From Tetraselmis striata (lineage: Eukaryota > Chlorophyta > Chlorodendrophyceae > Chlorodendrales > Chlorodendraceae): a stretch of DNA of 64,000 nt. How positions within the stretch are numbered: the first letter of the stretch is position 1; each line of letters begins with the position of its first letter. This document shows, one piece after another, positions 1 to 64,000 of this stretch. The stretch spans positions 54,068 to 118,067 of the forward strand of contig VCJN01002082.1 of NCBI GenBank assembly GCA_006384855.1, read 5' to 3'. Below the pieces are notes generated by a model. It saw only the letters and a program-made list of their open reading frames with translations, was not told the origin of the DNA and did not search any database. A program made the translations under genes and the position numbers.

Positions 1-954
1 AGCCTGGCGTCAGTCACGTGTGGGGAGAGAAGTGGTCAGGCCGCGGCTACTGGCCGCTGGCACTTGGTTGCTCCGATGACCGCCCTCCAGACCAGGGCCC
101 AGGGGCGCACCTCCCGTCCGCTGCTAAGGTAGCCTTGCAGCAGGAACACCACCACCGACACCTCCAGCAGCACCAGGCCGAAGCGAATCATGAGCCAGAG
201 CACATTCCACAGCGTCTGGTTTGGCTCCACCGTTTGGATGACCTCGCACAGGCACCTGCGCCCCCAGGCCAGCCAGGACAGGAAGTGGGTGGTGGTGGGG
301 GGGGGGGAGGGGTGAGAACCGCCGTGCCCGGCCAGCCTCACCACTCCCTCTCCTTCGAATCTCCCAAACTCCTCCTACCCCCCCAAACCAGTCCACATGT
401 CCACACCTGATGCAGCTCAGCGCACTGACAACCCATAGGAAGGCGTAGTAGGTGGTCAGGATGAGCGACTGCGCGCGCTGCAGCTTCCGCACGGACTGCC
501 GTAGTTTCAGACCCTGCACGGTACAAGGTGGAATTTGGCGGGGGGGGGGGGGGGGGGGGGGGGGGGGCTCAGGTGTAAAGGGATGCTAGGCCTGAGGGCC
601 TCAGCGCAAATGGGAATAGTGCGGTGGGGGAGGTAAGCTGCCAGTTCCCCTCACCAGAAAGCAGAGGAAGAGCACCACAGGTATGCCATACGCCTGCAGC
701 GCGCCCAGCGAGGAGAAGGTGCAAAATTAGTTTGCGTTGTGGGGCGACCGTCGGGCCGCGCGCCAGCACAGCCAACTGAAGAGCCGCTATCCCACCAAGC
801 GGCCCCGCGAGCCAAGGGGCGCGCTCACCACGTCGTGTATTATGATGCCGGCTTTGTCGTGCGGGCTCACGAAGTTCACGCACGCACCCCCCGCGGACCG
901 GTTCCCTTGTGTCGCGAGCCCGGCCGACAGCAGGAGCTCGGAGGACGGCACCAT
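1..954 (-). CDS. TPRA1/CAND8-like multi-pass membrane protein, 5' part (partial)
   Basis: Five exons on the minus strand agree in phase: 954-829 (ATG at 954), 693-655, 513-407, 255-111, and a fifth starting near position 3 and leaving the window. Introns are GT-AG. The visible protein has a short N-terminus, a hydrophobic segment (AYGIPVVLFLCFL), a basic linker, then the TTYYAFLWVVSALS membrane segment and a further helix containing LLEVSVVVFLLQGYLSSGRE. The pattern TYYAFLWVVS, a short loop, then LEVSVVVFLLQG and GREA matches my memory of plant CAND8 and animal TPRA1 seven-transmembrane proteins, whose role is poorly defined. A run of about 28 C (sense strand) lies in intron 2. The exon structure is seen directly; the family is a recall-based call. 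Other plant seven-helix families are possible. Confidence 0.6.
540..567. repeat. Homopolymer G tract (about 28 G) in an intron
   Basis: An uninterrupted G run on the plus strand lies between exons 2 and 3 of the membrane-protein gene. It is the first of about twenty such runs in the window. Confidence 0.9.
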
Positions 955-1170
955 CGCCCGCCGCTCTCGTTGCAGGTAGCGCAGCTAGAGACAGCCTCCG
1001 CGCACACCACTTGCTTCTCGTGGACTATGCGGCGAACAGTCCGCTTGAGACGACGTTCCCGTGACGACTTTCGCCGCTTGAAACGTTAAAGCGATATTTG
1101 CCTGCGCCTGCCCTTTCTGGCTGCTACGAGTCCCTGCTACGAGAGAGTAGATGGTGGCCCGGGGGCGCAA
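955..1170. other. 5' flank of the membrane-protein gene
   Basis: Upstream of the ATG at 954 (minus). No TATA box or other element could be assigned. It ends at a 26-G run (1171-1196). Confidence 0.4.
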
Positions 1171-1510
1171 GGGGGGGGGGGGGGGGGGGGGGGGGGTGTT
1201 GGGCGGGCAAGGCGGGGGGTGCGTAGCTCACCGACCGCCGCTCGTACTCAATGTCATACAGGATTCAAATTAACAGCAGTAGGGACATACGGGCGCAAAT
1301 GCAGGGGGACACTATGTCCGTAGGGACGATATGGGTACAAATATACTTACATGAGCGAGCAGCAGAAGGCGATACATCAGGAAATCACCAAAAAAAAGGA
1401 CAATTAGAAAGGTCCTCTACAGCGACTGCGAGTATGGGTACAAATCCGCGAGTACCGGTACCCGTACCACGGATTTGACGATTTATGAGTACGGTAGATC
1501 CGCACATGGC
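1171..1510. other. Non-coding repeat DNA left of the LINE
   Basis: G26 run, then AT-richer DNA. Positions 1348-1376 (ACATGAGCGAGCAGCAGAAG and following) resemble 33507-33532, so part of this stretch belongs to a dispersed repeat. GGTACC-rich sequence lies near 1455-1470. No gene seen. Confidence 0.5.
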
Positions 1511-4424
1511 AGCATCCGATCGGTCGTATCCTAGGTGCGATTAATCGTCGGCGCATGGCCTTTATGGCGTGCCGGGGGATAGGGGCGCCCTAGGGATGCC
1601 GCTCTAGCGTCGGCACATTATGCTGCTGCACGGCATAGGGTCCGGACACTAGAACGTAATAACCGCCGCCGCCAGAGGGAGCGGGCCGTGCTAAAAGCGG
1701 TTCAGGATTTTAATAAGGGTGGTGGGAGACGGGAGTTCTGGAAGTGGGCGCGCTCTCTCCGTAAGGGGCAGGGTTCATTCGAGGGCGCGAACGACCAGCC
1801 AGTACGCGATCCGGTATCGGGGGTACTTCATACCGAGCCGGGCGAAATCAATGCGTGCTGGGCGCGGCACTATCGGGAGCTGCTGCGTGACCCCCACCCC
1901 CTAGCACAACGGGTTGCGATATACCGTGCGGCGTGGGAACACCGCCACGGTACATCGCCACCCATTGCCCCCGCACTTAACGGGATTAATGGGCATATAA
2001 CCTGGGAGGAACTAGTCAAGGCTCTTAGGCGTTCAAAAAATAATAAGGCCCAGGGGCAGGATGGGATCACTGCAGAGGCTTTAAAATTGGCGATATACGC
2101 CCCAAATAGCCATTTTGACAGGGCATTGCTGGCCTTAATTAACGGGATATGAACTAAGAACTATATCCCCCAGCAGTGGCGTAGCTCGGCCATAGTATCG
2201 GTGCCCAAGAAAGGCGACGCGACCGTTATGGACAATTATAGGGGTATTTCGATTATGGGTGCCGCGATGAAACTCCTTATGACCATCATTTCCCAACGCT
2301 TGCAAGACGTCTGCCAAGCTAAAGGGATAATCCGCCGTTGGCAAGCGGGTTTTATGCGGAATGAGGAGGGCCCCATGCAAGTCGCCAGCTTGTTCGATGT
2401 CGCGGCTCGTCGCCAAGCGGCAGGTCTACCCACGTACGCGGAATGTATTGACTTTAGGAAGGCATATGAAACCGTACCTCATGAGCTTTTGTTCCTAAAA
2501 CTACAAGCCATATAGGAGTTACGGGTCACATGCCTACCTTCATCAAAACTTTATACAGGGATAGTATGGTACGGGTCAAGACAGGGGTGGCCCCGGGAAC
2601 ACAATCAGACCCCATATACCCATAGAGCGTGGCCTTTAACAGGGATTCCCCGCTTCCCCCATCCAATTAACATATTTATTAACGATATATTCGATGGGGC
2701 AGAACATCTAGGGTGTGATGTACCAGGGTGCACCGACACATTAGCGGCAAGGCAACCACTAAGGGTGCCAGGTCAGTTATACGCGGACGACGCTGTTGGT
2801 ATCACAGGCTCGTTCGATAACCTGCATGCCATGTTCGCCCACTTCTCGCAGTGGGCGGAGGACCATTTTATGGGGTTTGGGGTACTTAAGTGTGGGGTGA
2901 TGGCATTAGGCCGATATTCCGACGAGACCGCGTTATGCGAACAAGCTGGCCGATGGCAGCTTGGGGGGGAACGGGTACCGGTTGTAAATGAATATAGGTA
3001 CTTGGGTACGGTCATGAAGTCGGATTTAGGTATGCAACACATAGTAGACGACCGGGTTAAGAAGGGTAGACGCGCTATTGAGGCGCTCGATTCGGTATTA
3101 GTCGGTGGACGGGACATAATCCCTATTAATGTGCGTGTGTCGGTTTTTAAAACCTGTGTACTGCCGGTTTTAACTTATGGATGTGAAGTATGGGGCATGG
3201 ATAGAACTAGCGGCGCAAATAAATTACAAACCGTACTCAATCAGTGCTTGCGGTGCCTCATTGGGGTAGGTAAAAACTCCCCTGGGGTGGCCACTGCAAC
3301 GATGATGCGGGAATTGGATATTGCGCCCATAGAGGCTACGGCCGCTGCGGCACGGGCTCGGGCGTTCCTTAAAGCATCCGACTTGAATACATGTATAACC
3401 CATTTAGTAGATCAGCCAAGTCGGGCGCGCCCGAACACGTGGACGTCAGGGACTGTGCGGTGGTTAGATCGACTAGCTAGGGCGAACGTAGGGCTAGCTG
3501 AGGGGGCGCACCTTCCACTTGAGTGGAGGTCACTAGCCGCGCGCGATGCCGCTAAACCAGTAAGGCATCGGTGTGGGCGCGTTACGAATCGTCGGCATCG
3601 TTAGCACGCAATAACACCTTGGGTATATATGTCCAGGCGTCCTATGCGTCAAACCCGTTGCCACAGTACGGTGTGGGTGTCCCCGCGGGGGTTGTGGCCG
3701 GGTTGCACATTATGATACAATTACGCACCCGAGTATTTCCCACTGCCCGCCGATTGGCCCGGATTCATGCCATGCCTGAGCGGTTCCTTGAACACTGCCA
3801 TGCATGTGGCGGAGGTGAATCTGAGACTATCGAACATATGTTGGTGGAGTGCCCGCGGTGGGGGTATCACCGTCATAATTTTGGGTTGTTAGTTCCGGAG
3901 TTCAGGGATTTTATTAGTAGTCAGGTTATTGCGTCAACACCTGAGGACTTAACTGCCTTTATTTTGGGCGGGGTCCCCCCCTCCCTTCACGGCGCCCTGG
4001 ATTTTATTGGGTATGGGAAAATTTTCCAGCTATGGCGTCGGGTCCTCCCTCGCATTGCCTTTTTTGTTGCACATGTATCGCACTCCCGAAATGCTTTGCT
4101 CCGCGGGTTGGGGCTTGCCCCAACTCGCATTACGCGAATGGGCCGGCGCCCAAACGGGTAGGGCGGACCTTTCGTGGTCAGTGCCGGGTATTTTGAAGGC
4201 AGTGTTTTAGACGGTGATCCAACAGTGTTGGAAATTCCGTCACTGGCCTCCAATTAGTCTTGCAGAATGCTTCGGCAATTTGCTTGATGACTATAACGGA
4301 GCGTCGCCTACCCAGGGCTTTCCGTAACTGGATTGCTGCCTAAACGGCCGTTGTAGAGACGCTGCAAGGGTTTCACTGGTGCCAATCCTGTCCCGGGGGC
4401 GAAAAAAAAAAGCATCCGATCGGT
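1511..4424 (+). mobile_element. 5'-truncated LINE (non-LTR retrotransposon) with 14-bp target duplication
   Basis: AGCATCCGATCGGT occurs at 1511-1524 and again at 4411-4424. The inserted DNA (1525-4410) ends in a run of A at 4402-4410 and carries a decayed reverse transcriptase frame on the plus strand. Duplication plus A tail is the signature of target-primed reverse transcription. No endonuclease domain is present, so the copy is 5'-truncated. The right flank matches the 3' part of the YR element at 26.3 kb, so the LINE may have landed in or beside an old YR copy. Confidence 0.88.
1688..4161 (+). pseudogene. LINE reverse transcriptase, decayed
   Basis: Pieces of one RT polyprotein lie in order: 1688-2152 (N-terminal region with SKNNKAQGQDGITAE), 2201-2515 (VPKKGDATVMDNYRGISIM, the RT finger motif, and DFRKAYETVPHELL), 2765-3604 (YADD catalytic box at its start, then NEYRYLGTVM and TYGCEVWG of the LINE thumb/connection) and 3571-4161 (C-terminal zinc-knuckle-like HCHACGGG...HMLVECPRWGYH). 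Stops at 2150 and 2513 and at least two frame changes break it. The NYRGIS and YLG motifs are typical of non-LTR elements, not LTR RT. The clade was not determined. Confidence 0.85.
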
Positions 4425-4690
4425 TTTGATCTAACTAGTTTATGGGTTTCCTCCCTTGACCCAACCGATTGTCGGCTACAAGTGCTACTCAGTAGTACAG
4501 GAACTAGGCATCTGTCGTTGCGCCCCCTTTTTGGGTGCAGCACGAGAAGACATAATAGCAGCCATAACAGCTGAGCCTGCCAGCTTCCAGTTTTCGCTGC
4601 GTTCCATGCAACGATGTTAAAACTGTCTCACACCGCTTCCCGCGGTAACCCTTACCGTAGTTCGGATTCCGAATAAACCACGGACAATAC
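4425..4690 (+). mobile_element. Remnant of the 3' end of the YR element
   Basis: 4425-4605 is closely similar to 26286-26470, just downstream of the tyrosine-recombinase frame. Shared landmarks are GTTTCCTCCCTTGAC and GCGCCCCCTTTTTGGGTGCA. Beyond that, 4629-4660 is the inverted form of a motif at 23549-23574 upstream of the YR element gag. No coding part remains. Confidence 0.7.
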
Positions 4691-5157
4691 AAAGGCGTCA
4701 GGCACAGCCGCCGGCGGTGGAGCCATGCCATCATCCCTGCCACAGGGCCCACCCACACAACGAGCCGGCTACAAGGTCGGTCGTCGGTTTGTCCAAGAGA
4801 CTGGCAAGAGGCCCATGGAACGGGGGGGGGGGGGGGGGGGGGCACTCGTAGTTACATGGTTTGACCGCGATGGTGCTGTCTGGGGTACCGAATCGCCCGC
4901 GGACGCGGCATGAGGCAACAGCCCGCCCGCCCGTCGCCCGCAACACGCGAGTAACTAAGGCACCAACTATTGTTGTCGACGGCCTCGACCCGCTAAGGCA
5001 AGGACGAGGCCTCGAACGCGGCGCGCGCTGGGCGCTTCGTCAGCACTGCGCGTGGGCCACGGCGCTACGCTGCCCTCCCGCACCCCGGGCGCGATGGCGC
5101 GGTCGCCTCGTTGGAGTCGCACCTGGCGGCCGCCCAATCAACAACATAGGATCCATA
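4691..5157. other. Unassigned DNA with a G tract
   Basis: Includes a G20 run near 4821-4842 and GC-rich sequence. Short open frames on both strands look accidental. Nothing recognised. Confidence 0.4.
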
Positions 5158-6000
5158 GCTCGCACGCTGGAGCGTGGAGGAACAGCTGGCTGAGCTGCAG
5201 GCTGAGGTGATGCAGCTCTGTGAGGGCGAGGCGGTGCAGCGCGCCGAGCAGCCCGCCCGGGCGGTAAAAAGGACAAGGAGCTAGCCCGCATGCGCGTCTC
5301 ACAATTTTGTAAAGGGCATCGTGGACAAGGCATACAGTCACGTGCCCGTGCTGCAAGAAGATGATCCGCGATGCCCCCCCAAAGAAGATCAAGAACGAAC
5401 TGAGTGAATTTGTAAGGCTGCGTGCTGCGGAGATGTGCGTTATCTTGAATTGTTTTGCAGCGTTTGCATGTGTATTAATATGTTTCATGCTGATTGGTAA
5501 TACTATGTTGCTGATTTTTTATAATTATATGCACATTGCAGGTACCTCAAGCCCCCACTGCTACACATCTAAGCCAAGCATAACGTACATTATCTCCTGC
5601 ACATCAACCTCGGCATCACGGCGGGCATGCCTTACCCAACGGTAAGCGCCTCCGGTGATGTGAAGGTGCATACCGCCTTGGAAATTTGCAAGCAGCTGTG
5701 GGAGCTGCTGCTGGAGCCCGTGGACCCAACTCGCGCACCTGGCACCGCCCAGCTGCCACCTCTGCACTTGCAAAAGGCTCGCGCACAACAGGTCAAGCAG
5801 GTGGCAGAGAAATTCGTGTATGCATTTGTCAATGATGCAGATGAGAATGATGTTGCCACCGTGTACTGCCACATTCTGCAATGCCATATCCATGATTACA
5901 TAAGCTAGTATGGCGACCCGCTGAACTGTGATTGTCACGGGTCTGAGCACGCTCACTTGGTCACAAAGACTGCCTACCGGAGGGGCGCGGCTGGGCACCC
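5158..6000 (+). pseudogene. Transposase-like gene fragment (C-terminal region), broken
   Basis: Probable exons: one ending at a GTAAGG donor near 5412 with a CPCCKKMIRDAPPKK zinc-ribbon-like piece, then an exon after the CAG at about 5541 reading KHNVHYLLHINLGITAG and on to YCHILQCHIHDYIS. A TAG follows, and the same frame then resumes as YGDPLNCDCHGSEHAHLVTK. An HIxxYIxxYGxPLNxDxxxSExxH pattern followed by a basic stretch recalls the C-terminal part of large Plavaka/KDZ/CACTA-type transposases. At least two in-frame stops (about 5572 and 5906) make it a pseudogene. Family assignment rests on motif memory. Confidence 0.35.
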
Positions 6001-6724
6001 AGAGTTCAGGGTAGGGGGAGGTCCTTGGCCACATGACAATGCATGAAAGCCACCAACATGCGCAGCCCACACCAGAGCGACCGAAGCGTGGCCCACATGG
6101 CAAGAAGCGCGCTACGCCAGTAGAGCGCCCCCCCCCCCCCCCCCCCTCGCGCCCCCCTCCCCCCCGCCCCCCTCCCCCGGGCACCAAGCGGGCAAAGCCC
6201 ACGGGAGCCGCAGCACCGCAGCCCTTCCCCCCCCCCATAGAAATATTTAATAGCGTTTTCATGACAATTGCGATGCAAAGTTTGAGATATGTAGTGAAAA
6301 GATTACAGCGCGCGGCTAGCGCCTGGCTGCCGCCTTCCTGTCAGCGAGCATCTTCTTTCCCTACCGCACTCTCTTGCCCTGCTCTCTCTCAAGGCGGGTC
6401 TGGGCATCTTTAAGCATGCCGGCAACCCTAAGCTTGCAGGGGGACTCCGTGTTGCTAATACCGCCTTACTTGCCTACCGGCCTATCGGCGCGCCGGGGCT
6501 TCCGACCGTATGGCTGCCTTGGGGTGGGAGAGCGCGGGTGGCTGCCGGCGTCATGCTTGCACGGCCGGCAGAGCGTGCCGGCCGGTATCCTGAAGGGCGG
6601 GCCGGGGGAGGCAACAGAAAAGTTAGAATGGCATGTAGCGAGTACGACTGGCATTTCTAGTTAATCGTAATTATCAACCACCCAACCCCACCGCCATCGC
6701 ACAGGCACGTTGCGGCGCTCACTT
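6001..6724. other. Low-complexity DNA before the CACTA-like element
   Basis: C-rich stretch at 6127-6180, then GC-rich DNA with no convincing gene. The last three bases before 6725 (CTT) are the target duplication of copy A. Confidence 0.5.
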
Positions 6725-6767
6725 CACTGTGAGATTCAGATGTGACATACAGGTGACGAAGCACTAC

Positions 6768-6828
6768 TGCCGTCGCATGCTCGCATTCCCGCGTGGGGCG
6801 CTGTCACCAGCTCAATGGGCGGCCCATC
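6768..6828 (+). repeat. Left 61-bp terminal inverted repeat of the gypsy-type element
   Basis: Exact inverse of 13754-13814 by eye. It includes the first ATG (6815) of the first reading frame. Confidence 0.9.
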
Positions 6829-8479
6829 ACCATCGATGGAGATGGCGCAGCAGATGCACAGCCGTACAGAGCTGACGGCGAAGCTTACCAGCGCAGCTCA
6901 GAGCGTCACGGTGCCTGTGTCACTGGCCAACGGCGGTGGACAGCCGCGCATGCCACTGATGGAGATCGCCAAGCGGCTGGTCAAGCACGAGCCCGTGGAG
7001 GATGGCTGGGAGAAGCATGCTGTCATGCGTGCTCTGGAGAGCAAGCGAGTCTCCATCAGCCTGATGGAGGCTTACCAGCTCGAGCGCAGCGGCGGCGGGA
7101 TGATGGAGAGCGTCATGGCAACAGCATGGGGCGGCGGTGCCCTGAGTACCGAGCCGATCAGCAGCCACGCTCACTTAGCCAGGACCTCGAGCGGGGAGCG
7201 CGCCTTCGAGGCAGCGCTGATGATGGTGGAGGAGGTCGCTGACCAACAAAGCGGCGGCAAGTCTACCGCGGAGGAGAAGACCGCTGGCGGAGAGGCTGAG
7301 ACTGAACGGTCTTTTGCCATTTACCGGCCAGGTCAACTCGCGAGACAACGCGAGGAGGAGGAAGATCGCAAGCGTGCAAATGCGCAGCGCAATGCCAGCA
7401 CGGCGGTTGAGGAGGCATCAGTATGTCGCCGCAGCGGCAAGTGGGAACCCGCCACTGACTATCGACGCAGTGCCACTGAGGCAGACATCAGGGAGCAAGC
7501 ACTACGGCTGCCCAAAGGGTCTGAGACCCGACGCTGCCTGGAGCAGCAGGCGGAAGTCGCCCACAAGGGCATTTTTGCCCTTCAGCCCACGGGGGCTGAG
7601 GCGAAGGAGCAGCCGGAGACGGCTCGGCTTGACACCATCACGTGCGAGTTGCACGCCAACAATACCCTGCTGCAGTGCGAGACCATTTCCGACGGCGGGA
7701 GCAGCCACACCCGCATGAACGCGTCAGCGATGGAACCAAGCGCGGCGGAGGCCGTGGTGAAGGGCGCTGGCGGGTGGGTGGACGTCGACATGGTGGTGGT
7801 GCTCGCCAATGGCAAGCGCTCATGCGAGCAACAACGACGATTGCGGGATGGCGTGGTCTTCACGCTTCGGGACCCCGTCACCTCAATAATGGCAGCTCAT
7901 CACGCACCGCGCGTGTACGAGAATGGAGGCGAGGCACCGGGCTTGCTGCTCGGTGGACCCACCATCACAGCCCTCGGGCTGCGACCGGACCCGGCGACCA
8001 GGATCTGCACTTTCCGCGCACCCAACCGACCGGCCGGCAGAGTGCCACTGCTCAGTCAAACGGCGTGGGAGCGGCGGGTACGCGAGCACCAACCTGTGGT
8101 GCGCGTGGAGAGAGCGAGCTACTGCCATGGGGTGGAGCTTGGCGATGATGAGATGGGGGAGGAGAGTGGGGGGGGCAGTGACGTGTCTCACAGCCACGCC
8201 GCCCACGAACCCTCACGGCGTGACGTGCAAGAGTCCAAGACCTGCGAGCCGGCAGACCTACCGCCTTTGCGGGAGGTGCAGAGCCTGCAGCGTCACGGGC
8301 TGGCGAGGCTGAGCACCCGCGAAGAGGGCATCAGCCTGTACGAGCCATGTGGCGGAGGCTACGTTGCCGTGTTGAATGCCATGCTGGCCAACGGTCAGAA
8401 GGTGGCCAGATACCGGCATTCGGACATCGACCCGGCAGCCCGCAAGGCCGCTGGGCAGCGTGTTCAAGGAGCTCAGTAG
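6815..8479 (+). CDS. Retroelement ORF1: gag-like, protease-like, start of C5-methyltransferase
   Basis: 554 codons. The first ATG lies in the terminal repeat; ATGs at 6836 and 6842 are alternatives. Residues 1-250 are polar, rich in E/R/A and gag-like, without a CCHC knuckle. Residues about 270-392 look like a retropepsin: ISDGGSSHTRMN could be the active-site loop (Asp present, the usual D-[ST]-G altered to DGG), and LLLGGPTITALGLRPD resembles the C-terminal ILG-like strand. Residues about 507-550 carry EPCGGGYVAVLNAML and SDIDPAARKAA, matching the SAM-binding motif I and following acidic strand of C5-cytosine methyltransferases. The frame stops at 8479 while the same domain continues in the next frame, so a fusion by +1 shift is likely. 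Confidence 0.75.
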   Translation: MGGPSPSMEMAQQMHSRTELTAKLTSAAQSVTVPVSLANGGGQPRMPLMEIAKRLVKHEPVEDGWEKHAVMRALESKRVSISLMEAYQLERSGGGMMESVMATAWGGGALSTEPISSHAHLARTSSGERAFEAALMMVEEVADQQSGGKSTAEEKTAGGEAETERSFAIYRPGQLARQREEEEDRKRANAQRNASTAVEEASVCRRSGKWEPATDYRRSATEADIREQALRLPKGSETRRCLEQQAEVAHKGIFALQPTGAEAKEQPETARLDTITCELHANNTLLQCETISDGGSSHTRMNASAMEPSAAEAVVKGAGGWVDVDMVVVLANGKRSCEQQRRLRDGVVFTLRDPVTSIMAAHHAPRVYENGGEAPGLLLGGPTITALGLRPDPATRICTFRAPNRPAGRVPLLSQTAWERRVREHQPVVRVERASYCHGVELGDDEMGEESGGGSDVSHSHAAHEPSRRDVQESKTCEPADLPPLREVQSLQRHGLARLSTREEGISLYEPCGGGYVAVLNAMLANGQKVARYRHSDIDPAARKAAGQRVQGAQ

Positions 8480-11400
8480 GAGATATCCGGATCTACTACC
8501 AGCTAGCGCGATCAAGGGGTGGGACTCGTTTCCACAGGACATCACGGCGATCACAGCGGAGGACGTGAGGCGCCTGCCATACATAGACATAGTGGGGTGT
8601 GGATGGCCTTGCCCAGGCATGAGCAGAGCCAATCGCAACGCGCTGGGATTGCGCGACCGGAGGTCACGTTTGCTCTTTCACGTGGCCGCGTTCATCGAGA
8701 AGCTCGAGGAGAAGCAGCCCACCGGCGTGGGGTGGCTGCTGGAGAACGTGGATACGAGCGGAGACGAGAGACTGTACATCAAAGAGTCTGAGAAATACAT
8801 CACGAAGATCATCGGGAGAGCGCTCGTGATTGATGAGGCGGGCTGTGGAGCGAATCATCACCGAGTGCGACGATTCTGGACGAACATGGGGGACGTGGAG
8901 AGACTGAAGTTGGCGTGGGAGAGGCGGGCGGACATGCAGCCACGACTGCTGCGAGAGGTGCTGCCACCGCACCTACGGCCGCATGTCAATCTGCCGACGC
9001 CACCCAACGGAGTTCGCGTCAACAAACCGGGGCAGCCACGCGCGTTGCCAACGATCTTGGCGCGATCGGACTCAGATGCCTACTCCGGCGAGGGGGCCGG
9101 CATGTTGTTCAACATCAACACGGGCGAGTGGGAACGGCCCACTGTCCACCTGAAGGAGGAGCTTTTCGGTTACGAGCCGAACGTAATTCACGGCATATCG
9201 CTGCCGGACCATGAGCGCCTCATAGGCAATGCCATGGGTCTGCACAGCGTAGCGTGGATCGTCGGGCAGCTCTTCGTGGAGCAGCAGCGACTGAGGGACT
9301 TGGAGGAGCTGGAGCGCGCAGCTCGGGCTGCCCAGGCAGCTCAGCGCGCGGAACGAGAGAGACGAGAGCAACGCAGGATGCAGAGATCCTGCGGGAGAGC
9401 ATGGCAGCAGCTGTGTCAACAGGCGCTATGCTGCTGGCTGCTGCTCATTTGGTTGGGCGGCACGTCAATGCACTTCGGCGAGGCGAGTCGTCTCGGCAAC
9501 ACCACGGTGTTAGCCATGTTCGTGGCAGTGATGGTGCGCGCGAGCGCGCGCTACCGCCGCGAGGTGACGGCGACAAGCAGGGCGGGGCGCCGAGCTTTCG
9601 GCGCCAACGCCGTGTCGGACGGCGGCGGGACTGCGGAACGGAGTAGCGCTGCTGCGTGGGCCAATCGTGGCTACACGCAGGCAAGTATGAATGATCACGT
9701 GGAGGATGTTCGCAGCCTGAAGGATCCTGAGAAACACTGGCGGTGCGGGCGCGAGTGCGAGGCTTCACAGCAACAACAGCTAGTGGAGCTCTGCGACAGC
9801 TTTTGGGATGACGTGTGGGTGTGGTCCGTCAGCGACCTACCGGCCGTCAACCACTGGGAGTTCAGGATACCGACGACCAACACGCAGCCCATCAAGCGAC
9901 CCAAGTACCGATTGAGCAAGACTGAGTGGGACTTCGTGGACAGCTGGTGCAAGGAGCTGTTGGCAGCTGGGGCGATTCGCGAGAGCCAATCTCCCTACAG
10001 CATCCCAGTAGTGTGTCCACCGAAGAAGGACGACGACGGCAACTGGACCGGGATCCGGGTGTGTTTGGACGCTCGCCCGTTGAACAGTGTCACTGAGTCG
10101 TGGGCGTATTGTATGCCCAAGACAGACGAGCTACTCAGCAAGGTCGCAGGCGCGCGCATGTACAGCGGGTTTGACGCCAAGTCGGCGTTTCATCAGCTGC
10201 CCATCGCAGAGGAGGACCGACACAAGACTGCCTTTTGGGGCAGCGACCGGCAGTATGAGTGGTGCCGGATGGCGATGGGCTTCAAGAACGCCAGCCAAGC
10301 ATGGCAGCGTGTCATGGATGAGGCCCTTGGCGATCTGCCGTTCGTGGCGGTTTACGCCGATGACATCTGTGTCTTTTCAGGCGCAGCCGAGATGAGCGAC
10401 GCTGAGGTGTTTCAGCAGCACCTTCAGCATTTGGAGACGGTGTTTCAGAGGCTCGCAACGGCGGGCATCAGACTGGCGCCCGGCAAGGGGCGCATGGCCG
10501 TGAGGCAGATTGCTTTCTTGGGCCATTGGGTCGACGGCGAAGGCGTATTCCCGCAGCACTCCAAGGTGGAGGCTGTGGTGAAGATGCCGCCGCCGACTGA
10601 CGTTGCGGGGCTTCGGCGCTTCCTCGGCATGGTGGGCTACTACGGTAAGTTCATCGAGCAAGTTGCAGTCAAGCGCAAGCCGCTGACCAAGCTCACTGGC
10701 AAGGTGCCGTGGGAGTGGGGATCGGAGCAGCAACGAGCCTTCGAGCAGCTCAAGGCAGACCTGGTTTCAGCTCCCGTGCTGAGAAATCCGGATTGGAGCC
10801 GCCCTTTCATCCTGCACACCGATTTCAGCGGAGCTGGATTGGGCGCGGTGTTGGCGCAGGAGGACGACGAAGGACAGGAGTACGTGGTGGAGTTTGCGAG
10901 CCGCACCTGCCAAGGCGCGGAGCCCAACTATGCCAGCTATGAGGGTGAGTGTCTTGCCATGTTGTATGGCATGGACAAGTTCAGATACTATCTGTTTGGC
11001 AGGCAGTTTGTGGTGGTGACAGATCATCGGCCTTTGGAATGGCTGATGAACACCGCTCAGCTTCGTGGGAAGTTGGCGCGGTGGGCGATGAGGCTCAGCG
11101 AGTACGACTTCGTGGTACGCTATCGGAAGGGCGTTCACCACGTCAACGCAGATTGTCTGAGTCGGGGGCCCGTGGAGGGCGACCCAACGGAGCTGGATGG
11201 GCGCGGTGAGTTTTCACCGGAGGGCACCGTGCGACATGCGGCAGCCTTTTGGTGCGCAACGGCTCAGAGCAGCCGGCAGCCGGAGCTGTCAGCATGGGCG
11301 CGACGCCGCGTGCTGGACACCGCCCATGAGGGCACGGCCAACGGCGACTTGGTGGCGGTTACCGGCGAGCTGACGGCGGGACCGCGGAGAGGCGATCCGT

Positions 11401-13691
11401 GGATGGACGCGGAGGCGATGGCGGAGCTGCAGGCGGGCAACGTCAACATGCCGCAACCTTATGCCCGCTATACATGGAGAAACAACATCTTGTGGTATTT
11501 ACACAAGGACGGCACGCACCGCGAGGTACCGCCACCCAGTGAGCGAGACACGGTGATTATGGATGTGCATGTCAAGATGGGCCATTTGGGGCGGGATCGG
11601 CTGCGCAGTGTTATCGCCGCTTCATATTTCTGGCCAGGGATGGTGGAGGATGTAGCCCGAGTCAAGAAGGCGTGTCCGGACTGCGATCGGCTGCAACATC
11701 GACCCGGCGGCACCAGCGGCCGCCCAAAGGCAGCCTCACCGCTGGACATGCAGCCGCTGCCGCACTTCGGCATGTTCTACCGCTGGCACTTGGACTTGGC
11801 GGGGCCTTTTGAGGCCACCCGCAGTCGCAATGTCTGGGTGTTGGTGATGGTGGAAGCGGCGAGCAAGTGGGTGGAGTTGGTGCCGCTGCGCACCAAGGAG
11901 GCAGCCAACATACGACAAGCCTTTCAAGAGAGAGTACTGGCGCGTTTCGCGGCGCCAGGCGAGGTGTGTACCGACGGCGGTACCGAGTTCAGCGGCGAGT
12001 TCCACGAGCTTCTCGTGGAGCATGACATCGATCATCCGAAGCCGCTGCCCTATCATCCGCAGCCCAATGGGTTGGCGGAAGGGATGGTGAAAACAGTCAA
12101 GGAGGCACTGATGCGCTATGTGGTTCAGCCCGGCAAGCGCGTCGTGTGGGACACTTTTCTGCCTTCCATCGAGCTGGGCTACCGTTGCAGCAAGCAAGCC
12201 AGCACCAGGTACAGCCCATACGAGTTGGTGTACGGCAGGGCACCCGTGTTTCCCGCGCAGGCGAGAGCGCTCTTTGAGGAGAGCGCCGTGGACTTCAACA
12301 GCCCGGAGGGCATGTGGGAGCTGATGACAGTGCGCGCGGAGCGTTTGGCGCTCATGGTGCCGACGGCGATGCACAACGTGGAAGCGGCGCAGCATCGTGA
12401 AGTGATGCGCTATCGCAGGAGGCGCGCGGGGTTGGTGGCGCCCGGAGTGCAACGCTTCAGCCCCGGCGACTTCGTCTACGTGCAACAGCGGCAGCAAGAC
12501 GCGCTCGATCCACGAGTGCGACCGGCTGTCTACAAGGTTTACGAGGTGAACGACAACGGAGTGGTGGTCATCCAAGGAGCTGACGGCGACACGGCGCGCG
12601 TGCGCGTTGAGGAGCTGGCGCGGTGCGCCGTTCCATACGTGGTGTTGCCGGCAGGATTTGAAGACCCAAATATGGCGTGCGAGGAGTGCGACGGGCGCGT
12701 CAGCACCCAGCGCAACCCGATCATCATCTGCGAAGACTGTGAACGAGGCTGGCACAAGTTGTGTCATCAGCCACCTGTGGCACGTGTGCCGCGGGGGGCA
12801 TGGCGGTGTGCGGAGTGCAGCGCTGATGACGCAGCGTTACCGGCACAGTGGACATCGGTGGCTTTAGCCGCCACAACAATCAGTGACAACGACGACAGCG
12901 ACGAGGAGATTCAAGACCCTGCCCCGCCTTTGCAGCCGACAAGAGCGGCAGTGGCAGCAAGACTGAACTGGGGCATGCCTGGCGCCTGGCACCCAGCAAC
13001 TGTGACAAGAACGATGAACAACCTTCAAGCAGCCAATGACTATCTACCGGCAATCAGTAACCAAGTGAGCGAGTACGCTGCGCTAGCCAACGTGATCAGC
13101 TGGCGCGGCCGAGTAATCTTTGATCCGTGGGCGGGACATGGCAGCACCGCTGAGGCCTTGCGGCCGTGCGGTGCGACAGTGATCAACAACGACTTCAATC
13201 CGGTGTACCAAACTGAGATGTGCGAGGACGCGCTGGAATCCTTTGTGTACCAGTGCGCTCGCGATGTAACCGCAACTGTGGCGATGACGACGATGATGAC
13301 GACGACGATGACGACAACGATGATGACAACACAGCCGCGGTTAGAGGCCCCTTTCATAGTGGTGACCTCCCCGTGGTTCCAACTACTTGATCTGGCGCTG
13401 CCAATCATGGCGTCATGCGCGGACATCCTTTTCGTGCAAGTACCAATCTTCTACATCGCGCAGGGACCTTCCCCGCGCATGCAGTGGCTACGGCATCTAG
13501 GCGACTGTGGGCGGCTCCACATTATTGCCGGCGACATGCAGCGTAACCGCACTACGCGCCGATCAACCCTGTGGCTCGCGGTCTTCCGCGACAACGAGCT
13601 GCGAGAGCGAGAACTGCGAGCTGAGTGGCGTCACTCCGTGGCGTCAATTCACTTCCACACCGAGGCGTGCGCTGGCGACCAGCATCACTGA
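8376..13691 (+). CDS. Retroelement ORF2: C5-MTase, RT, RNase H, integrase, PHD finger, second MTase-like domain
   Basis: 1,771 codons counted from 8376; homologous reading seems to begin near 8463 (FKELSRRYPDLLP) after a frameshift from ORF1. Order: C5-MTase motif IV VGCGWPCPGMSR (catalytic Cys79), motif VI ENV (123-125), motif VIII RVRRFW (163-168), motif X GNAMG (about 283); Ty3/gypsy reverse transcriptase about 490-690 with YADD at 660-663; RNase H about 813-885 (HTDFSGAG, VTDHRPLEW); HHCC integrase finger about 1063-1101; D,D,E core (WHLDLAG, CTDGGTEF, NGLAEGMV) about 1136-1235; C4HC3 PHD finger about 1434-1484; and a C-terminal SAM-MTase-like domain with FDPWAGHG (1582-1589) and TSPWF (1664-1668), the latter resembling the (D/N/S)PP(Y/F/W) box of amino-methyltransferases. 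A Met/Thr repeat precedes it. Every catalytic residue looked for is present. Confidence 0.88.
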   Translation: MPCWPTVRRWPDTGIRTSTRQPARPLGSVFKELSRRYPDLLPASAIKGWDSFPQDITAITAEDVRRLPYIDIVGCGWPCPGMSRANRNALGLRDRRSRLLFHVAAFIEKLEEKQPTGVGWLLENVDTSGDERLYIKESEKYITKIIGRALVIDEAGCGANHHRVRRFWTNMGDVERLKLAWERRADMQPRLLREVLPPHLRPHVNLPTPPNGVRVNKPGQPRALPTILARSDSDAYSGEGAGMLFNINTGEWERPTVHLKEELFGYEPNVIHGISLPDHERLIGNAMGLHSVAWIVGQLFVEQQRLRDLEELERAARAAQAAQRAERERREQRRMQRSCGRAWQQLCQQALCCWLLLIWLGGTSMHFGEASRLGNTTVLAMFVAVMVRASARYRREVTATSRAGRRAFGANAVSDGGGTAERSSAAAWANRGYTQASMNDHVEDVRSLKDPEKHWRCGRECEASQQQQLVELCDSFWDDVWVWSVSDLPAVNHWEFRIPTTNTQPIKRPKYRLSKTEWDFVDSWCKELLAAGAIRESQSPYSIPVVCPPKKDDDGNWTGIRVCLDARPLNSVTESWAYCMPKTDELLSKVAGARMYSGFDAKSAFHQLPIAEEDRHKTAFWGSDRQYEWCRMAMGFKNASQAWQRVMDEALGDLPFVAVYADDICVFSGAAEMSDAEVFQQHLQHLETVFQRLATAGIRLAPGKGRMAVRQIAFLGHWVDGEGVFPQHSKVEAVVKMPPPTDVAGLRRFLGMVGYYGKFIEQVAVKRKPLTKLTGKVPWEWGSEQQRAFEQLKADLVSAPVLRNPDWSRPFILHTDFSGAGLGAVLAQEDDEGQEYVVEFASRTCQGAEPNYASYEGECLAMLYGMDKFRYYLFGRQFVVVTDHRPLEWLMNTAQLRGKLARWAMRLSEYDFVVRYRKGVHHVNADCLSRGPVEGDPTELDGRGEFSPEGTVRHAAAFWCATAQSSRQPELSAWARRRVLDTAHEGTANGDLVAVTGELTAGPRRGDPWMDAEAMAELQAGNVNMPQPYARYTWRNNILWYLHKDGTHREVPPPSERDTVIMDVHVKMGHLGRDRLRSVIAASYFWPGMVEDVARVKKACPDCDRLQHRPGGTSGRPKAASPLDMQPLPHFGMFYRWHLDLAGPFEATRSRNVWVLVMVEAASKWVELVPLRTKEAANIRQAFQERVLARFAAPGEVCTDGGTEFSGEFHELLVEHDIDHPKPLPYHPQPNGLAEGMVKTVKEALMRYVVQPGKRVVWDTFLPSIELGYRCSKQASTRYSPYELVYGRAPVFPAQARALFEESAVDFNSPEGMWELMTVRAERLALMVPTAMHNVEAAQHREVMRYRRRRAGLVAPGVQRFSPGDFVYVQQRQQDALDPRVRPAVYKVYEVNDNGVVVIQGADGDTARVRVEELARCAVPYVVLPAGFEDPNMACEECDGRVSTQRNPIIICEDCERGWHKLCHQPPVARVPRGAWRCAECSADDAALPAQWTSVALAATTISDNDDSDEEIQDPAPPLQPTRAAVAARLNWGMPGAWHPATVTRTMNNLQAANDYLPAISNQVSEYAALANVISWRGRVIFDPWAGHGSTAEALRPCGATVINNDFNPVYQTEMCEDALESFVYQCARDVTATVAMTTMMTTTMTTTMMTTQPRLEAPFIVVTSPWFQLLDLALPIMASCADILFVQVPIFYIAQGPSPRMQWLRHLGDCGRLHIIAGDMQRNRTTRRSTLWLAVFRDNELRERELRAEWRHSVASIHFHTEACAGDQHH

Positions 13692-13741
13692 GCGTCGATT
13701 GGCGCCCAGCGGCCGTTCACCCTTCTGGCGACCAACCGTCT

Positions 13742-13753
13742 GGGGGGGGGGGG
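13742..13753 (+). promoter_or_regulatory. Polypurine-tract-like G run
   Basis: A run of 12 or more G directly abuts the right terminal repeat, where a plus-strand primer tract would lie in an LTR retroelement. Similar G runs are common in the window, so the role is inferred from position only. Confidence 0.35.
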
Positions 13754-13814
13754 GATGGGCCGCCCATTGAGCTGGTGACAGCGCCCCACGCGGGAATGCG
13801 AGCATGCGACGGCA
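13754..13814 (-). repeat. Right 61-bp terminal inverted repeat of the gypsy-type element
   Basis: Inverse of 6768-6828. Followed by GC, then the foldback element. Confidence 0.9.
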
Positions 13815-13816
13815 GC

Positions 13817-15301
13817 TGCCGCAGCATCCGTCATATCCGCGTGCGCGTGAAGAACGGGACAGCCAAGCCCTTCCGGGCCGGCTAGGATTAAAGCTAGGGT
13901 TCCATACCCGGTTGAGACCACAGGCAGGGCACCTGATTGGTTAGGGTTCCATACCCTGGCCATAGCCCTGAGCGAGGCGCAAGGAGACATACATACCGGA
14001 GATCAGAGACCCGCCCAAGCACACCTAGGCGGGACTTCTAAGGGAACTCAGATAGCACCTCAAATCGGGACCTCTAACAGGGACCCCTAAGGTGGACTAC
14101 CTGCAGAAGACGAAGTACTGTACTGCTGCTGGTACAAGGCGCAAGACTCACTGTAGCCGCAGCCGAGTAGTAGTATAGGACTTGATGAGTACAATTAGAC
14201 AAGGGCAGTGCGTAATGCGTCTGGCGCGCGGTGCGCGCACGGCGCGCGTGCTATTAGCACTTAGCGTGACGTGCGGCTGCCTTGCCATGGCCGCGATCGC
14301 GTGCTTATAGAGGGCCTCCGCCTTCTAGCGGTCCCTCTTCCCCCTTGTCTTGCCTGTGTGTGCCTGTGTTTGCCTATGACAGGCATAGGCAAGAGCCTGT
14401 GTACGGGACGGAGACGGTGTAAGAGACGGAGATCGGCTTGAGGAACGAGGGCCAAAGGTAATCACGGTAGCCTACGTGCTTGTCGTACGGTCGCACGCGT
14501 GCTGCCCGCTGCATCGTGCGCGCGCGCTGCTGGTGGTGCTGGGTTGTCACCATTCGACCCGGTACCGACGTAAAGTACTGTAGGAACGGTTGATAGCCGC
14601 GACCAGCACTGCATAAAGTACTGCACGGCGTGGCAGTGACCTGTGGTGAGAGGCTTCATTGCCACTGGCATTCACCCCCCTGAGTACGGGCAAGACCAGC
14701 AACGCTGGTCTGAACTAAAGCCCTATAGGCGTCTGAGAGGTGCCTGTAGTGACTTAGGTTCGCGTTCAGACAAGGGGGAAGAGGGACCGCTAGAAGGCGG
14801 AGGCCCTCTATAAGCACGCGATCGCGGCCATGGCAAGGCAGCCGCACGTCACGCTAAGTGCTAATAGCACGCGCGCCGTGCGCGCACCGCGCGCCAGACG
14901 CATTACGCACTGCCCTTGTCTAATTGTACTCATCAAGTCCTATACTACTACTCGGCTGCGGCTACAGTGAGTCTTGCGCCTTGTACCAGCAGCAGTACAG
15001 TACTTCGTCTTCTGCAGGTAGTCCACCTTAGGGGTCCCTGTTAGAGGTCCCGATTTGAGGTGCTATCTGAGTTCCCTTAGAAGTCCCGCCTAGGTGTGCT
15101 TGGGCGGGTCTCTGATCTCCGGTATGTATGTCTCCTTGCGCCTCGCTCAGGGCTATGGCCAGGGTATGGAACCCTAACCAATCAGGTGCCCTGCCTGTGG
15201 TCTCAACCGGGTATGGAACCCTAGCTTTAATCCTAGCCGGCCCGGAAGGGCTTGGCTGTCCCGTTCTTCACGCGCACGCGGATATGACGGATGCTGCGGC
15301 A
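13817..15301. mobile_element. Foldback element with 534-bp inverted arms
   Basis: Arms 13817-14350 and 14768-15301 are inverses, with no mismatch in the stretches compared by eye. The loop is 14351-14767. Ends are TGCC...GGCA, like the neighbouring retroelement. No frame in it resembles a known protein. The loop contains a smaller repeat (TGTGTGCCTGTGTTTGCC). Identity of the arms implies recent formation or gene conversion. Confidence 0.9.
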
Positions 15302-15979
15302 CTACTACTAGCGACTATTATTTATCCGTGAAGGCTGCTGGTGGTGGCGGCACGTCCATCCAGTTACGTGCGAGTACATCCGGCGTTATTGCCGGCGGGC
15401 GATAAATCCTTTTTGTCATCATTCTGGTAGTCGTACCAGCCCGGTGAAGCGTACATGGCACTGACGTACAAGGTACAAGGTTGTCCGTGTAGTACCGGGT
15501 AGTACGCGATATATTTATTACGCCGGTACCGGGTATCTAGTACCCCGGTACCCGGTACCCGGGCACGATGGAGAGTGGTCCTGTGGATAACTACGACTAT
15601 TAGTACATGGGAGCGCAAATCTCAGCCGTACTATTCGGCCAAAGTGGGGAATTTTGTGTACATTATAGCTAGTACTGCTGAACGGGCCTGCCAGCCGTCC
15701 GATCAAAGGTCATCAGATGGGCGGTTTGGCTGCCATGTTTTGCCAAAGAGTGCTCACGTTACATAAATATTCGCGAGGGGGGAGGCGGGGGCAGGCAGCG
15801 GTTTGCCGAAGAATGATTGAATTACAATATTCGCGACAGCTGCCATCGGGGGATGTGGCCCGGCGGGGGGAGTGGGGGGGCGGGCGGGCGTGGTCCCCCC
15901 GCCGCCCCCGCGCCCCCCCCCCCCCCCCCCCCGCCGCTCCCGCCGGGGGAGTGAGGGGAGGGGGGTAAGGGGGCGGGGG

Positions 15980-16255
15980 CTACTGCTTGTTCTTGTTCTT
16001 GCGTGCCCGGGGGACCCTCCGCTTCGACGATCTCGCTGCCTCCGCCTCCGCCTCCGCCTCCGCCTCCGCCTGCGCCTGCGCCTCCGACTCCGCGACCGTC
16101 AGTTTCTTACCTCGGCGTTTCTTCACTGGCCTCTTCCGCTTCTTGTCATCCCTCAGTGTCTTCACCACCCCGGGAGGCTGTGCCGTCGACGACGCCGCCA
16201 TGAGCTTCCTTACCTTCGCGTCGGGACGCCCCCTGTGCCCAGACACCCACAACAA
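15980..16255 (-). CDS. Basic, Lys/Arg- and Ala/Glu-rich protein of the CACTA-like element (copy A)
   Basis: 91 codons ending KNKNKQ. The middle has KKRKRPVKKRRGKKL, a strong nuclear-localisation-like cluster, followed by an AE dipeptide repeat (GCCTCC on the plus strand) and a second basic cluster. Copy B keeps the frame (51563-51832, +) with a shorter AE repeat, so the frame is maintained despite length change. It may be the last exon of the 16274-16702 gene. Function unknown; nuclear or DNA-binding is inference from charge. Confidence 0.5.
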   Translation of the reverse strand: MLWVSGHRGRPDAKVRKLMAASSTAQPPGVVKTLRDDKKRKRPVKKRRGKKLTVAESEAQAQAEAEAEAEAEAARSSKRRVPRARKNKNKQ

Positions 16256-16273
16256 GCCACAATCGTTTCGCCT

Positions 16274-16702
16274 TTAAGCGGCTGAGGATGCGGCCTCCTC
16301 GGCCACCACGAGTTGCGCCGCTGGCACTGTGGAAGCCTTGGCGTTGAGGTGGGCCTTACGGCGCTCCCGGACGAACCTGCGCGCGGCACAAGTTAGCCAC
16401 GAGTGGGTGCGTGCTAATGTGGAGGATGGAGTGTTTTGTTGCGCGCCCACCTTGTCACGCGTTTCCTCATGTCTTTCTCGTCCTCCTCGATGCCGGCGGC
16501 GCGGACACGCGAGACAACAAGGCTCGCCGCCCACTTTTGCCCGGGGGGGCGAGGTCGGCCATGGCGCTGTGAGCGGTGAAGGGGGGGGGGGGGGGGGGGC
16601 GGCCGAGGTGGAGAAACTAACACCCAGTCGACGACCGCCTTCCGCAGCAGTCAACGACACATCGGAGGCGAGGAGCAGCGCGCCACTACTATTTATATGC
16701 AC
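16274..16702 (-). CDS. Element-encoded protein of unknown function (copy A, frame intact)
   Basis: 142 codons: Pro-rich tract (from a C run), a CCLACPRRRHRGG cysteine/basic patch, then SWLTCAARRFVRERRKAHLNAKAS to the stop. In copy B one extra T in the corresponding sequence (about 51462) stops the frame after FVRERR, so copy A is the better copy here. No domain recognised. Confidence 0.45.
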   Translation of the reverse strand: MHINSSGALLLASDVSLTAAEGGRRLGVSFSTSAAPPPPPPSPLTAPWPTSPPRAKVGGEPCCLACPRRRHRGGRERHEETRDKVGAQQNTPSSTLARTHSWLTCAARRFVRERRKAHLNAKASTVPAAQLVVAEEAASSAA

Positions 16703-16972
16703 GTATTGTCAAGAGCTAGTCGGTGCGGCATTGTGTCAGTGTAATTTCGCAATGTTTATTGTTGAAGTAGCACGGCGTAATGGATACGGCGAGTGAATCC
16801 GGGATAATGTGTGCGACGAATGTGCGCGCGCATCGTTGTGCGGCGGTGTGCGGCGGTGTGCGGCGGTGTGCACCGATGTTAATATAGTGTGAATATTATA
16901 TCGGCCGTAGACGATCAGGTCTGGCAGCACCGCCCGTGCTTGTAAATAAGCGACAACGGATCTAGTCTCCCG

Positions 16973-17760
16973 CTAGTCTGTGCACCGCCAGTGCACTCCG
17001 CAAGCCTCGCCTCCATCCGCGTCGGAACCGGTAGTAAGTGTTGTTGTGTGCGCACATCGTGACAACATATTACACGGTGGCAATTGCAATTATTAGCGGT
17101 GGATAATGTGAAGGCGTTTTCGAAATCGACAGAGAATGAGGCGGTGCTGGCGGAGTGCATTGGCGGTGCATAGAATAGCGTGTTGCTGGGGTTTTGGCTG
17201 CATCGGACGCCGTATTCCCACCCATCCGGCACGGAATGTCCGGTTTTTACACATTTGTGTGTTAATAAAGTGTGAATATTACGCGTCTTTTACGGTGGAT
17301 GGGCATCCGGCGTCCGATGCACCCCAATTATTTGCAGCACGCTACTCTACGCACCCCCAACGCACTCCGCAAGCCTCGCCTCCATCCGCGTCGGAACCGG
17401 TAGTAAGTGTTGTTGTGTGCGCACATCGTGACAACATATTACACGGTGGCAATTGCAATTAGCGGTGGATAATGCGAAGGCGTTTTCGAAATCGACAGAG
17501 AATGAGGCGGTGCTGGCGGAGTGCATTGGCGGTGCATAGAATAGCGTGTCCCTGGGGTTTTGGCTGCATCGGACGCCGTATTCCCACCCATCCGGCACGG
17601 AATGTCCGGTTTTCACACATTTGCGTGTGAATATATATAGTGTGAATATTACGTAGGCGTCTTTTACGCTGGGTGGATGGGCATCCGGCGTCCGATGCAC
17701 CCCGAATCTCACCAACACGCTACTCTACGCACCCCCAACGCACTCCGCCAGCCCCGCCTC
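16973..17760. repeat. About 370-bp tandem repeat, roughly two units (copy A)
   Basis: Recurring blocks such as CGGAATGTCCGGTTTT at about 17231 and 17598. Each unit contains a pair of about 75-bp inverted segments (GCGGAGTGC...GCATCGGACGCC), so a unit can form a hairpin. Copy B has three units. Confidence 0.85.
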
Positions 17761-18564
17761 TTTCCGCGCAGGTCCTACGTTCCATTGTATGTATATACAT
17801 ACGTACATGTACTGCTCCGAAACCAGCCCAAACTTAATGAGTGCACAAGTGTAAATGGGGGGGGGGGGGGGGGTGGGTGGGGGGGGGGTGTGTGGCGGCG
17901 GGGCATCCACTCACACATACCCCGGCGATGCATGACAGATATTACATGCCGTGGCGGGTCGGCGGGCCGACCCGGCGGGGGGGGGGGGGGGGGGGGGGGG
18001 GGGCGTCTATTCAACTACACGTGCGACAGTGTCGTTTCGTGGAGCAGTATATGTGCCCGGCCTCATTTATACCGCCCCCTACCTGCGCTGCATGGTCCAC
18101 CCCTACGAATTACTTAGCACAAACCGCCATTACTTAATAGGAACCTAGCACAGCCAGGCTTATATGCCCGCTTTGCCGATCAACTTCTACGCACTTTCCG
18201 TCCCTTAACCGCCGGACATGGGGGTTAAGCCGCCAGCCTCGGCAGTTGCTTAGCCAGACTTGGCATCCCGTACCGTGTCCATGGCTTCGCAGCTCTGCCG
18301 CCGGCACACGCCAAGTCCGGCGCTTGCTGCCGCGGGGTTGCGCACGCATGCACGCACGGTAATACGCCGCCGACGCCGCCACGCTTATTTCCACCACCTT
18401 CGCCTGCCGCAGCTTCGCACGCCTTTCCGCCGACATACGAAACGCACGAATCCCCCCCCCCCCCCCCCGTCCCCGCGTCATGTATATTATATTCGAGGCG
18501 ACTATGCGGGGCGCAGCACACGCCGCGGCTTGGGTCGGCGGAGCGGCAGGCGGCGGGAGCCCTA

Positions 18565-19371
18565 ATGGCCGGGCAGTATCCACACCCACACAGGCACCGC
18601 CGCTCACCTCCGACGCGGATGAACCGCCTCCCAAAGGAAACATGCCGGTTGGTGGTAATCCCAGCAGGCGTGGGGTGCCGGCGCCGGTACTGGTGCGACG
18701 GAGCTGTCGCGTCAGGAACCGCACCGCATGTGGAGCAACACATGGCGGTGCCGGCCCCACCTATGTCTAGGGCCACCTCCTCACAACACCCCGCCACGAC
18801 GGCGTCGGCCACCGCCGACGGCGCCGTTGCGGGGGGGGACGCCCTGCCAGGCGACGATGATGCGCCTGGTGCGCCGCGTCAGGAGGCGGAGGAGGCCGTG
18901 GTCGAGGCGACTGATCGGGCTGAGGGGGTTGTCGAGGCGAGCGAGGCTGCGCTCGCGCCACCCGCCCCGCAGCCACCTGCGGGACATGCCGACTTGCTCG
19001 TCGCCATGTTGACCGGAGCACTACGAGCAGTGGCGGGAGGCGGCCACATGCACTATCATGTGCGTGTCCTGGCCGGACGCCCGTCATGCGTGGACTGCGG
19101 CCAACGGACGGACTGGGAGTGTTGCTGCGACGGCACCCCGGCTTTGTGCGGCCCCAAGTACCCATGCATGGCGACCCATCAGCGGGCAGTCCTCTGCCCG
19201 ACCACGGCCACGGTGAGGGCGGAGTTCCGCCATGTCAGGGACGCGTTCCACGACGCGACTCGCGCCGCCGTGTGTGAGGCTTCCGAGAAGGCACGCGCGG
19301 CTGGTAGGGTGCGCAGGGTGAGGCGGCGGACGGCCCAGGAGCTGAAGGAGAGCGAGACATGCCGTCAGTGA
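18565..19371 (+). CDS. Cysteine-rich protein of the CACTA-like element (copy A)
   Basis: 268 codons. The N-terminal half is low complexity (A, P, E rich). The C-terminal half has HMHYHVRVLAGRPSCVDCGQ, WECCCDG, and CGPKYPCMATHQ, a dense Cys/His set that could bind zinc, then a basic tail ending CRQ. Copy B has the same protein on the opposite strand (48060-48950, 296 codons) with a longer N-terminus; in copy A one extra base near 18562 shifts that extension out of frame. Cysteine clusters accompany several large algal and fungal transposase families, but no transposase core is visible. Confidence 0.55.
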   Translation: MAGQYPHPHRHRRSPPTRMNRLPKETCRLVVIPAGVGCRRRYWCDGAVASGTAPHVEQHMAVPAPPMSRATSSQHPATTASATADGAVAGGDALPGDDDAPGAPRQEAEEAVVEATDRAEGVVEASEAALAPPAPQPPAGHADLLVAMLTGALRAVAGGGHMHYHVRVLAGRPSCVDCGQRTDWECCCDGTPALCGPKYPCMATHQRAVLCPTTATVRAEFRHVRDAFHDATRAAVCEASEKARAAGRVRRVRRRTAQELKESETCRQ

Positions 19372-20100
19372 GGTCGGGCGCAATGTCATTGGGTGGGGCA
19401 CACGGACGTGTAACACTTGCACTTTGCGCGTACTGCTGGGTTACATCCAAGCGGTGTCACACTATGCAACCGGAAAGGCTGCGTTGCTACTGCAAACGAT
19501 GCTACGCCTCACTCGGTAGCAACCGCTGCCCCGTCTATCCCACAGCCGCTGCCCCCCCCCCCCCCCCCCCCCCCCCCCGCGCGCGGGATCCCCGCCATCA
19601 GCAGCTTGCACTTGCACTTTGCGCGTACTGCTGGGTTACATCCAGGCGGCGTCACACCGGAAAGGCTGCGTTGCTACTGCAAACGATGCTACGCCTCACG
19701 CGGTAGCAACCGCTGCCCCGCCCATCCCACTCGGGATGCTGAGAGCAGCTAAAGGGCACCGGGGGCGGGGCAAGAGGGAGCAGGGCCAATGATTGTGGAA
19801 GAGCGGGGACCCGCTTGCATGCCATCGTATTATATCTTGCACAATATCTGTTGCTGCACTCATATCTCACGTCACTAGCTTAGCTATAGTGATTCCCCCC
19901 CCCCCCCCCCCCCCCCCCCCGCACCGCGTACGCACAAGCCTGGGTATACGCATCAACTGCCCGCCGGGATGAGAAACTGGTATTGGTAGTGTGTCTGTGG
20001 GGTGGAGGGGGGGCAAAAGAGCTGCCAATTGCTGCCAAGCTGGTGCGTTACATTGGGGCAGGCGCTGGGCAGACAATTGGGGCTCGCTTCAGAGCATTGT

Positions 20101-21375
20101 CTAGTGCCTATGCGGCTGCGCCGCCTCCGCCGCATGCAGACTCTCCGGGCTCACCAGCACCGCCACCTCAGTCATGCGGCCCTGCATCCCGCAGCCCGCC
20201 GCCGCCAGCCAGATCAGAGGTATCCAGAAGCCAGTGCTGGGGTTGTTGCGGCATGACCGCATAGTTTTCAGCGGCTGCCGTCCACAACTTGTAATGCATC
20301 CCTTTCCGCCGATTCCGCTGTATGCGCTGTCTTGGCGCCGCGCTGCCCCGGCCGCCGCGCGTTGGCGCCGCGCTGCCCCGGCCGCCGCGCCTTGGCGCCG
20401 CGCTGCCCCGGCCGCCGCGCCTTGGCGCCGCGCTGCCCCGGCCGCCGCGCGTTGGCGCCGCGCTGCCCCGGCCGCCGCGCGTTGGCGCCGCGCTGCCCCG
20501 GCCGCCGCGCCTTGGCGCCGCGCTGCCCCGGCCGCCGCGCGTTGGCGCCGCGCTGCCCCGGCCGCCGCGCCTTGGCGCCGCGCTGCCCCGGCCGCCGCGC
20601 CTTGGCGCCGCGCTGCCCCGGCCGCCGCGCGTTGGCGCCGCGCTGCCCCGGCCGCCGCGCCTTGGCGCCGCGCTGCCCCGGCCGCCGCGCCTTGGCGCCG
20701 CGCTGCCCCGGCCGCCGCGCCTTGGCGCCGCGCTGGGTATCGAGTCCTCCCCTCCCTAGTGAGCGCGTCCACCTGCGCCTTGCGCTCGGGGCCGTCCTCC
20801 TCCGTCACCACATTCTGCAACCCCCACCGCGTGACGAACCACGCAGCTCCTTGCATGCGCTTGTACATGTGCCCAAGCACCGCCAGTCGTGACACCGAAC
20901 GCACCACCGCTGGGGACGCGAGCTCCTTCTCGGGCATGATCGCCTTCACCCGGGCCTCCTCGAGGAGCGGACCGGCGTTAAGAATGGAAAACGTTTCCAT
21001 GTGGTGCAAGCAGTCCTCCATGACCCAGCCGGGCTGCACCGTCACCTTGCCTGACCCTGCAGTCATGGAGGGGAATGCCGTCACGCCCACGCCCACGCCC
21101 ACGCCCGGGGGGGGGGGGGGGGGGGAGGGGTTTACCTTTCGATTCTTGGACACTGCAAACGAAGGGCGCAACCCGCGTTCAAAGTTGCTGGGTATCGGGA
21201 CTAAAGCCTGGCGCCGGTCTTCCTGCTTCATAGCTCGGAATCCAATGTGGCCCTGCACGGTGACAAATTTCCTCCAGAAGTCCCTTCCCAAGCCAAAAAA
21301 AAACAGGTGGAACGGCGCGAGGGGGAAGAGGTTGACCATGCTGACATAGCCCCGGACCACATGCACATGGCACAC
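20101..21375 (-). CDS. Minisatellite-containing protein of the CACTA-like element (copy A)
   Basis: 424 codons, possibly an exon. The N-terminal part (about 170 residues) is non-repetitive: GRDFWRKFVTVQGHIGFRAM, VQPGWVMEDCLHHMETFSIL, FVTRWGLQNVVTEEDG. Then comes an array of about 13 decapeptides RRQ(G/R)AAAGAA encoded by a 30-bp minisatellite, and a unique C-terminus ending QPHRH. In copy B a deletion near 46030-46045 (after EKEL) shifts the frame, so the continuous reading survives only here. No known domain seen. Confidence 0.5.
   Translation of the reverse strand: MCHVHVVRGYVSMVNLFPLAPFHLFFFGLGRDFWRKFVTVQGHIGFRAMKQEDRRQALVPIPSNFERGLRPSFAVSKNRKVNPSPPPPPPGVGVGVGVTAFPSMTAGSGKVTVQPGWVMEDCLHHMETFSILNAGPLLEEARVKAIMPEKELASPAVVRSVSRLAVLGHMYKRMQGAAWFVTRWGLQNVVTEEDGPERKAQVDALTREGRTRYPARRQGAAAGAARRQGAAAGAARRQGAAAGAARRQRAAAGAARRQGAAAGAARRQGAAAGAARRQRAAAGAARRQGAAAGAARRQRAAAGAARRQRAAAGAARRQGAAAGAARRQGAAAGAARRQRAAAGAARRQDSAYSGIGGKGCITSCGRQPLKTMRSCRNNPSTGFWIPLIWLAAAGCGMQGRMTEVAVLVSPESLHAAEAAQPHRH
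20331..20736. repeat. 30-bp GC minisatellite, about 13 units (copy A)
   Basis: Unit GCGCCGCGCTGCCCCGGCCG plus 10 more bases, repeated at exact 30-bp intervals with a G/C alternation (CGCGTTGG or CGCCTTGG) at one position. Unit length is a multiple of three, so several frames stay open. Confidence 0.95.
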
Positions 21376-21636
21376 GCCATGGCAGCCAGTGTTCTGCTTG
21401 GCCTCCGCCAGCCGGGTTGTGTTGACCGCACGCCGGGCAAGGTGCGTGATTCACTGGACAAGTCATCGCCTTCATGGACGGTTACCAAGCGAGCCTCCCC
21501 GTCCGCATCCACAGGGGGGTGCTCCTGGGCAGCCGTCATAGCCTCCACAACCTGCCACGCCGACCGGGCGGGTGCGTGTGATTCCATACAACCGCAGTTG
21601 AGTGGTGCCACCAGCACGCAGGCCGGGCCCACTCAC

Positions 21637-21822
21637 CTCTGAACGCAGAAGGCCCACAATGCCCCCGTCCTCGAAAACAGCGCGCCACTGGGTCGCCCCG
21701 CCGTAGTCCTCCAACACCCACTCGGTAACGACGCCGGTTATCACGCCGTAGTGCCATACTCCCCGGAACTTCTTGGCGATGACCTTCATGTAGAAGTCAC
21801 CGGGATCGCCTTTCCATATCAC
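21637..21822 (-). CDS. Tudor-like domain exon of the CACTA-like element (copy A)
   Basis: Exon reading DFYMKVIAKKFRGVWHYGVI, then WRAVFEDGGIVGLLRSE, ending at a GTGAGT donor (21636 downwards). The pattern K-x-F-x-G-x-W-x-x-G-x-V ... WRVxFEDGxxxxL resembles small Tudor-like barrels (PTM/DIR17-type) found in plant chromatin proteins. Copy B has the same exon at about 45124-45309 (+). Chromatin reading by the element protein is inference. Confidence 0.5.
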
Positions 21823-21826
21823 GCCC

Positions 21827-22228
21827 TCATCCGTTTCCGACGGCTGCAGCTACTCCTGCTGCCGCCCCTGTTGTTGTTGCTGCTGCTGCTGCCGCCCCTG
21901 CTGCTGCTGCTTGTGATAAGGCGGCCTTGCGGCGCAACTTAGCCGCACGCTTCAACGAGTGGCTACAGTTCGGGAAATTTAGGAAGTGCCGCTCTCGCGC
22001 CATCTTATCACATGTGCCCGTCACGTTGCCCCGGCAGTGCTTGCATGAGTACACGCCATCCTTCGACACACTCGCTATCCATCCCTTTATTTTGCCGGCA
22101 TGCCTGCTGCCGCGCGCAGGGGGCGGGGGGGGGGGGGGGGGGGGGGGGGGTTGAGAGTTGGGGTGGATGTAACCCACCACCGGCAGGCAACACAGATGCG
22201 AGTGCGCGGCTGTCCGCGCTTGATTCAA
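21827..22228 (-). CDS. Zinc-finger-like exon of the CACTA-like element (copy A)
   Basis: Frame with GWIASVSKDGVYSCKHCRGN, then HFLNFPNCSHSLKRAAKLRR and an Ala-rich tail. The CxxC...H...C spacing after an aromatic start is reminiscent of BED-type fingers of transposases, but His/Cys order is not canonical. In copy A a short insertion just after the ATG used in copy B (reads ATG CCG GCA AAA TAA) destroys that start, and about 145 bp present in copy B is missing after it. Confidence 0.45.
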   Translation of the reverse strand: MNQARTAAHSHLCCLPVVGYIHPNSQPPPPPPPPPPPARGSRHAGKIKGWIASVSKDGVYSCKHCRGNVTGTCDKMARERHFLNFPNCSHSLKRAAKLRRKAALSQAAAAGAAAAAATTTGAAAGVAAAVGNG

Positions 22229-22716
22229 CGGTGAGCGGCGGTGACCGTGAGGCGACCCCGTACTTCATGCGCGTGCTGGGGCGTTACACAATCATCAGCA
22301 GTTAGGGCGGCTGCATTAAAACGCGCACCTACGAACACCACCTACCGCCTACCACCTACCGTACCACCTACATCCGCCCACACCTCCGCCCGTCGTGCCG
22401 CACATCGCCGCACACCGCGGGGTCAGCGGTCAGCGATGTGCGGTCAGCGATGTGCGGCGATGTGCAATGAGTGCGTACATCCGCCTGTACATAGCCCGGG
22501 TGCTCCGCGTCGGCGGGCGACACGCGAGCCCGCGTGCGCATATCAATTTGATGAAATTATGGAAACGAGAAATTCATATAGTACTTTACAGGTCGCGCGC
22601 GATAGTCGTCGCTACTGGGTATGAAATCCACGTCCCTCGTCCGTCCCGTATCGTCCCCGTATGTCGTCGTTCGTCACCAGTAGGGCACATTTACGTCACA
22701 TCTGAATCTCACAGTG

Positions 22717-23148
22717 CTTGTAGAGCATGCCGGTGGGCTGCCCGCCATCGTCGTCCGTGATGTTGAAGACCTCCGCCTCGGCGAGGCACGGCAAACAGTA
22801 AGCGGCACCGCGCTCGACAGTGCCGTGCTTGATGAGACGCTCCGGGGGCGTTAGGACGCGCCCGGTAGTCGGGGACAGCTCCAAATCGTCGTCCTCGTCG
22901 CTCCCCTCGTACTCCCACTCCGACCCACTACCCCCCACGTCCTACTCCGCATCCGAGGAGAGGTCCAGGAACCTGGTGCCGTCGTGGTTTCGTGTAGCGG
23001 GGGTTGGTCCGGGCTGCGCGGCTAGGTTGGCTGCGGGTGGGTGCCGCGCCCCCGCCGGTGCCATCCTCCCACTTGCGCTCTGCCACAGAAATACCCATCC
23101 AGGGAAACGCGACTGAGGGACTGTAAAACACACTAGGAGAGAATCCAC
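22717..23148 (-). pseudogene. Fragment of an unrecognised gene whose last codons received CACTA-like copy A
   Basis: Minus-strand frame with an acidic stretch (GSEWEYEGSDEDDDLELS), then AAYCLPCLAEAEVFNITDDD and QPTGMLYK. Without the transposon the next codon was TGA (flank at 6724 downwards). With it the protein reads six extra residues (HCEIQM) from the element terminus, then stops. Upstream the same frame has a TAG at about 22943, so the gene is probably already dead or spliced differently. Confidence 0.45.
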
Positions 23149-23674
23149 GAGGTAGAAAGTTTCCTAGTACACATGGCTAGGTCTCCTAACCGTGAAAGGC
23201 ACTTTTCCTAGGCCGAGCAAAGCAGCTGCATTGGTGCGAAGTTGAGGGATGAGGGTGGGTTGGCGTGCGCGTACTGTACTAAGTCTTGAGGGTGGCCACG
23301 GAGATGCCGAACTGAGGCCAGAGCAGCCGCGCCAGGCAGCCGAAAGTCCCGTTTTGGGTCCATTGCGCCCCCGCGGGGGCCGATGCTTCGGTTGGTTGCG
23401 GGGGGTGGGTAGCTGTGACTGAGAATGTGGCAGGGTGACGAGTGGGTTAGCGTGTACATGGCGCTGTGCCGCACCCGCACGCGTGCAGCTGAGTGGGCGG
23501 AAAACGGTATTTTGGATATAACATCTTCGGGAAGTTTTCGCACTACGGTACGGGTTACCGCGGGAAGCGATGTGCTCGTAACCTGTTGCGAGCAAGGTGA
23601 CCCCAAGTTGTCCAAGACCACACCCGGCTCACCACCCGTGTATGATATTCTCATCCGTACGCCCGTGTGTTACC

Positions 23675-24508
23675 ATGCCGGATGGAGAAGAACCCGTCGT
23701 TGAGCCAACGCTCGAGTCGCTATACGCAGATGTAAAGTCTCAGTCTACATTACTGCGAGAGCTTGCCACAGCGATGGCCCAATTGACGGCTCGTGAGCGC
23801 GTTGTTGATGGAGAAGGAGCACTACATGGTTCCGGTTCCGGGCAGCGCATCGCGGGACAGCCGACAGGCAGCGGGGTAGCCGCAGAGCGCCCCGACTTGC
23901 TAGAGCTAGCCCAGGCGGGCGGCAATGTCGGAGCAAAATCCGTGAGTGACGAGGATGACTACCTCGCGGTGCCAGAACTACTGCAGAGAGCAGAGTCTGG
24001 TTACGAGGCCATTCGACCGGTCAGCCGAGTGCCTGGACTCTTCCCCGTAAGCACCGACCTAACGAACCAGTACCTAAAGCAGGATGACCGGCGTCTGCCG
24101 GCCCATGAGGAGTATCTATGGATGTCGTGTTTCGGCGCCCACATGGCCGCATTTTTCGTGGCTTTCGACGAGCTGCTGCCTTACGTCCCTGCTGCAAATT
24201 AGGACTTCACGCCCTACCTCGCGAGAGCTCGGAACCACGCCGAAGCCATCGACAAGGCGTTGCGCTTTCGTTTGGCCTTACTACGGAGGTTTAATGAGGT
24301 CAAGCGTGTGCACGGTGACCAAGGTGTTCTGGACGTGCTGCGAGCTCAATATCTTCAGCCTGCTTCTAAGCATCTGGGTTCCGCGATTTTTGCGGACCTC
24401 ATGAGGGACTACGAGCGTCGCGTCTTCGAGGCGACTGTGGCGAGCAGCGCCAAAGCAACCGCTACTGCTCGGGTGGCGGCAGCAGCTGCAAATCGCGGAC
24501 GTGGATGA
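23675..24508 (+). pseudogene. Gag-like protein of the YR element, one internal stop
   Basis: Likely start ATG at 23675 (MPDGEEPVVEPTLESLYADV). A possible coiled-coil start is followed by a conserved middle (YLKQDDRRLPAHEEYLWMS). A TAG at 24200-24202 interrupts the frame, which continues unchanged as DFTPYLARARNHAEAIDKAL to an Arg/Gly tail at 24508. A second, rearranged copy at 41.8-42.5 kb shares LTARxRxVDG, GQRIAGQP and LKQDDR-like blocks, showing a repeated family. RG-rich C-termini are common in nucleic-acid-binding capsid proteins; the role is inferred. Confidence 0.6.
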
Positions 24509-24715
24509 GGACGTGGCGTGGTCGTGGTCGCGGGCGTGGTCGCGAAGGTGAGCACGAGTGACGGTGTGGGCGCCTTTCGTCGGAGCTGCTGGAGCTTTGC
24601 GAGGCCACCTTTCGGTGACCGCCGCAAAGCGCACCCTTGCAGCTCAACGGCGGGATGAGCGCCATGTGTCAGGATCTGACCTCCCACCTTACAGACTTCA
24701 TTTAGACCTTCCTCG

Positions 24716-26298
24716 GTGCGGGGCTTCTTACAACTACAGCCGAGTGCGGCTCAACCATCCGCACACCTGCACATGGCGGCTCAACCAACCGCCTCCCGTA
24801 CCATTCCCTCAATGCGTTCGTCGGTTGTTACACTGCGTGTCACAACTGGTTCGCAACGGCCAAGCTTCGCGCGTGTACGTTACGCGCGCGACAGGCGCTA
24901 CGAGCGCGAAGGTCGTGCGGGGCGGCCCTCCTACCTTAACCTTGCCCCGCAAACCCGTACTGGCGCTACTGCAAACCCGTCCAGCATCTACCGGCCAACC
25001 GCCGGGAACCTAACCGTTGCTGCCGAGTACTTTGCAAACAGTAGTCGCACCTCTGGAACTTTGTCGATAAAACGACGCACTTACGTAATTGACGAGCCAG
25101 AGGCTGTCGCTCCCTGGGCTGCTTCACTGCGATCTCGACTGCATGATGCTTTCGGCTCAGACGAGCTAGGACAACGGACACTCGACATGCTCTCCATCTC
25201 CCTCACCGCGCATACACTCAAGAGCTACGCCGGCAGACTATCTCAGTTCGCGGAGTTTTGCCACGACGACTCCGAGAACATAAGCCCGCTACTGTCGTTC
25301 GGTACGTTGCCTGGATTGCTTGGTGAGCGAGGGCACATTGGAGCTAAGTCACTGCAACCCTACCTACTGTCTGCAATCAACACGTTTTTCGAGCTGCACA
25401 ACCTCGACCCAATCGCCAAGGACAGCCTACACCTCACTTCGGCAAGGCGTGGGCTGATGCTGCGGCAGCGCCGTCTAGAAACCGCCCGTTTGCGAGTTCC
25501 TCTGCATGTTGATGTAGCTTACCGCTTCGTCACAAAGGCCGAGCTGATTGTGTCTGCTCCCACCCCAGAGTACCAACACGACTTCCGAGCCCTCGTGTCC
25601 TCGGTTGTCAACTTCATGTTCTTTGCCAGAGGACTTACTGGCGTCTATTGCCGAGTGCGGGATGTGCATGTCGACGATTACAACATTACCTTGCAGGTGT
25701 ACCGTGAGAAAGGCCGCGCTAGCCGACGGCGACCCGACGACCTGTGCGTACTTCTCCTTCCGGTGTCAGAGCATCCCCGAATTGCACCTCTCATGCACTA
25801 CTTCGTTTCATCGACAACGTACAGTCCGTCCCCCTGGTAACTGCCGCCTTGGCTGAAACAAACTTCTGGGCGGTCACCCCGAGCGAGCAGTCCAAACCTT
25901 GGACCGCCGCTACAATGTCGGACTGGCTGTCTACAACCGTCCGTCCTGTGGGTGCTGCCCCTCCCGCCGGCACTTCCTGGACCTCGCACAGCCTTCGCAA
26001 GGGAGCAGCGTCGGCCAACGCCATCGGAGTACCATTGTCCCACATTCGCTACCAAGGCGGCTGGGCCACTAACTTCGACGTCGTTCTGGACTACATCGAC
26101 CCCAACGTTCTTCCTTCACCTGGCGCATGGTTCTTCTTTGGCCACGTCGCCCCACTCCGCCACTTCCAAGTCCAACATGACTCCGCAGCGGTGGCCTTCC
26201 CGGTGCCTCCTTCAAGACCTGGCGCTATCCCTTCTCTGTCAATCCACCGCTCTCTCCGTTCGCTCATGACTGGCAAAACCAGACTCCACTTGAAATGA
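24716..26298 (+). pseudogene. Tyrosine recombinase (phage-integrase family), one frameshift
   Basis: 24716-25840 reads the N-terminal SAM-like core-binding part (LTAHTLKSYAGRLSQFAEFC) and the start of the catalytic domain (FMFFARGLTG, CRVRDVHVDD). Near 25820-25840 the frame changes, and 25800-26298 continues with TSWTSHSLRKGAASANAIG (the HxLRxG box), YQGGW, and VLDYIDP (nucleophilic Tyr). The Arg, His-x-x-Arg, Trp and Tyr positions are all present, so a single frameshift (a base missing in a C run, TCCCCCTGG) separates it from a full enzyme. It cuts and rejoins DNA through a Tyr-DNA link in the family at large. Confidence 0.85.
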
Positions 26299-26650
26299 TC
26301 TAAACTTGTTTATGGGGTTTCCTCCCTTGACCTAACCGATTTTCGGCTACAAGTGATGCTCAGTAGTACGGGAACTAGGCATCTGTCGTTGCGCCCCCTT
26401 TTTGGGTGCAGCGCGAGTAGACATAAAAGCAGCCATAACAGCTGAGCCCGCCATCTTCCAGTTTGCTGCGTTCCACGCAGCGCCCCCCTGACTCCGTTTT
26501 TCCTCCACGCTTTCGCTAAACCATCCTCCCAATTTCCGCTCTTGACCGTGTAAAACAGCCTGCGCGATTTTTTTGGCAAAACCAGACTCAACTTGAAACT
26601 TCAGTACATGGGGCGGGTTCGGCCTTTTACACACTCGTCTCAGCAAGAGC

Positions 26651-28259
26651 ATGTCGTAGAGGTATAATCCTATATGATTGCTATGTTACCCCAACATTGG
26701 GAGAGAAACGGCATCATGTTCATGTCGAGAATGATAGCACTCTCACATTAACGGTTAAGTTGTGCATGTGAAGGGGTAGGTGGCCGTGCCGTGCCTCCTC
26801 CACCGCCTACGAGAACAGTGTCATAAGCGCGGTCTCGCGATGTTTCGCTTCACCGTCGGCTTTGTAAGGCAAGATTGTCCAAGGGGGGGGGGGGGGGGGG
26901 GAGGGGGGGGGGGGGGGGGGGGCTTTCTCGGCTGAATCTTCCGTGACGTAGTCGTCTTGGATCTGCACCGTTGGCCGTATGCTCTCCGATCTTGTGCAAC
27001 TCGCCAGTGCCGGTCGCTCGACTCGCGGCAGCCCCTTGTCTACGCTCCCGGCCGAGGTCACCGCCCGAGGAGGTCGCGCCGAAGTCGAAAACGCGCGATT
27101 TTATTTCCAACATCCCTCGCGAGTAACCTGCCCACGTCCGAGTCGTGCACACAATCCCCTCCCCACCCGTAGGCGGATCTCGGAGAGGCCGACTACGCAA
27201 CGCCGAGGTCGTAGCCAAGGAATAATTGTTTTTAGCAGCCTCCCGTACATGGTTAGTTGCTGAGTGCCCAACGGCGCCAGCACCATGCGCTACCGTGCCT
27301 ACTACAAGGATTATTTGAGAAGCCCCCTCTGGAGCTCCTCATCGGTCGTCGCATGATCCGAGGATCAGCGGCCACCCCGCTCAGCCCCCTACCGCACCCA
27401 ACCGGGCACGGGTCCTAGAGGTTACTAGTGCCCACCGCGTGGAGGTGGGGTTGGTGCCGCCAAGCATGCCGCAGTCATGATCCTCCGCTCCTAGTGGGCC
27501 ATCGTCTGGTGACGGGCGCCACGTACGAGGGGTACTAGCTAGTACGAGTGCGCACGTGACACGCGCACGAGTACCCGTATCTCGGCATGCTGGTTGTCTG
27601 CCAGCTTGTCTACTTGTCAAATATATTCGCATTCTTATTGATAGTGGTGGACGCATAATTTGAAATTTGAAATTTCTTACAACCTTGTTCCCGCTTGGTC
27701 TTTTCGTTCTAAGTTGGCCAACTATCGCAGAGCCCGGCGGCACGAATCCGCATAGGGTCCACTAAGAAAAAAGTTGAAATTGATTACAACGTGCTAGTCT
27801 GCTCCTCTCCAACGCCCATACCGAGTTGATCTTAGGGCCTGCCTATTCACTAAGTACATTGCATAGCGTGCAACCCTATGAAGGCCGGGTCCCTACTCCC
27901 CCTCCCCCCCCCCCCCCCCTACCTAGCAGCTAGCATATTGATTCATCGCTCGTGAGCTAAGCCCCTCCTTCAGCAGTATGGCCCCGGCTAGCTCCGGGCC
28001 CCCATCCACTAGTTTGTTTTTGGGAAGGTGTGAGGGGCACATCAATCTGCCTAACGCGGAGGGACCCTCCATCCCCCGCCCCTGCATCTCGTTGCAAGCA
28101 TCATCTAGCAAAGCAGCGCGATAACTCAATTGTCTATGCTAATTCCACGTAAGTCAAGCAGTAGCCTTGTCATCTTTGAGTGCCTCTGCATGCACTACCG
28201 TATCTGCACCTAAGAGAAGATATTCGACATTTATACGAAACACTCTCACCACAGTGTGT
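26651..28259. other. Non-coding, repeat-rich DNA
   Basis: G-rich block at 26882-26922 (two long G runs), C run at 27904-27919, GTAC-rich stretch near 27530-27560. No frame resembles a protein. Confidence 0.5.
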
Positions 28260-28632
28260 CATCCACGGATCCTCCGCGCTTTTTATAGACCGCGGCGATC
28301 AAAAGGTACCTCTTGACAGTAAAGCGCGGACTGAGTCCACGGATCAATCCCCGATGTGGGTCAGTTCGCGGATGTCACGCATTACAGACGATATGATATG
28401 ACCAACTAACAGTGTCATATTACGAAAACCATGGTATGACAAACAAACGTATAGTGTTATATCATACCGTGACCACCTAGCAGTGCCGACCGCTTCACCT
28501 ACCTTTCAAGGGGATGGAATGTGAGGAGATACTCGATACTTACGTATGTGATACACTCTCCCAGTGTGCTTTGCCATCCACGGATCCTCCGCGCTTTTGA
28601 TAGAGCGCGGCTATCAAAAGCTACCTCATGAC
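28260..28632. repeat. Pair of about 58-bp direct repeats 315 bp apart
   Basis: ATCCACGGATCCTCCGCGCT begins near 28261 and again at 28577, followed by TTTTxATAGA.CGCGGC.ATCAAAAG. The second copy holds an 11-bp-stem hairpin at 28593-28621. Confidence 0.8.
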
Positions 28633-29191
28633 ATCGCCCTTCCTGCGGCCAACCTTGGCTGCCGTTTTCTCCGCCATGTCCATCTTCACGGCCAACGCCT
28701 ACTCCGCGCGAATATGCGCTAATGCGCCGGGGAGGGCCACTGGCGCTCCTCCTCCGGCTCCACTGCCCCTCCGCCGCCATGTCCGCATGTCCTTCTTGTT
28801 GCCCCTCAAGCTGCCATGCTCCGGTCTCCAGTTTAATTGCCCCTAGCACCAGCTCCGCGCCTGGCGCTGCGGATGATGGGGCAGCCTCCTCCAGTTCCAT
28901 CGCCTCACTGGCCGGGTGATGCAGCGCATGCAACATGGCGTTGAGCTTCGTCAGGATGGCCATGTTCTTGGCCTTGGAGCCGCACTCATGTGTGCGAGCT
29001 GCATCCTCCACCTCCACCTGCAGTTGCGCCACTTGTTGCACCGCTGCCCGGGTTGTGTGTGTGCCGGTGCCGCAGGTCTTGAGGCGGTTGGACTGCCTGA
29101 CCCCTCCGGAGCGCAACACCAGTGCGTTGAGCTGGTGCGCCGGAGAGGAAACCTCCGATGCCCGCCTTAGGGTCGGGGGCCTCATGCCGGC

Positions 29192-29245
<54 letters not shown>

Positions 29246-30260
29246 AGGGAGGGAGAGAGACACAGGGAGAGAGACGAGAGAGAGACGAGAGAGAGAGAGA
29301 CGAGAGAAAGCCCGCCGCATGAATGGCAAGGATATGCTTCGCATTTGGCAACTACGGCAACCTCGTGCATTAGTACGTCGATTTGTTTTACATGTCAGTC
29401 AATTTATCTCAGTCTATTGTGTTGAGAAACCAAGGTGAGAAAGCGTGTCGGCAGGTACTATCAAAGTGCAGAATCAAGATGCTAGCCACCTTGTCCAATG
29501 AGACTCAAGTGGGTGCTCGGGTCAACCTTGCACGACGAAAGGGTGTCATTTACAAATTACAACTTTGCTGGAATAGAAACTAGACTGGGTGGGAGGGTCG
29601 GTAGAACATGTGCCTTAAAGGTAATTTTCTACTCCAACGTTTCGATTGTTGTGCCGGCTGCGGCCTCCTTGGCGGCGGCCTCTTTCTCTAGTTTCTTCCG
29701 ATAATGATATATGAGAGCACGGAAGGGCTTGCGCTGACGCCCGCCCTTGGGTGGCTCGGGGGCCTCCTTGGATGTGGACTTGGTCTTGGTTGCGGCGGGC
29801 GGGATCTTGCTTTGGCCTCGGGCTTGGGCTTGGGCTCAGCTTGGGAGAGGTTCATCCTCATCGCGGGCACGCGAAGGGGCTACTCATCGGCCGATGATTC
29901 ACACTTTTGCGTAGAGGCATCTGTGGGTCCTCCTCTCCGCCTTCGTCCGGCTTGCTCGACCCCGCGAGTATGTCGTCTTCACATGGATCGGTGGTACTTC
30001 GGAGATAATATGCGACTACTTAAAAAAATCATCATTAATGGAAACATGTGCATGCTATGGTACGAGTTGTACTGAGGAGGCTGAGCCTTTTTTAGATGGG
30101 CCGGCAGGTTGAGCAACGGCGGGTCAACTTTGGTCTCTTTAGTGCCCGGGTGTGCCTTATCGAAGCGGTGCTGAAAGATTTCTTGTTGGAAAGTCTTCAA
30201 TCGTGTGCCGCAGTTCTCGTCCTCAATGCGTAGGTTGTGCTCCCACACGTCCGCGCATTT
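28633..30260 (-). pseudogene. Unrecognised minus-strand gene remnant
   Basis: Protein-like pieces in several frames: about 30248-30080 (EHNLRIEDENCGTRLKTFQQ, FDKAHPGTKETKVDPPLLNL), 29830-29635 (charged: KTKSTSKEAPEPPKGGRQRK, YRKKLEKEAAAKEAAAG, stop), 29160-28840 (AVQQVAQLQVEVEDAARTHE) and 28720-28630 (ALAVKMDMAEKTAAKVGRRK, stop). A GA microsatellite splits it. The composition is real-protein-like but I recognise no family; transposon origin is likely given the setting. Confidence 0.3.
29196..29310. repeat. GA/GAGAC microsatellite
   Basis: (GA) repeat from 29196 to about 29234, a G run, then GAGAGAGAC-type repeats to about 29307. Confidence 0.95.
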
Positions 30261-30480
30261 GGTCGCGCCTTCAACTTAAGTCGTGTTACTGTCGACCAAC
30301 ACCACATGAAGAGAGTTACATGGGGACTCCTTCGCCCTTGCGGGTGCTCAGACCTGCCAATGACGGGACGGCACACGTAACATGGGTAATGGGTCATCTC
30401 GCAAGCGGTTAATGCCATTATTGGGTCAGGCTAGAGCATGCCGTTGTTGTTCCCGTTCCGCACATGACGTTCACAACTCT

Positions 30481-31335
30481 ACAACACTTCCCGAAGTAAC
30501 CCGTACGACATTTCGCGATCCGAATACGGTACGAATAATCTGTCCGCGCGGGCCGCGCGCCATTGCGCCGCGGGATCTGCGTCGCGCCGCCCGATAAATA
30601 TATATGTACACGCACGGCACTGCGCGGGCGGCGAATGATGCATCCACTAGCACAACCCCGTCCAGACCACCAGCTGCTCCCGCCCACCTCGTAGCACTAC
30701 CTCCTGCCACCTTCGTCGAGGACACATGACGATCATGGCTGGCTTGGGGCGCGTGTATGCCCCGGGACGGCGGCCGCGAGAGCGAGGTCCACCCTTGCGA
30801 CCACCTGCCGGCCGATTGACAAGGAATTCGCGTTTTGCGGACACCATACGCATGTAGGGCAGATTAGCAGTTGTAATCAATTTCAATTTCAATTTCGCCT
30901 TTAGGGCCAAACCGCTCGGATAGAAAGGCAGTTTATTCAAATGAGAAGGCATAAATAATGTACGTTTTCCATGGCTAGTCCGACGGAGCCCGTACCATCG
31001 GTGCGAAGTTTACGGTTGGGGCGGCGCTCACATCGGTTGCTGCGGGGTGGAAACGGAGATCCTGCAGCACGCCGCCTGCGTGGCCGTAGCGGTCGCGACC
31101 CGCCCACCACCGCCGCAATAAGAGGTCCTTCTGGCGCTACGGGCGGTCGCGGTGTCGGTGGTTGACAGTCGTGGGCTTGCCAGAGCTAGAGCATGGGCAA
31201 AGGGCCGCTCGATGTGCGCGTCGCGTTGCCGCAGGTGCACACTGTACTAACGGCGCAAACCGCATACCGGATCTTACAGTCGCTGCGGGCAGTTTTCACA
31301 ATAAATTTCGTACGGGTAACCGCGGGAAGTGTTGT
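30481..31335. mobile_element. MITE-like element with imperfect terminal inverted repeats
   Basis: Left end ACAACACTTCCCGAAGTAAC followed by CCGTACGACATTT. Right end (inverse) ACAACACTTCCCGCGGTTAC followed by CCGTACGAAATTT. The interior has no coding capacity, and no clear target duplication was seen. The same terminal motif occurs at 23549-23574 and, inverted, at 4629-4660 in the YR-element family. Confidence 0.55.
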
Positions 31336-33120
31336 GTGTGCCGCGCGCGGAGGCTCAATTCAAGATTCTTCTCATGGCATCCCATGTTTTTTGGTACTTG
31401 TTCACATGGGTCCCTTTGTGGAGAAACTATAGCCGTGGCGACACAAACGCGTGGATGAAGCCGGTGAAATAACTCTGCGGGCCTTTTGAATCGGGTTTGA
31501 TGAATCTTGCGGTTGTCAAATTGCCAGGCCTATCGCACCAGCATAACCAGATGTGCTCTCCTTGGTGAATCCACCTCTTGCCAATACCGGGCTGAGAGGG
31601 ACCCATACTTCGATATATCGCTTGTTCAACAAAACTGAGTTGGCATTGGCAAACCGTTGGTCAGACAAAAAGAACCAGCACCGCTTTCAAACGATTCCAA
31701 ACGTCTCTAACGACTCGGCCAACTCAAGCGTGGCGCCGAATTTAGCCTTGCCCCTTTGTTCTTTGTCGATTTCGAGGACTCCGGCTTCCGCGACAGTAGC
31801 AGACATTCCCGAAGGCCGTTTTGCCGCGCCGCAGATCGTGTCTGAAATCGCAAGTGAGATGTCGCCGACGGCATTATTGATTGGCGATGTCGTCGATTCC
31901 CTCTCGGAAGTCTCTTGAGGGTCATCATGCTATCCATGGTCACTTACATTCCACTAAAATTAAGCAGTCGTAGTGCAGTGAAAAGGCATATTATCAATGG
32001 ATACTTACCAATAATAATGGACTAGTACATGATGCCTTCGCAATTGGCCAGCCGCTTGTAGCTTTTGGGGATAACGGCTGTTCTTTCGCGCTTTATTGCT
32101 TGGGCTAGAAGTCATGCTACGCTTCCACCGCCGCGATCTGAGCAGAGTCGTCGAATTATTGGGTCTAAGCGGAGTCTTCGATTTTCGAACTCGGAGACCG
32201 GAGATGAGGTGCTTCGGCATGGGCGTGTCCTTGGGGGACCTACATAAGGGTATAATTTCGATGAGAACGGTATCGAATGATTAATGATTATGCATGTTAT
32301 GAAGGTGTGTTCGGCGAAGTGTTTACGTACTTGATTGGCTTCGGTAGTTCTTGGAAGCCGATAACTGATGATCATGTCACCTTCGCAAGATGAGGGTCGG
32401 CTGAGAAGGCGGGCAGCTTTTTGTGGACCTGGGGTGTGGAGTCCACCTAATCATCCTCCTTGGTGAGACCTCCGTCTACCATGACCCACAGCAGGCGTCG
32501 TAGGTTCTTCGTCTCGATCACTACGAGGTTTTTGATGGCGCCACCATTGTCGTGGCCATGGAGCTTGGTGCCCATGGGTAAGAATTTGAGGTCTCCCCGA
32601 ATGAAGTGTGTCACTTAATTTTGGATCTGCAAGAACGGCGGGAACAAAATTGACCTTGGGTTCGAGCTACAAAGGGTTGATGCATTCAAATCGGGGATTA
32701 CTTGCGCTCTCGGGACTCGAAAACTTCTCTCCGCCGTCGCAAAGTGGCGCAGCCGATACCCGTGGAGCATATAAGGCGTTAGCGGCAAAGCAGATGGGCA
32801 TAGTGGATAAGGCGGCAGCTAAGGCGCAGCCCGCAGGAAGGGGCTCGATTGAGAATTGCATGCGAGGGGCTAGCCAGCACATATCATGACATGCTCAATT
32901 ACACGGATTTAGTATGACCGCTCTTTGAATAACCTGCAACCGGGCGTGAAGTTGTGTGCATAAGCGGCCGGGGGATAAGGGTCGTTCTAAGCAATCGGTA
33001 GGGTGAGGCGGCGCGTTTGCGTAATCGGCTGGGTGGCTTGTCAGGAAGTCGTCAATGCTGTAATCGGCTGGTGGGAGGGGCTGGTGGGAGTGCAGCAAAC
33101 GGCAATTCTTAATAATGCTT
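31336..33120 (-). other. Decayed coding DNA on the minus strand, family unknown
   Basis: Short protein-like minus-strand pieces: HVNKYQKTWDAMRRILN (about 31410-31360), a basic piece near 32220-32005, and GTKLHGHDNGGAIKNLVVIE (about 32580-32510), with many stops. It may be continuous with the remnant at 28.6-30.3 kb, with the 30481-31335 element inserted between them. Confidence 0.3.
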
Positions 33121-33347
33121 TATTTCGGCCGATATGCAGCAAGGATTAATAGCGGTGCGAAAGGGATGGTATCAGTCGCGGGTAGTCGCGAGTAGTCGTC
33201 GTCGCACGCAGGTACGGGTAAAAGGACAAGTTCGCCCCGGGACATCGGCCGAAGCCGCCCCAGCACTTGACCTCTTGCGCCAACTGCAGCCGTAGGTCTG
33301 GCGCAACCCGTAGACCATTGCCTCATCCGAACCCCAAGGGCTAATGC

Positions 33348-33595
33348 ATCAACCCAGTAGGCCGGCCGACAATTACCTGCCACAGCGCCGGGCCCCGCGG
33401 CCCGGCGCTAAGTGAGTTCTGCTTAAATGTAGGCTTTCTCCTTCCCCAGTGCTTTCCGTGCATTCTCTTCCCTGTATAAACCCTAAACCAAACAGGAATA
33501 ATAATTACATGAGCTAGCAGCAGAAGGCGATAAACCCTAAAATCCTAACCCTAACCCTAACCCCTAAAGGCGATATCAGGAATCAACCCAGTAGG
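33348..33595. mobile_element. 220-bp insertion in the SINE with 14-bp target duplication
   Basis: ATCAACCCAGTAGG at 33348-33361 and at 33582-33595 bounds an insert of 220 bp. The SINE sequence resumes on the far side. Part of the insert (33507-33532) resembles 1348-1372, so it belongs to a dispersed, probably retroposed, family. Confidence 0.75.
33533..33566. repeat. Interstitial telomere-like tract
   Basis: AACCCTAAAATCCTAACCCT followed by AACCCTAACCCCTA. The tract is flanked by two copies of AAGGCGATA (33524-33532, 33567-33575). The related sequence near 1365 has AAGGCGATA once and no telomeric repeats. Confidence 0.8.
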
Positions 33596-33665
33596 ACGAC
33601 ACACCGGGACGAATATTGCCGAAAATACATCGGCCAGCAGGAATAATCGATACGACTTCTTGCAG

Positions 33666-34550
33666 TTTACCGGTACAGGTACTGGTATCACTCATCCATC
33701 CCGCCTCATGCGGGATGCGGGCCGCTTTTAGGCGGCTTGCTGTGTTGATTTTCTAATTCTGGGGAACTGTCCTTTTTGTAATTCACACAGGTACTGGTAC
33801 ATAGCGACTATTCGACAGGTATTATACGATAATAAAGGGCAGAACTAGCATTTATTTAATTTTCGTAGCGACTCTCCAAAGGGATTGCCTCCCGTGGACC
33901 CCGATGCAAATATACTGCTATTGTACCCTGTACTTGCGGTAGCAACGCTCGAGCATATAAGCTGCTACAATACAAGTATATTAAGGTAGGTACAGTCGTA
34001 GCCCTAGGACCAGTATTTGCATCGAGGTCGACCCCGCCCGGGCCGGATGGATGGATCCATCAGTACGGGATGACTACAGGTACCCGTAACGACGGTACAT
34101 TAGCGCTAATATTAATACAGGTCGCTGTTACGCGCGGTTCTCACCTGCGCACGCCCTGATCTGCGCGGAGGTGATGCAGTTGCTTTCTGCGCAGCATCGT
34201 TACGCAAGCGCCCATACGGGTCTCGTCGTCGTCCAGCTCACACATACACACCGAGCTTTCAGCAACCGCTATCGCCCAACCGTCCGTTGCCTGATATCCT
34301 GGGTCAGCTGGCGATGCTTGGCAGCACCGCGCGCCTCGCAGTCCTTCGGAGGCTGGGTTGGTGAAGGCCTGCCTGGTTGGTGCCCGGCGCGCCGTAGTAT
34401 TCCTTAGAGCGTGCTTCAGGGTTGGGAGCTTTTTGCCTCCTGGCGGGTGCGCTGCTCAGTAGTTTTCGTTGGTATATTCCTTGCGGCCACGTTTCTCGGC
34501 GATCCTGTCGAGCTGACACCGACCGGTGTCGACAACGACCTCCCGCTGAA
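33666..34550. other. Intergenic DNA and presumed promoter/5' UTR of the AP2 gene
   Basis: AT-richer to about 34130, with GGTAC-rich repeats, then GC-rich DNA leading to the ATG at 34551. No TATA box could be assigned with confidence. Confidence 0.4.
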
Positions 34551-37500
34551 ATGCAGACGCCGACACCAGCGACCCCGCAAAGCCAGGGGCTTCCAGCTAC
34601 CTCGACGGCCCATGCAACGACCGGCGCGGTCCAGATGTCTTCGCAGCAGCCCCACCAACCCACGCCCCACCAGCAGGCCCCGCAGCACCAACAGCACACG
34701 GCGCATCAGCCCGTGGCCATGAATCCCGGAACGAGCCAGCCAATCCCGTTTCCGAACCCTGTGCAGCCCCCGCCGACGTCCCAGCCTATCGGCACCCAAT
34801 CACACGCACATGGCCAGGCCTTGCAGCAGCAACAGGCGCTCGCGGCGCAGCAGCAGCAGCAGGCGATGCAGGCGGCGCAGCAGCAGCTCGCGGCACAGCA
34901 GCAGGCGATGCAGGCCGCGCAACAGCAGCACCTCGCGCAGCAGCAGCAGCTGCACGCGGTGCAGCAGCAGCACGCGCAGCAAATGCAGATGGCCGCGGCC
35001 GCCGCACAACAGCAACAACAGCAGTACCACGTCCCGCACCTCCAGCAGGCACCCGGGATGCCGCAGTACACCATGGTCCCGTCGGCCGTGTCGTCGGCGC
35101 AAATGTCGTCGGCCCAGTTGTCGTCGGCGCAGATGTCCGCGGCGATGCAGGCGCACCATATGCCTGGGCCGCAGCAGATGCAGATGCCGAGCGCCTCGCC
35201 GGGAGTGATACCGCACTCCCAGCCCGCGCCGCAGCAGCCGGCACCGACTCACCAGACGGCGCCCGCCTCATCACAGCCGCAACCTGCCGCGCAGCCCTTG
35301 CCTCCTGGCATCCCGGAGGGCGCCACCCTGGACGCCAACGTAACCCCCCGCTCCGTTTTGCCGCTTGTTCTTTCAGCATCCGCTTGTGTATGTAATGTAA
35401 CGCCGTTTTCTTAGCACATGATAGCAGCATTATCTCTTCTCCGGAAACTACTATTTATCCTCTTTCTGCAGTGAGTTCTGTAGATTGCTGCTTCCCAACT
35501 GGTTAACCGTCAGTGGGCCGTCATAATTTTGTCCGTCACTCTTTGAAATGGAATCGCGTGGGGAGCTTGACACCTATGCTCGCAGTGTGGAGCGTAGTCC
35601 ATGAAATTGTTCCCCTCACGAGGATATGGCTTCTTCACTATCAAAGTTACGGTTACTGACCCGCCTGCTCTGCCAACAGGGAAAAGTGAAGACTTTCCGC
35701 GGCGTGCGGCAGCGGCCATGGGGCAAGTGGGCGGCCGAGATTCGCGACCCCACCGTCGGGGCCCGCCGCTGGCTGGGCACGTTCGACACCGCGGCGGAGG
35801 CAGCGCGCGCCTACGACGCCGCAGCCCGGCAGATCCGCGGCTCCGCGGCCCGCTGCAACTTCCCTGACGATGGCACTCCGCCGCCCGTCCCGCTCGCAAA
35901 TCCCGGCAAGCCTCCGGCCGGGCAAAGCCAGCAGCAGCAGGCGGCCCCGCCGCCGCCTGCTCAGCCCCCAGCTCCTTCGCAGTTCCAACCGCAGGCGCTG
36001 CCGCCAGCGTGCCAGGCCATGCCCGCCCCACCAGCGCAGCACGCCCCGCCCGCCCATCACGCGCCGAGCGCGGTGGGCACACCCCCCCGGCCGACACCCA
36101 TGCCGGCCCCCGCCACATCCGCGCCGATGCAGAGCGCCCAAGTTGTGACGCCTCCGCCACCGGGAATGGCAGCGCCGCAGGCGATGCCAAAAGTACCGTC
36201 TCACATTTCCGGTAGGCAGACCCGCCATGCCATCCCTAGTATCCCACAATCCTTAGACAGGCAGTTGTAGCACGGCATGCGGACCTACAGAGCATGCCAC
36301 AATATGCCATGCTATGTGATGCCAGACCATGCCATGATATGGCCTGACAGGACGGCATGTTTGACTTGATTTCATGACACTTGAGCACATGACATGACAC
36401 GCCTGGCTATGACTTTACATGACAGGCTCCTTCTCATGCACCTGTACTCATATCCCTCTCTGTGGCTATTTCTCTTGTTCACAGGTAAAAATCAAGCGCA
36501 AAAGTTCAAACAGGAGCAGGATATGAAGGACGCGATGTCCACCAGCCTGGGAGGTGACGGCCTGACTGCACTCAGCGCTTTAGGATTCTTGGGCCTTCCT
36601 TCCTGTGATGCGTGCCCGGCGTTGGTTGGCTGACGCCGTTGCAATGCCCGACCCTGGGCAGAGGAGAGCCTGCTGCACCACCCCCAGGCAAACGACCTGA
36701 TGCACGAAGGCCTTGCCGTGATGGTGACAAGCAACGCGCTGAGCATCCCCAAAACCATGCCGGCCTCAGGCGGGGCAAGCCAGGTACATACTGTTGCTTA
36801 TTGGCCGGTAAGCCCAAATTGGAATGTCTGCTGTGGGCCATCTGGGCTGATGCGTCTGGATGTTGCCTGTCCTGCAGGGCGAGGGCGGTGCTGCTGCCAA
36901 CAAGAGCAAGGGCGACGCTCTGCTAGACGTGTCTGGGAAGTCTCTGGAGTGGATGGGGCAGGACTGGCCAATTTCCACATCCCTTGGCAAGTCCCCCATG
37001 GGGACTTCGCCATACGGCAAGAGCGTCGACATGGTGGACATGTGCACTGCCTTGATGGAGGCTGGCGGTAACCCCCCCCCCCCCCCCCCCCCCGGGGCCC
37101 CATTGGGAGACTGCTTTTGTGGCATGTGCGGTGCTGATGATGGACGCCCACCGTTTGTGCGGCCAGGCTTTCCCCTTGGAAGCTTCAAGAATGAGATGGA
37201 GATGAATGAAAGCTTCAGTGGGCACGCCGGGGACGACGGCCGCAACAACCAAGAAGCGCACCGGCACGAGGAGCGTAACGTAGACCCTGACGACTTTGAC
37301 GAGGATGACATCATGATACTCGGCACCACGCCAAAGCTGTCCTCCACGCCCGATTACATGGCTCAGCATATGTGTACGCTGCCCCTCCCTGCATGTTGCC
37401 TTGTAGGGATGTGCATGAAGCTATGTGCAGCAGACATACACACACGCACAAATATCATCATCGTAATGTGTATCTCTGTGGTCATTCCACCGATACTTCA

Positions 37501-37847
37501 TTGTTCTTGTGTATCTTATGCCTTTCTCCATACTATTAGGGTCATGTTCGACAATAGAGCCTACAAAAATATGATGTCAATGGCAAGCATTTGCCAATCA
37601 TGACTGGCTGGCATTGACGTGCTGCTCTGTGTGGCTGCGTTTTGTAGCGCAACGGTTTGGAGGCCCCGGGAAGCAAGTCCTGCGCTCCCATGCCGCAGAG
37701 GATGCATACCGGGCCCCGCAGTCCGGGCACGCTGGCGTGACGGGCTCGTCGGCGTCTGACATGATGGGCGCCAGCCCCGGGATGTCAAGCAGTCCCGGGC
37801 TGGTTAACTTCCTGGCACAGCACTACCACATCCCAGGAAATAAATAA
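34551..37847 (+). CDS. AP2/ERF-domain transcription factor with polyglutamine N-terminus
   Basis: Six exons agree in phase: 34551-35339, 35680-36211, 36485-36553, 36662-36783, 36878-37373, 37648-37847 (735 codons plus TAA). Residues 1-263 are Gln-rich (QQ and AQQQ blocks), typical of activation or interaction regions. One AP2 domain spans residues 269-325 ([37 protein letters not shown]), with the conserved DNA-contacting Arg and Trp residues, so it should bind GCC-box or DRE-like DNA in the nucleus. Exon 5 encodes an acidic DDFDEDD stretch and a Pro run from 20 C. The frame could open earlier at 34422, but the upstream residues look non-coding. A TGTAA signal follows at 37955. Gene target unknown. 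Confidence 0.88.
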
Positions 37848-37954
37848 GCTGATCTGTTGAGGCTGTGCATATGAAGGCATATGTGAATTCCGTGATACAG
37901 CTTGGCAGGGACGCCTATCAAAGGAGCAAAGGCCACACGTAATACATGTGCGCT

Positions 37955-37959
37955 TGTAA
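37955..37959 (+). terminator. TGTAA polyadenylation signal of the AP2 gene
   Basis: TGTAA 108 bp after the stop. This is the usual green-algal poly(A) signal. Confidence 0.6.
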
Positions 37960-39147
37960 AGTTAGTTACATTAGCAGTTTCCAATGCGATCATGGCGCAG
38001 ACAGAGCAACATTCGGAACCAGAGACTTGCAACTGTGGACTTATTTTTGCCACTTCCTGGCAGTCCCCGCTGAGCCAGATATCGACCTAGAAATCATCAT
38101 TTCAGTAGCTTGTCGTGGACAACATCTCCCTCTTTGTACAAGTCGTGAGGCAAGAGTCAGCAATTGGTTGACAGAGCTCATAATTTGCAAAGAGGATGAG
38201 GCCTAATATATTTGAATGGGGGAAGATGCACAAGTCAGTTTCACATTGGCGACCTAAATCCCTTTGCGGGTGTCCTTTTTGTAAGACAATGTGCCGCCAG
38301 TCGATAGCCACAGTTGGCCTTTTCCCACGGAGTCAATATACATTTATTTGGCCGCATGCACTGCCTGGCATATGTCATTGATTGCTTTCGGTGCACTGAT
38401 TACATGAGCATGCCAGGTGTGTTTGAGGTGCATGTTATTCGTGACGCGTCAACCTGCTGTATGCTGGTGCACACCGCGCACTTCAGGATCCCACTAGGTT
38501 GGGCCCGCAGCCCATTTGCTGCAGTGCGCAGTAGCATTTCATAAGGTGGCGCCAGGTCACCGCCCTATTAAACCAAACATTCATGTGCGTTCGGGTTCCG
38601 GAGCGTACGTACCGGGCAGATAGTCGTACGTTTCAATTTCACATCTGTGATACATCCATGAAGATTAGAAAAAAACGAAACATGCTCTGGCGACATGAAA
38701 GAACTTTACGTATTGTCACATTTCGCTCAAATTCGCTGTTTATAACATTGCCACCCTTTCAATTTTGCAAGTTTATCCTTCCTGGTTTGCATAGGGGTAA
38801 TTTGTCTTGATGTTGGATCTTCGGATATGTAATTATGAAAAGCATGCCTGTATGCCGATTCCGTACACCGTGTCATGTACACGCTGAACGCAGGATATAT
38901 TGCTGCACAATGTTCCACTCGGGTGAGGGTGCCATCCTACAACCATCACGCAACTAGGGACCCTTCCACCCCAGCCGCGCAATTATTTTGCCGCAACCTG
39001 AATTGCCTGCCCATGGCTTGTACCTGACTAGTTTGCAGGATACATCGTAGGGCCATCGGAAATCGAGGTACGGGCGCCAGCCGGTGTTGCTGAAGATCTG
39101 GAGCAGGTTTGGTGTCAATGAATGGGGTAGACGCCCATGTCAACTGG
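37960..39147. other. Intergenic DNA between convergent AP2 and cyclophilin genes
   Basis: Lower GC than the flanking exons. No gene, repeat or RNA recognised. Confidence 0.5.
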
Positions 39148-39152
39148 TTACA
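39148..39152 (-). terminator. TGTAA polyadenylation signal of the cyclophilin gene
   Basis: TGTAA on the minus strand, 66 bp after the stop at 39218. Confidence 0.6.
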
Positions 39153-39217
39153 CAACCGCCGCAATAGATTCTTGGGCGGAGATGGTCGCCAGCGAGAGGC
39201 GCTTGCACGCGGCACGC

Positions 39218-40755
39218 TTAAGACAGCTGGCCGCAGTCAGCGATAACGACCTTGGACTTGCAGGCGCCGCTCTGGCTGCCCACACCCTCGATGGCCTTCA
39301 CCACCTCCATGCCCTTTGTGACGTTGCCAAACACGCAGTGCTTACCGTCCAGCCAGGGGGTGGCCACGGTGCACAGGAAGAACTGCGGCAGGCCACATTA
39401 CCACCGGGTTAGCAAGCATATGTGTACAGGTTAGTGCGACCCGTCGCATGCGGAACCCTCGCCTTCAACACGGGGGAAAGGGGGGGTACACATTGGCATC
39501 CACAACCCATGAATGGTGGGGGGGGACGCTGGCGCACCTGGGATCCGTTGGTGTTGGGGCCAGCGTTGGCCATGGACAGCACGCCGGGGCCAGTGTGCTT
39601 GAGGGTGAAGTTCTCGTCGGGGAACTTGTTGCCGTAAATGGACTTGCCGCCCGTGCCGTTGTGGTTGGTGAAGTCACCGCCCTGTGGTGAGCCCACCGTA
39701 CACAAGTCAGAAATCAGGCAGGTAGGCCGACGTGGGGCCAACCTCCGCGTCATGGGGAGGAGGGGATGGGGGCTGAGGCGGACCTGGCACATGAAGTCGG
39801 GGATCACGCGGTGGAAGGAGGAGCCCTTGAAGCCAAAGCCGGGCTCGCCTACATCAGACAGGGGAGGGGATCATACAGGTGTGGGCGAGGTCATCGCCGG
39901 CAGAAACGAAGCTCTGTGTGATTGGGGGGATTGGGTGGGAAGCTGCGGGGGCTAAAAAAGGGAAAGATGATGGTGGTTTGGGAGAGAGGTGCTTATGGGG
40001 GAAGGGTGGGGGCACTCACCCGTGCACAGCTGGCGGAAGTTCTCGGCGGTCTTGGGGACGACGTCGGGGCGGAGCTGCGCAGGGAGAGAAGGTTGGGACA
40101 AGGGGGTGGGTAAGAGAGCACGCACTTCAATGTCTCGATGTGACGACCCGGTCGCTGGGTGGCACTCGGCACGGAGCAGCGCCGACAGTTGTGCGCACGT
40201 GCGGCGTTGCGTGTGCGGGATCTGCTGCGCGGCGGCGCGGCGAAAGAGCTGTCGTGGGCTGAAGCTGATCCGACGCCGACATGGAGGGAGTGCGGCAATA
40301 TACTGAGATGGACAGGTGGTGGTAGGTGCAGCCATGGGGTCAGGCTGGACTCGCGAGCCGCTACGACGGGGCGCGTGCGGCGCGACTCGGTGGCGGGGTT
40401 CCGGGGTGGCGAATGATCACGGACGGCTGGCTAGCTGATGCTGGGCGGTTACAGAGGACTCGTTCCGGAACGGCACGGCACTCGTGCGCCACTAGGCGTA
40501 GCGATCGTTGGGGCGTGAGCATGAACATACATTTGTCCTTGCGCACATAGTTCATACGAAGGTTCGTGATGGCCGGGCGTTTGTGAAGGGGGGAGGAGGG
40601 GGCTCCTCGGAGGAAGGGCTGCACGTCGGCAAGGGCGGCCCCGAGTAGGGTGGATGGCAGGGGCCGAGGCGGGGTCGGCGCGGCTTGCTCACCGTCATCT
40701 CAATGCGGCCGGCCGGCTGGCCGCCGATCGTCATGTCGAAGAAGACGACAGTCAT
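39218..40755 (-). CDS. Cyclophilin A-type peptidyl-prolyl cis-trans isomerase
   Basis: Five exons agree in phase: 40755-40693, 40074-40020, 39848-39784, 39681-39538, 39382-39218; 163 residues plus TAA. It reads [20 protein letters not shown], then [84 protein letters not shown]. Active-site residues are present: Arg53, Phe58, Gln61, Trp119, His124 (human CypA Arg55, Phe60, Gln63, Trp121, His126). The length matches single-domain cytosolic cyclophilins. The short KSGKPLHYKG-like loop insert of many land-plant enzymes is absent. There is no signal peptide, so it should be a cytosolic or nuclear folding helper. It looks intact and converges on the AP2 gene. Confidence 0.95.
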
Positions 40756-41808
40756 GATGTCTAATGAAATGCTCGAGGTTACACGTGGGAGTGATATTTG
40801 TGGGATCGTGCAGAGCGCGGCGAGTGTCGAAGTGCTGTCAACCTGCAACAGCAGATCTTGGACCTCGAAAGCGATGGCGATCCGCGGCTGTCGCAAAAGG
40901 ACGCCGCGCCAGCAGGCCGCCAGCACTCAACAGCGCAACCCGTACCATACAAGGAATATACCTACTGCACACGTAGCGACTTATTATGCTCGTATCCCGG
41001 GATCCACCAGGTACTGGGATACTGTAGCGACTACAAGTATCTCATCCTCGTGCTGTGCGACGCGACTTAGTCGCTACTATTCGTCACTCGTACGCGCAAC
41101 CCTGCTGACCTGTTGAGACTCTAGACGGCCCGCGGAAAACAATATAACGCCATAAACTACATGAACTACATGAAAAAAAAAAAAAAAACTACATGAACTG
41201 ACGTAAAATCGGATTGCGTTACCGCCGTCAGGATCATCGTTCACGCTTTCTATGAGCTTGCTACGAGTACCTCGTATCTTCGTCGAGTAGTCAGTAGCGT
41301 ACCACTATTCCAGCAGTATGCTGCGCGCTGCTGGGGGTGGGCGCGGAGCTGCTACGAGTGCGGGTCGCTACCATTAGTATTTTGTGCGCACTCGTACCCT
41401 AGCCTGCCGGCATGCCATCGGACGGCAGGGCGCCGCGGCGACGGGGTCGTCGTGGTGGCGAGGGTACAGGTACGAGTACTTTACCAGACCGGATGAATAA
41501 GTCTCGATATAGATGACTCGGGGTCAATGACGAAATCAGTTTACAGGATTTCTCCCCTTTCTCCTGCTACTCGTACCTGTATGTTCTGCATGTTTGAAAA
41601 CCGCTACATACATTATGTGCGTTGCCAGCCGCGAAGTGGTTTGAAACCCTAAACCAGAAAAGGGCAATAACAAATCCACCTACTAAGGATTACCTGTAGC
41701 GACCTCCTGCCTGTCGCGAAGTGACAGTAGTGGTACGGGTTATTAGTTTACCCGTCGCTACGCAGTGGCGGGAAGAGCCCAGGCACCCGGCTGACTGGTC
41801 GCACGTCC
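40756..41808. other. 5' flank of the cyclophilin gene and repeat DNA
   Basis: Cyclophilin promoter/5' UTR region, then AT-rich DNA with a run of 16 A (41173-41188) flanked by ACTACATGAACT repeats, and GTAC-rich DNA. No gene seen. Confidence 0.5.
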
Positions 41809-42500
41809 TCATAACCAGACTCTGCTCTGCAGAAGCTCTATCTGGCACCGCGAGGTAGCCGTCTTGTCACTCGCGGATTTTGAACCGACACATCCGCCAT
41901 GGGCTGGCTCCAGCAAGTTTGGGCGCTTTGCGGCTCCCCTGCTACTTGCCGGCTGTCCCGCGATGCGCTGACCAAATCCCAAGCCATGTGCTCCGTCTCC
42001 ATCGACACCCCGTCCACGAGCCGTCAATTGAGCCAGTGACTCACGATGTGAACTCGAGCAGCAATGTAGATTGGGCATGCATCTCTGTTTGAAGCGATTC
42101 GTCGCGCATCGGCCCGGCGACATGGAAATCTGCTCCATATACATGGCTTGGTGCCGCACGCACTGAGCAGTACGGATGAGAACAACACACTCGGATGGTG
42201 AAGCGGGAGTGGTCTTGAAACAAGTTGTGACCTTGCATGCAACACGTTACGGGACAAATAATCGCTTTTTGTAACACAACGAAACTGGAAGATGACATGT
42301 TCATTTGTTGCGGTTGCTTTTTTTATCTACTCGTCTTGCACACTACGAACGGGCGCACCGACCTTACCAACGACAACCTCAAGCAGGATGACCGCGCGGC
42401 GTCTGCCGGCTCGGGAGAACTACATTTGGATGACTACATGTTTCGAAGCTTACACTGCCGCCCTCTTCGTGGCTCTCGACGAGATGCTACCATGCATGCG
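41809..42500. pseudogene. Second gag-like copy of the YR family, split and internally inverted
   Basis: Minus strand 42050-41809 matches the N-terminal half of the 23.7-kb gag (LTARGRGVDGDGA, GQRIAGQP). Plus strand about 42340-42500 matches its middle (LKQDDRAASAG in one frame, ENYIWMTTCFEAYTAALFVA in another). The two halves point in opposite directions, so the copy has been rearranged as well as mutated. Confidence 0.7.
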
Positions 42501-42561
42501 CGGGTGCTGGGCCTTCGCTCGCGCCGGCGGGGGTTCCGCGCTTTATTGTCACATGCCCTGA

Positions 42562-44103
42562 CCCCACGTGTGGTATTGACCCCTTATGACCACGCTCTAC
42601 GGATGGTCGAACCGGGTCGCCACGGATTTTGTCGTGGATCATATGCCCATCTATCCCGTCGAGAACTACAAGCACCGCATGCATACCGCTTCGAAAAATC
42701 GATGGGCTTCCGTGGCGATTGAAGCGGGGGCGGTGCTCGACCAGGACCGCTCGGGAGTCGGCGACTTGACCCTTGAGACGAGTGGGCGGCGCCCAACGGA
42801 CCGCTCGCGGCCGTCAGATTTGACGCTCGCGGGGTGGGTTGGCGGTGTGGCGGGTGGGGGGGGGGGGGGGGGGGTGCGATTACATGATCGATTCCGCGTG
42901 CGTGTCCTCCACGACCCCCACTTGGGGCAACGGCCCCCGCTGGTGCACCCCGCGGGGATCGCAGCGACCGAGGCGGAGCACAACAAGCTGGCGGCGGACC
43001 GGGCGTCTTCCGCCCCAGTACAGGGCGTTCACGTGCACTACCATGTTGTGGTTGAGGACCGCGGCCGCCTCGGAAAATTCGCTTTATCGGTAGTCTACAT
43101 CTTTGCGGTGTTACTTGCTGTGCGCAACTTCCCTGGCGATCCTTTCGCCCCGACTTCATGCTTTGTTCGTGGTCAGTCCGTCCAGTCTCGGAATTTTGTT
43201 GCCAGCCGGCCCGCTGAGTTCATCCGCCATCACCTGTCGCGCACGCGGCGGGGGTTATTGCAGCGATTCTCTGCTTGCGTGCATGGTACCTTGGGCGGCA
43301 TTCTCTCTTCCGGAGTGCAGACGGCCAAATCTGATGCGTCTGCCCGTGCTCATTCCGCACCCTCTTCTCGTGCTGCTTCCGCCGCACGATTGTTGTAGTG
43401 GACGTTTCCTATTGCCTTTATTTCGGGTTGTTTCGTCCTGATCGCCTTTCGCAGCTAGCTCATGTATCTATAACATTATTCAGTACCCGAGGCTACTGAT
43501 GATTATCAGCCAATATCCTACCATATTGATTACAATGAGTCTGTGAGTTGAGTATGTGAGTCTGTGAGCCTGTCTCTCTGTCGTCGACTTTCGGAACGGG
43601 GTCGCATGTATTATTAGATAGATCGAAAATGTATCCGTTATGGATTCCGTCATAATTCCGCGCTCGCCAAAATAACTGTCGCGCTTACCTGCTGACTACT
43701 CGTACTAGTGCGGGTACCGGTCGGCCGCCGTTGGTCGGGCCGGTCGTCGCCGTTCGTCAGGTCTACGGGGCGGGTGTGGCGCGATGCACCGATCCATGCG
43801 CGTGGACCGGACCCGGACGCCGGACGCCGTCGTTCGTCTGTCGCCGGCCGCCGGACGACCGTCGCCCGTCCGCCTCGCCGCCCGTCCGTCGACCGACGCC
43901 CGGCCCCGGGTCAGTAGGTCGACGGGTCGCCGGACGGAGGGCTGTGCCATGTAGCGACTACTACGATTGCTTATCTTTGGAGCTCTCTGGATTCTACACT
44001 CATGCAACGGGTCTATACTTGCTATTTTATCCATATAGCCGAGCCGAGAAAGCACCGTTCGTAGAAGTCTCGATAAGATGGCCTAGCCCTAGCTACCCTG
44101 ATA
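42562..44103. other. Unassigned DNA left of CACTA-like copy B
   Basis: A long plus-strand frame (42586-43398) is GC-rich and partly low complexity (G run at 42857-42874) with no recognised domain. 43700-43920 is dominated by CGxCCGxC repeats. The final ATA (44101-44103) is the copy B target duplication. Confidence 0.4.
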
Positions 44104-44716
44104 CACTGTGAGATTCAGATGTGACGTAAATGTGCCCTACTGGTGACGAACGACGACATACGGGGACGATACGGGACGGACGAGGGACGTGGATTTCATA
44201 CCCAGTAGCGACGACTATCGCGCGCGACCTGTAAAGTACTATATGAATTTCTCGTTTCCATAATTTCATCAAATTGATATGCGCACGCGGGCTCGCGTGT
44301 CGCCCGCCGACGCGGAGCACCCGGGCTAAGTACAGGCGGATGTACGCACTCATTGCACATCGCCGCACATCGCTGACCGCACATCGCTGACCGCTGACCC
44401 CGCGGTGTGCCGCGATGTGCGGCACGACGGGCGGAGGTGTGGGCGGATGTAGGTGGTACGGTAGGTGGTAGGCGGTAGGTGGTGTTCGTAGGTGCGCGTT
44501 TTAATGCAGCCGCCCTAACTGCTGATGATTGTGTAACGCCCCAGCACGCGCATGAAGTATGGGGTCGCCTCACGGTCACCGCCGCTCACCGTTGAATCAA
44601 GCGCGGACAGCCGCGCACTCGCATCTGTGTTGCCTGCCGGTGGTGGGTTACATCCACCCCAACTCTCAACCCCCCCCCCCCCCCCCCCCCCCCGCCCCCC
44701 GCGCGCGGCAGCAGGC

Positions 44717-45127
44717 ATGCCGGCAAAGGGATGGATAGCGAGTGTGTCGAAGGATGGCGTGTACTCATGCAAGCACTGCCGGGGCAACGTGACGGGCACT
44801 TGTGATAAGATGGCGCGAGAGCGGCACTTCCTAAAATTCCCGAACTGTAGCCACTCGTTGAAGCGTGCGGCTAAGTTGCGCCGCAAGGCCGCCTTATCAC
44901 AAGCAGCAGCAGCAGGGGCGGCAGCAGCAGCAGCAACAACAACAGGGGCGGCAGCAGGAGTAGCTGCAGCCGTCGGAAACGGCCCGCCGGCGCCGGTCTC
45001 GGACGACGGCGGCTCGAAGGTGGACGATGTGATGGGCGTGGGGGAGGACCCCGTTGGCGAAGACGGTATGGACATCGACGCGCCTGCGTGGCCGCCGGCG
45101 GGCGTGGAACCCGCGATGAGGGCGTGA
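44717..45127 (+). CDS. Zinc-finger-like exon of the CACTA-like element (copy B)
   Basis: The ATG at 44717 gives MPAKGWIASVSKDGVYSCKH, with CxxC then HFLKFPNCSHSLKRAAKLRR, an Ala-rich stretch and an acidic part (VGEDPVGEDGMDIDAP). The frame is open to 45127 but probably splices into the Tudor-like exon, which lies in another frame. Similar to BED-like fingers, not canonical. Confidence 0.5.
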   Translation: MPAKGWIASVSKDGVYSCKHCRGNVTGTCDKMARERHFLKFPNCSHSLKRAAKLRRKAALSQAAAAGAAAAAATTTGAAAGVAAAVGNGPPAPVSDDGGSKVDDVMGVGEDPVGEDGMDIDAPAWPPAGVEPAMRA

Positions 45128-45309
45128 TATGGAAAGGCGATTCCGGCGACTTCTACATGAAGGTCATCGCCAAGAAGTTCCGGGGGGTATGGCACTACGG
45201 CGTGATAACCGGCGTCGTTACCGAGTGGGTGTTGGAGGACTACGGCGGGGCGACCCAGTGGCGCGCTGTTTTCGAGGACGGGGGCATTGTGGGCCTTCTG
45301 CGTTCAGAG
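45124..45309 (+). CDS. Tudor-like domain exon of the CACTA-like element (copy B)
   Basis: Same domain as 21637-21822: FYMKVIAKKFRGVWHYGVI and QWRAVFEDGGIVGLLRSE, ending at a GTGAGT donor at 45310. One residue differs early (GDSGD for GDPGD), and the rest is conserved. This suggests a recent common source. Confidence 0.5.
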
Positions 45310-46042
45310 GTGAGTGGGCCCGGCCTGCGTGCTGGTGGCACCACTCAACTGCGGTTGTATGGAATCACACGCACCCGCCCGGTCGGCGTGGCAGGTTGTG
45401 GAGGCTATGGCGGCTGCCCAGGAGCACCCCCCTGTGGATGCGGACGGGGAGGCTCGCTTGGTAACCGTCCATGAAGGCGATGACTTGTCCAGTGAATCAC
45501 GCACCTTGCCCGGCGTGCGGTCAACACAACCCGGCTGGCGGAGGCCAAGCAGAACACTGGCTGCCATGGCGTGTGCCATGTGCATGTGGTCCGGGGCTAT
45601 GTCAGCATGGTCAACCTCTTCCCCCTCGCGCCGTTCCACCTGTTTTTTTTGGCTTGGGAAGGGACTTCTGGAGGAAATTTGTCACCGTGCAGGGCCACAT
45701 TGGATTCCGAGCTATGAAGCAGGAAGACCGGCGCCAGGCTTTAGTCCCGATACCCAGCAACTTTGAACGCGGGTTGCGCCCTTCGTTTGCAGTGTCCAAG
45801 AATCGAAAGGTAAACCCCTCCCCCCCCCCCCCCCCCCCCCCGGGCGTGGGCGTGGGCGTGGGCGTGACGGCATTCCCCTCCATGACTGCAGGGTCAGGCA
45901 AGGTGACGGTGCAGCCCGGCTGGGTCATGGAGGACTGCTTGCACCACATGGAAACGTTTTCCATTCTTAACGCCGGTCCGCTCCTCGAGGAGGCCCGGGT
46001 GAAGGCGATCATGACCGAGAAGGAGCTTCGCGTCCCCAGGCG

Positions 46043-47173
46043 GTGCTTGGGCACATGTACAAGCGCATGCAAGGAGCTGCGTGGTTCGTCACGCGGTGGG
46101 GGTTGCAGAATGTGGTGACGGAGGAGGACGGCCCCGAGCGCAAGGCGCAGGTGGACGCGCTCACTAGGGAGGGGAGGACTCGATACCCAGCGCGGCGCCA
46201 AGGCGCGGCGGCCGGGGCAGCGCGGCGCCAAGGCGCGGCGGCCGGGGCAGCGCGGCGCCAAGGCGCGGCGGCCGGGGCAGCGCGGCGCCAAGGCGCGGCG
46301 GCCGGGGCAGCGCGGCGCCAAGGCGCGGCGGCCGGGGCAGCGCGGCGCCAAGGCGCGGCGGCCGGGGCAGCGCGGCGCCAAGGCGCGGCGGCCGGGGCAG
46401 CGCGGCGCCAAGGCGCGGCGGCCGGGGCAGCGCGGCGCCAAGGCGCGGCGGCCGGGGCAGCGCGGCGCCAAGGCGCGGCGGCCGGGGCAGCGCGGCGCCA
46501 AGGCGCGGCGGCCGGGGCAGCGCGGCGCCAAGGCGCGGCGGCCGGGGCAGCGCGGCGCCAAGGCGCGGCGGCCGGGGCAGCGCGGCGCCAAGGCGCGGCG
46601 GCCGGGGCAGCGCGGCGCCAAGGCGCGGCGGCCGGGGCAGCGCGGCGCCAAGGCGCGGCGGCCGGGGCAGCGCGGCGCCAAGGCGCGGCGGCCGGGGCAG
46701 CGCGGCGCCAAGGCGCGGCGGCCGGGGCAGCGCGGCGCCAAGGCGCGGCGGCCGGGGCAGCGCGGCGCCAAGGCGCGGCGGCCGGGGCAGCGCGGCGCCA
46801 AGGCGCGGCGGCCGGGGCAGCGCGGCGCCAACGCGAGTGGGATGGGCGGGGCAGCGCGGCGCCAAGGCGCGGCGGACGGGGCAGCGCGGCGCCAAGGCGC
46901 GGCGGCCGGGGCAGCGCGGCGCCAACTCGAGTGGGATGGGCGGGGCAGCGCGGCGCCAAGGCGCGGCGGCCGGGGCAGCGCGGCGCCAAGGCGCGGCGGC
47001 CGGGGCAGCGCGGCGCCAAGGCGCGGCGGCCGGGGCAGCGCGGCGCCAAGGCGCGGCGGCCGGGGCAGCGCGGCGCCAAGGCGCGGCGGCCGGGGCAGCG
47101 CGGCGCCAAGACAGCGCATACAGCGGAATCGGCGGAAAGGGATGCATTACAAGTTGTGGACGGCAGGCGCTGA
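46043..47173 (+). CDS. Minisatellite-encoded decapeptide repeat protein (copy B)
   Basis: Reads FVTRWGLQNVVTEEDGPERK, then about 30 decapeptides RRQGAAAGAA. The N-terminal part seen in copy A lies in a different frame here because of a deletion near 46030-46045. The repeat is open in several frames, so coding status rests on the conserved flank rather than on the repeat. Confidence 0.4.
   Translation: MLGHMYKRMQGAAWFVTRWGLQNVVTEEDGPERKAQVDALTREGRTRYPARRQGAAAGAARRQGAAAGAARRQGAAAGAARRQGAAAGAARRQGAAAGAARRQGAAAGAARRQGAAAGAARRQGAAAGAARRQGAAAGAARRQGAAAGAARRQGAAAGAARRQGAAAGAARRQGAAAGAARRQGAAAGAARRQGAAAGAARRQGAAAGAARRQGAAAGAARRQGAAAGAARRQGAAAGAARRQGAAAGAARRQGAAAGAARRQREWDGRGSAAPRRGGRGSAAPRRGGRGSAAPTRVGWAGQRGAKARRPGQRGAKARRPGQRGAKARRPGQRGAKARRPGQRGAKARRPGQRGAKTAHTAESAERDALQVVDGRR
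46189..47110. repeat. 30-bp GC minisatellite, about 30 units (copy B)
   Basis: Perfect 30-bp periodicity over 46189-46828. Three variant segments follow (46829-46960), two with CGAGTGGGATGGGCGGGGCA, then further perfect units. More than twice the length of the copy A array. Confidence 0.95.
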
Positions 47174-48059
47174 AAACTATGCGGTCATGCCGCAACAACC
47201 CCAGCACTGGCTTCTGGATACCTCTGATCTGGCTGACGGCGGCGGGCTGCGGGATGCAGGGCCGCATGACTGAGGTGGCGGTGCTGGTGAGCCCGGAGAG
47301 TCTGCATGCGGCGGAGGCGGCAGAGCCGCATAGGCACTAGACAATGCTCTGAAGCGAGCCCCAATTGTCTGCCCAGCGCCTGCCCCAATGTAACGCACCA
47401 GCTTGGCAGCAATTGGCAGCTCTTTTGCCCCCCCTCCACCCCACAGACACACTACCAATACCAGTTTCTCATCCCGGCGGGCAGTTGATGCGTATACCCA
47501 GGCTTGTGCGTCCGCGGTGCGGGGGGGGGGGGGGGGGGGGGGGGGGGAATCACTATAGCTAAGCTAGTGATGTGAGATATGAGTGCAGCAACAGATATTG
47601 TGCAAGATATAATACGATGGCATGCAAGCGGGTCCCCGCTCTTCCACAATCATTGGCCCTGCTCCCTCTTGCCCCGCCCCCGGTGCCCTTTAGCTGCTCT
47701 CAGCATCCCGAGTGGGATGGGCGGGGCAGCGGTTGCTACCGAGTGAGGCGTAGCATCGTTTGCAGTAGCAACGCAGCCTTTCCGGTGTGACGCCGCCTGG
47801 ATGTAACCCAGCAGTACGCGCAAAGCGCAAGTGCAAGCTGCTGATGGCGGGGATCCCGCGCGGGGGGGGGGGGGGGGGGCAGCGGCTGTGGGATAGGCGG
47901 GGCAGCGGTTGCTACCGAGTGAGGCGTAGCATCGTTTGCAGTAGCAACGCAGCCTTTCCGGTTGCATAGTGTGACACCGCTTGGATGTAACCCAACAGTA
48001 CGCGCAAAGTGCAAGTGTTACACGTCCGTGTGCCCCACCCAATGACATTGCGCCCGACC

Positions 48060-48950
48060 TCACTGACGGCATGTCTCGCTCTCCTTCAGCTCCTGGGCCG
48101 TCCGCCGCCTCACCCTGCGCACCCTACCAGCCGCGCGTGCCTTCTCGGAAGCCTCACACACGGCGGCGCGAGTCGCGTCGTGGAACGCGTCCCTGACATG
48201 GCGGAACTCCGCCCTCACCGTGGCCGTGGTCGGGCAGAGGACTGCCCGCTGATGGGTCGCCATGCATGGGTACTTGGGGCCGCACAAAGCCGGGGTGCCG
48301 TCGCAGCAACACTCCCAGTCCGTCCGTTGGCCGCAGTCCACGCATGACGGGCGTCCGGCCAGGACACGCACATGATAGTGCATGTGGCCGCCTCCCGCCA
48401 CTGCTCGTAGTGCTCCGGTCAACATGGCGACGAGCAAGTCGGCATGTCCCGCAGGTGGCTGCGGGGCGGGTGGCGCGAGCGCAGCCTCGCTCGCCTCGAC
48501 AACCCCCTCAGCCCGATCAGTCGCCTCGACCACGACCTCCTCCGCCTCCTGACGCGGCGCACCAGGCGCATCATCGTCGCCTGGCAGGGCGTCCCCCCCC
48601 GCAACGGCGCCGTCGGCGGTGGCCGACGCCGTCGTGGCGGGGTGTTGTGAGGAGGTGGCCCTAGACATAGGTGGGGCCGGCACCGCCATGTGTTGCTCCA
48701 CATGCGGTGCGGTTCCTGACGCGACAGCTCCGTCGCACCAGTACCGGCGCCGGCACCCCACGCCTGTTGGGATTACCACCAACCGGCATGTTTCCTTTGG
48801 GAGGCGGTTCATCCGCGTCGGAGGTGAGCGGCGGTGCCTGTGTGGGTGTGAATACTGCCCGGCCATAAGGCTCCCGCCGCCTGCCGCTCCGCCGACCCAA
48901 GCCGCGGCGTGTGCTGCGCCCCGCATAGTCGCCTCGAATATAATATACAT
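48060..48950 (-). CDS. Cysteine-rich protein of the CACTA-like element (copy B)
   Basis: 296 codons; same protein as 18565-19371 with a longer intact N-terminus (MYIIFEATMRGAAHAAAWVG). It has the Cys/His set CVDCGQRTDWECCCDG...CGPKYPC, a basic C-terminus (RVRRVRRRT) and the CRQ end. It runs opposite to the zinc-finger/Tudor gene, so the element has at least two divergent or convergent transcription units. Confidence 0.55.
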   Translation of the reverse strand: MYIIFEATMRGAAHAAAWVGGAAGGGSLMAGQYSHPHRHRRSPPTRMNRLPKETCRLVVIPTGVGCRRRYWCDGAVASGTAPHVEQHMAVPAPPMSRATSSQHPATTASATADGAVAGGDALPGDDDAPGAPRQEAEEVVVEATDRAEGVVEASEAALAPPAPQPPAGHADLLVAMLTGALRAVAGGGHMHYHVRVLAGRPSCVDCGQRTDWECCCDGTPALCGPKYPCMATHQRAVLCPTTATVRAEFRHVRDAFHDATRAAVCEASEKARAAGRVRRVRRRTAQELKESETCRQ

Positions 48951-49682
48951 GACGCGGGGACGGGGGGGGGGGGGGGGGGGGATTCGTGCGTTTCGTATGT
49001 CGGCGGAAAGGCGTGCGAAGCTGCGGCTGGCGAAGGTGGTGGAAATAAGCGTGGCGGCGTCGGCGGCGTATTACCGTGCGTGCATGCGTGCGCAACCCCG
49101 CGGCAGCAAGCGCCGGACTCGGCGTGTGCCGGCGGCAGAGCTGCGAAGCCATGGACACGGTACGGGATGCCAAGTTTGGCTAAGCAACTGCCGAGGCTGG
49201 CGGCTTAACCCCCATGTCCGGCGGTTAAGGGACGGAAAGTGCGTAGAAGTTGATCGGCAAAGCGGGCATATAAGCCTGGCTGTGCTAGGTTCCTATTAAG
49301 TAATGGCGGTTTGTGCTAAGTAATTCGTAGGGGTGGAACATGCAGCGCAGGTAGGGGGCGGTATAAATGAGGCCGGGCACATATACTGCTCCACGAAACG
49401 ACACTGTCGCACGTGTAGTTGAATAGACGCCCCCCCCCCCCCCCCCCCCCCCCGCCGGGTCGGCCCGCCGACCCGCCACGGCATGTAATATCTGTCATGC
49501 ATCGCCGGGGTATGTGTGAGTGGATGCCCCGCCGCCACACACCCCCCCCCCAAGCCCCCCCCCCCCCCCCCCATTTACACTTGTGCACTCATTAAGTTTG
49601 GGCTGGTTTCGGAGCAGTACATGTACGTATGTATATACATACAATGGAACGTAGGACCTGCGCGGAAAGAGGCGGGGCTGGC

Positions 49683-50830
49683 GGAGTGCGTTGGGGGTGC
49701 GTAGAGTAGCGTGTTGGTGAGATTCGGGGTGCATCGGACGCCGGATGCCCATCCACCCAGCGTAAAAGACGCGTACGTAATATTCACACTATATATATTC
49801 ACACGCAAATGTGTGAAAACCGGACATACCGTGCCGGATGGGTGGGAATACGGCGTCCGATGCAGCCAAAACCCCAGGGACACGCTATTCTATGCACCGC
49901 CAATGCACTCCGCCAGCACCGCCTCATTCTCTGTCGATTTCGAAAACGCCTTCACATTATCCACCGCTAATTGCAATTGCCACCGTGTAATATGTTGTCA
50001 CGATGTGCGCACACAACAACACTTACTACCGGTTCCGACGCGGATGGAGGCGAGGCTTGCGGAGTGCGTTGGGGGTGCGTAGAGTAGCGTGCTGCAAATA
50101 ATTGGGGTGCATCGGACGCCGGATGCCCATCCACCCGGCGTAAAAGACGCGTAATATTCACACTTTATTAACACACAAATGTGTAAAAACCGGACATTCC
50201 GTGCCGGATGGGTGGGAATACGGCGTCCGATGCAGCCAAAACCCCAGGGACACGCTATTCTATGCACCGCCAATGCACTCCGCCAGCACCGCCTCATTCT
50301 CTGTCGATTTCGAAAACGCCTTCACATTATCCACCGCTAATTGCAATTGCCACCGTGTAATATGTTGTCACGATGTGCGCACACAACAACACTTACTACC
50401 GGTTCCGACGCGGATGGAGGCGAGGCTTGCGGAGTGCGTTGGGGGTGCGTAGAGTAGCGTGCTGCAAATAATTGGGGTGCATCGGACGCCGGATGCCCAT
50501 CCACCCGGCGTAAAAGACGCGTAATATTCACACTTTATTAACACACAAATGTGTAAAAACCGGACATTCCGTGCCGGATGGGTGGGAATACGGCGTCCGA
50601 TGCAGCCAAAACCCCAGGGACACGCTATTCTATGCACCGCCAATGCACTCCGCCAGCACCGCCTCATTCTTTGTCGATTTCGAAAACGCCTTCACATTAT
50701 CCACCGCTAATAATTGCAATTGCCACCGTGTAATGTTGTCACGATGTGCGCACACAACAACACTTACTACCGGTTCCGACGCGGATGGAGGCGAGGCTTG
50801 CGGAGTGCACTGGCGGTGCACAGACTAGCG
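49683..50830. repeat. 370-bp tandem repeat, three units (copy B)
   Basis: The block GTGCCGGATGGGTGGGAATA recurs at about 49831, 50201 and 50571, exactly 370 bp apart. Each unit contains two about 75-bp segments that are inverses of each other. Confidence 0.92.
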
Positions 50831-51562
50831 GGAGACTAGATCCATTGTCGCTTATTTACAAGCACGGGCGGTGCTGGCAGACCTGATCGTCTACGGCCGA
50901 TATAATATTCACACTAAATTAACATCGGTGCACACCGCCGCACACCGCCGCACACCGCCGCACACCGCTGCGCGCGCACATTCGTCGCACACATTATCCC
51001 GGATTCACTCGCCGTATCCATTACGCCGTGCTACTTCAACAATAAACATTGCGAAATTACACCGACACAATGCCGCACCGACTAGCTCTTGACAATACGT
51101 GCATATAAATAGTAGTGGCGCGCTGCTCCTCGCCTCCGATGTGTCGTTGACTGCTGCGGAAGGCGGTCGTCGACTGGGTGTTAGTTTCTCCACCTCGGCC
51201 GCCCCCCCCCCCCCCCCCCCGCCCCCCCCCCCCCCCTTCACCGCTCACAGCGCCATGGCCGACCTCGCCCCCCCGGGCAAACGTGGGCGGCGAGCCTTGT
51301 TGTCTCGCGTGTCCGCGCCGCCGGCATCGAGGAGGACGAGAAAGACATGAGGAAACGCGTGACAAGGTGGGCGCGCAACAAAACACTCCATCCTCCACAT
51401 TAGCACGCACCCACTCGTGGCTAACTTGTGCCGCGCGCAGGTTCGTCCGGGAGCGCCGTTAAGGCCCACCTCAACGCCAAGGCTTCCACAGTGCCAGCGG
51501 CGCAACTCATGGTGGCCGAGGAGGCCGCATCCTCAGCCGCTTAAAGGCGAAACGATTGTGGC

Positions 51563-51832
51563 TTGTTGTGGGTGTCTGGGCACAGGGGGCGTCCCGACGC
51601 GAAGGTAAGGAAGCTCATGGCGGCGTCGTCGACGGCACAGCCTCCCGGGGTGGTGAAGACACTGACGGATGACAAGAAGCGGAAGAGGCCAGTGAAGAAA
51701 CGCCGAGGTAAGAAACTGACGGTCGCGGAGTCGGAGGCGGAGTCGGAGGCGCAGGCGGAGGCGGAGGCGGAGGCAGCGAGATCGTCGAAGCGGAGGGTCC
51801 CGCGGGCACGCAAGAACAAGAACAAGCAGTAG
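51563..51832 (+). CDS. Basic protein exon of the CACTA-like element (copy B)
   Basis: 89 codons, counterpart of 15980-16255: KKRKRPVKKRRGKKL, SE/AE repeat, KNKNKQ stop. The repeat is two residues shorter, in frame. Confidence 0.5.
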   Translation: MLWVSGHRGRPDAKVRKLMAASSTAQPPGVVKTLTDDKKRKRPVKKRRGKKLTVAESEAESEAQAEAEAEAARSSKRRVPRARKNKNKQ

Positions 51833-52560
51833 CCCCCGCCCCCTTACCCCCCCCCTCCCCCCCCCCCCCCCAGGCGGGAGCGGCTGGCGGCGAGGGGGGG
51901 CGGGGGGGGGCGGGGCGGGCGTGGTCCCCCCGCCCCCGCACCCCCCCCCCCCCCCCCCCCGGGCCACATCCCCCGATGGCAGCTGTCGCGAATATTGTAA
52001 TTCAAACATTCTTCGGCAAACCGCTGCCTGCCCCCGCCCTCCCCCTCGCGAATATTTATGTAACGTGAGCACTCTTTGGCAAAACATGGCAGCCAAACCG
52101 CCCATCTGATGACCTTTGATCGGACGGCTGGCAGGCCCGTTCAGCAGTACTAGCTATAATGTACACAAAAATCCCCACTTTGGCCGAATAGTACGGCTGA
52201 GATTTGCGCTCCCATGTACTAATATAGTCGTAGTTATCCACAGGACCACTCTCCATCGTGCCCGGGTACCGGGTACCGGGTACTCGATACCCGGTACCGG
52301 CGTCATAAATATATCGCGTACTACCCGGTACTACACGGACAACCTTGTACCTTGTACGTCAGTGCCATGTACGCTTCACCGGGCTGGTACGAATACCAGA
52401 ATGATGACAAAAAGGATTTATCGCCCGCCGGCAATAACGCCGGATGTACTCGCACGTAACTGGATGGACGTGCCGCCACCAGCAGCAGCCTTCACGGATA
52501 AATAATAGTCGCTAGTAGTAGTGCTTCGTCACCTGTATGTCACATCTGAATCTCACAGTG

Positions 52561-55150
52561 ATAGTTGCCTCACAAACTTAGAGATCACGCTCGGATGCGA
52601 TATGTATCGTGGCCCATGGGATACCCCGACCACTAGGCACCGGATTATTTCCATGTAGTACACGAATGACCGACCCCGCGTCTTATCCTCCCTCGGTCGA
52701 GAGCTGGACTCATTTCAAGTCCAGCCAGCCATGTCCAACCCTAGTCATTACTCGGTAGTCGTGAGTGCTAGGGGAGGTAGCCCTCATATGTGTTGTTTCA
52801 TCGTCACCCGAAGGGAGGTGGTGTATCATTACGGCCCGGCACTGCCAAAGTATATTTGACCTCCCCGTGTAGTACCCCACCAACTCCACGACCGGGGTGG
52901 CCATGGTTCCATCGCTCGGGACTCCATAAGATGACGGAGGTATGATCATAGGCCATCCATTGAGCCCATCGTCAGCGCCCGGTTAAATTCGGTGTGGGTG
53001 ATGCCCCACGTGACGGTGCACGTGCGAGTTACGAACCTCTAGAAATACCCGTCATAGCCGACTCTCGTCTATCAGAGACGCGCAACCGACACATCTCGAG
53101 TAAGCTATAGCAAGATTAATAAGTAGGCCCGCCTTAGGCGTGGTACCAAGCTACACGTATTCATGTGCTAATAGGCACCATACGGGCTAGCGCAGTCAAA
53201 GAGGTGGGAAGTGGTGGGTGCATGTAGGTCGTCCCGACATACTTTGTGAGTACATGCGATCACCGATCGGACGTTCGGGTTTTACTGGCTCGGGTGTACT
53301 GGATGCGAACGCATCCGACCCACCAACGGACCCCAGTCCATGATGAGGTCATGGGCAGCTCGGGGATGCCTCGGGTCTCGGGAAGGGCTGCCATGGGGCC
53401 ACCTCGAGGCCATTCGAGGCGACCCCTGGCTGGCAATTTATGGGTGCGATGGTGCGGGATTTACTTATGCAAGTTCGGGTTATATATTCGGATTCTATCG
53501 CTGGACGTCGCAAAACGGCAAGTGGCCGATTTAAAGTACTAGCGGATTGCGCCGTTAATGGTTTAATTTGCTTGCCGAATCGTCGCCGCTGCATTGTCAG
53601 TGCATGCCATCATCCACGCGTATTGACGGAGCCTTATTGAGATGATTGTTGCTCCCGTCGCCGCTGCATTAGCATATGGGGCGTCGCCATACGGGTACAT
53701 GTAACCCGCCGGGCCGCCGACCATCCACGCCATGAATGTTGTTTTGCGATCTGTTATAACCCGGTTTGCACAATGGATTGCCACAACTACACACCGAATG
53801 GGGCCCATGCATGTCGTGGATAATACCCGAAATCCATACAAAACATACTCTATTGTTAGCGAGGCCACCGGCCACGGTTTCGCGCGCCGCGCTCGCAGTA
53901 CAATATATATGTAACTTCGTCAAGGATTGTATGCCTGTGGTTTGTGGTGTGCGTGCGCGCATCCATCTCATCCATCCATCCATCATCGTCGGGCGCCCCC
54001 AAATGTCGTCATATTGAGTGATATGCTTCGTGCTACTGGGCGCCGCCCACACGAGTGGCGGGCAGTACCTTGTGTCCCCTGTCGGACCGAAGTTCAACGG
54101 TCGTGCCCATGAGTGAGAACCAGAGCTCACATCGCTAGAGGAAAATCGCAAAGTAGCTAGCTACTACATACATCCTACACTACTACACGATTATGTAGTG
54201 TGAATTCTACACACACAGTACATGCATTATGTTTAGCAATCTGCAATTGCGCGGGAGTGCACCCTGTAATTTCGCATAAGCTGGGTTTGCTCCTGTTCTG
54301 CAGTCAGATTTGCCCCATGCGGTTAATCGGCCCGGTTTGCATTTTCCCCTATGATAAATTTTACATATAACCTAAAAAGTAACCTACTGGTACGCACGCT
54401 GCTGTCCTCCGCGCGGGGCGGCGGGAGAGGCGCGGATCGCTGCATGGTTTCAGCAGGGGCGATATCATCAGGCAATTCCTAACCCCTGCCTGGTTTCACT
54501 GCCCGCCTGCTAGACCTATTCGCCATACAGCAGAAGACCTAACTAAACCCCCAATTCCCTTGAGCCGGCCCAGCGCATGTGCACAGCCGCGTTGCGCCAC
54601 CCCGCGCCAGTTGGCCGTCTGTACCGTGTCCGCGCATGTGTTGATGCTTCGGCATGCGCCACTGCTACTGCCTGCTGTGCCCACACGGTTTCGAACTATC
54701 GTTGTGATCCCGGCCCGCAAGGGCTGCCGGTGTTCAAGTCGACAACACCAACGTACCAAGCTGTCGGAGCTGAGCGGCGTCGTCTCGCGGAACGCTCACG
54801 CCTCGATTGCGCCCGGCGGGCGGCACGAGCGCGAAGGGTGAGCGAGCTCCTGCGCGGGAGCGAGGGTGTGTGGCCTACGTTTTTCAGTGTACACAACAGT
54901 GCACGAACGACAGCCAGGCACTGACGGGCCGTATAGCCTGCCCAGGAAATCTTTGAGGGGGGGTATTAGTCGAAACCCGCAAATCCAGCGAGGTGCACTT
55001 TGTGATATCAGCAACACGGACCTGGCTGTGAGCCCATTGCGCAGAATGGCATAGGGAACGTAGCGGAAGCGGGGAACGGGTTGGCCACTGGGCTGAGTTA
55101 CGCATCCACATTCACACCACGCACCTTCCGCTGTGCGGTGACAGACCGCC
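52561..55150. other. Unassigned DNA between copy B and the next gene
   Basis: AT-richer DNA. Several frames of 80-160 codons on both strands lack protein-like composition or known motifs. The last 500 bp may be the promoter/5' UTR of the gene at 55151. Confidence 0.4.
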
Positions 55151-57119
55151 ATGGGACTCCATGACAAGAAGGATATTGTTGTGCCGGAGGGGCTGATGTG
55201 CAACACGCTGGGCCTCACTGTTCGGCCATCAAACTGCCAGAAAGCCAAGCCCGGGAGTTCTGTCCATCCAGATGACCCAGACTATGAGTCATCCCTGCGT
55301 AAGCTCGCTACGTCCTCCATTCCAAAGTCTATGGACACGAGCACAATGTATTCCACCTGGAAGCCGGGTCCCAATCCGCTGCCGGAGCAGGCAGGCACAG
55401 AGGACGACCTGAAGACCCTTCCTGAAATGGATGAGTACCCGGTGACTGTCCCATACACTCACAACACGCCCTTTGCGGACGGATTGAGGACGTACAAGAC
55501 ACACCCAGAATCCCAGTAAGTTTCGAGACTGTCCGCTGTGTTATTTGAGGAAGCGGCCAAAGCTCCTGACATACATGCCATGCTGGTTGCCCGTTTTCGC
55601 TGTCTGAGGCATGTGTTCATGCGCAGGGCGAACATGGTGAACAACCTTCATGCAGGTCGCTGGGAGGCTCGCGCATTCTGCCGCCAGATGGACCTCTCCG
55701 CCAAAAACACACATGAGGGCAGATGGCAAAATCGCCACGGGCGGCCCAAGCTGGACAATGTCAGTACACCCTTCTTCGGTCCGCTATTTGCAGCCTGCCA
55801 TTTAGCCTTGCATCTGTTTCTAACGAGCGTGCGATGCAAAATGTGGCGCATTGTCGCGCATTATGCGCGAAAGACCAATAAGCAGTCAATGAGCGCTTGT
55901 TTTTTCTTCGGAAGATTTTACTTGTCCCTTGAGTCCCTCTATGTTTGGCCGTGTCAGACCACGCCCTGGATGCACGAGGACAGGTGGCAGCAGCGCTCTG
56001 GACTGTGGCAGAAGCGGGTGGTGGATGGCACAGCCCGTGGCACCCAGGGCCAGGGTGCCGGTCAAGGCTGCAGGCAAGATGGCGTGTGGCCGGGCTTTAC
56101 GCTGCCGCTGAACAACGATGGAACCGTGCCCGAGCTGCGGCCCAGCTCCACGGCTGCATACCGCCCACCGACCTGGGGGCGGCGTGCGCAGCCTGGGGCT
56201 CTCGGCAGTCCCACTCCCTCCGCGGTGAGTTCTCTCTCCATCGATTTTTTCCTCTAGAGCTTGCGCACGTAGTGCCGTTGTGTTATTTGTTTTGGCCACT
56301 ATGCTGATTTCGCACTACGTCATCCTGTTACTGCCAGGGAAATGCAAGCCCCTCCCCGAAAGGCGCTCCTGTCTCTGTGGGCTCGCGCACTCCAAGCCGA
56401 TCCAACAGCATGGGGGCGCAAGAGCGCAAGGGTTGGGGTGGCACCACTGTGCTGTCAAGCATGCACGGACCCATCCTGCGCCCGGCCACACCGCCCGTGA
56501 CTGGCAGCGTCGCCAACGCTTCGCCAACAAGCACCACGCGCTTCTCCAGGAAGCCAGCCACGTTGCATCAGGTGTCCAATGGTGTCGGAGAGGTGAGCCC
56601 CACAATCCTGAAGATGGGAATGGACCGCCATCCTGTGATCGCCACCGACGTCACACGTTGGCACCTGGCAAACCCCATGTCGAATGAGCCACCACTTCCC
56701 GGCAGCCAAGGTGACAAGGTATGTGCAGCTCTTATACTCTATAGGCAATTCGCATGTTTGCCCAGATACCATGATGACAAGCAGCGGGTTTGTAGTGTCT
56801 CTGACATTCATCCCTCCCGCCCTCTCCTTCCCGTACCGCCTCTACCTTGCGTTTGCAGACTTGGTTTGGCCTCACGAAGACAAATGTCCACGCGACCGAC
56901 AGCGGCATCACGCTAGAGGAGGTCATTCAGCAGATCAAGCCTGACCAAGCCAAGAAACCGACGCGCAACCTGGCAGACTTGCCGAGCAGCACAAACCCCT
57001 TTGATGACCCTTTCCTGCGAGACAGGAAGTACACATACCGCAGGATCAAGCTCGAGGAGAAATATCAGCAGCTGACGGGCAAGAGCCCCTCTGGCACCGG
57101 GATGCTGCAGGGTCAGTAA
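55151..57119 (+). CDS. Conserved-looking protein of unknown function, five exons
   Basis: Exons agree in phase: 55151-55515, 55627-55759, 55958-56224, 56338-56718, 56859-57119; 468 residues plus TAA. The ATG has a GCC ATG G context. No membrane segment or signal peptide. The protein is polar and soluble with repeated Trp-centred motifs (GRWEARAFC, GRWQNRHGR, DRWQQRSGLW, VTRWHLANP) and a KYTYRRIKLEEKYQQLTG C-terminal helix. Low-complexity Ser/Thr/Pro linker in exon 4. Such scattered short Trp motifs recall axonemal or microtubule-associated algal proteins, but I do not recognise the family. A TGTAA follows at 57224. Confidence 0.8.
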
Positions 57120-57223
57120 CTCCTACTATTCGATGGCATAGCCGCCAGAAGGCAGAGTATTGCTGGAAGCCATACGCATTATTGCCCCAGATAGAAAGCT
57201 CACATCTTTGTATGTGGGCAAAA

Positions 57224-57228
57224 TGTAA
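57224..57228 (+). terminator. TGTAA polyadenylation signal
   Basis: TGTAA 105 bp after the stop of the unknown gene. Confidence 0.6.
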
Positions 57229-58111
57229 ACACAATCTGCTACGTGTGGGTGAGCTATGTTTCATCATGCCGCGCAGCAGGATTGATGTTGAATTTGCCTA
57301 AGATTAACCATTTGATGTATGCATTGGCGGGCGCGCTATACGAAATTCCGATGAATTCGCTATATGGCTGGAAAATTTAATAAAGGGGTGGTATGCTGGG
57401 ACACAGCAATGGATCACTTGTCTTAGCTCTCAATGCAACACACTCCGTAACATTCATTGCATTGAGAAAGCAACGCACGATGATGAGCCGTGAGTAAATT
57501 TGGCCCTTTAATGTAGCGAAACGAGGCAATACACAGGTAATATGTGATGTTTGGCATAATTACACCATATCACCTCCTCACCAGATAACAACAGGAGGCG
57601 TTACAAATCGTTCTGCATCGTCAACAAAAACATCGTGCTTTACAGAATTGAATCGTCATTAACTGGTAGTCCCTTAGTGCATACGGTATGTACGGGATGT
57701 ACTCGAGCAAGAACGGGCATTAGGCTCATCTGGAAATAGCGGCGAGCAAACAACAGTCCACATGATGCAAGTGTGTCGAAGAGAGTGCCTGCGCACTGTA
57801 TCGGAATGTCTCTGTCAGGTTCTGAAGCCAACGCACCATAGTTTGGTTTGGGCATTTGGTCGACTAAAGAGATTCTTCCGTGCAGCATCAGAAGCAAATG
57901 ACCACATATTCTTGTTCAAATACAGTAGATAGGGTTTCTACTTTTTATTGGAGTACGCTTCTGGATTCATAACCTTATGTTGCCATTCTGCAAGCTATCC
58001 TCCGCGAAACCCTGTCACACCCCGATGACCAGTAATTAATAATAATAACACCATAATAACATCATAGAGGGTGTTATGGTCATATCAATTCCCGCTCCAA
58101 CTTATGTACGG
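57229..58111. other. Intergenic DNA
   Basis: AT-rich; ATTAATAATAATAAC repeat near 58033. No gene seen. Confidence 0.5.
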
Positions 58112-58394
58112 CACCAGCGCCAGCAAGGTACATCCCTTGTCCGCTTGGTTGAGCGGTCGTCTCGTACGCGAGAGGTCCCGGGATCGATTACTGGTCGATG
58201 CATTTCGGCAATATCGTCCTGGCGTGTTCTGGGTTTACCCGGTTGATGCATTAGCCCTTCGGGTTTCGAATGAGGCAATGGTCTACATGCTATGCCAGAC
58301 CTACGACTGCAGTTGGGCGCAAGAGGTCAATTGCCGGGGCGGCTTCGGCCGATGTCCCGGGGCGAACTTTACTTTACTTTCACCAGCGCCAGCA
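58112..58394 (+). mobile_element. tRNA-derived SINE with 14-bp target duplication
   Basis: CACCAGCGCCAGCA at 58112-58125 and 58381-58394 flanks a 255-bp insert (58126-58380). The head has an A-box-like TTGGTTGAGCGG and a B-box-like GGGATCGATTAC about 30 bp later, as in RNA polymerase III promoters. The tail is TTTACTTTACTTT. The body matches 33228-33665 (inverted), showing a repeated family. Confidence 0.8.
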
Positions 58395-59241
58395 CCGTGC
58401 TACCAGTATTGTACGGCATATCGCGGCACCTACACTAGTCCACATAAGTCTTTGCACATAGAAATCTGCGCGTATCCTCGCCTTAGTGCCTAAGACATGG
58501 GGCCACGGGGCCATGGAGCCTTGTAATTCAGTGTAAGCAAACCTCCTATGCCAAGGAGGCAGCCGTTACTCCCGGTTATCGCACTTTTAGGATTGTTCTT
58601 CGGCAGTGACATTGTTTGGCACATGGCTAAAAACCACAGAAAAAGGAGCGATGAATAGGGGGCAACTTGTTCGCGGCGTAGCTACCATCCGTCGCACATG
58701 CCCGTGCGCTGCCGGAGGTGGGTGGACGTACGCATGCGTTGTAAGACGACCGACCTTGAGCCCAATCCATGTACGCTACCGATGCAAAGCATGGCATTTC
58801 CATGAGAGTGTGCCATCAGTAATGCCGTCGTCGTTATGGGGCCAATCACCCCACAATTTTCCAAGCTGAAAGATAAGCGCCGTTGCCCGCGACTCGATGG
58901 GTGAAAGTAGCACACATAAGGTGCCTTCGATTCCATAGGTGCATGCTTATGCCGCTCGCACCGTAGGCTAGCTAAGCGCGGGCTGCCCCCTCGCTCGACA
59001 GCTATGTCGCCACTGTTGCACAGGTTTGCGCGAATGTCGTAAAACATGTCGCCCATCATCCAACGGGAAAAGCCAAAATGAGGACGGGGTCCGCGTTACG
59101 TAGAGACCTATCCAAGGGGGCCTCGCGCCTGGGAGCTTGCGTGGAAGGACACATTACATGCCCCCATCATGCGCCCCCACCCACATTGAGTGGGCTGGCT
59201 AGGATACCAGAAGAGGGGTAACGTTGACATGCCATAACATG
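58395..59241. other. Intergenic DNA
   Basis: No gene, RNA or repeat recognised. Confidence 0.5.
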
Positions 59242-59346
59242 TCGGCGTTTCATTGGATTGTGCTGAAAATTAGTGCGTTGGAACGCACAGGTCGCGGGTT
59301 TGTTTTCTAGCGCACCAATTTTCAGCACAATCCGATAAAACGCCGA
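59242..59346. repeat. Short foldback (hairpin) repeat
   Basis: Arms 59242-59276 and 59310-59346 share ATTGTGCTGAAAATTxGTGCG and TCGGCGTTTxAT in inverted order, with a loop of about 33 bp. Confidence 0.75.
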
Positions 59347-59963
59347 AATGGTATGAATTAAACCGTGATTGCAATAGTACTGCTTCTTGCATGGCGAACA
59401 TTCGGTTTACAAATGTCGCATGCAGCCCGGTAGCTGTCCATAGATTCCTAACCATGCGCCGCGCGGCATGCGGTAGGTGGCCAACACATGTATCTCGGCG
59501 ACCATGGGAGAAAAACACGGTTTATATGTCCAACTGCCGGCGTGCCGTGCAACACTTGTCCTGTGCCGTGCTCAAACCGTTCGCAGCCCGGCCGTGCAGC
59601 ACTTGTTTCAATGGTAGTGCCGCATAACAGGCGTGGCACACGCCACGCGCGCCGTCGCATTTGCCCTATCACACCAGCATATGTACGCTCTTGCATGGTT
59701 ATCCTCGCAATGGCTGCAACGGTGTAGACTATGCGTGGGTTTATCGACTAGAAGCGACCAAACCGAAATCATACCCATAAAAACATGCATAGAATTTTGT
59801 GGGCTGCTGTAGATCGCGGCACCCGGCAGCTTTAGCATGAGCCAGACCCCTGGCAGACCCGAGATGACAAGTGCACAATACCTATCTCTTTCCATATAAT
59901 AAATAATCAGCAATTTTCCAGCATCCAACATTTCACATTAAATAGTGACTCGGTCGTCGCGAA
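59347..59963. other. Intergenic DNA
   Basis: Short repeat GCCGTGC(A)AC(A)CACTTGT-like near 59545-59605. No gene recognised. Confidence 0.4.
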
Positions 59964-61043
59964 AATGCGGAATGCAAAATGCGGAACGTTTACTATTGCC
60001 ACGTCCGATACACGTCATCCGTACACCCTCGGGTACGAGCAAATTGCGGACAAGTAGTTCCGTATATGCAAATGCGGACAAACTGAAAGTGCGAACATGC
60101 ATCAAGAAATGCGAAACCAACTTTAACTGAGGAACCAAAAATGTGGACAAATTAATTGTGATCATACCTGTACGAGACGGGGGCCGGCTGATGCGAGCCG
60201 CCTGCTACTGCTAATTACGGTGGAGCAACATTCGCTAAGCAGACGCACAGCGGAAGGTGGAGCCGGGGTTGCATCAAGAGGTGCAGCCGTGCTTCAGTTC
60301 GAAATCGGCCGACTCTAAGTGCCGACCTGCCGACTACCGCGCACATATCTTCAGCAAGCGCACGCCCAAGCAGCCCACTATGGCGAATCCCCCCGGTCAT
60401 CGACTTACCGCAGTAGCGTAGACCGCCCGGGCCAAGAACGTGAAGTGGCGGAAGCGTTGGGAGACGGAGATTATATGGGTCTCTGCGCTCTTGCACGCGG
60501 CATACAGCGCCGGCGCCAAGGTTCACCGGACCGCCAAAAAGTAGCTCGGCTGAAGTACAGCTGAGGTTCAGCTCGTTGAGATGGCGCGGTCAGTCCTTGG
60601 GCGCCACGCCGCTGAGACGCTAATCATTGCGGATGGTGCGGACAACATGCAACATGGCAAACGGCGCGAGCCGTGGCATGCGCGTTGCGATGCCGAACAC
60701 GAGTGCAACGTCGTCGCGCATGGCACGCCACGCGTCCTTGACCTCACGGCTAAATCCCACCTGCCGCCGCATCTCCCACCTCTGAAAAGACACCAAGATT
60801 GTGGCATTTGCTGGCTCCCACCCAAGTATATATAGCTACTATTACACTTGTTCACACTATGTTCGAATCGGGGCGGGGTAGTGGTAGTCGACTACGGGTC
60901 TACGGGTGGGCGATGTCTCGCTTACATGTACACTACGACGTAACGATTACATGGATTTTCACAAGGCGGGCGACGTGGCGCCACATGGTTGTCCGCATTT
61001 TGGTTGTCCGCATTTTAAAGATGAAGGCCCACTAATCTGTCCG
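59964..61043. mobile_element. Candidate DNA transposon with GCGGACA subterminal repeats
   Basis: AATGCGGA(ACA) motifs cluster at 59964-60150 (at least five) and in inverted form at 60989-61043 (TTGTCCGCATTTT twice, TGTCCGCC). The interior has protein-like minus-strand sequence (EVKDAWRAMRDDVALVFGIA, about 60740-60680) and no complete gene. No target duplication was identified. Confidence 0.4.
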
Positions 61044-62643
61044 CCGGCACCTCACATGCGACCGACTAACTTCGTCATGCATCATCTCGGTGGCTCCACG
61101 CCAACCGGGCCCATTCTTCTCAGCCCTCCGTGCCGAGGGCTCTTGTTTTGTGGGCCTCTCAGGCTCTCAGCCCTCCAAACCTGTGGGCAGCCTGTCGAGC
61201 GAGGTTGTCGCCAAGTTCTGGCCTTCTTACGACACCTCCCTTATTGTTATCCGGCAGTTTCAAGCCGTTATTTCCTTAGTTGTATGTACATTCATACCAT
61301 CTTCGTGCGGTCGTTATACCAGCGACACATATAAATGATTATAAAATGATACGCAAGGATTATGTATTGGATGCGCTTATGCGCTATGCTAATGTCTGAG
61401 TACTCTGAGTGGGTACTTTACTGCTGCATCTTCTCTTACATCAATGCTTTATTAACATATACGCACTAAAGGCATAACTAAAAGCAATTGTGAAAGGTTG
61501 ACAGCAGTAAAAGAGATATATAAGCCTGAAACGAAGGGTCAAGCATGTCAGGGACCCAAGAACCGAGGAGGAGCCATGAGAACCAAAAGGTACACGGAAA
61601 CACCAAGTCGCCAACGAGCCAAAAGGTACACGGAAACACTGAAAGCCAAGGAACGACGAGGAAAAAATCCGAAAGGGAAACCGGAAACCAATGGGGACCA
61701 CCGCCCTTGGGTGGGTCATCAGCCGCGGCGAGCGCGTTGCTTGCAGCCAATTACCCGGGCCATAGCAACACATGCTGACGAGCGACGCAACGCAGGCGCA
61801 GGAGCACCATCACGTGCTGCGCGCGCCGCCGCGACCCCGCCAAGAACGTTGTCGCATGCGCCATGTTGGTGAGCAAAGAGAAATGGCGGCGCCACGCATA
61901 CAAGAGCTGGCCGATTTTCAGGCCAGTGTGCGTGTGACTACTTTGGCGAATCTCACCAAGAAAAGCCCTCAGCGTGCGTGGCTAAGAGAGGCCCAACTCA
62001 GGGACAGGTGCATATCGAAGGAACCAAAGCGAAGACATAAGCCCGGCGGCGTTTCGGACACCCTCTTCAATTTTTAGGATTTTGTGGCGCTTACGGCGCG
62101 ACAATGCCGTCGTTGGATTCGTTCTTGACACGCCGAGGATAGGCGGCAATGGTAAGTAGTGTTTTTCTCGACAGCAAAACGTGTTTCCCGCGGATACACA
62201 CCCACACCGCAAAAGCCCAATAACATCGGCGGGCGGCCGGCGTGCCCTTCGTAAGAGAAAAGATCCGGACGGGTCCGTAAGAGGATCTTGGACAGTCACC
62301 CAGACTAAGGGCGAAAGTTAACGTCGTGGCAAACGTCGGGAAAGGCCATTGTGCCGCCCCACTCGTGTGCGGCGTGATTGGAGTCGCACCCAGAGCAACG
62401 TGCCACGTTGATCACGTACGCGACCGCCCAAGCCGAAGGAGTGAATTCCACGCCAGCAATCCTCAAAACGGCCACCATGCCTTGCACCGAGAAGGAGCAA
62501 AAACACAAGGGCATGGCTCGCCAGGGAGAGGACAGGGCCGCCAAGGCCAAATGGGCGGCAAGCGGCAAGCGGAACATGGAATCGTAGTACTCAGGGGAAC
62601 GCTCACGGACTTCACCAAGGCGACCCCACTTGGAGGATAGTCA
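61044..62643. other. Repeat-derived DNA without a clear gene
   Basis: A 21-bp direct repeat (CAAAAGGTACACGGAAACAC) at 61584-61603 and 61620-61639, 36 bp apart. Basic open frames at 61498-62077 have no recognised domain. Confidence 0.4.
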
Positions 62644-63636
62644 TTACCAGGAAGCTGTCGCATCGCGTAAGAGGCGGCCGGAAGCGGTTGCTGTCAGGGC
62701 CGCTTGTAGCATACGCGCAGCAAGCTTTGCGAAGCGGACCGTGTGGATGCGGTGGCTCAGGGTTTCCTGGACTTTCCGCATGGAGTGCAAGGGGAAGTCC
62801 GAGTAATGCGGGATAGCTTGGAGGTCGGCCGCCGAGCGCATCGCAGACGCCGGCTCAGCCCCAACGGCCGAGCAGCCGGCACGGGCAACGGGAGAGCGAT
62901 TGGAGGGGAGCAACTTTAGGGCAGAGGCTAACGGCCCCACACTCGTCAACGACACGGGTATGAGCAGCGCGAAGCTGGACAGCTCACATCGGCGCCGACA
63001 CGTTGGCGCCGGCATCGGGCGCCAACGTTGGGTGGCCAAAGCCTGGTGAATCGAGGACGCCCCAACAAGGTAGAGGCTATGAGGGCTGGATACGCCTGAC
63101 GGCTCGGAAAGGAACGCGCCGGCGTCGCTCAGGGTGGCGTGTTGAGCACGGAGGAAAGTCCAGCTTGGCCAACACAAGGGCCGCAGCGACGTGGGAGGCA
63201 TCTGCGATAACCACGTTATCGCCGATGCCGAGGCCCCAAATTGGACCGGGAGGGACAGCTGCGTGCGCATGGAGGGCGTATCCAAGAGGTCGGGGCTAAC
63301 ACCCAAATGCCGGCGAGCGTTGAAAACGCGGCGGCGTCTGCATCTTCGAGGAAGACGTAATAGTGTCGCCATACCCCTCAGAGCGACCCAAGCCCCGATG
63401 CGTGGAGCGGAGGTGGTGGCCGAAACGGCGGCAGCAAACTTGCAACAAACGAGTAGCGGTGTGGGAGCGGAAGTGGTCGGCCAAACCGCGATACGCCGGG
63501 AGCCAAATTGGTGAAATGTTTCGACCATTTTGTCCAACAGGAAGTCCCCGGCGAAAGTAGCCGAGCCCACATGGGCACCAAGCATAACTTGATTCCGGAC
63601 AAGGAAGCTGCTGCACCAATATAGATATTGATGCAT
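62644..63636 (-). pseudogene. Decayed LINE-like reverse transcriptase C-terminal region
   Basis: A 330-codon minus-strand frame is open, but the conserved-looking text shifts between frames: LSLPVQFG in one frame, then ADASHVAAALVLAKLDFP in a neighbouring frame, then HSMRKVQETLSHRIHTVRF near the end. The LPxxxGGLG...A-rich...LS.R.H..RF pattern resembles the region after the RT palm in some LINE families. No YxDD box is visible, so the call is tentative. Confidence 0.35.
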
Positions 63637-64000
63637 ATCTACTGCGACCTATCGTTGTGCTCATTATATGGGATATGGCCACGGCCACGGCCACGGTCCG
63701 GTTATGAAGCGGTTTCAATTAAAGACATCGAGTGTGGTTTTGCCAAAGAGAGTACGAAGCCCGAGTTACATGGAAGACTTCACTTTTATGGCGAGAGTAG
63801 AGGAACATCGAATAAAGTGTGGGGTAATCGGACGCGGGAGTGTGAAACACGTACGGAGACGGGCGGGGACGGGCCGGAGGGGGAGGGAGGGGCTGCCGAA
63901 GGCAGCGAGCTGGAAGATGGTCAGGGGAGTGATGGTGGCTGCCCTTAATCGCTTCCCGGTCGAAAGCGGAGCGTCACGTACGGACGCTGAGGCAACATGT
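63637..64000. other. Right edge, unassigned
   Basis: A GC-rich plus-strand frame (63628-63948) with a Gly/Glu-rich end. Nothing recognised. Confidence 0.4.

Follow-up and report, generated by a model that had tools for sequence, protein, structure and literature searches.

A rearranged Ty3/Gypsy copy in Tetraselmis striata with two methyltransferase-type domains, a PHD finger and junctions that suggest end-joined cDNA

Gypsy-Dnmt3 retroelements with the repeat plan discussed here were described in 2018 (de Mendoza et al., PMC5890265). According to the available part of that description, KnitGypsy-Dnmt3 of Klebsormidium nitens has a Gypsy Pol with a Dnmt3-type DNMT, its repeats are arranged A-coding-B-A-B, and its DNMT is under purifying selection (PMC5890265); we liken the Tetraselmis element to it, since both are Gypsy elements with a Dnmt3-type methyltransferase (MTase) under such selection and share the same plan. 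For the joining of cDNA ends, a close described system is foamy virus, whose integrase, as presented in the available part of PMC1180852, cleaves each strand of the palindromic junction between two LTRs just after CA, leaving a 2-nt 5' overhang.

We analyzed a 64,000-nucleotide stretch of Tetraselmis striata DNA (the window), in which a sequence-only reading had delimited positions 6768-13814 as one whole Gypsy-type element. Comparison with an empty site at about 52517-52524, within a paralogous duplicate of the locus, gives a different extent: the inserted unit is 6768-15301, with CTAC on both flanks, and the ends chosen earlier are a 60-nt short repeat (SR) and its exact inverted copy. The boundaries and repeats, including a long repeat (LR), are as follows.

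6764..6767 (no strand): left target-site duplication CTAC, 4 bp, from the empty site in the paralogous duplicate
6768..6827 (minus): inverted SR that caps the 5' truncation, identical to the reverse complement of 13755-13814
13742..13754 (plus): polypurine tract, G13, directly before SR, from the sequence
13755..13814 (plus): short repeat SR, 60 nt
13815..13816 (plus): GC spacer of the CA-GC-TG junction, proposed integrase cleavage site
13817..14767 (plus): long repeat LR, 951 nt (U3 remainder, R, U5)
14784..15301 (minus): inverted LR (518 to 1), fold-back product in place of the normal LR/SR end, exact reverse complement of LR 1-518
15302..15305 (no strand): right target-site duplication CTAC, from the empty-site comparison
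52517..52524 (minus): empty target site, paralogous inverted duplicate

The same Ty3/Gypsy element occurs in at least 27 places in the Tetraselmis striata genome. Other copies extend upstream by at least about 1.65 kb more, reaching Gag (zf-CCHC was found in the upstream part of one of them), and have a different 3' end; their homology starts only at position 57-63 of the element as first delimited, on all 20 left sides fetched. These differences imply a rearranged window copy from which most of Gag is missing. By comparison of the copies, the Ty3/Gypsy element in the window is truncated at its 5' end and rearranged, not complete as first proposed. Two other accounts of the locus were rejected. 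The 65-bp inverted ends had suggested a terminal-inverted-repeat Gypsy or Ginger-like element, but other copies have no such ends; for two independent adjacent insertions meeting at 13815-13816, no duplication is present at that point, and SR-GC-LR is the normal internal junction.

The open reading frames and motifs lie where they had been placed by the first reading, and RVT_1, RNase H, H2C2, rve and PHD all score above their Pfam cut-offs in the window copy.

6815..8479 (plus): ORF1 remnant, 3' part of the Gag-MTase frame, with its start codon inside the inverted SR
8327..8476 (plus): C5-MTase motif I/II part in the ORF1 frame, by BLAST to the DNMT-domain start of 20 relatives
8376..13691 (plus): ORF2, 1771 aa, with the C5-MTase remainder, reverse transcriptase (RT), RNase H, integrase, PHD and Dam-like domain
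8463..9275 (plus): DNMT3-like C5-MTase, motifs IV to X (PC, ENV, RVRR, GNAM), by PF00145, PDB matches and relatives
10020..10529 (plus): reverse transcriptase, PF00078, 8e-23
10716..11105 (plus): RNase H, PF17917/PF17919
11529..12035 (plus): integrase, H2C2 zinc domain and DDE core, PF17921 and PF00665
12678..12818 (plus): PHD finger, PF00628, 4.2e-6
12996..13610 (plus): Dam-like (N6-adenine MTase family) domain, motif IV SPWF

The order RT, RNase H, DDE integrase is that of Ty3/Gypsy elements, and the Pfam matches of the window element, rve among them, include no tyrosine-recombinase family. The PHD finger scores 27.1 bits against a curated PF00628 cut-off of 24, with DPF3 and ATXR5 as its best solved chains. 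The proposal that two unrelated MTase-type domains and a PHD finger share one Gypsy polyprotein is supported, and the combination recurs: among the 22 relatives found via the C-terminal domain, the C5-MTase is also present in 21 and the PHD pattern in 18.

The C5-MTase had been read as running across ORF1 and ORF2, which agrees with our comparison, in which the ORF1 C-terminus and the ORF2 N-terminus match adjoining segments of one uninterrupted C5-MTase in relatives. Across the two frames we find motifs I, IV (PC), VI (ENV), VIII and X. The fragment falls just under the PF00145 cut-off (21.5 versus 22 bits, 1.8e-4), and its PDB matches at E up to 0.1 are DNMT3A/B/C in 29 of 29 cases; the DNMT segment of P0025, a relative with the domain in a single frame, has a PDB match, and that of P0010 has none at 1e-3. 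These matches and the relatives mark the C5-MTase as DNMT3-like, with a +1 frame change dividing it over ORF1 and ORF2; the shift would lie near codon GTT at 8462.

For the C-terminal FDPWAGHG...TSPWF domain, likewise read earlier as MTase-like, family membership stands by profile comparison, whereas the window copy alone matches nothing in Pfam, PHROGs or NCBIfam; the domain has no Pfam name. With a 23-member profile of the domain, hhalign gave 96.8% (E 2e-10) for phage N6-adenine MTases of the Dam-like kind, against at most 0.12% for 22 computed controls; on this profile evidence the domain belongs to the MTase families and is Dam-like. A PDB sequence search with the domain gave weak mixed matches only. 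With regard to a possible host or stand-alone origin of the domain, an alignment search, in which the best 8000 candidates were scored, found at least 19 proteins that are 110-371 aa long and have no Pfam domain, Tetstr1 models included. One scan of viral contigs gave no match. The Pfam, PHROGs and NCBIfam scans of the domain also list weak non-MTase families.

Several explanations were weighed for the MTase parts. The two-frame MTase might reflect error or decay and no designed frame change, given that the window copy is rearranged and that one locus (L021) has lost the ORF1 stop, but we consider this very improbable: the +1 change between ORF1 and ORF2 is found in all 25 readable loci (24 elements; 4 of 29 loci, without an exact anchor, were left out), the ORF1 stop is identical in 24 of these 25, and in P0001 ORF2 begins after the same point. 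A weightier alternative is that the C-terminal domain derives from a Dam-like MTase ancestor, is no longer catalytic, and binds cDNA, RNA or integrase. The catalytic motif IV of Dam-like N6-adenine MTases follows the pattern [DNS]PP[YFW]. Here motif IV is SPWF instead of NPPY and departs from that pattern, with proline never at the third position in 23 of 23 members; the motif I glycine loop is degenerate in several relatives, and 9 of the 15 invariant columns fall after motif IV. However, motif IV keeps its S and P (22/23 each) and its F/Y (23/23), the motif-II aspartate is invariant in the alignment, and purifying selection acts on both MTase parts, this domain included. We lean, not strongly, against a loss of catalysis. 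The mutation pattern is more evenly poised. Among the copies, CG and CHG sites show an excess of C-to-T changes, which methylation of the copies would be expected to produce, although the host could be the source and the data do not separate host from element as the actor; CpG depletion of the element is absent (observed/expected 1.0). Plant-type host methylation would be expected to leave such a bias in both contexts, and the one seen here may come from ordinary host silencing, with the element's MTases acting elsewhere, e.g., on RNA or as cofactors. The retained motifs of the DNMT3-like part and its pN/pS, the same as that of RT, argue against this explanation, which we hold to be nearly an even call, slightly on the doubtful side. 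Selection on the PHD finger is not significant.

Full copies read LR-coding-SR-LR-SR, and LR is a direct repeat at both ends of the two copies read through, with LR matched at least 43 times genome-wide when 40 of 269 candidates were scored. The two plain LTRs that flank the coding region of Ty3/Gypsy elements are absent from the copies read, and plain LTRs were rejected for the window copy, where no direct repeat within positions 4000-17000 reaches 40 nt. Exact 4-bp target duplications are present in all 11 copies with both ends read (10/10 and L018; 3 further rows without a right end were left out); this short fixed duplication and the TG...CA ends are as in Ty3/Gypsy elements. The SR-GC-LR junction is constant, with GC in all 24 loci that have LR after SR (23 elements), whereas the terminal LR/SR junction is a variable scar, taking 16 distinct forms in 18. 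LR reaches the PBS boundary in 17 of the 18 scars; in 11 of them SR follows the G-run in full, and in 7 it is shortened; fillers, deletions and a T-run also occur. Copies L008 and L018 have no scar and need no end joining.

The signals proposed for the RNA start and its priming lie at the 3' side of the window copy.

14306..14309 (plus): TATA, 29 nt before the predicted RNA start, a putative assignment given two other TATA words in LR
14335..14350 (plus): 16-nt predicted RNA 5' end (from LR 519) and self-primer, reverse complement of the PBS
14768..14783 (plus): PBS copy AGACAAGGGGGAAGAG, which directly follows the 5' LR in L050 and L051

The PBS and the predicted RNA 5' end are complementary over 16 nt, against a control maximum of 11 nt in 2000 random 60-mers. 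In the fold-back copies in the window and at C1151, the strand switch falls exactly at the 16 nt; a third inverted LR pair, at C639, is off this pattern.

The constant SR-GC-LR junction together with the variable LR/SR scar suggests end-joined cDNA that integrase re-cuts at an internal palindrome, and we think it probable that the locus is a rearranged Ty3/Gypsy copy of an element with self-primed cDNA processed in this way. RNA would begin within LR, and reverse transcription would be primed as in Tf1, by annealing of the first 16 nt of this RNA to the PBS immediately downstream of LR. The plus strand would be primed by the G-run before SR, yielding linear cDNA of the form SR-LR-coding-SR-LR; repair would join the cDNA ends, leaving the LR/SR scar, and integrase would cut the palindrome-like CA-GC-TG at the internal SR/LR junction and insert there. 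Two joined cDNAs would fit end joining as well as a circle would. Less certainly, and in line with the first reading, by which the element may mark its own copies or target chromatin, new cDNA or copies might be marked by the two MTases, and the PHD finger might guide integration toward certain histone states. Template switching during reverse transcription of read-through RNA, with no joining of cDNA ends, could add the terminal SR in one step, and the scar is missing from two copies. Yet scar edges lie mostly at the PPT and the PBS boundary, where reverse transcription ends, and the fillers, deletions and T-run resemble end joining, so that we regard template switching as unlikely. If cDNA end joining is taken further, circular or concatenated cDNA with joined ends may be the main form from which the DDE integrase inserts this retroelement, by cutting an att palindrome in the element's own internal sequence, and the 5mC writer, 6mA-type writer and histone reader of its polyprotein would mark or protect that intermediate; this fuller proposal is tentative, and we put it just short of even.

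Insertion from end-joined cDNA would be unusual for this kind of element. Use of joined cDNA ends by integrase has been argued for retroviral 2-LTR circles, and here the scars can be read in genomic copies (18 so far). The natural pairing of DNMT3-like, Dam-like and PHD domains in a mobile element recurs in relatives, which makes the effect of self-methylation on a retroelement testable in an alga.

Tf1 and Tj1 contain, to our knowledge, no MTases or PHD finger. As described in the available part of PMC4600332, their PBS is complementary to the RNA 5' end, which for Tetraselmis is predicted only, and they have ordinary LTRs, unlike the Tetraselmis element. The CA/NN/TG palindrome cleavage model is common to foamy virus integrase and our proposal, but the viral palindrome forms at the LTR-LTR joint (PMC1180852, available part), whereas that of Tetraselmis is encoded inside the copies, with the joint elsewhere. 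The phage Dam-like MTases (for example those of Staphylococcus phage S-CoN_Ph25 and Listeria phage LMSP-25) match at the profile level, with the match spanning the motif I region through motif IV; they have NPPY/F/L, with NPP invariant in the alignment, in contrast to the SPWF type of the element. Among the titles and abstract starts listed in searches of the open-licence literature, with subscription papers outside their scope, none reports a Gypsy element with both MTases and a PHD finger.

Among DIRS-group elements, PAT/Toc/Kangaroo and SymbioDIRS-Dnmt3 share split direct repeats and MTase domains with the Tetraselmis element; in the available parts of PMC4157794 and PMC5890265, the Dam-like domain is found in DIRS and Dnmt3 in SymbioDIRS, and the group has a tyrosine recombinase and no integrase gene, whereas the Tetraselmis element has a DDE integrase and target duplications. 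For KnitGypsy-Dnmt3, a word search of the main text of PMC5890265 found no PHD, which the Tetraselmis element has; the available part of the same paper mentions adenine MTases for DIRS elements only, whereas the Dam-like domain here is in a Gypsy element, and contains no junction analysis, whereas the Tetraselmis scars are read here. Relative to the 2018 Gypsy-Dnmt3 elements, the Dam-like domain, the PHD finger and the scar evidence appear to be new.

The element had been placed at 6768-13814 from the sequence alone, an extent that did not hold: the inserted unit is 6768-15301, with most of Gag missing and the ends rearranged. Its two long reading frames are:

6815-8479, plus strand: ORF1, in a frame one base off that of ORF2
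8376-13691, plus strand: ORF2, 1771 aa

In a Pfam scan of ORF2, reverse transcriptase (RT), RNase H, H2C2, rve, and PHD all scored above cut-off, which bears out the RT, RNase H, integrase, and PHD finger of the sequence-only reading. Window positions 4000-17000 contain three inverted pairs, of which the 65 bp and 534 bp pairs sit at the element ends, and no direct repeat of ≥ 40 nt. The left end is an exact inverted copy of a 60-nt short repeat (SR), and on the right the copy ends in an exact fold-back of positions 518-1 of a long repeat (LR). The right flank (15299-22716) is duplicated in inverted orientation at 44104-52524 with 96-98% identity; this duplication supplies the empty site and shows 6768-15301 to be a single insertion with a CTAC target duplication. 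The element is inserted beside one arm only of this large inverted duplication, and self-BLAST finds a tandem repeat array with a 30-bp register at 46188-47110, inside one arm.

We fetched the left sides of 20 other copies, and in all 20 the homology begins at position 57-63 of the 6768-13814 element. The whole 2.0-kb left piece, of which ~1.65 kb lies upstream of the homology start, is common to 18 of the 20 (counting the reference copy, L030); the piece is broken in L043, and only 491 nt are shared in L047. As the upstream sequence of L030 continues in frame into ORF1 and contains CCHC knuckles, it is Gag, most of which the window copy has therefore lost.

Two copies, on contigs C1713 and C1240, were read end to end. 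Each begins with an LR of 951-971 nt and carries a second LR close to its 3′ end, with the SR before and after this second LR, giving the plan LR-coding-SR-LR-SR; the terminal SR of C1240 is shortened. One LR pair is identical over 951 nt and the other has 2 mismatches and 10 gap columns, so both insertions are young. The termini are TGCCGC...GACGGCA, and an exact 4-bp target duplication is present in 10/10 copies with the right end in hand (13 left ends read) and in an eleventh, L018. Searching the 224-Mb assembly (2903 contigs) with ORF2 gave at least 29 rows representing at least 27 elements (two in two pieces each), and at least 11 rows contain full-length ORF2 (1771 aa) without a stop; these counts are lower bounds, with 27 of 3112 candidates scored. 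The close protein matches are Tetraselmis striata gene models, 97-100% identical where aligned. In three public Tetstr1 gene models (P0003, P0006, P0047), splicing removes the greater part of the PHD and motif I in the C-terminal domain, which means that annotation can hide this domain.

The two kinds of repeat junction behave differently. Internally, SR and LR meet at CA-GC-TG in 24/24 loci with an LR after the SR (23 elements; L026 and L029 overlap), whereas the terminal LR|SR junction takes 16 distinct forms among 18 read (17 loci and L065), including deletions, fillers, and a T-run. The LR extends to GTTC, its boundary with the predicted primer-binding site, in 17/18 (L011 is cut at LR 615); the SR is complete from ATGGG onward in 11/18, of which four also keep some of the G-run, while 7/18 have a shortened SR. 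These edges are mostly the ends expected from reverse transcription, and for this reason the LR|SR joint resembles a repair product of cDNA ends, and CA-GC-TG a site of integrase cleavage. The integrase of foamy virus cleaves both strands of a palindrome of this type just after CA and leaves a 2-nt 5′ overhang (PMC1180852), in agreement with the GC lost in the element. L008 and L018 are LR-coding-SR without an LR|SR joint, a form compatible with integrase cutting either a circle with one repeat or a linear cDNA at its two SR|LR sites. Two right-end scars, in L020 (a filler tens of nt long) and L065 (the T-run), could tell what end joining captures.

Directly 3′ of the LR lies AGACAAGGGGGAAGAG, the reverse complement of LR 519-534; among 2000 random 60-mers of the element, the longest match was 11 nt. 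A TATA lies 29 nt upstream of LR 519, with two more TATA words elsewhere in the LR. The complementarity and the TATA spacing fit the layout of the Tf1/Tj1 self-primer (PMC4600332), with the RNA 5′ end predicted here. The inverted arm stops exactly at LR 534 in the window copy and at C1151, in line with a possible re-annealing of that end within its own strand. The inverted LR pair at C639 departs from this LR 534 pattern. The second fold-back LR copy, L064 (G000:C1151), has a loop orientation opposite to that of the window copy.

The C5-methyltransferase (C5-MTase) proposed to span ORF1 and ORF2 is supported by DNMT matches in relatives and by DNMT3 matches in PDB, although the ORF2 fragment itself falls just under the Pfam cut-off (21.5 vs 22 bits). 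With the frames searched separately and unjoined, the last 84 residues of ORF1 match the DNMT start in 20, and ORF2 1-330 the remainder in 22, of 42 proteins compared, which include 19 short ones found through the C-terminal domain; the two matches abut in P0013, P0023, and P0025. ORF1 and ORF2 stand in one and the same frame relation in 25/29 loci (24 elements; the other 4 have no exact anchor), and the ORF1 stop is identical in 24 of these 25, being lost in L021. At E ≤ 0.1, 29/29 PDB matches of the ORF2 part are DNMT3 chains. The DNMT of P0025 matches DNMT3A best, with HhaI among the lower matches; that of P0010 has no PDB match at 1e-3.

The C-terminal domain had also been read as a methyltransferase (MTase). 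The window's own copy matches no family when scanned alone, but profile comparison places it with MTases. Among 23 of the 24 available members (alignment A1; P0014 left out), 10 match D12 MTases (best 0.0024) and 13 the PHROG 799 DNA MTase (best 5.7e-5), the displayed matches running from motif I to motif IV; weak non-MTase families also occur. A tblastn search of phages with the P0010 domain gave 10 records (E 0.04 to 0.4), three over genes annotated as DNA methyltransferase, six hypothetical, and one unannotated. By hhalign, A1 and a ten-protein phage-family alignment match with probability 96.8 (E 2e-10, 81 columns), or 97.2 with other settings, whereas none of the controls (20 column-shuffled, 2 reversed) exceeds 0.12; 2/3 scanned phage proteins match Pfam Dam, below cut-off. 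In motif IV, S and P are each present in 22/23 members and F/Y in 23/23, while the third place is P in 0/23. On these family matches, the hhalign result, and the motif IV state, we regard the region as a Dam-like MTase-family domain whose catalysis is uncertain. In a second family, the Dam-like domain forms an ORF of its own, 229 aa long (G000:C1620, L076 4680-5369), with the rest of the element's Pol not found within 12 kb around it; the genome has many similar matches with ~232-aa open frames, and six copies of the domain form a tandem array at ~4.01-kb spacing (G000:C2237 9733-30484).

The combination of C5-MTase, PHD, and Dam-like domain recurs among 22 relatives (P0009 and 21 others), a sample conditioned on the C-terminal domain through which all were found: the C5-MTase is present in 21/22 (absent from P0030) and the PHD pattern in 18/22. 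In 16/16 relatives showing the C5-MTase plus RT or RNase H, it lies between RNase H and integrase, and five relatives are fragments beginning at the C5-MTase; among those compared, only P0001 shares the Tetraselmis placement before RT. Across 15 of 16 Tetraselmis copies tried (L002 left out), pN/pS is 0.29 in each of three regions (C5-MTase part, C-terminal domain, and RT-RNase H) and 0.16 in integrase, with a significant excess of silent changes in all four; the excess in the PHD is not significant. C-to-T changes are commoner at CG (37/1022) and CHG (37/736) than at CHH (27/1511; p 0.004 and 3e-5), counting each changed site once regardless of sharing copies, with copy relatedness otherwise uncorrected. 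Given this C-to-T bias, the copies were probably methylated in the past, by the host or by the element itself; CpG observed/expected is ~1.

De Mendoza et al. 2018 (PMC5890265) described Gypsy-Dnmt3 elements with A-coding-B-A-B repeats in Klebsormidium and mentioned Dam-like MTases of DIRS elements. The Tetraselmis element is of the same kind as Klebsormidium Gypsy-Dnmt3, with added parts. As far as the literature searched shows, the pairing of two MTases with a PHD, the frame-split MTase, and the junction evidence for end-joined intermediates are new.
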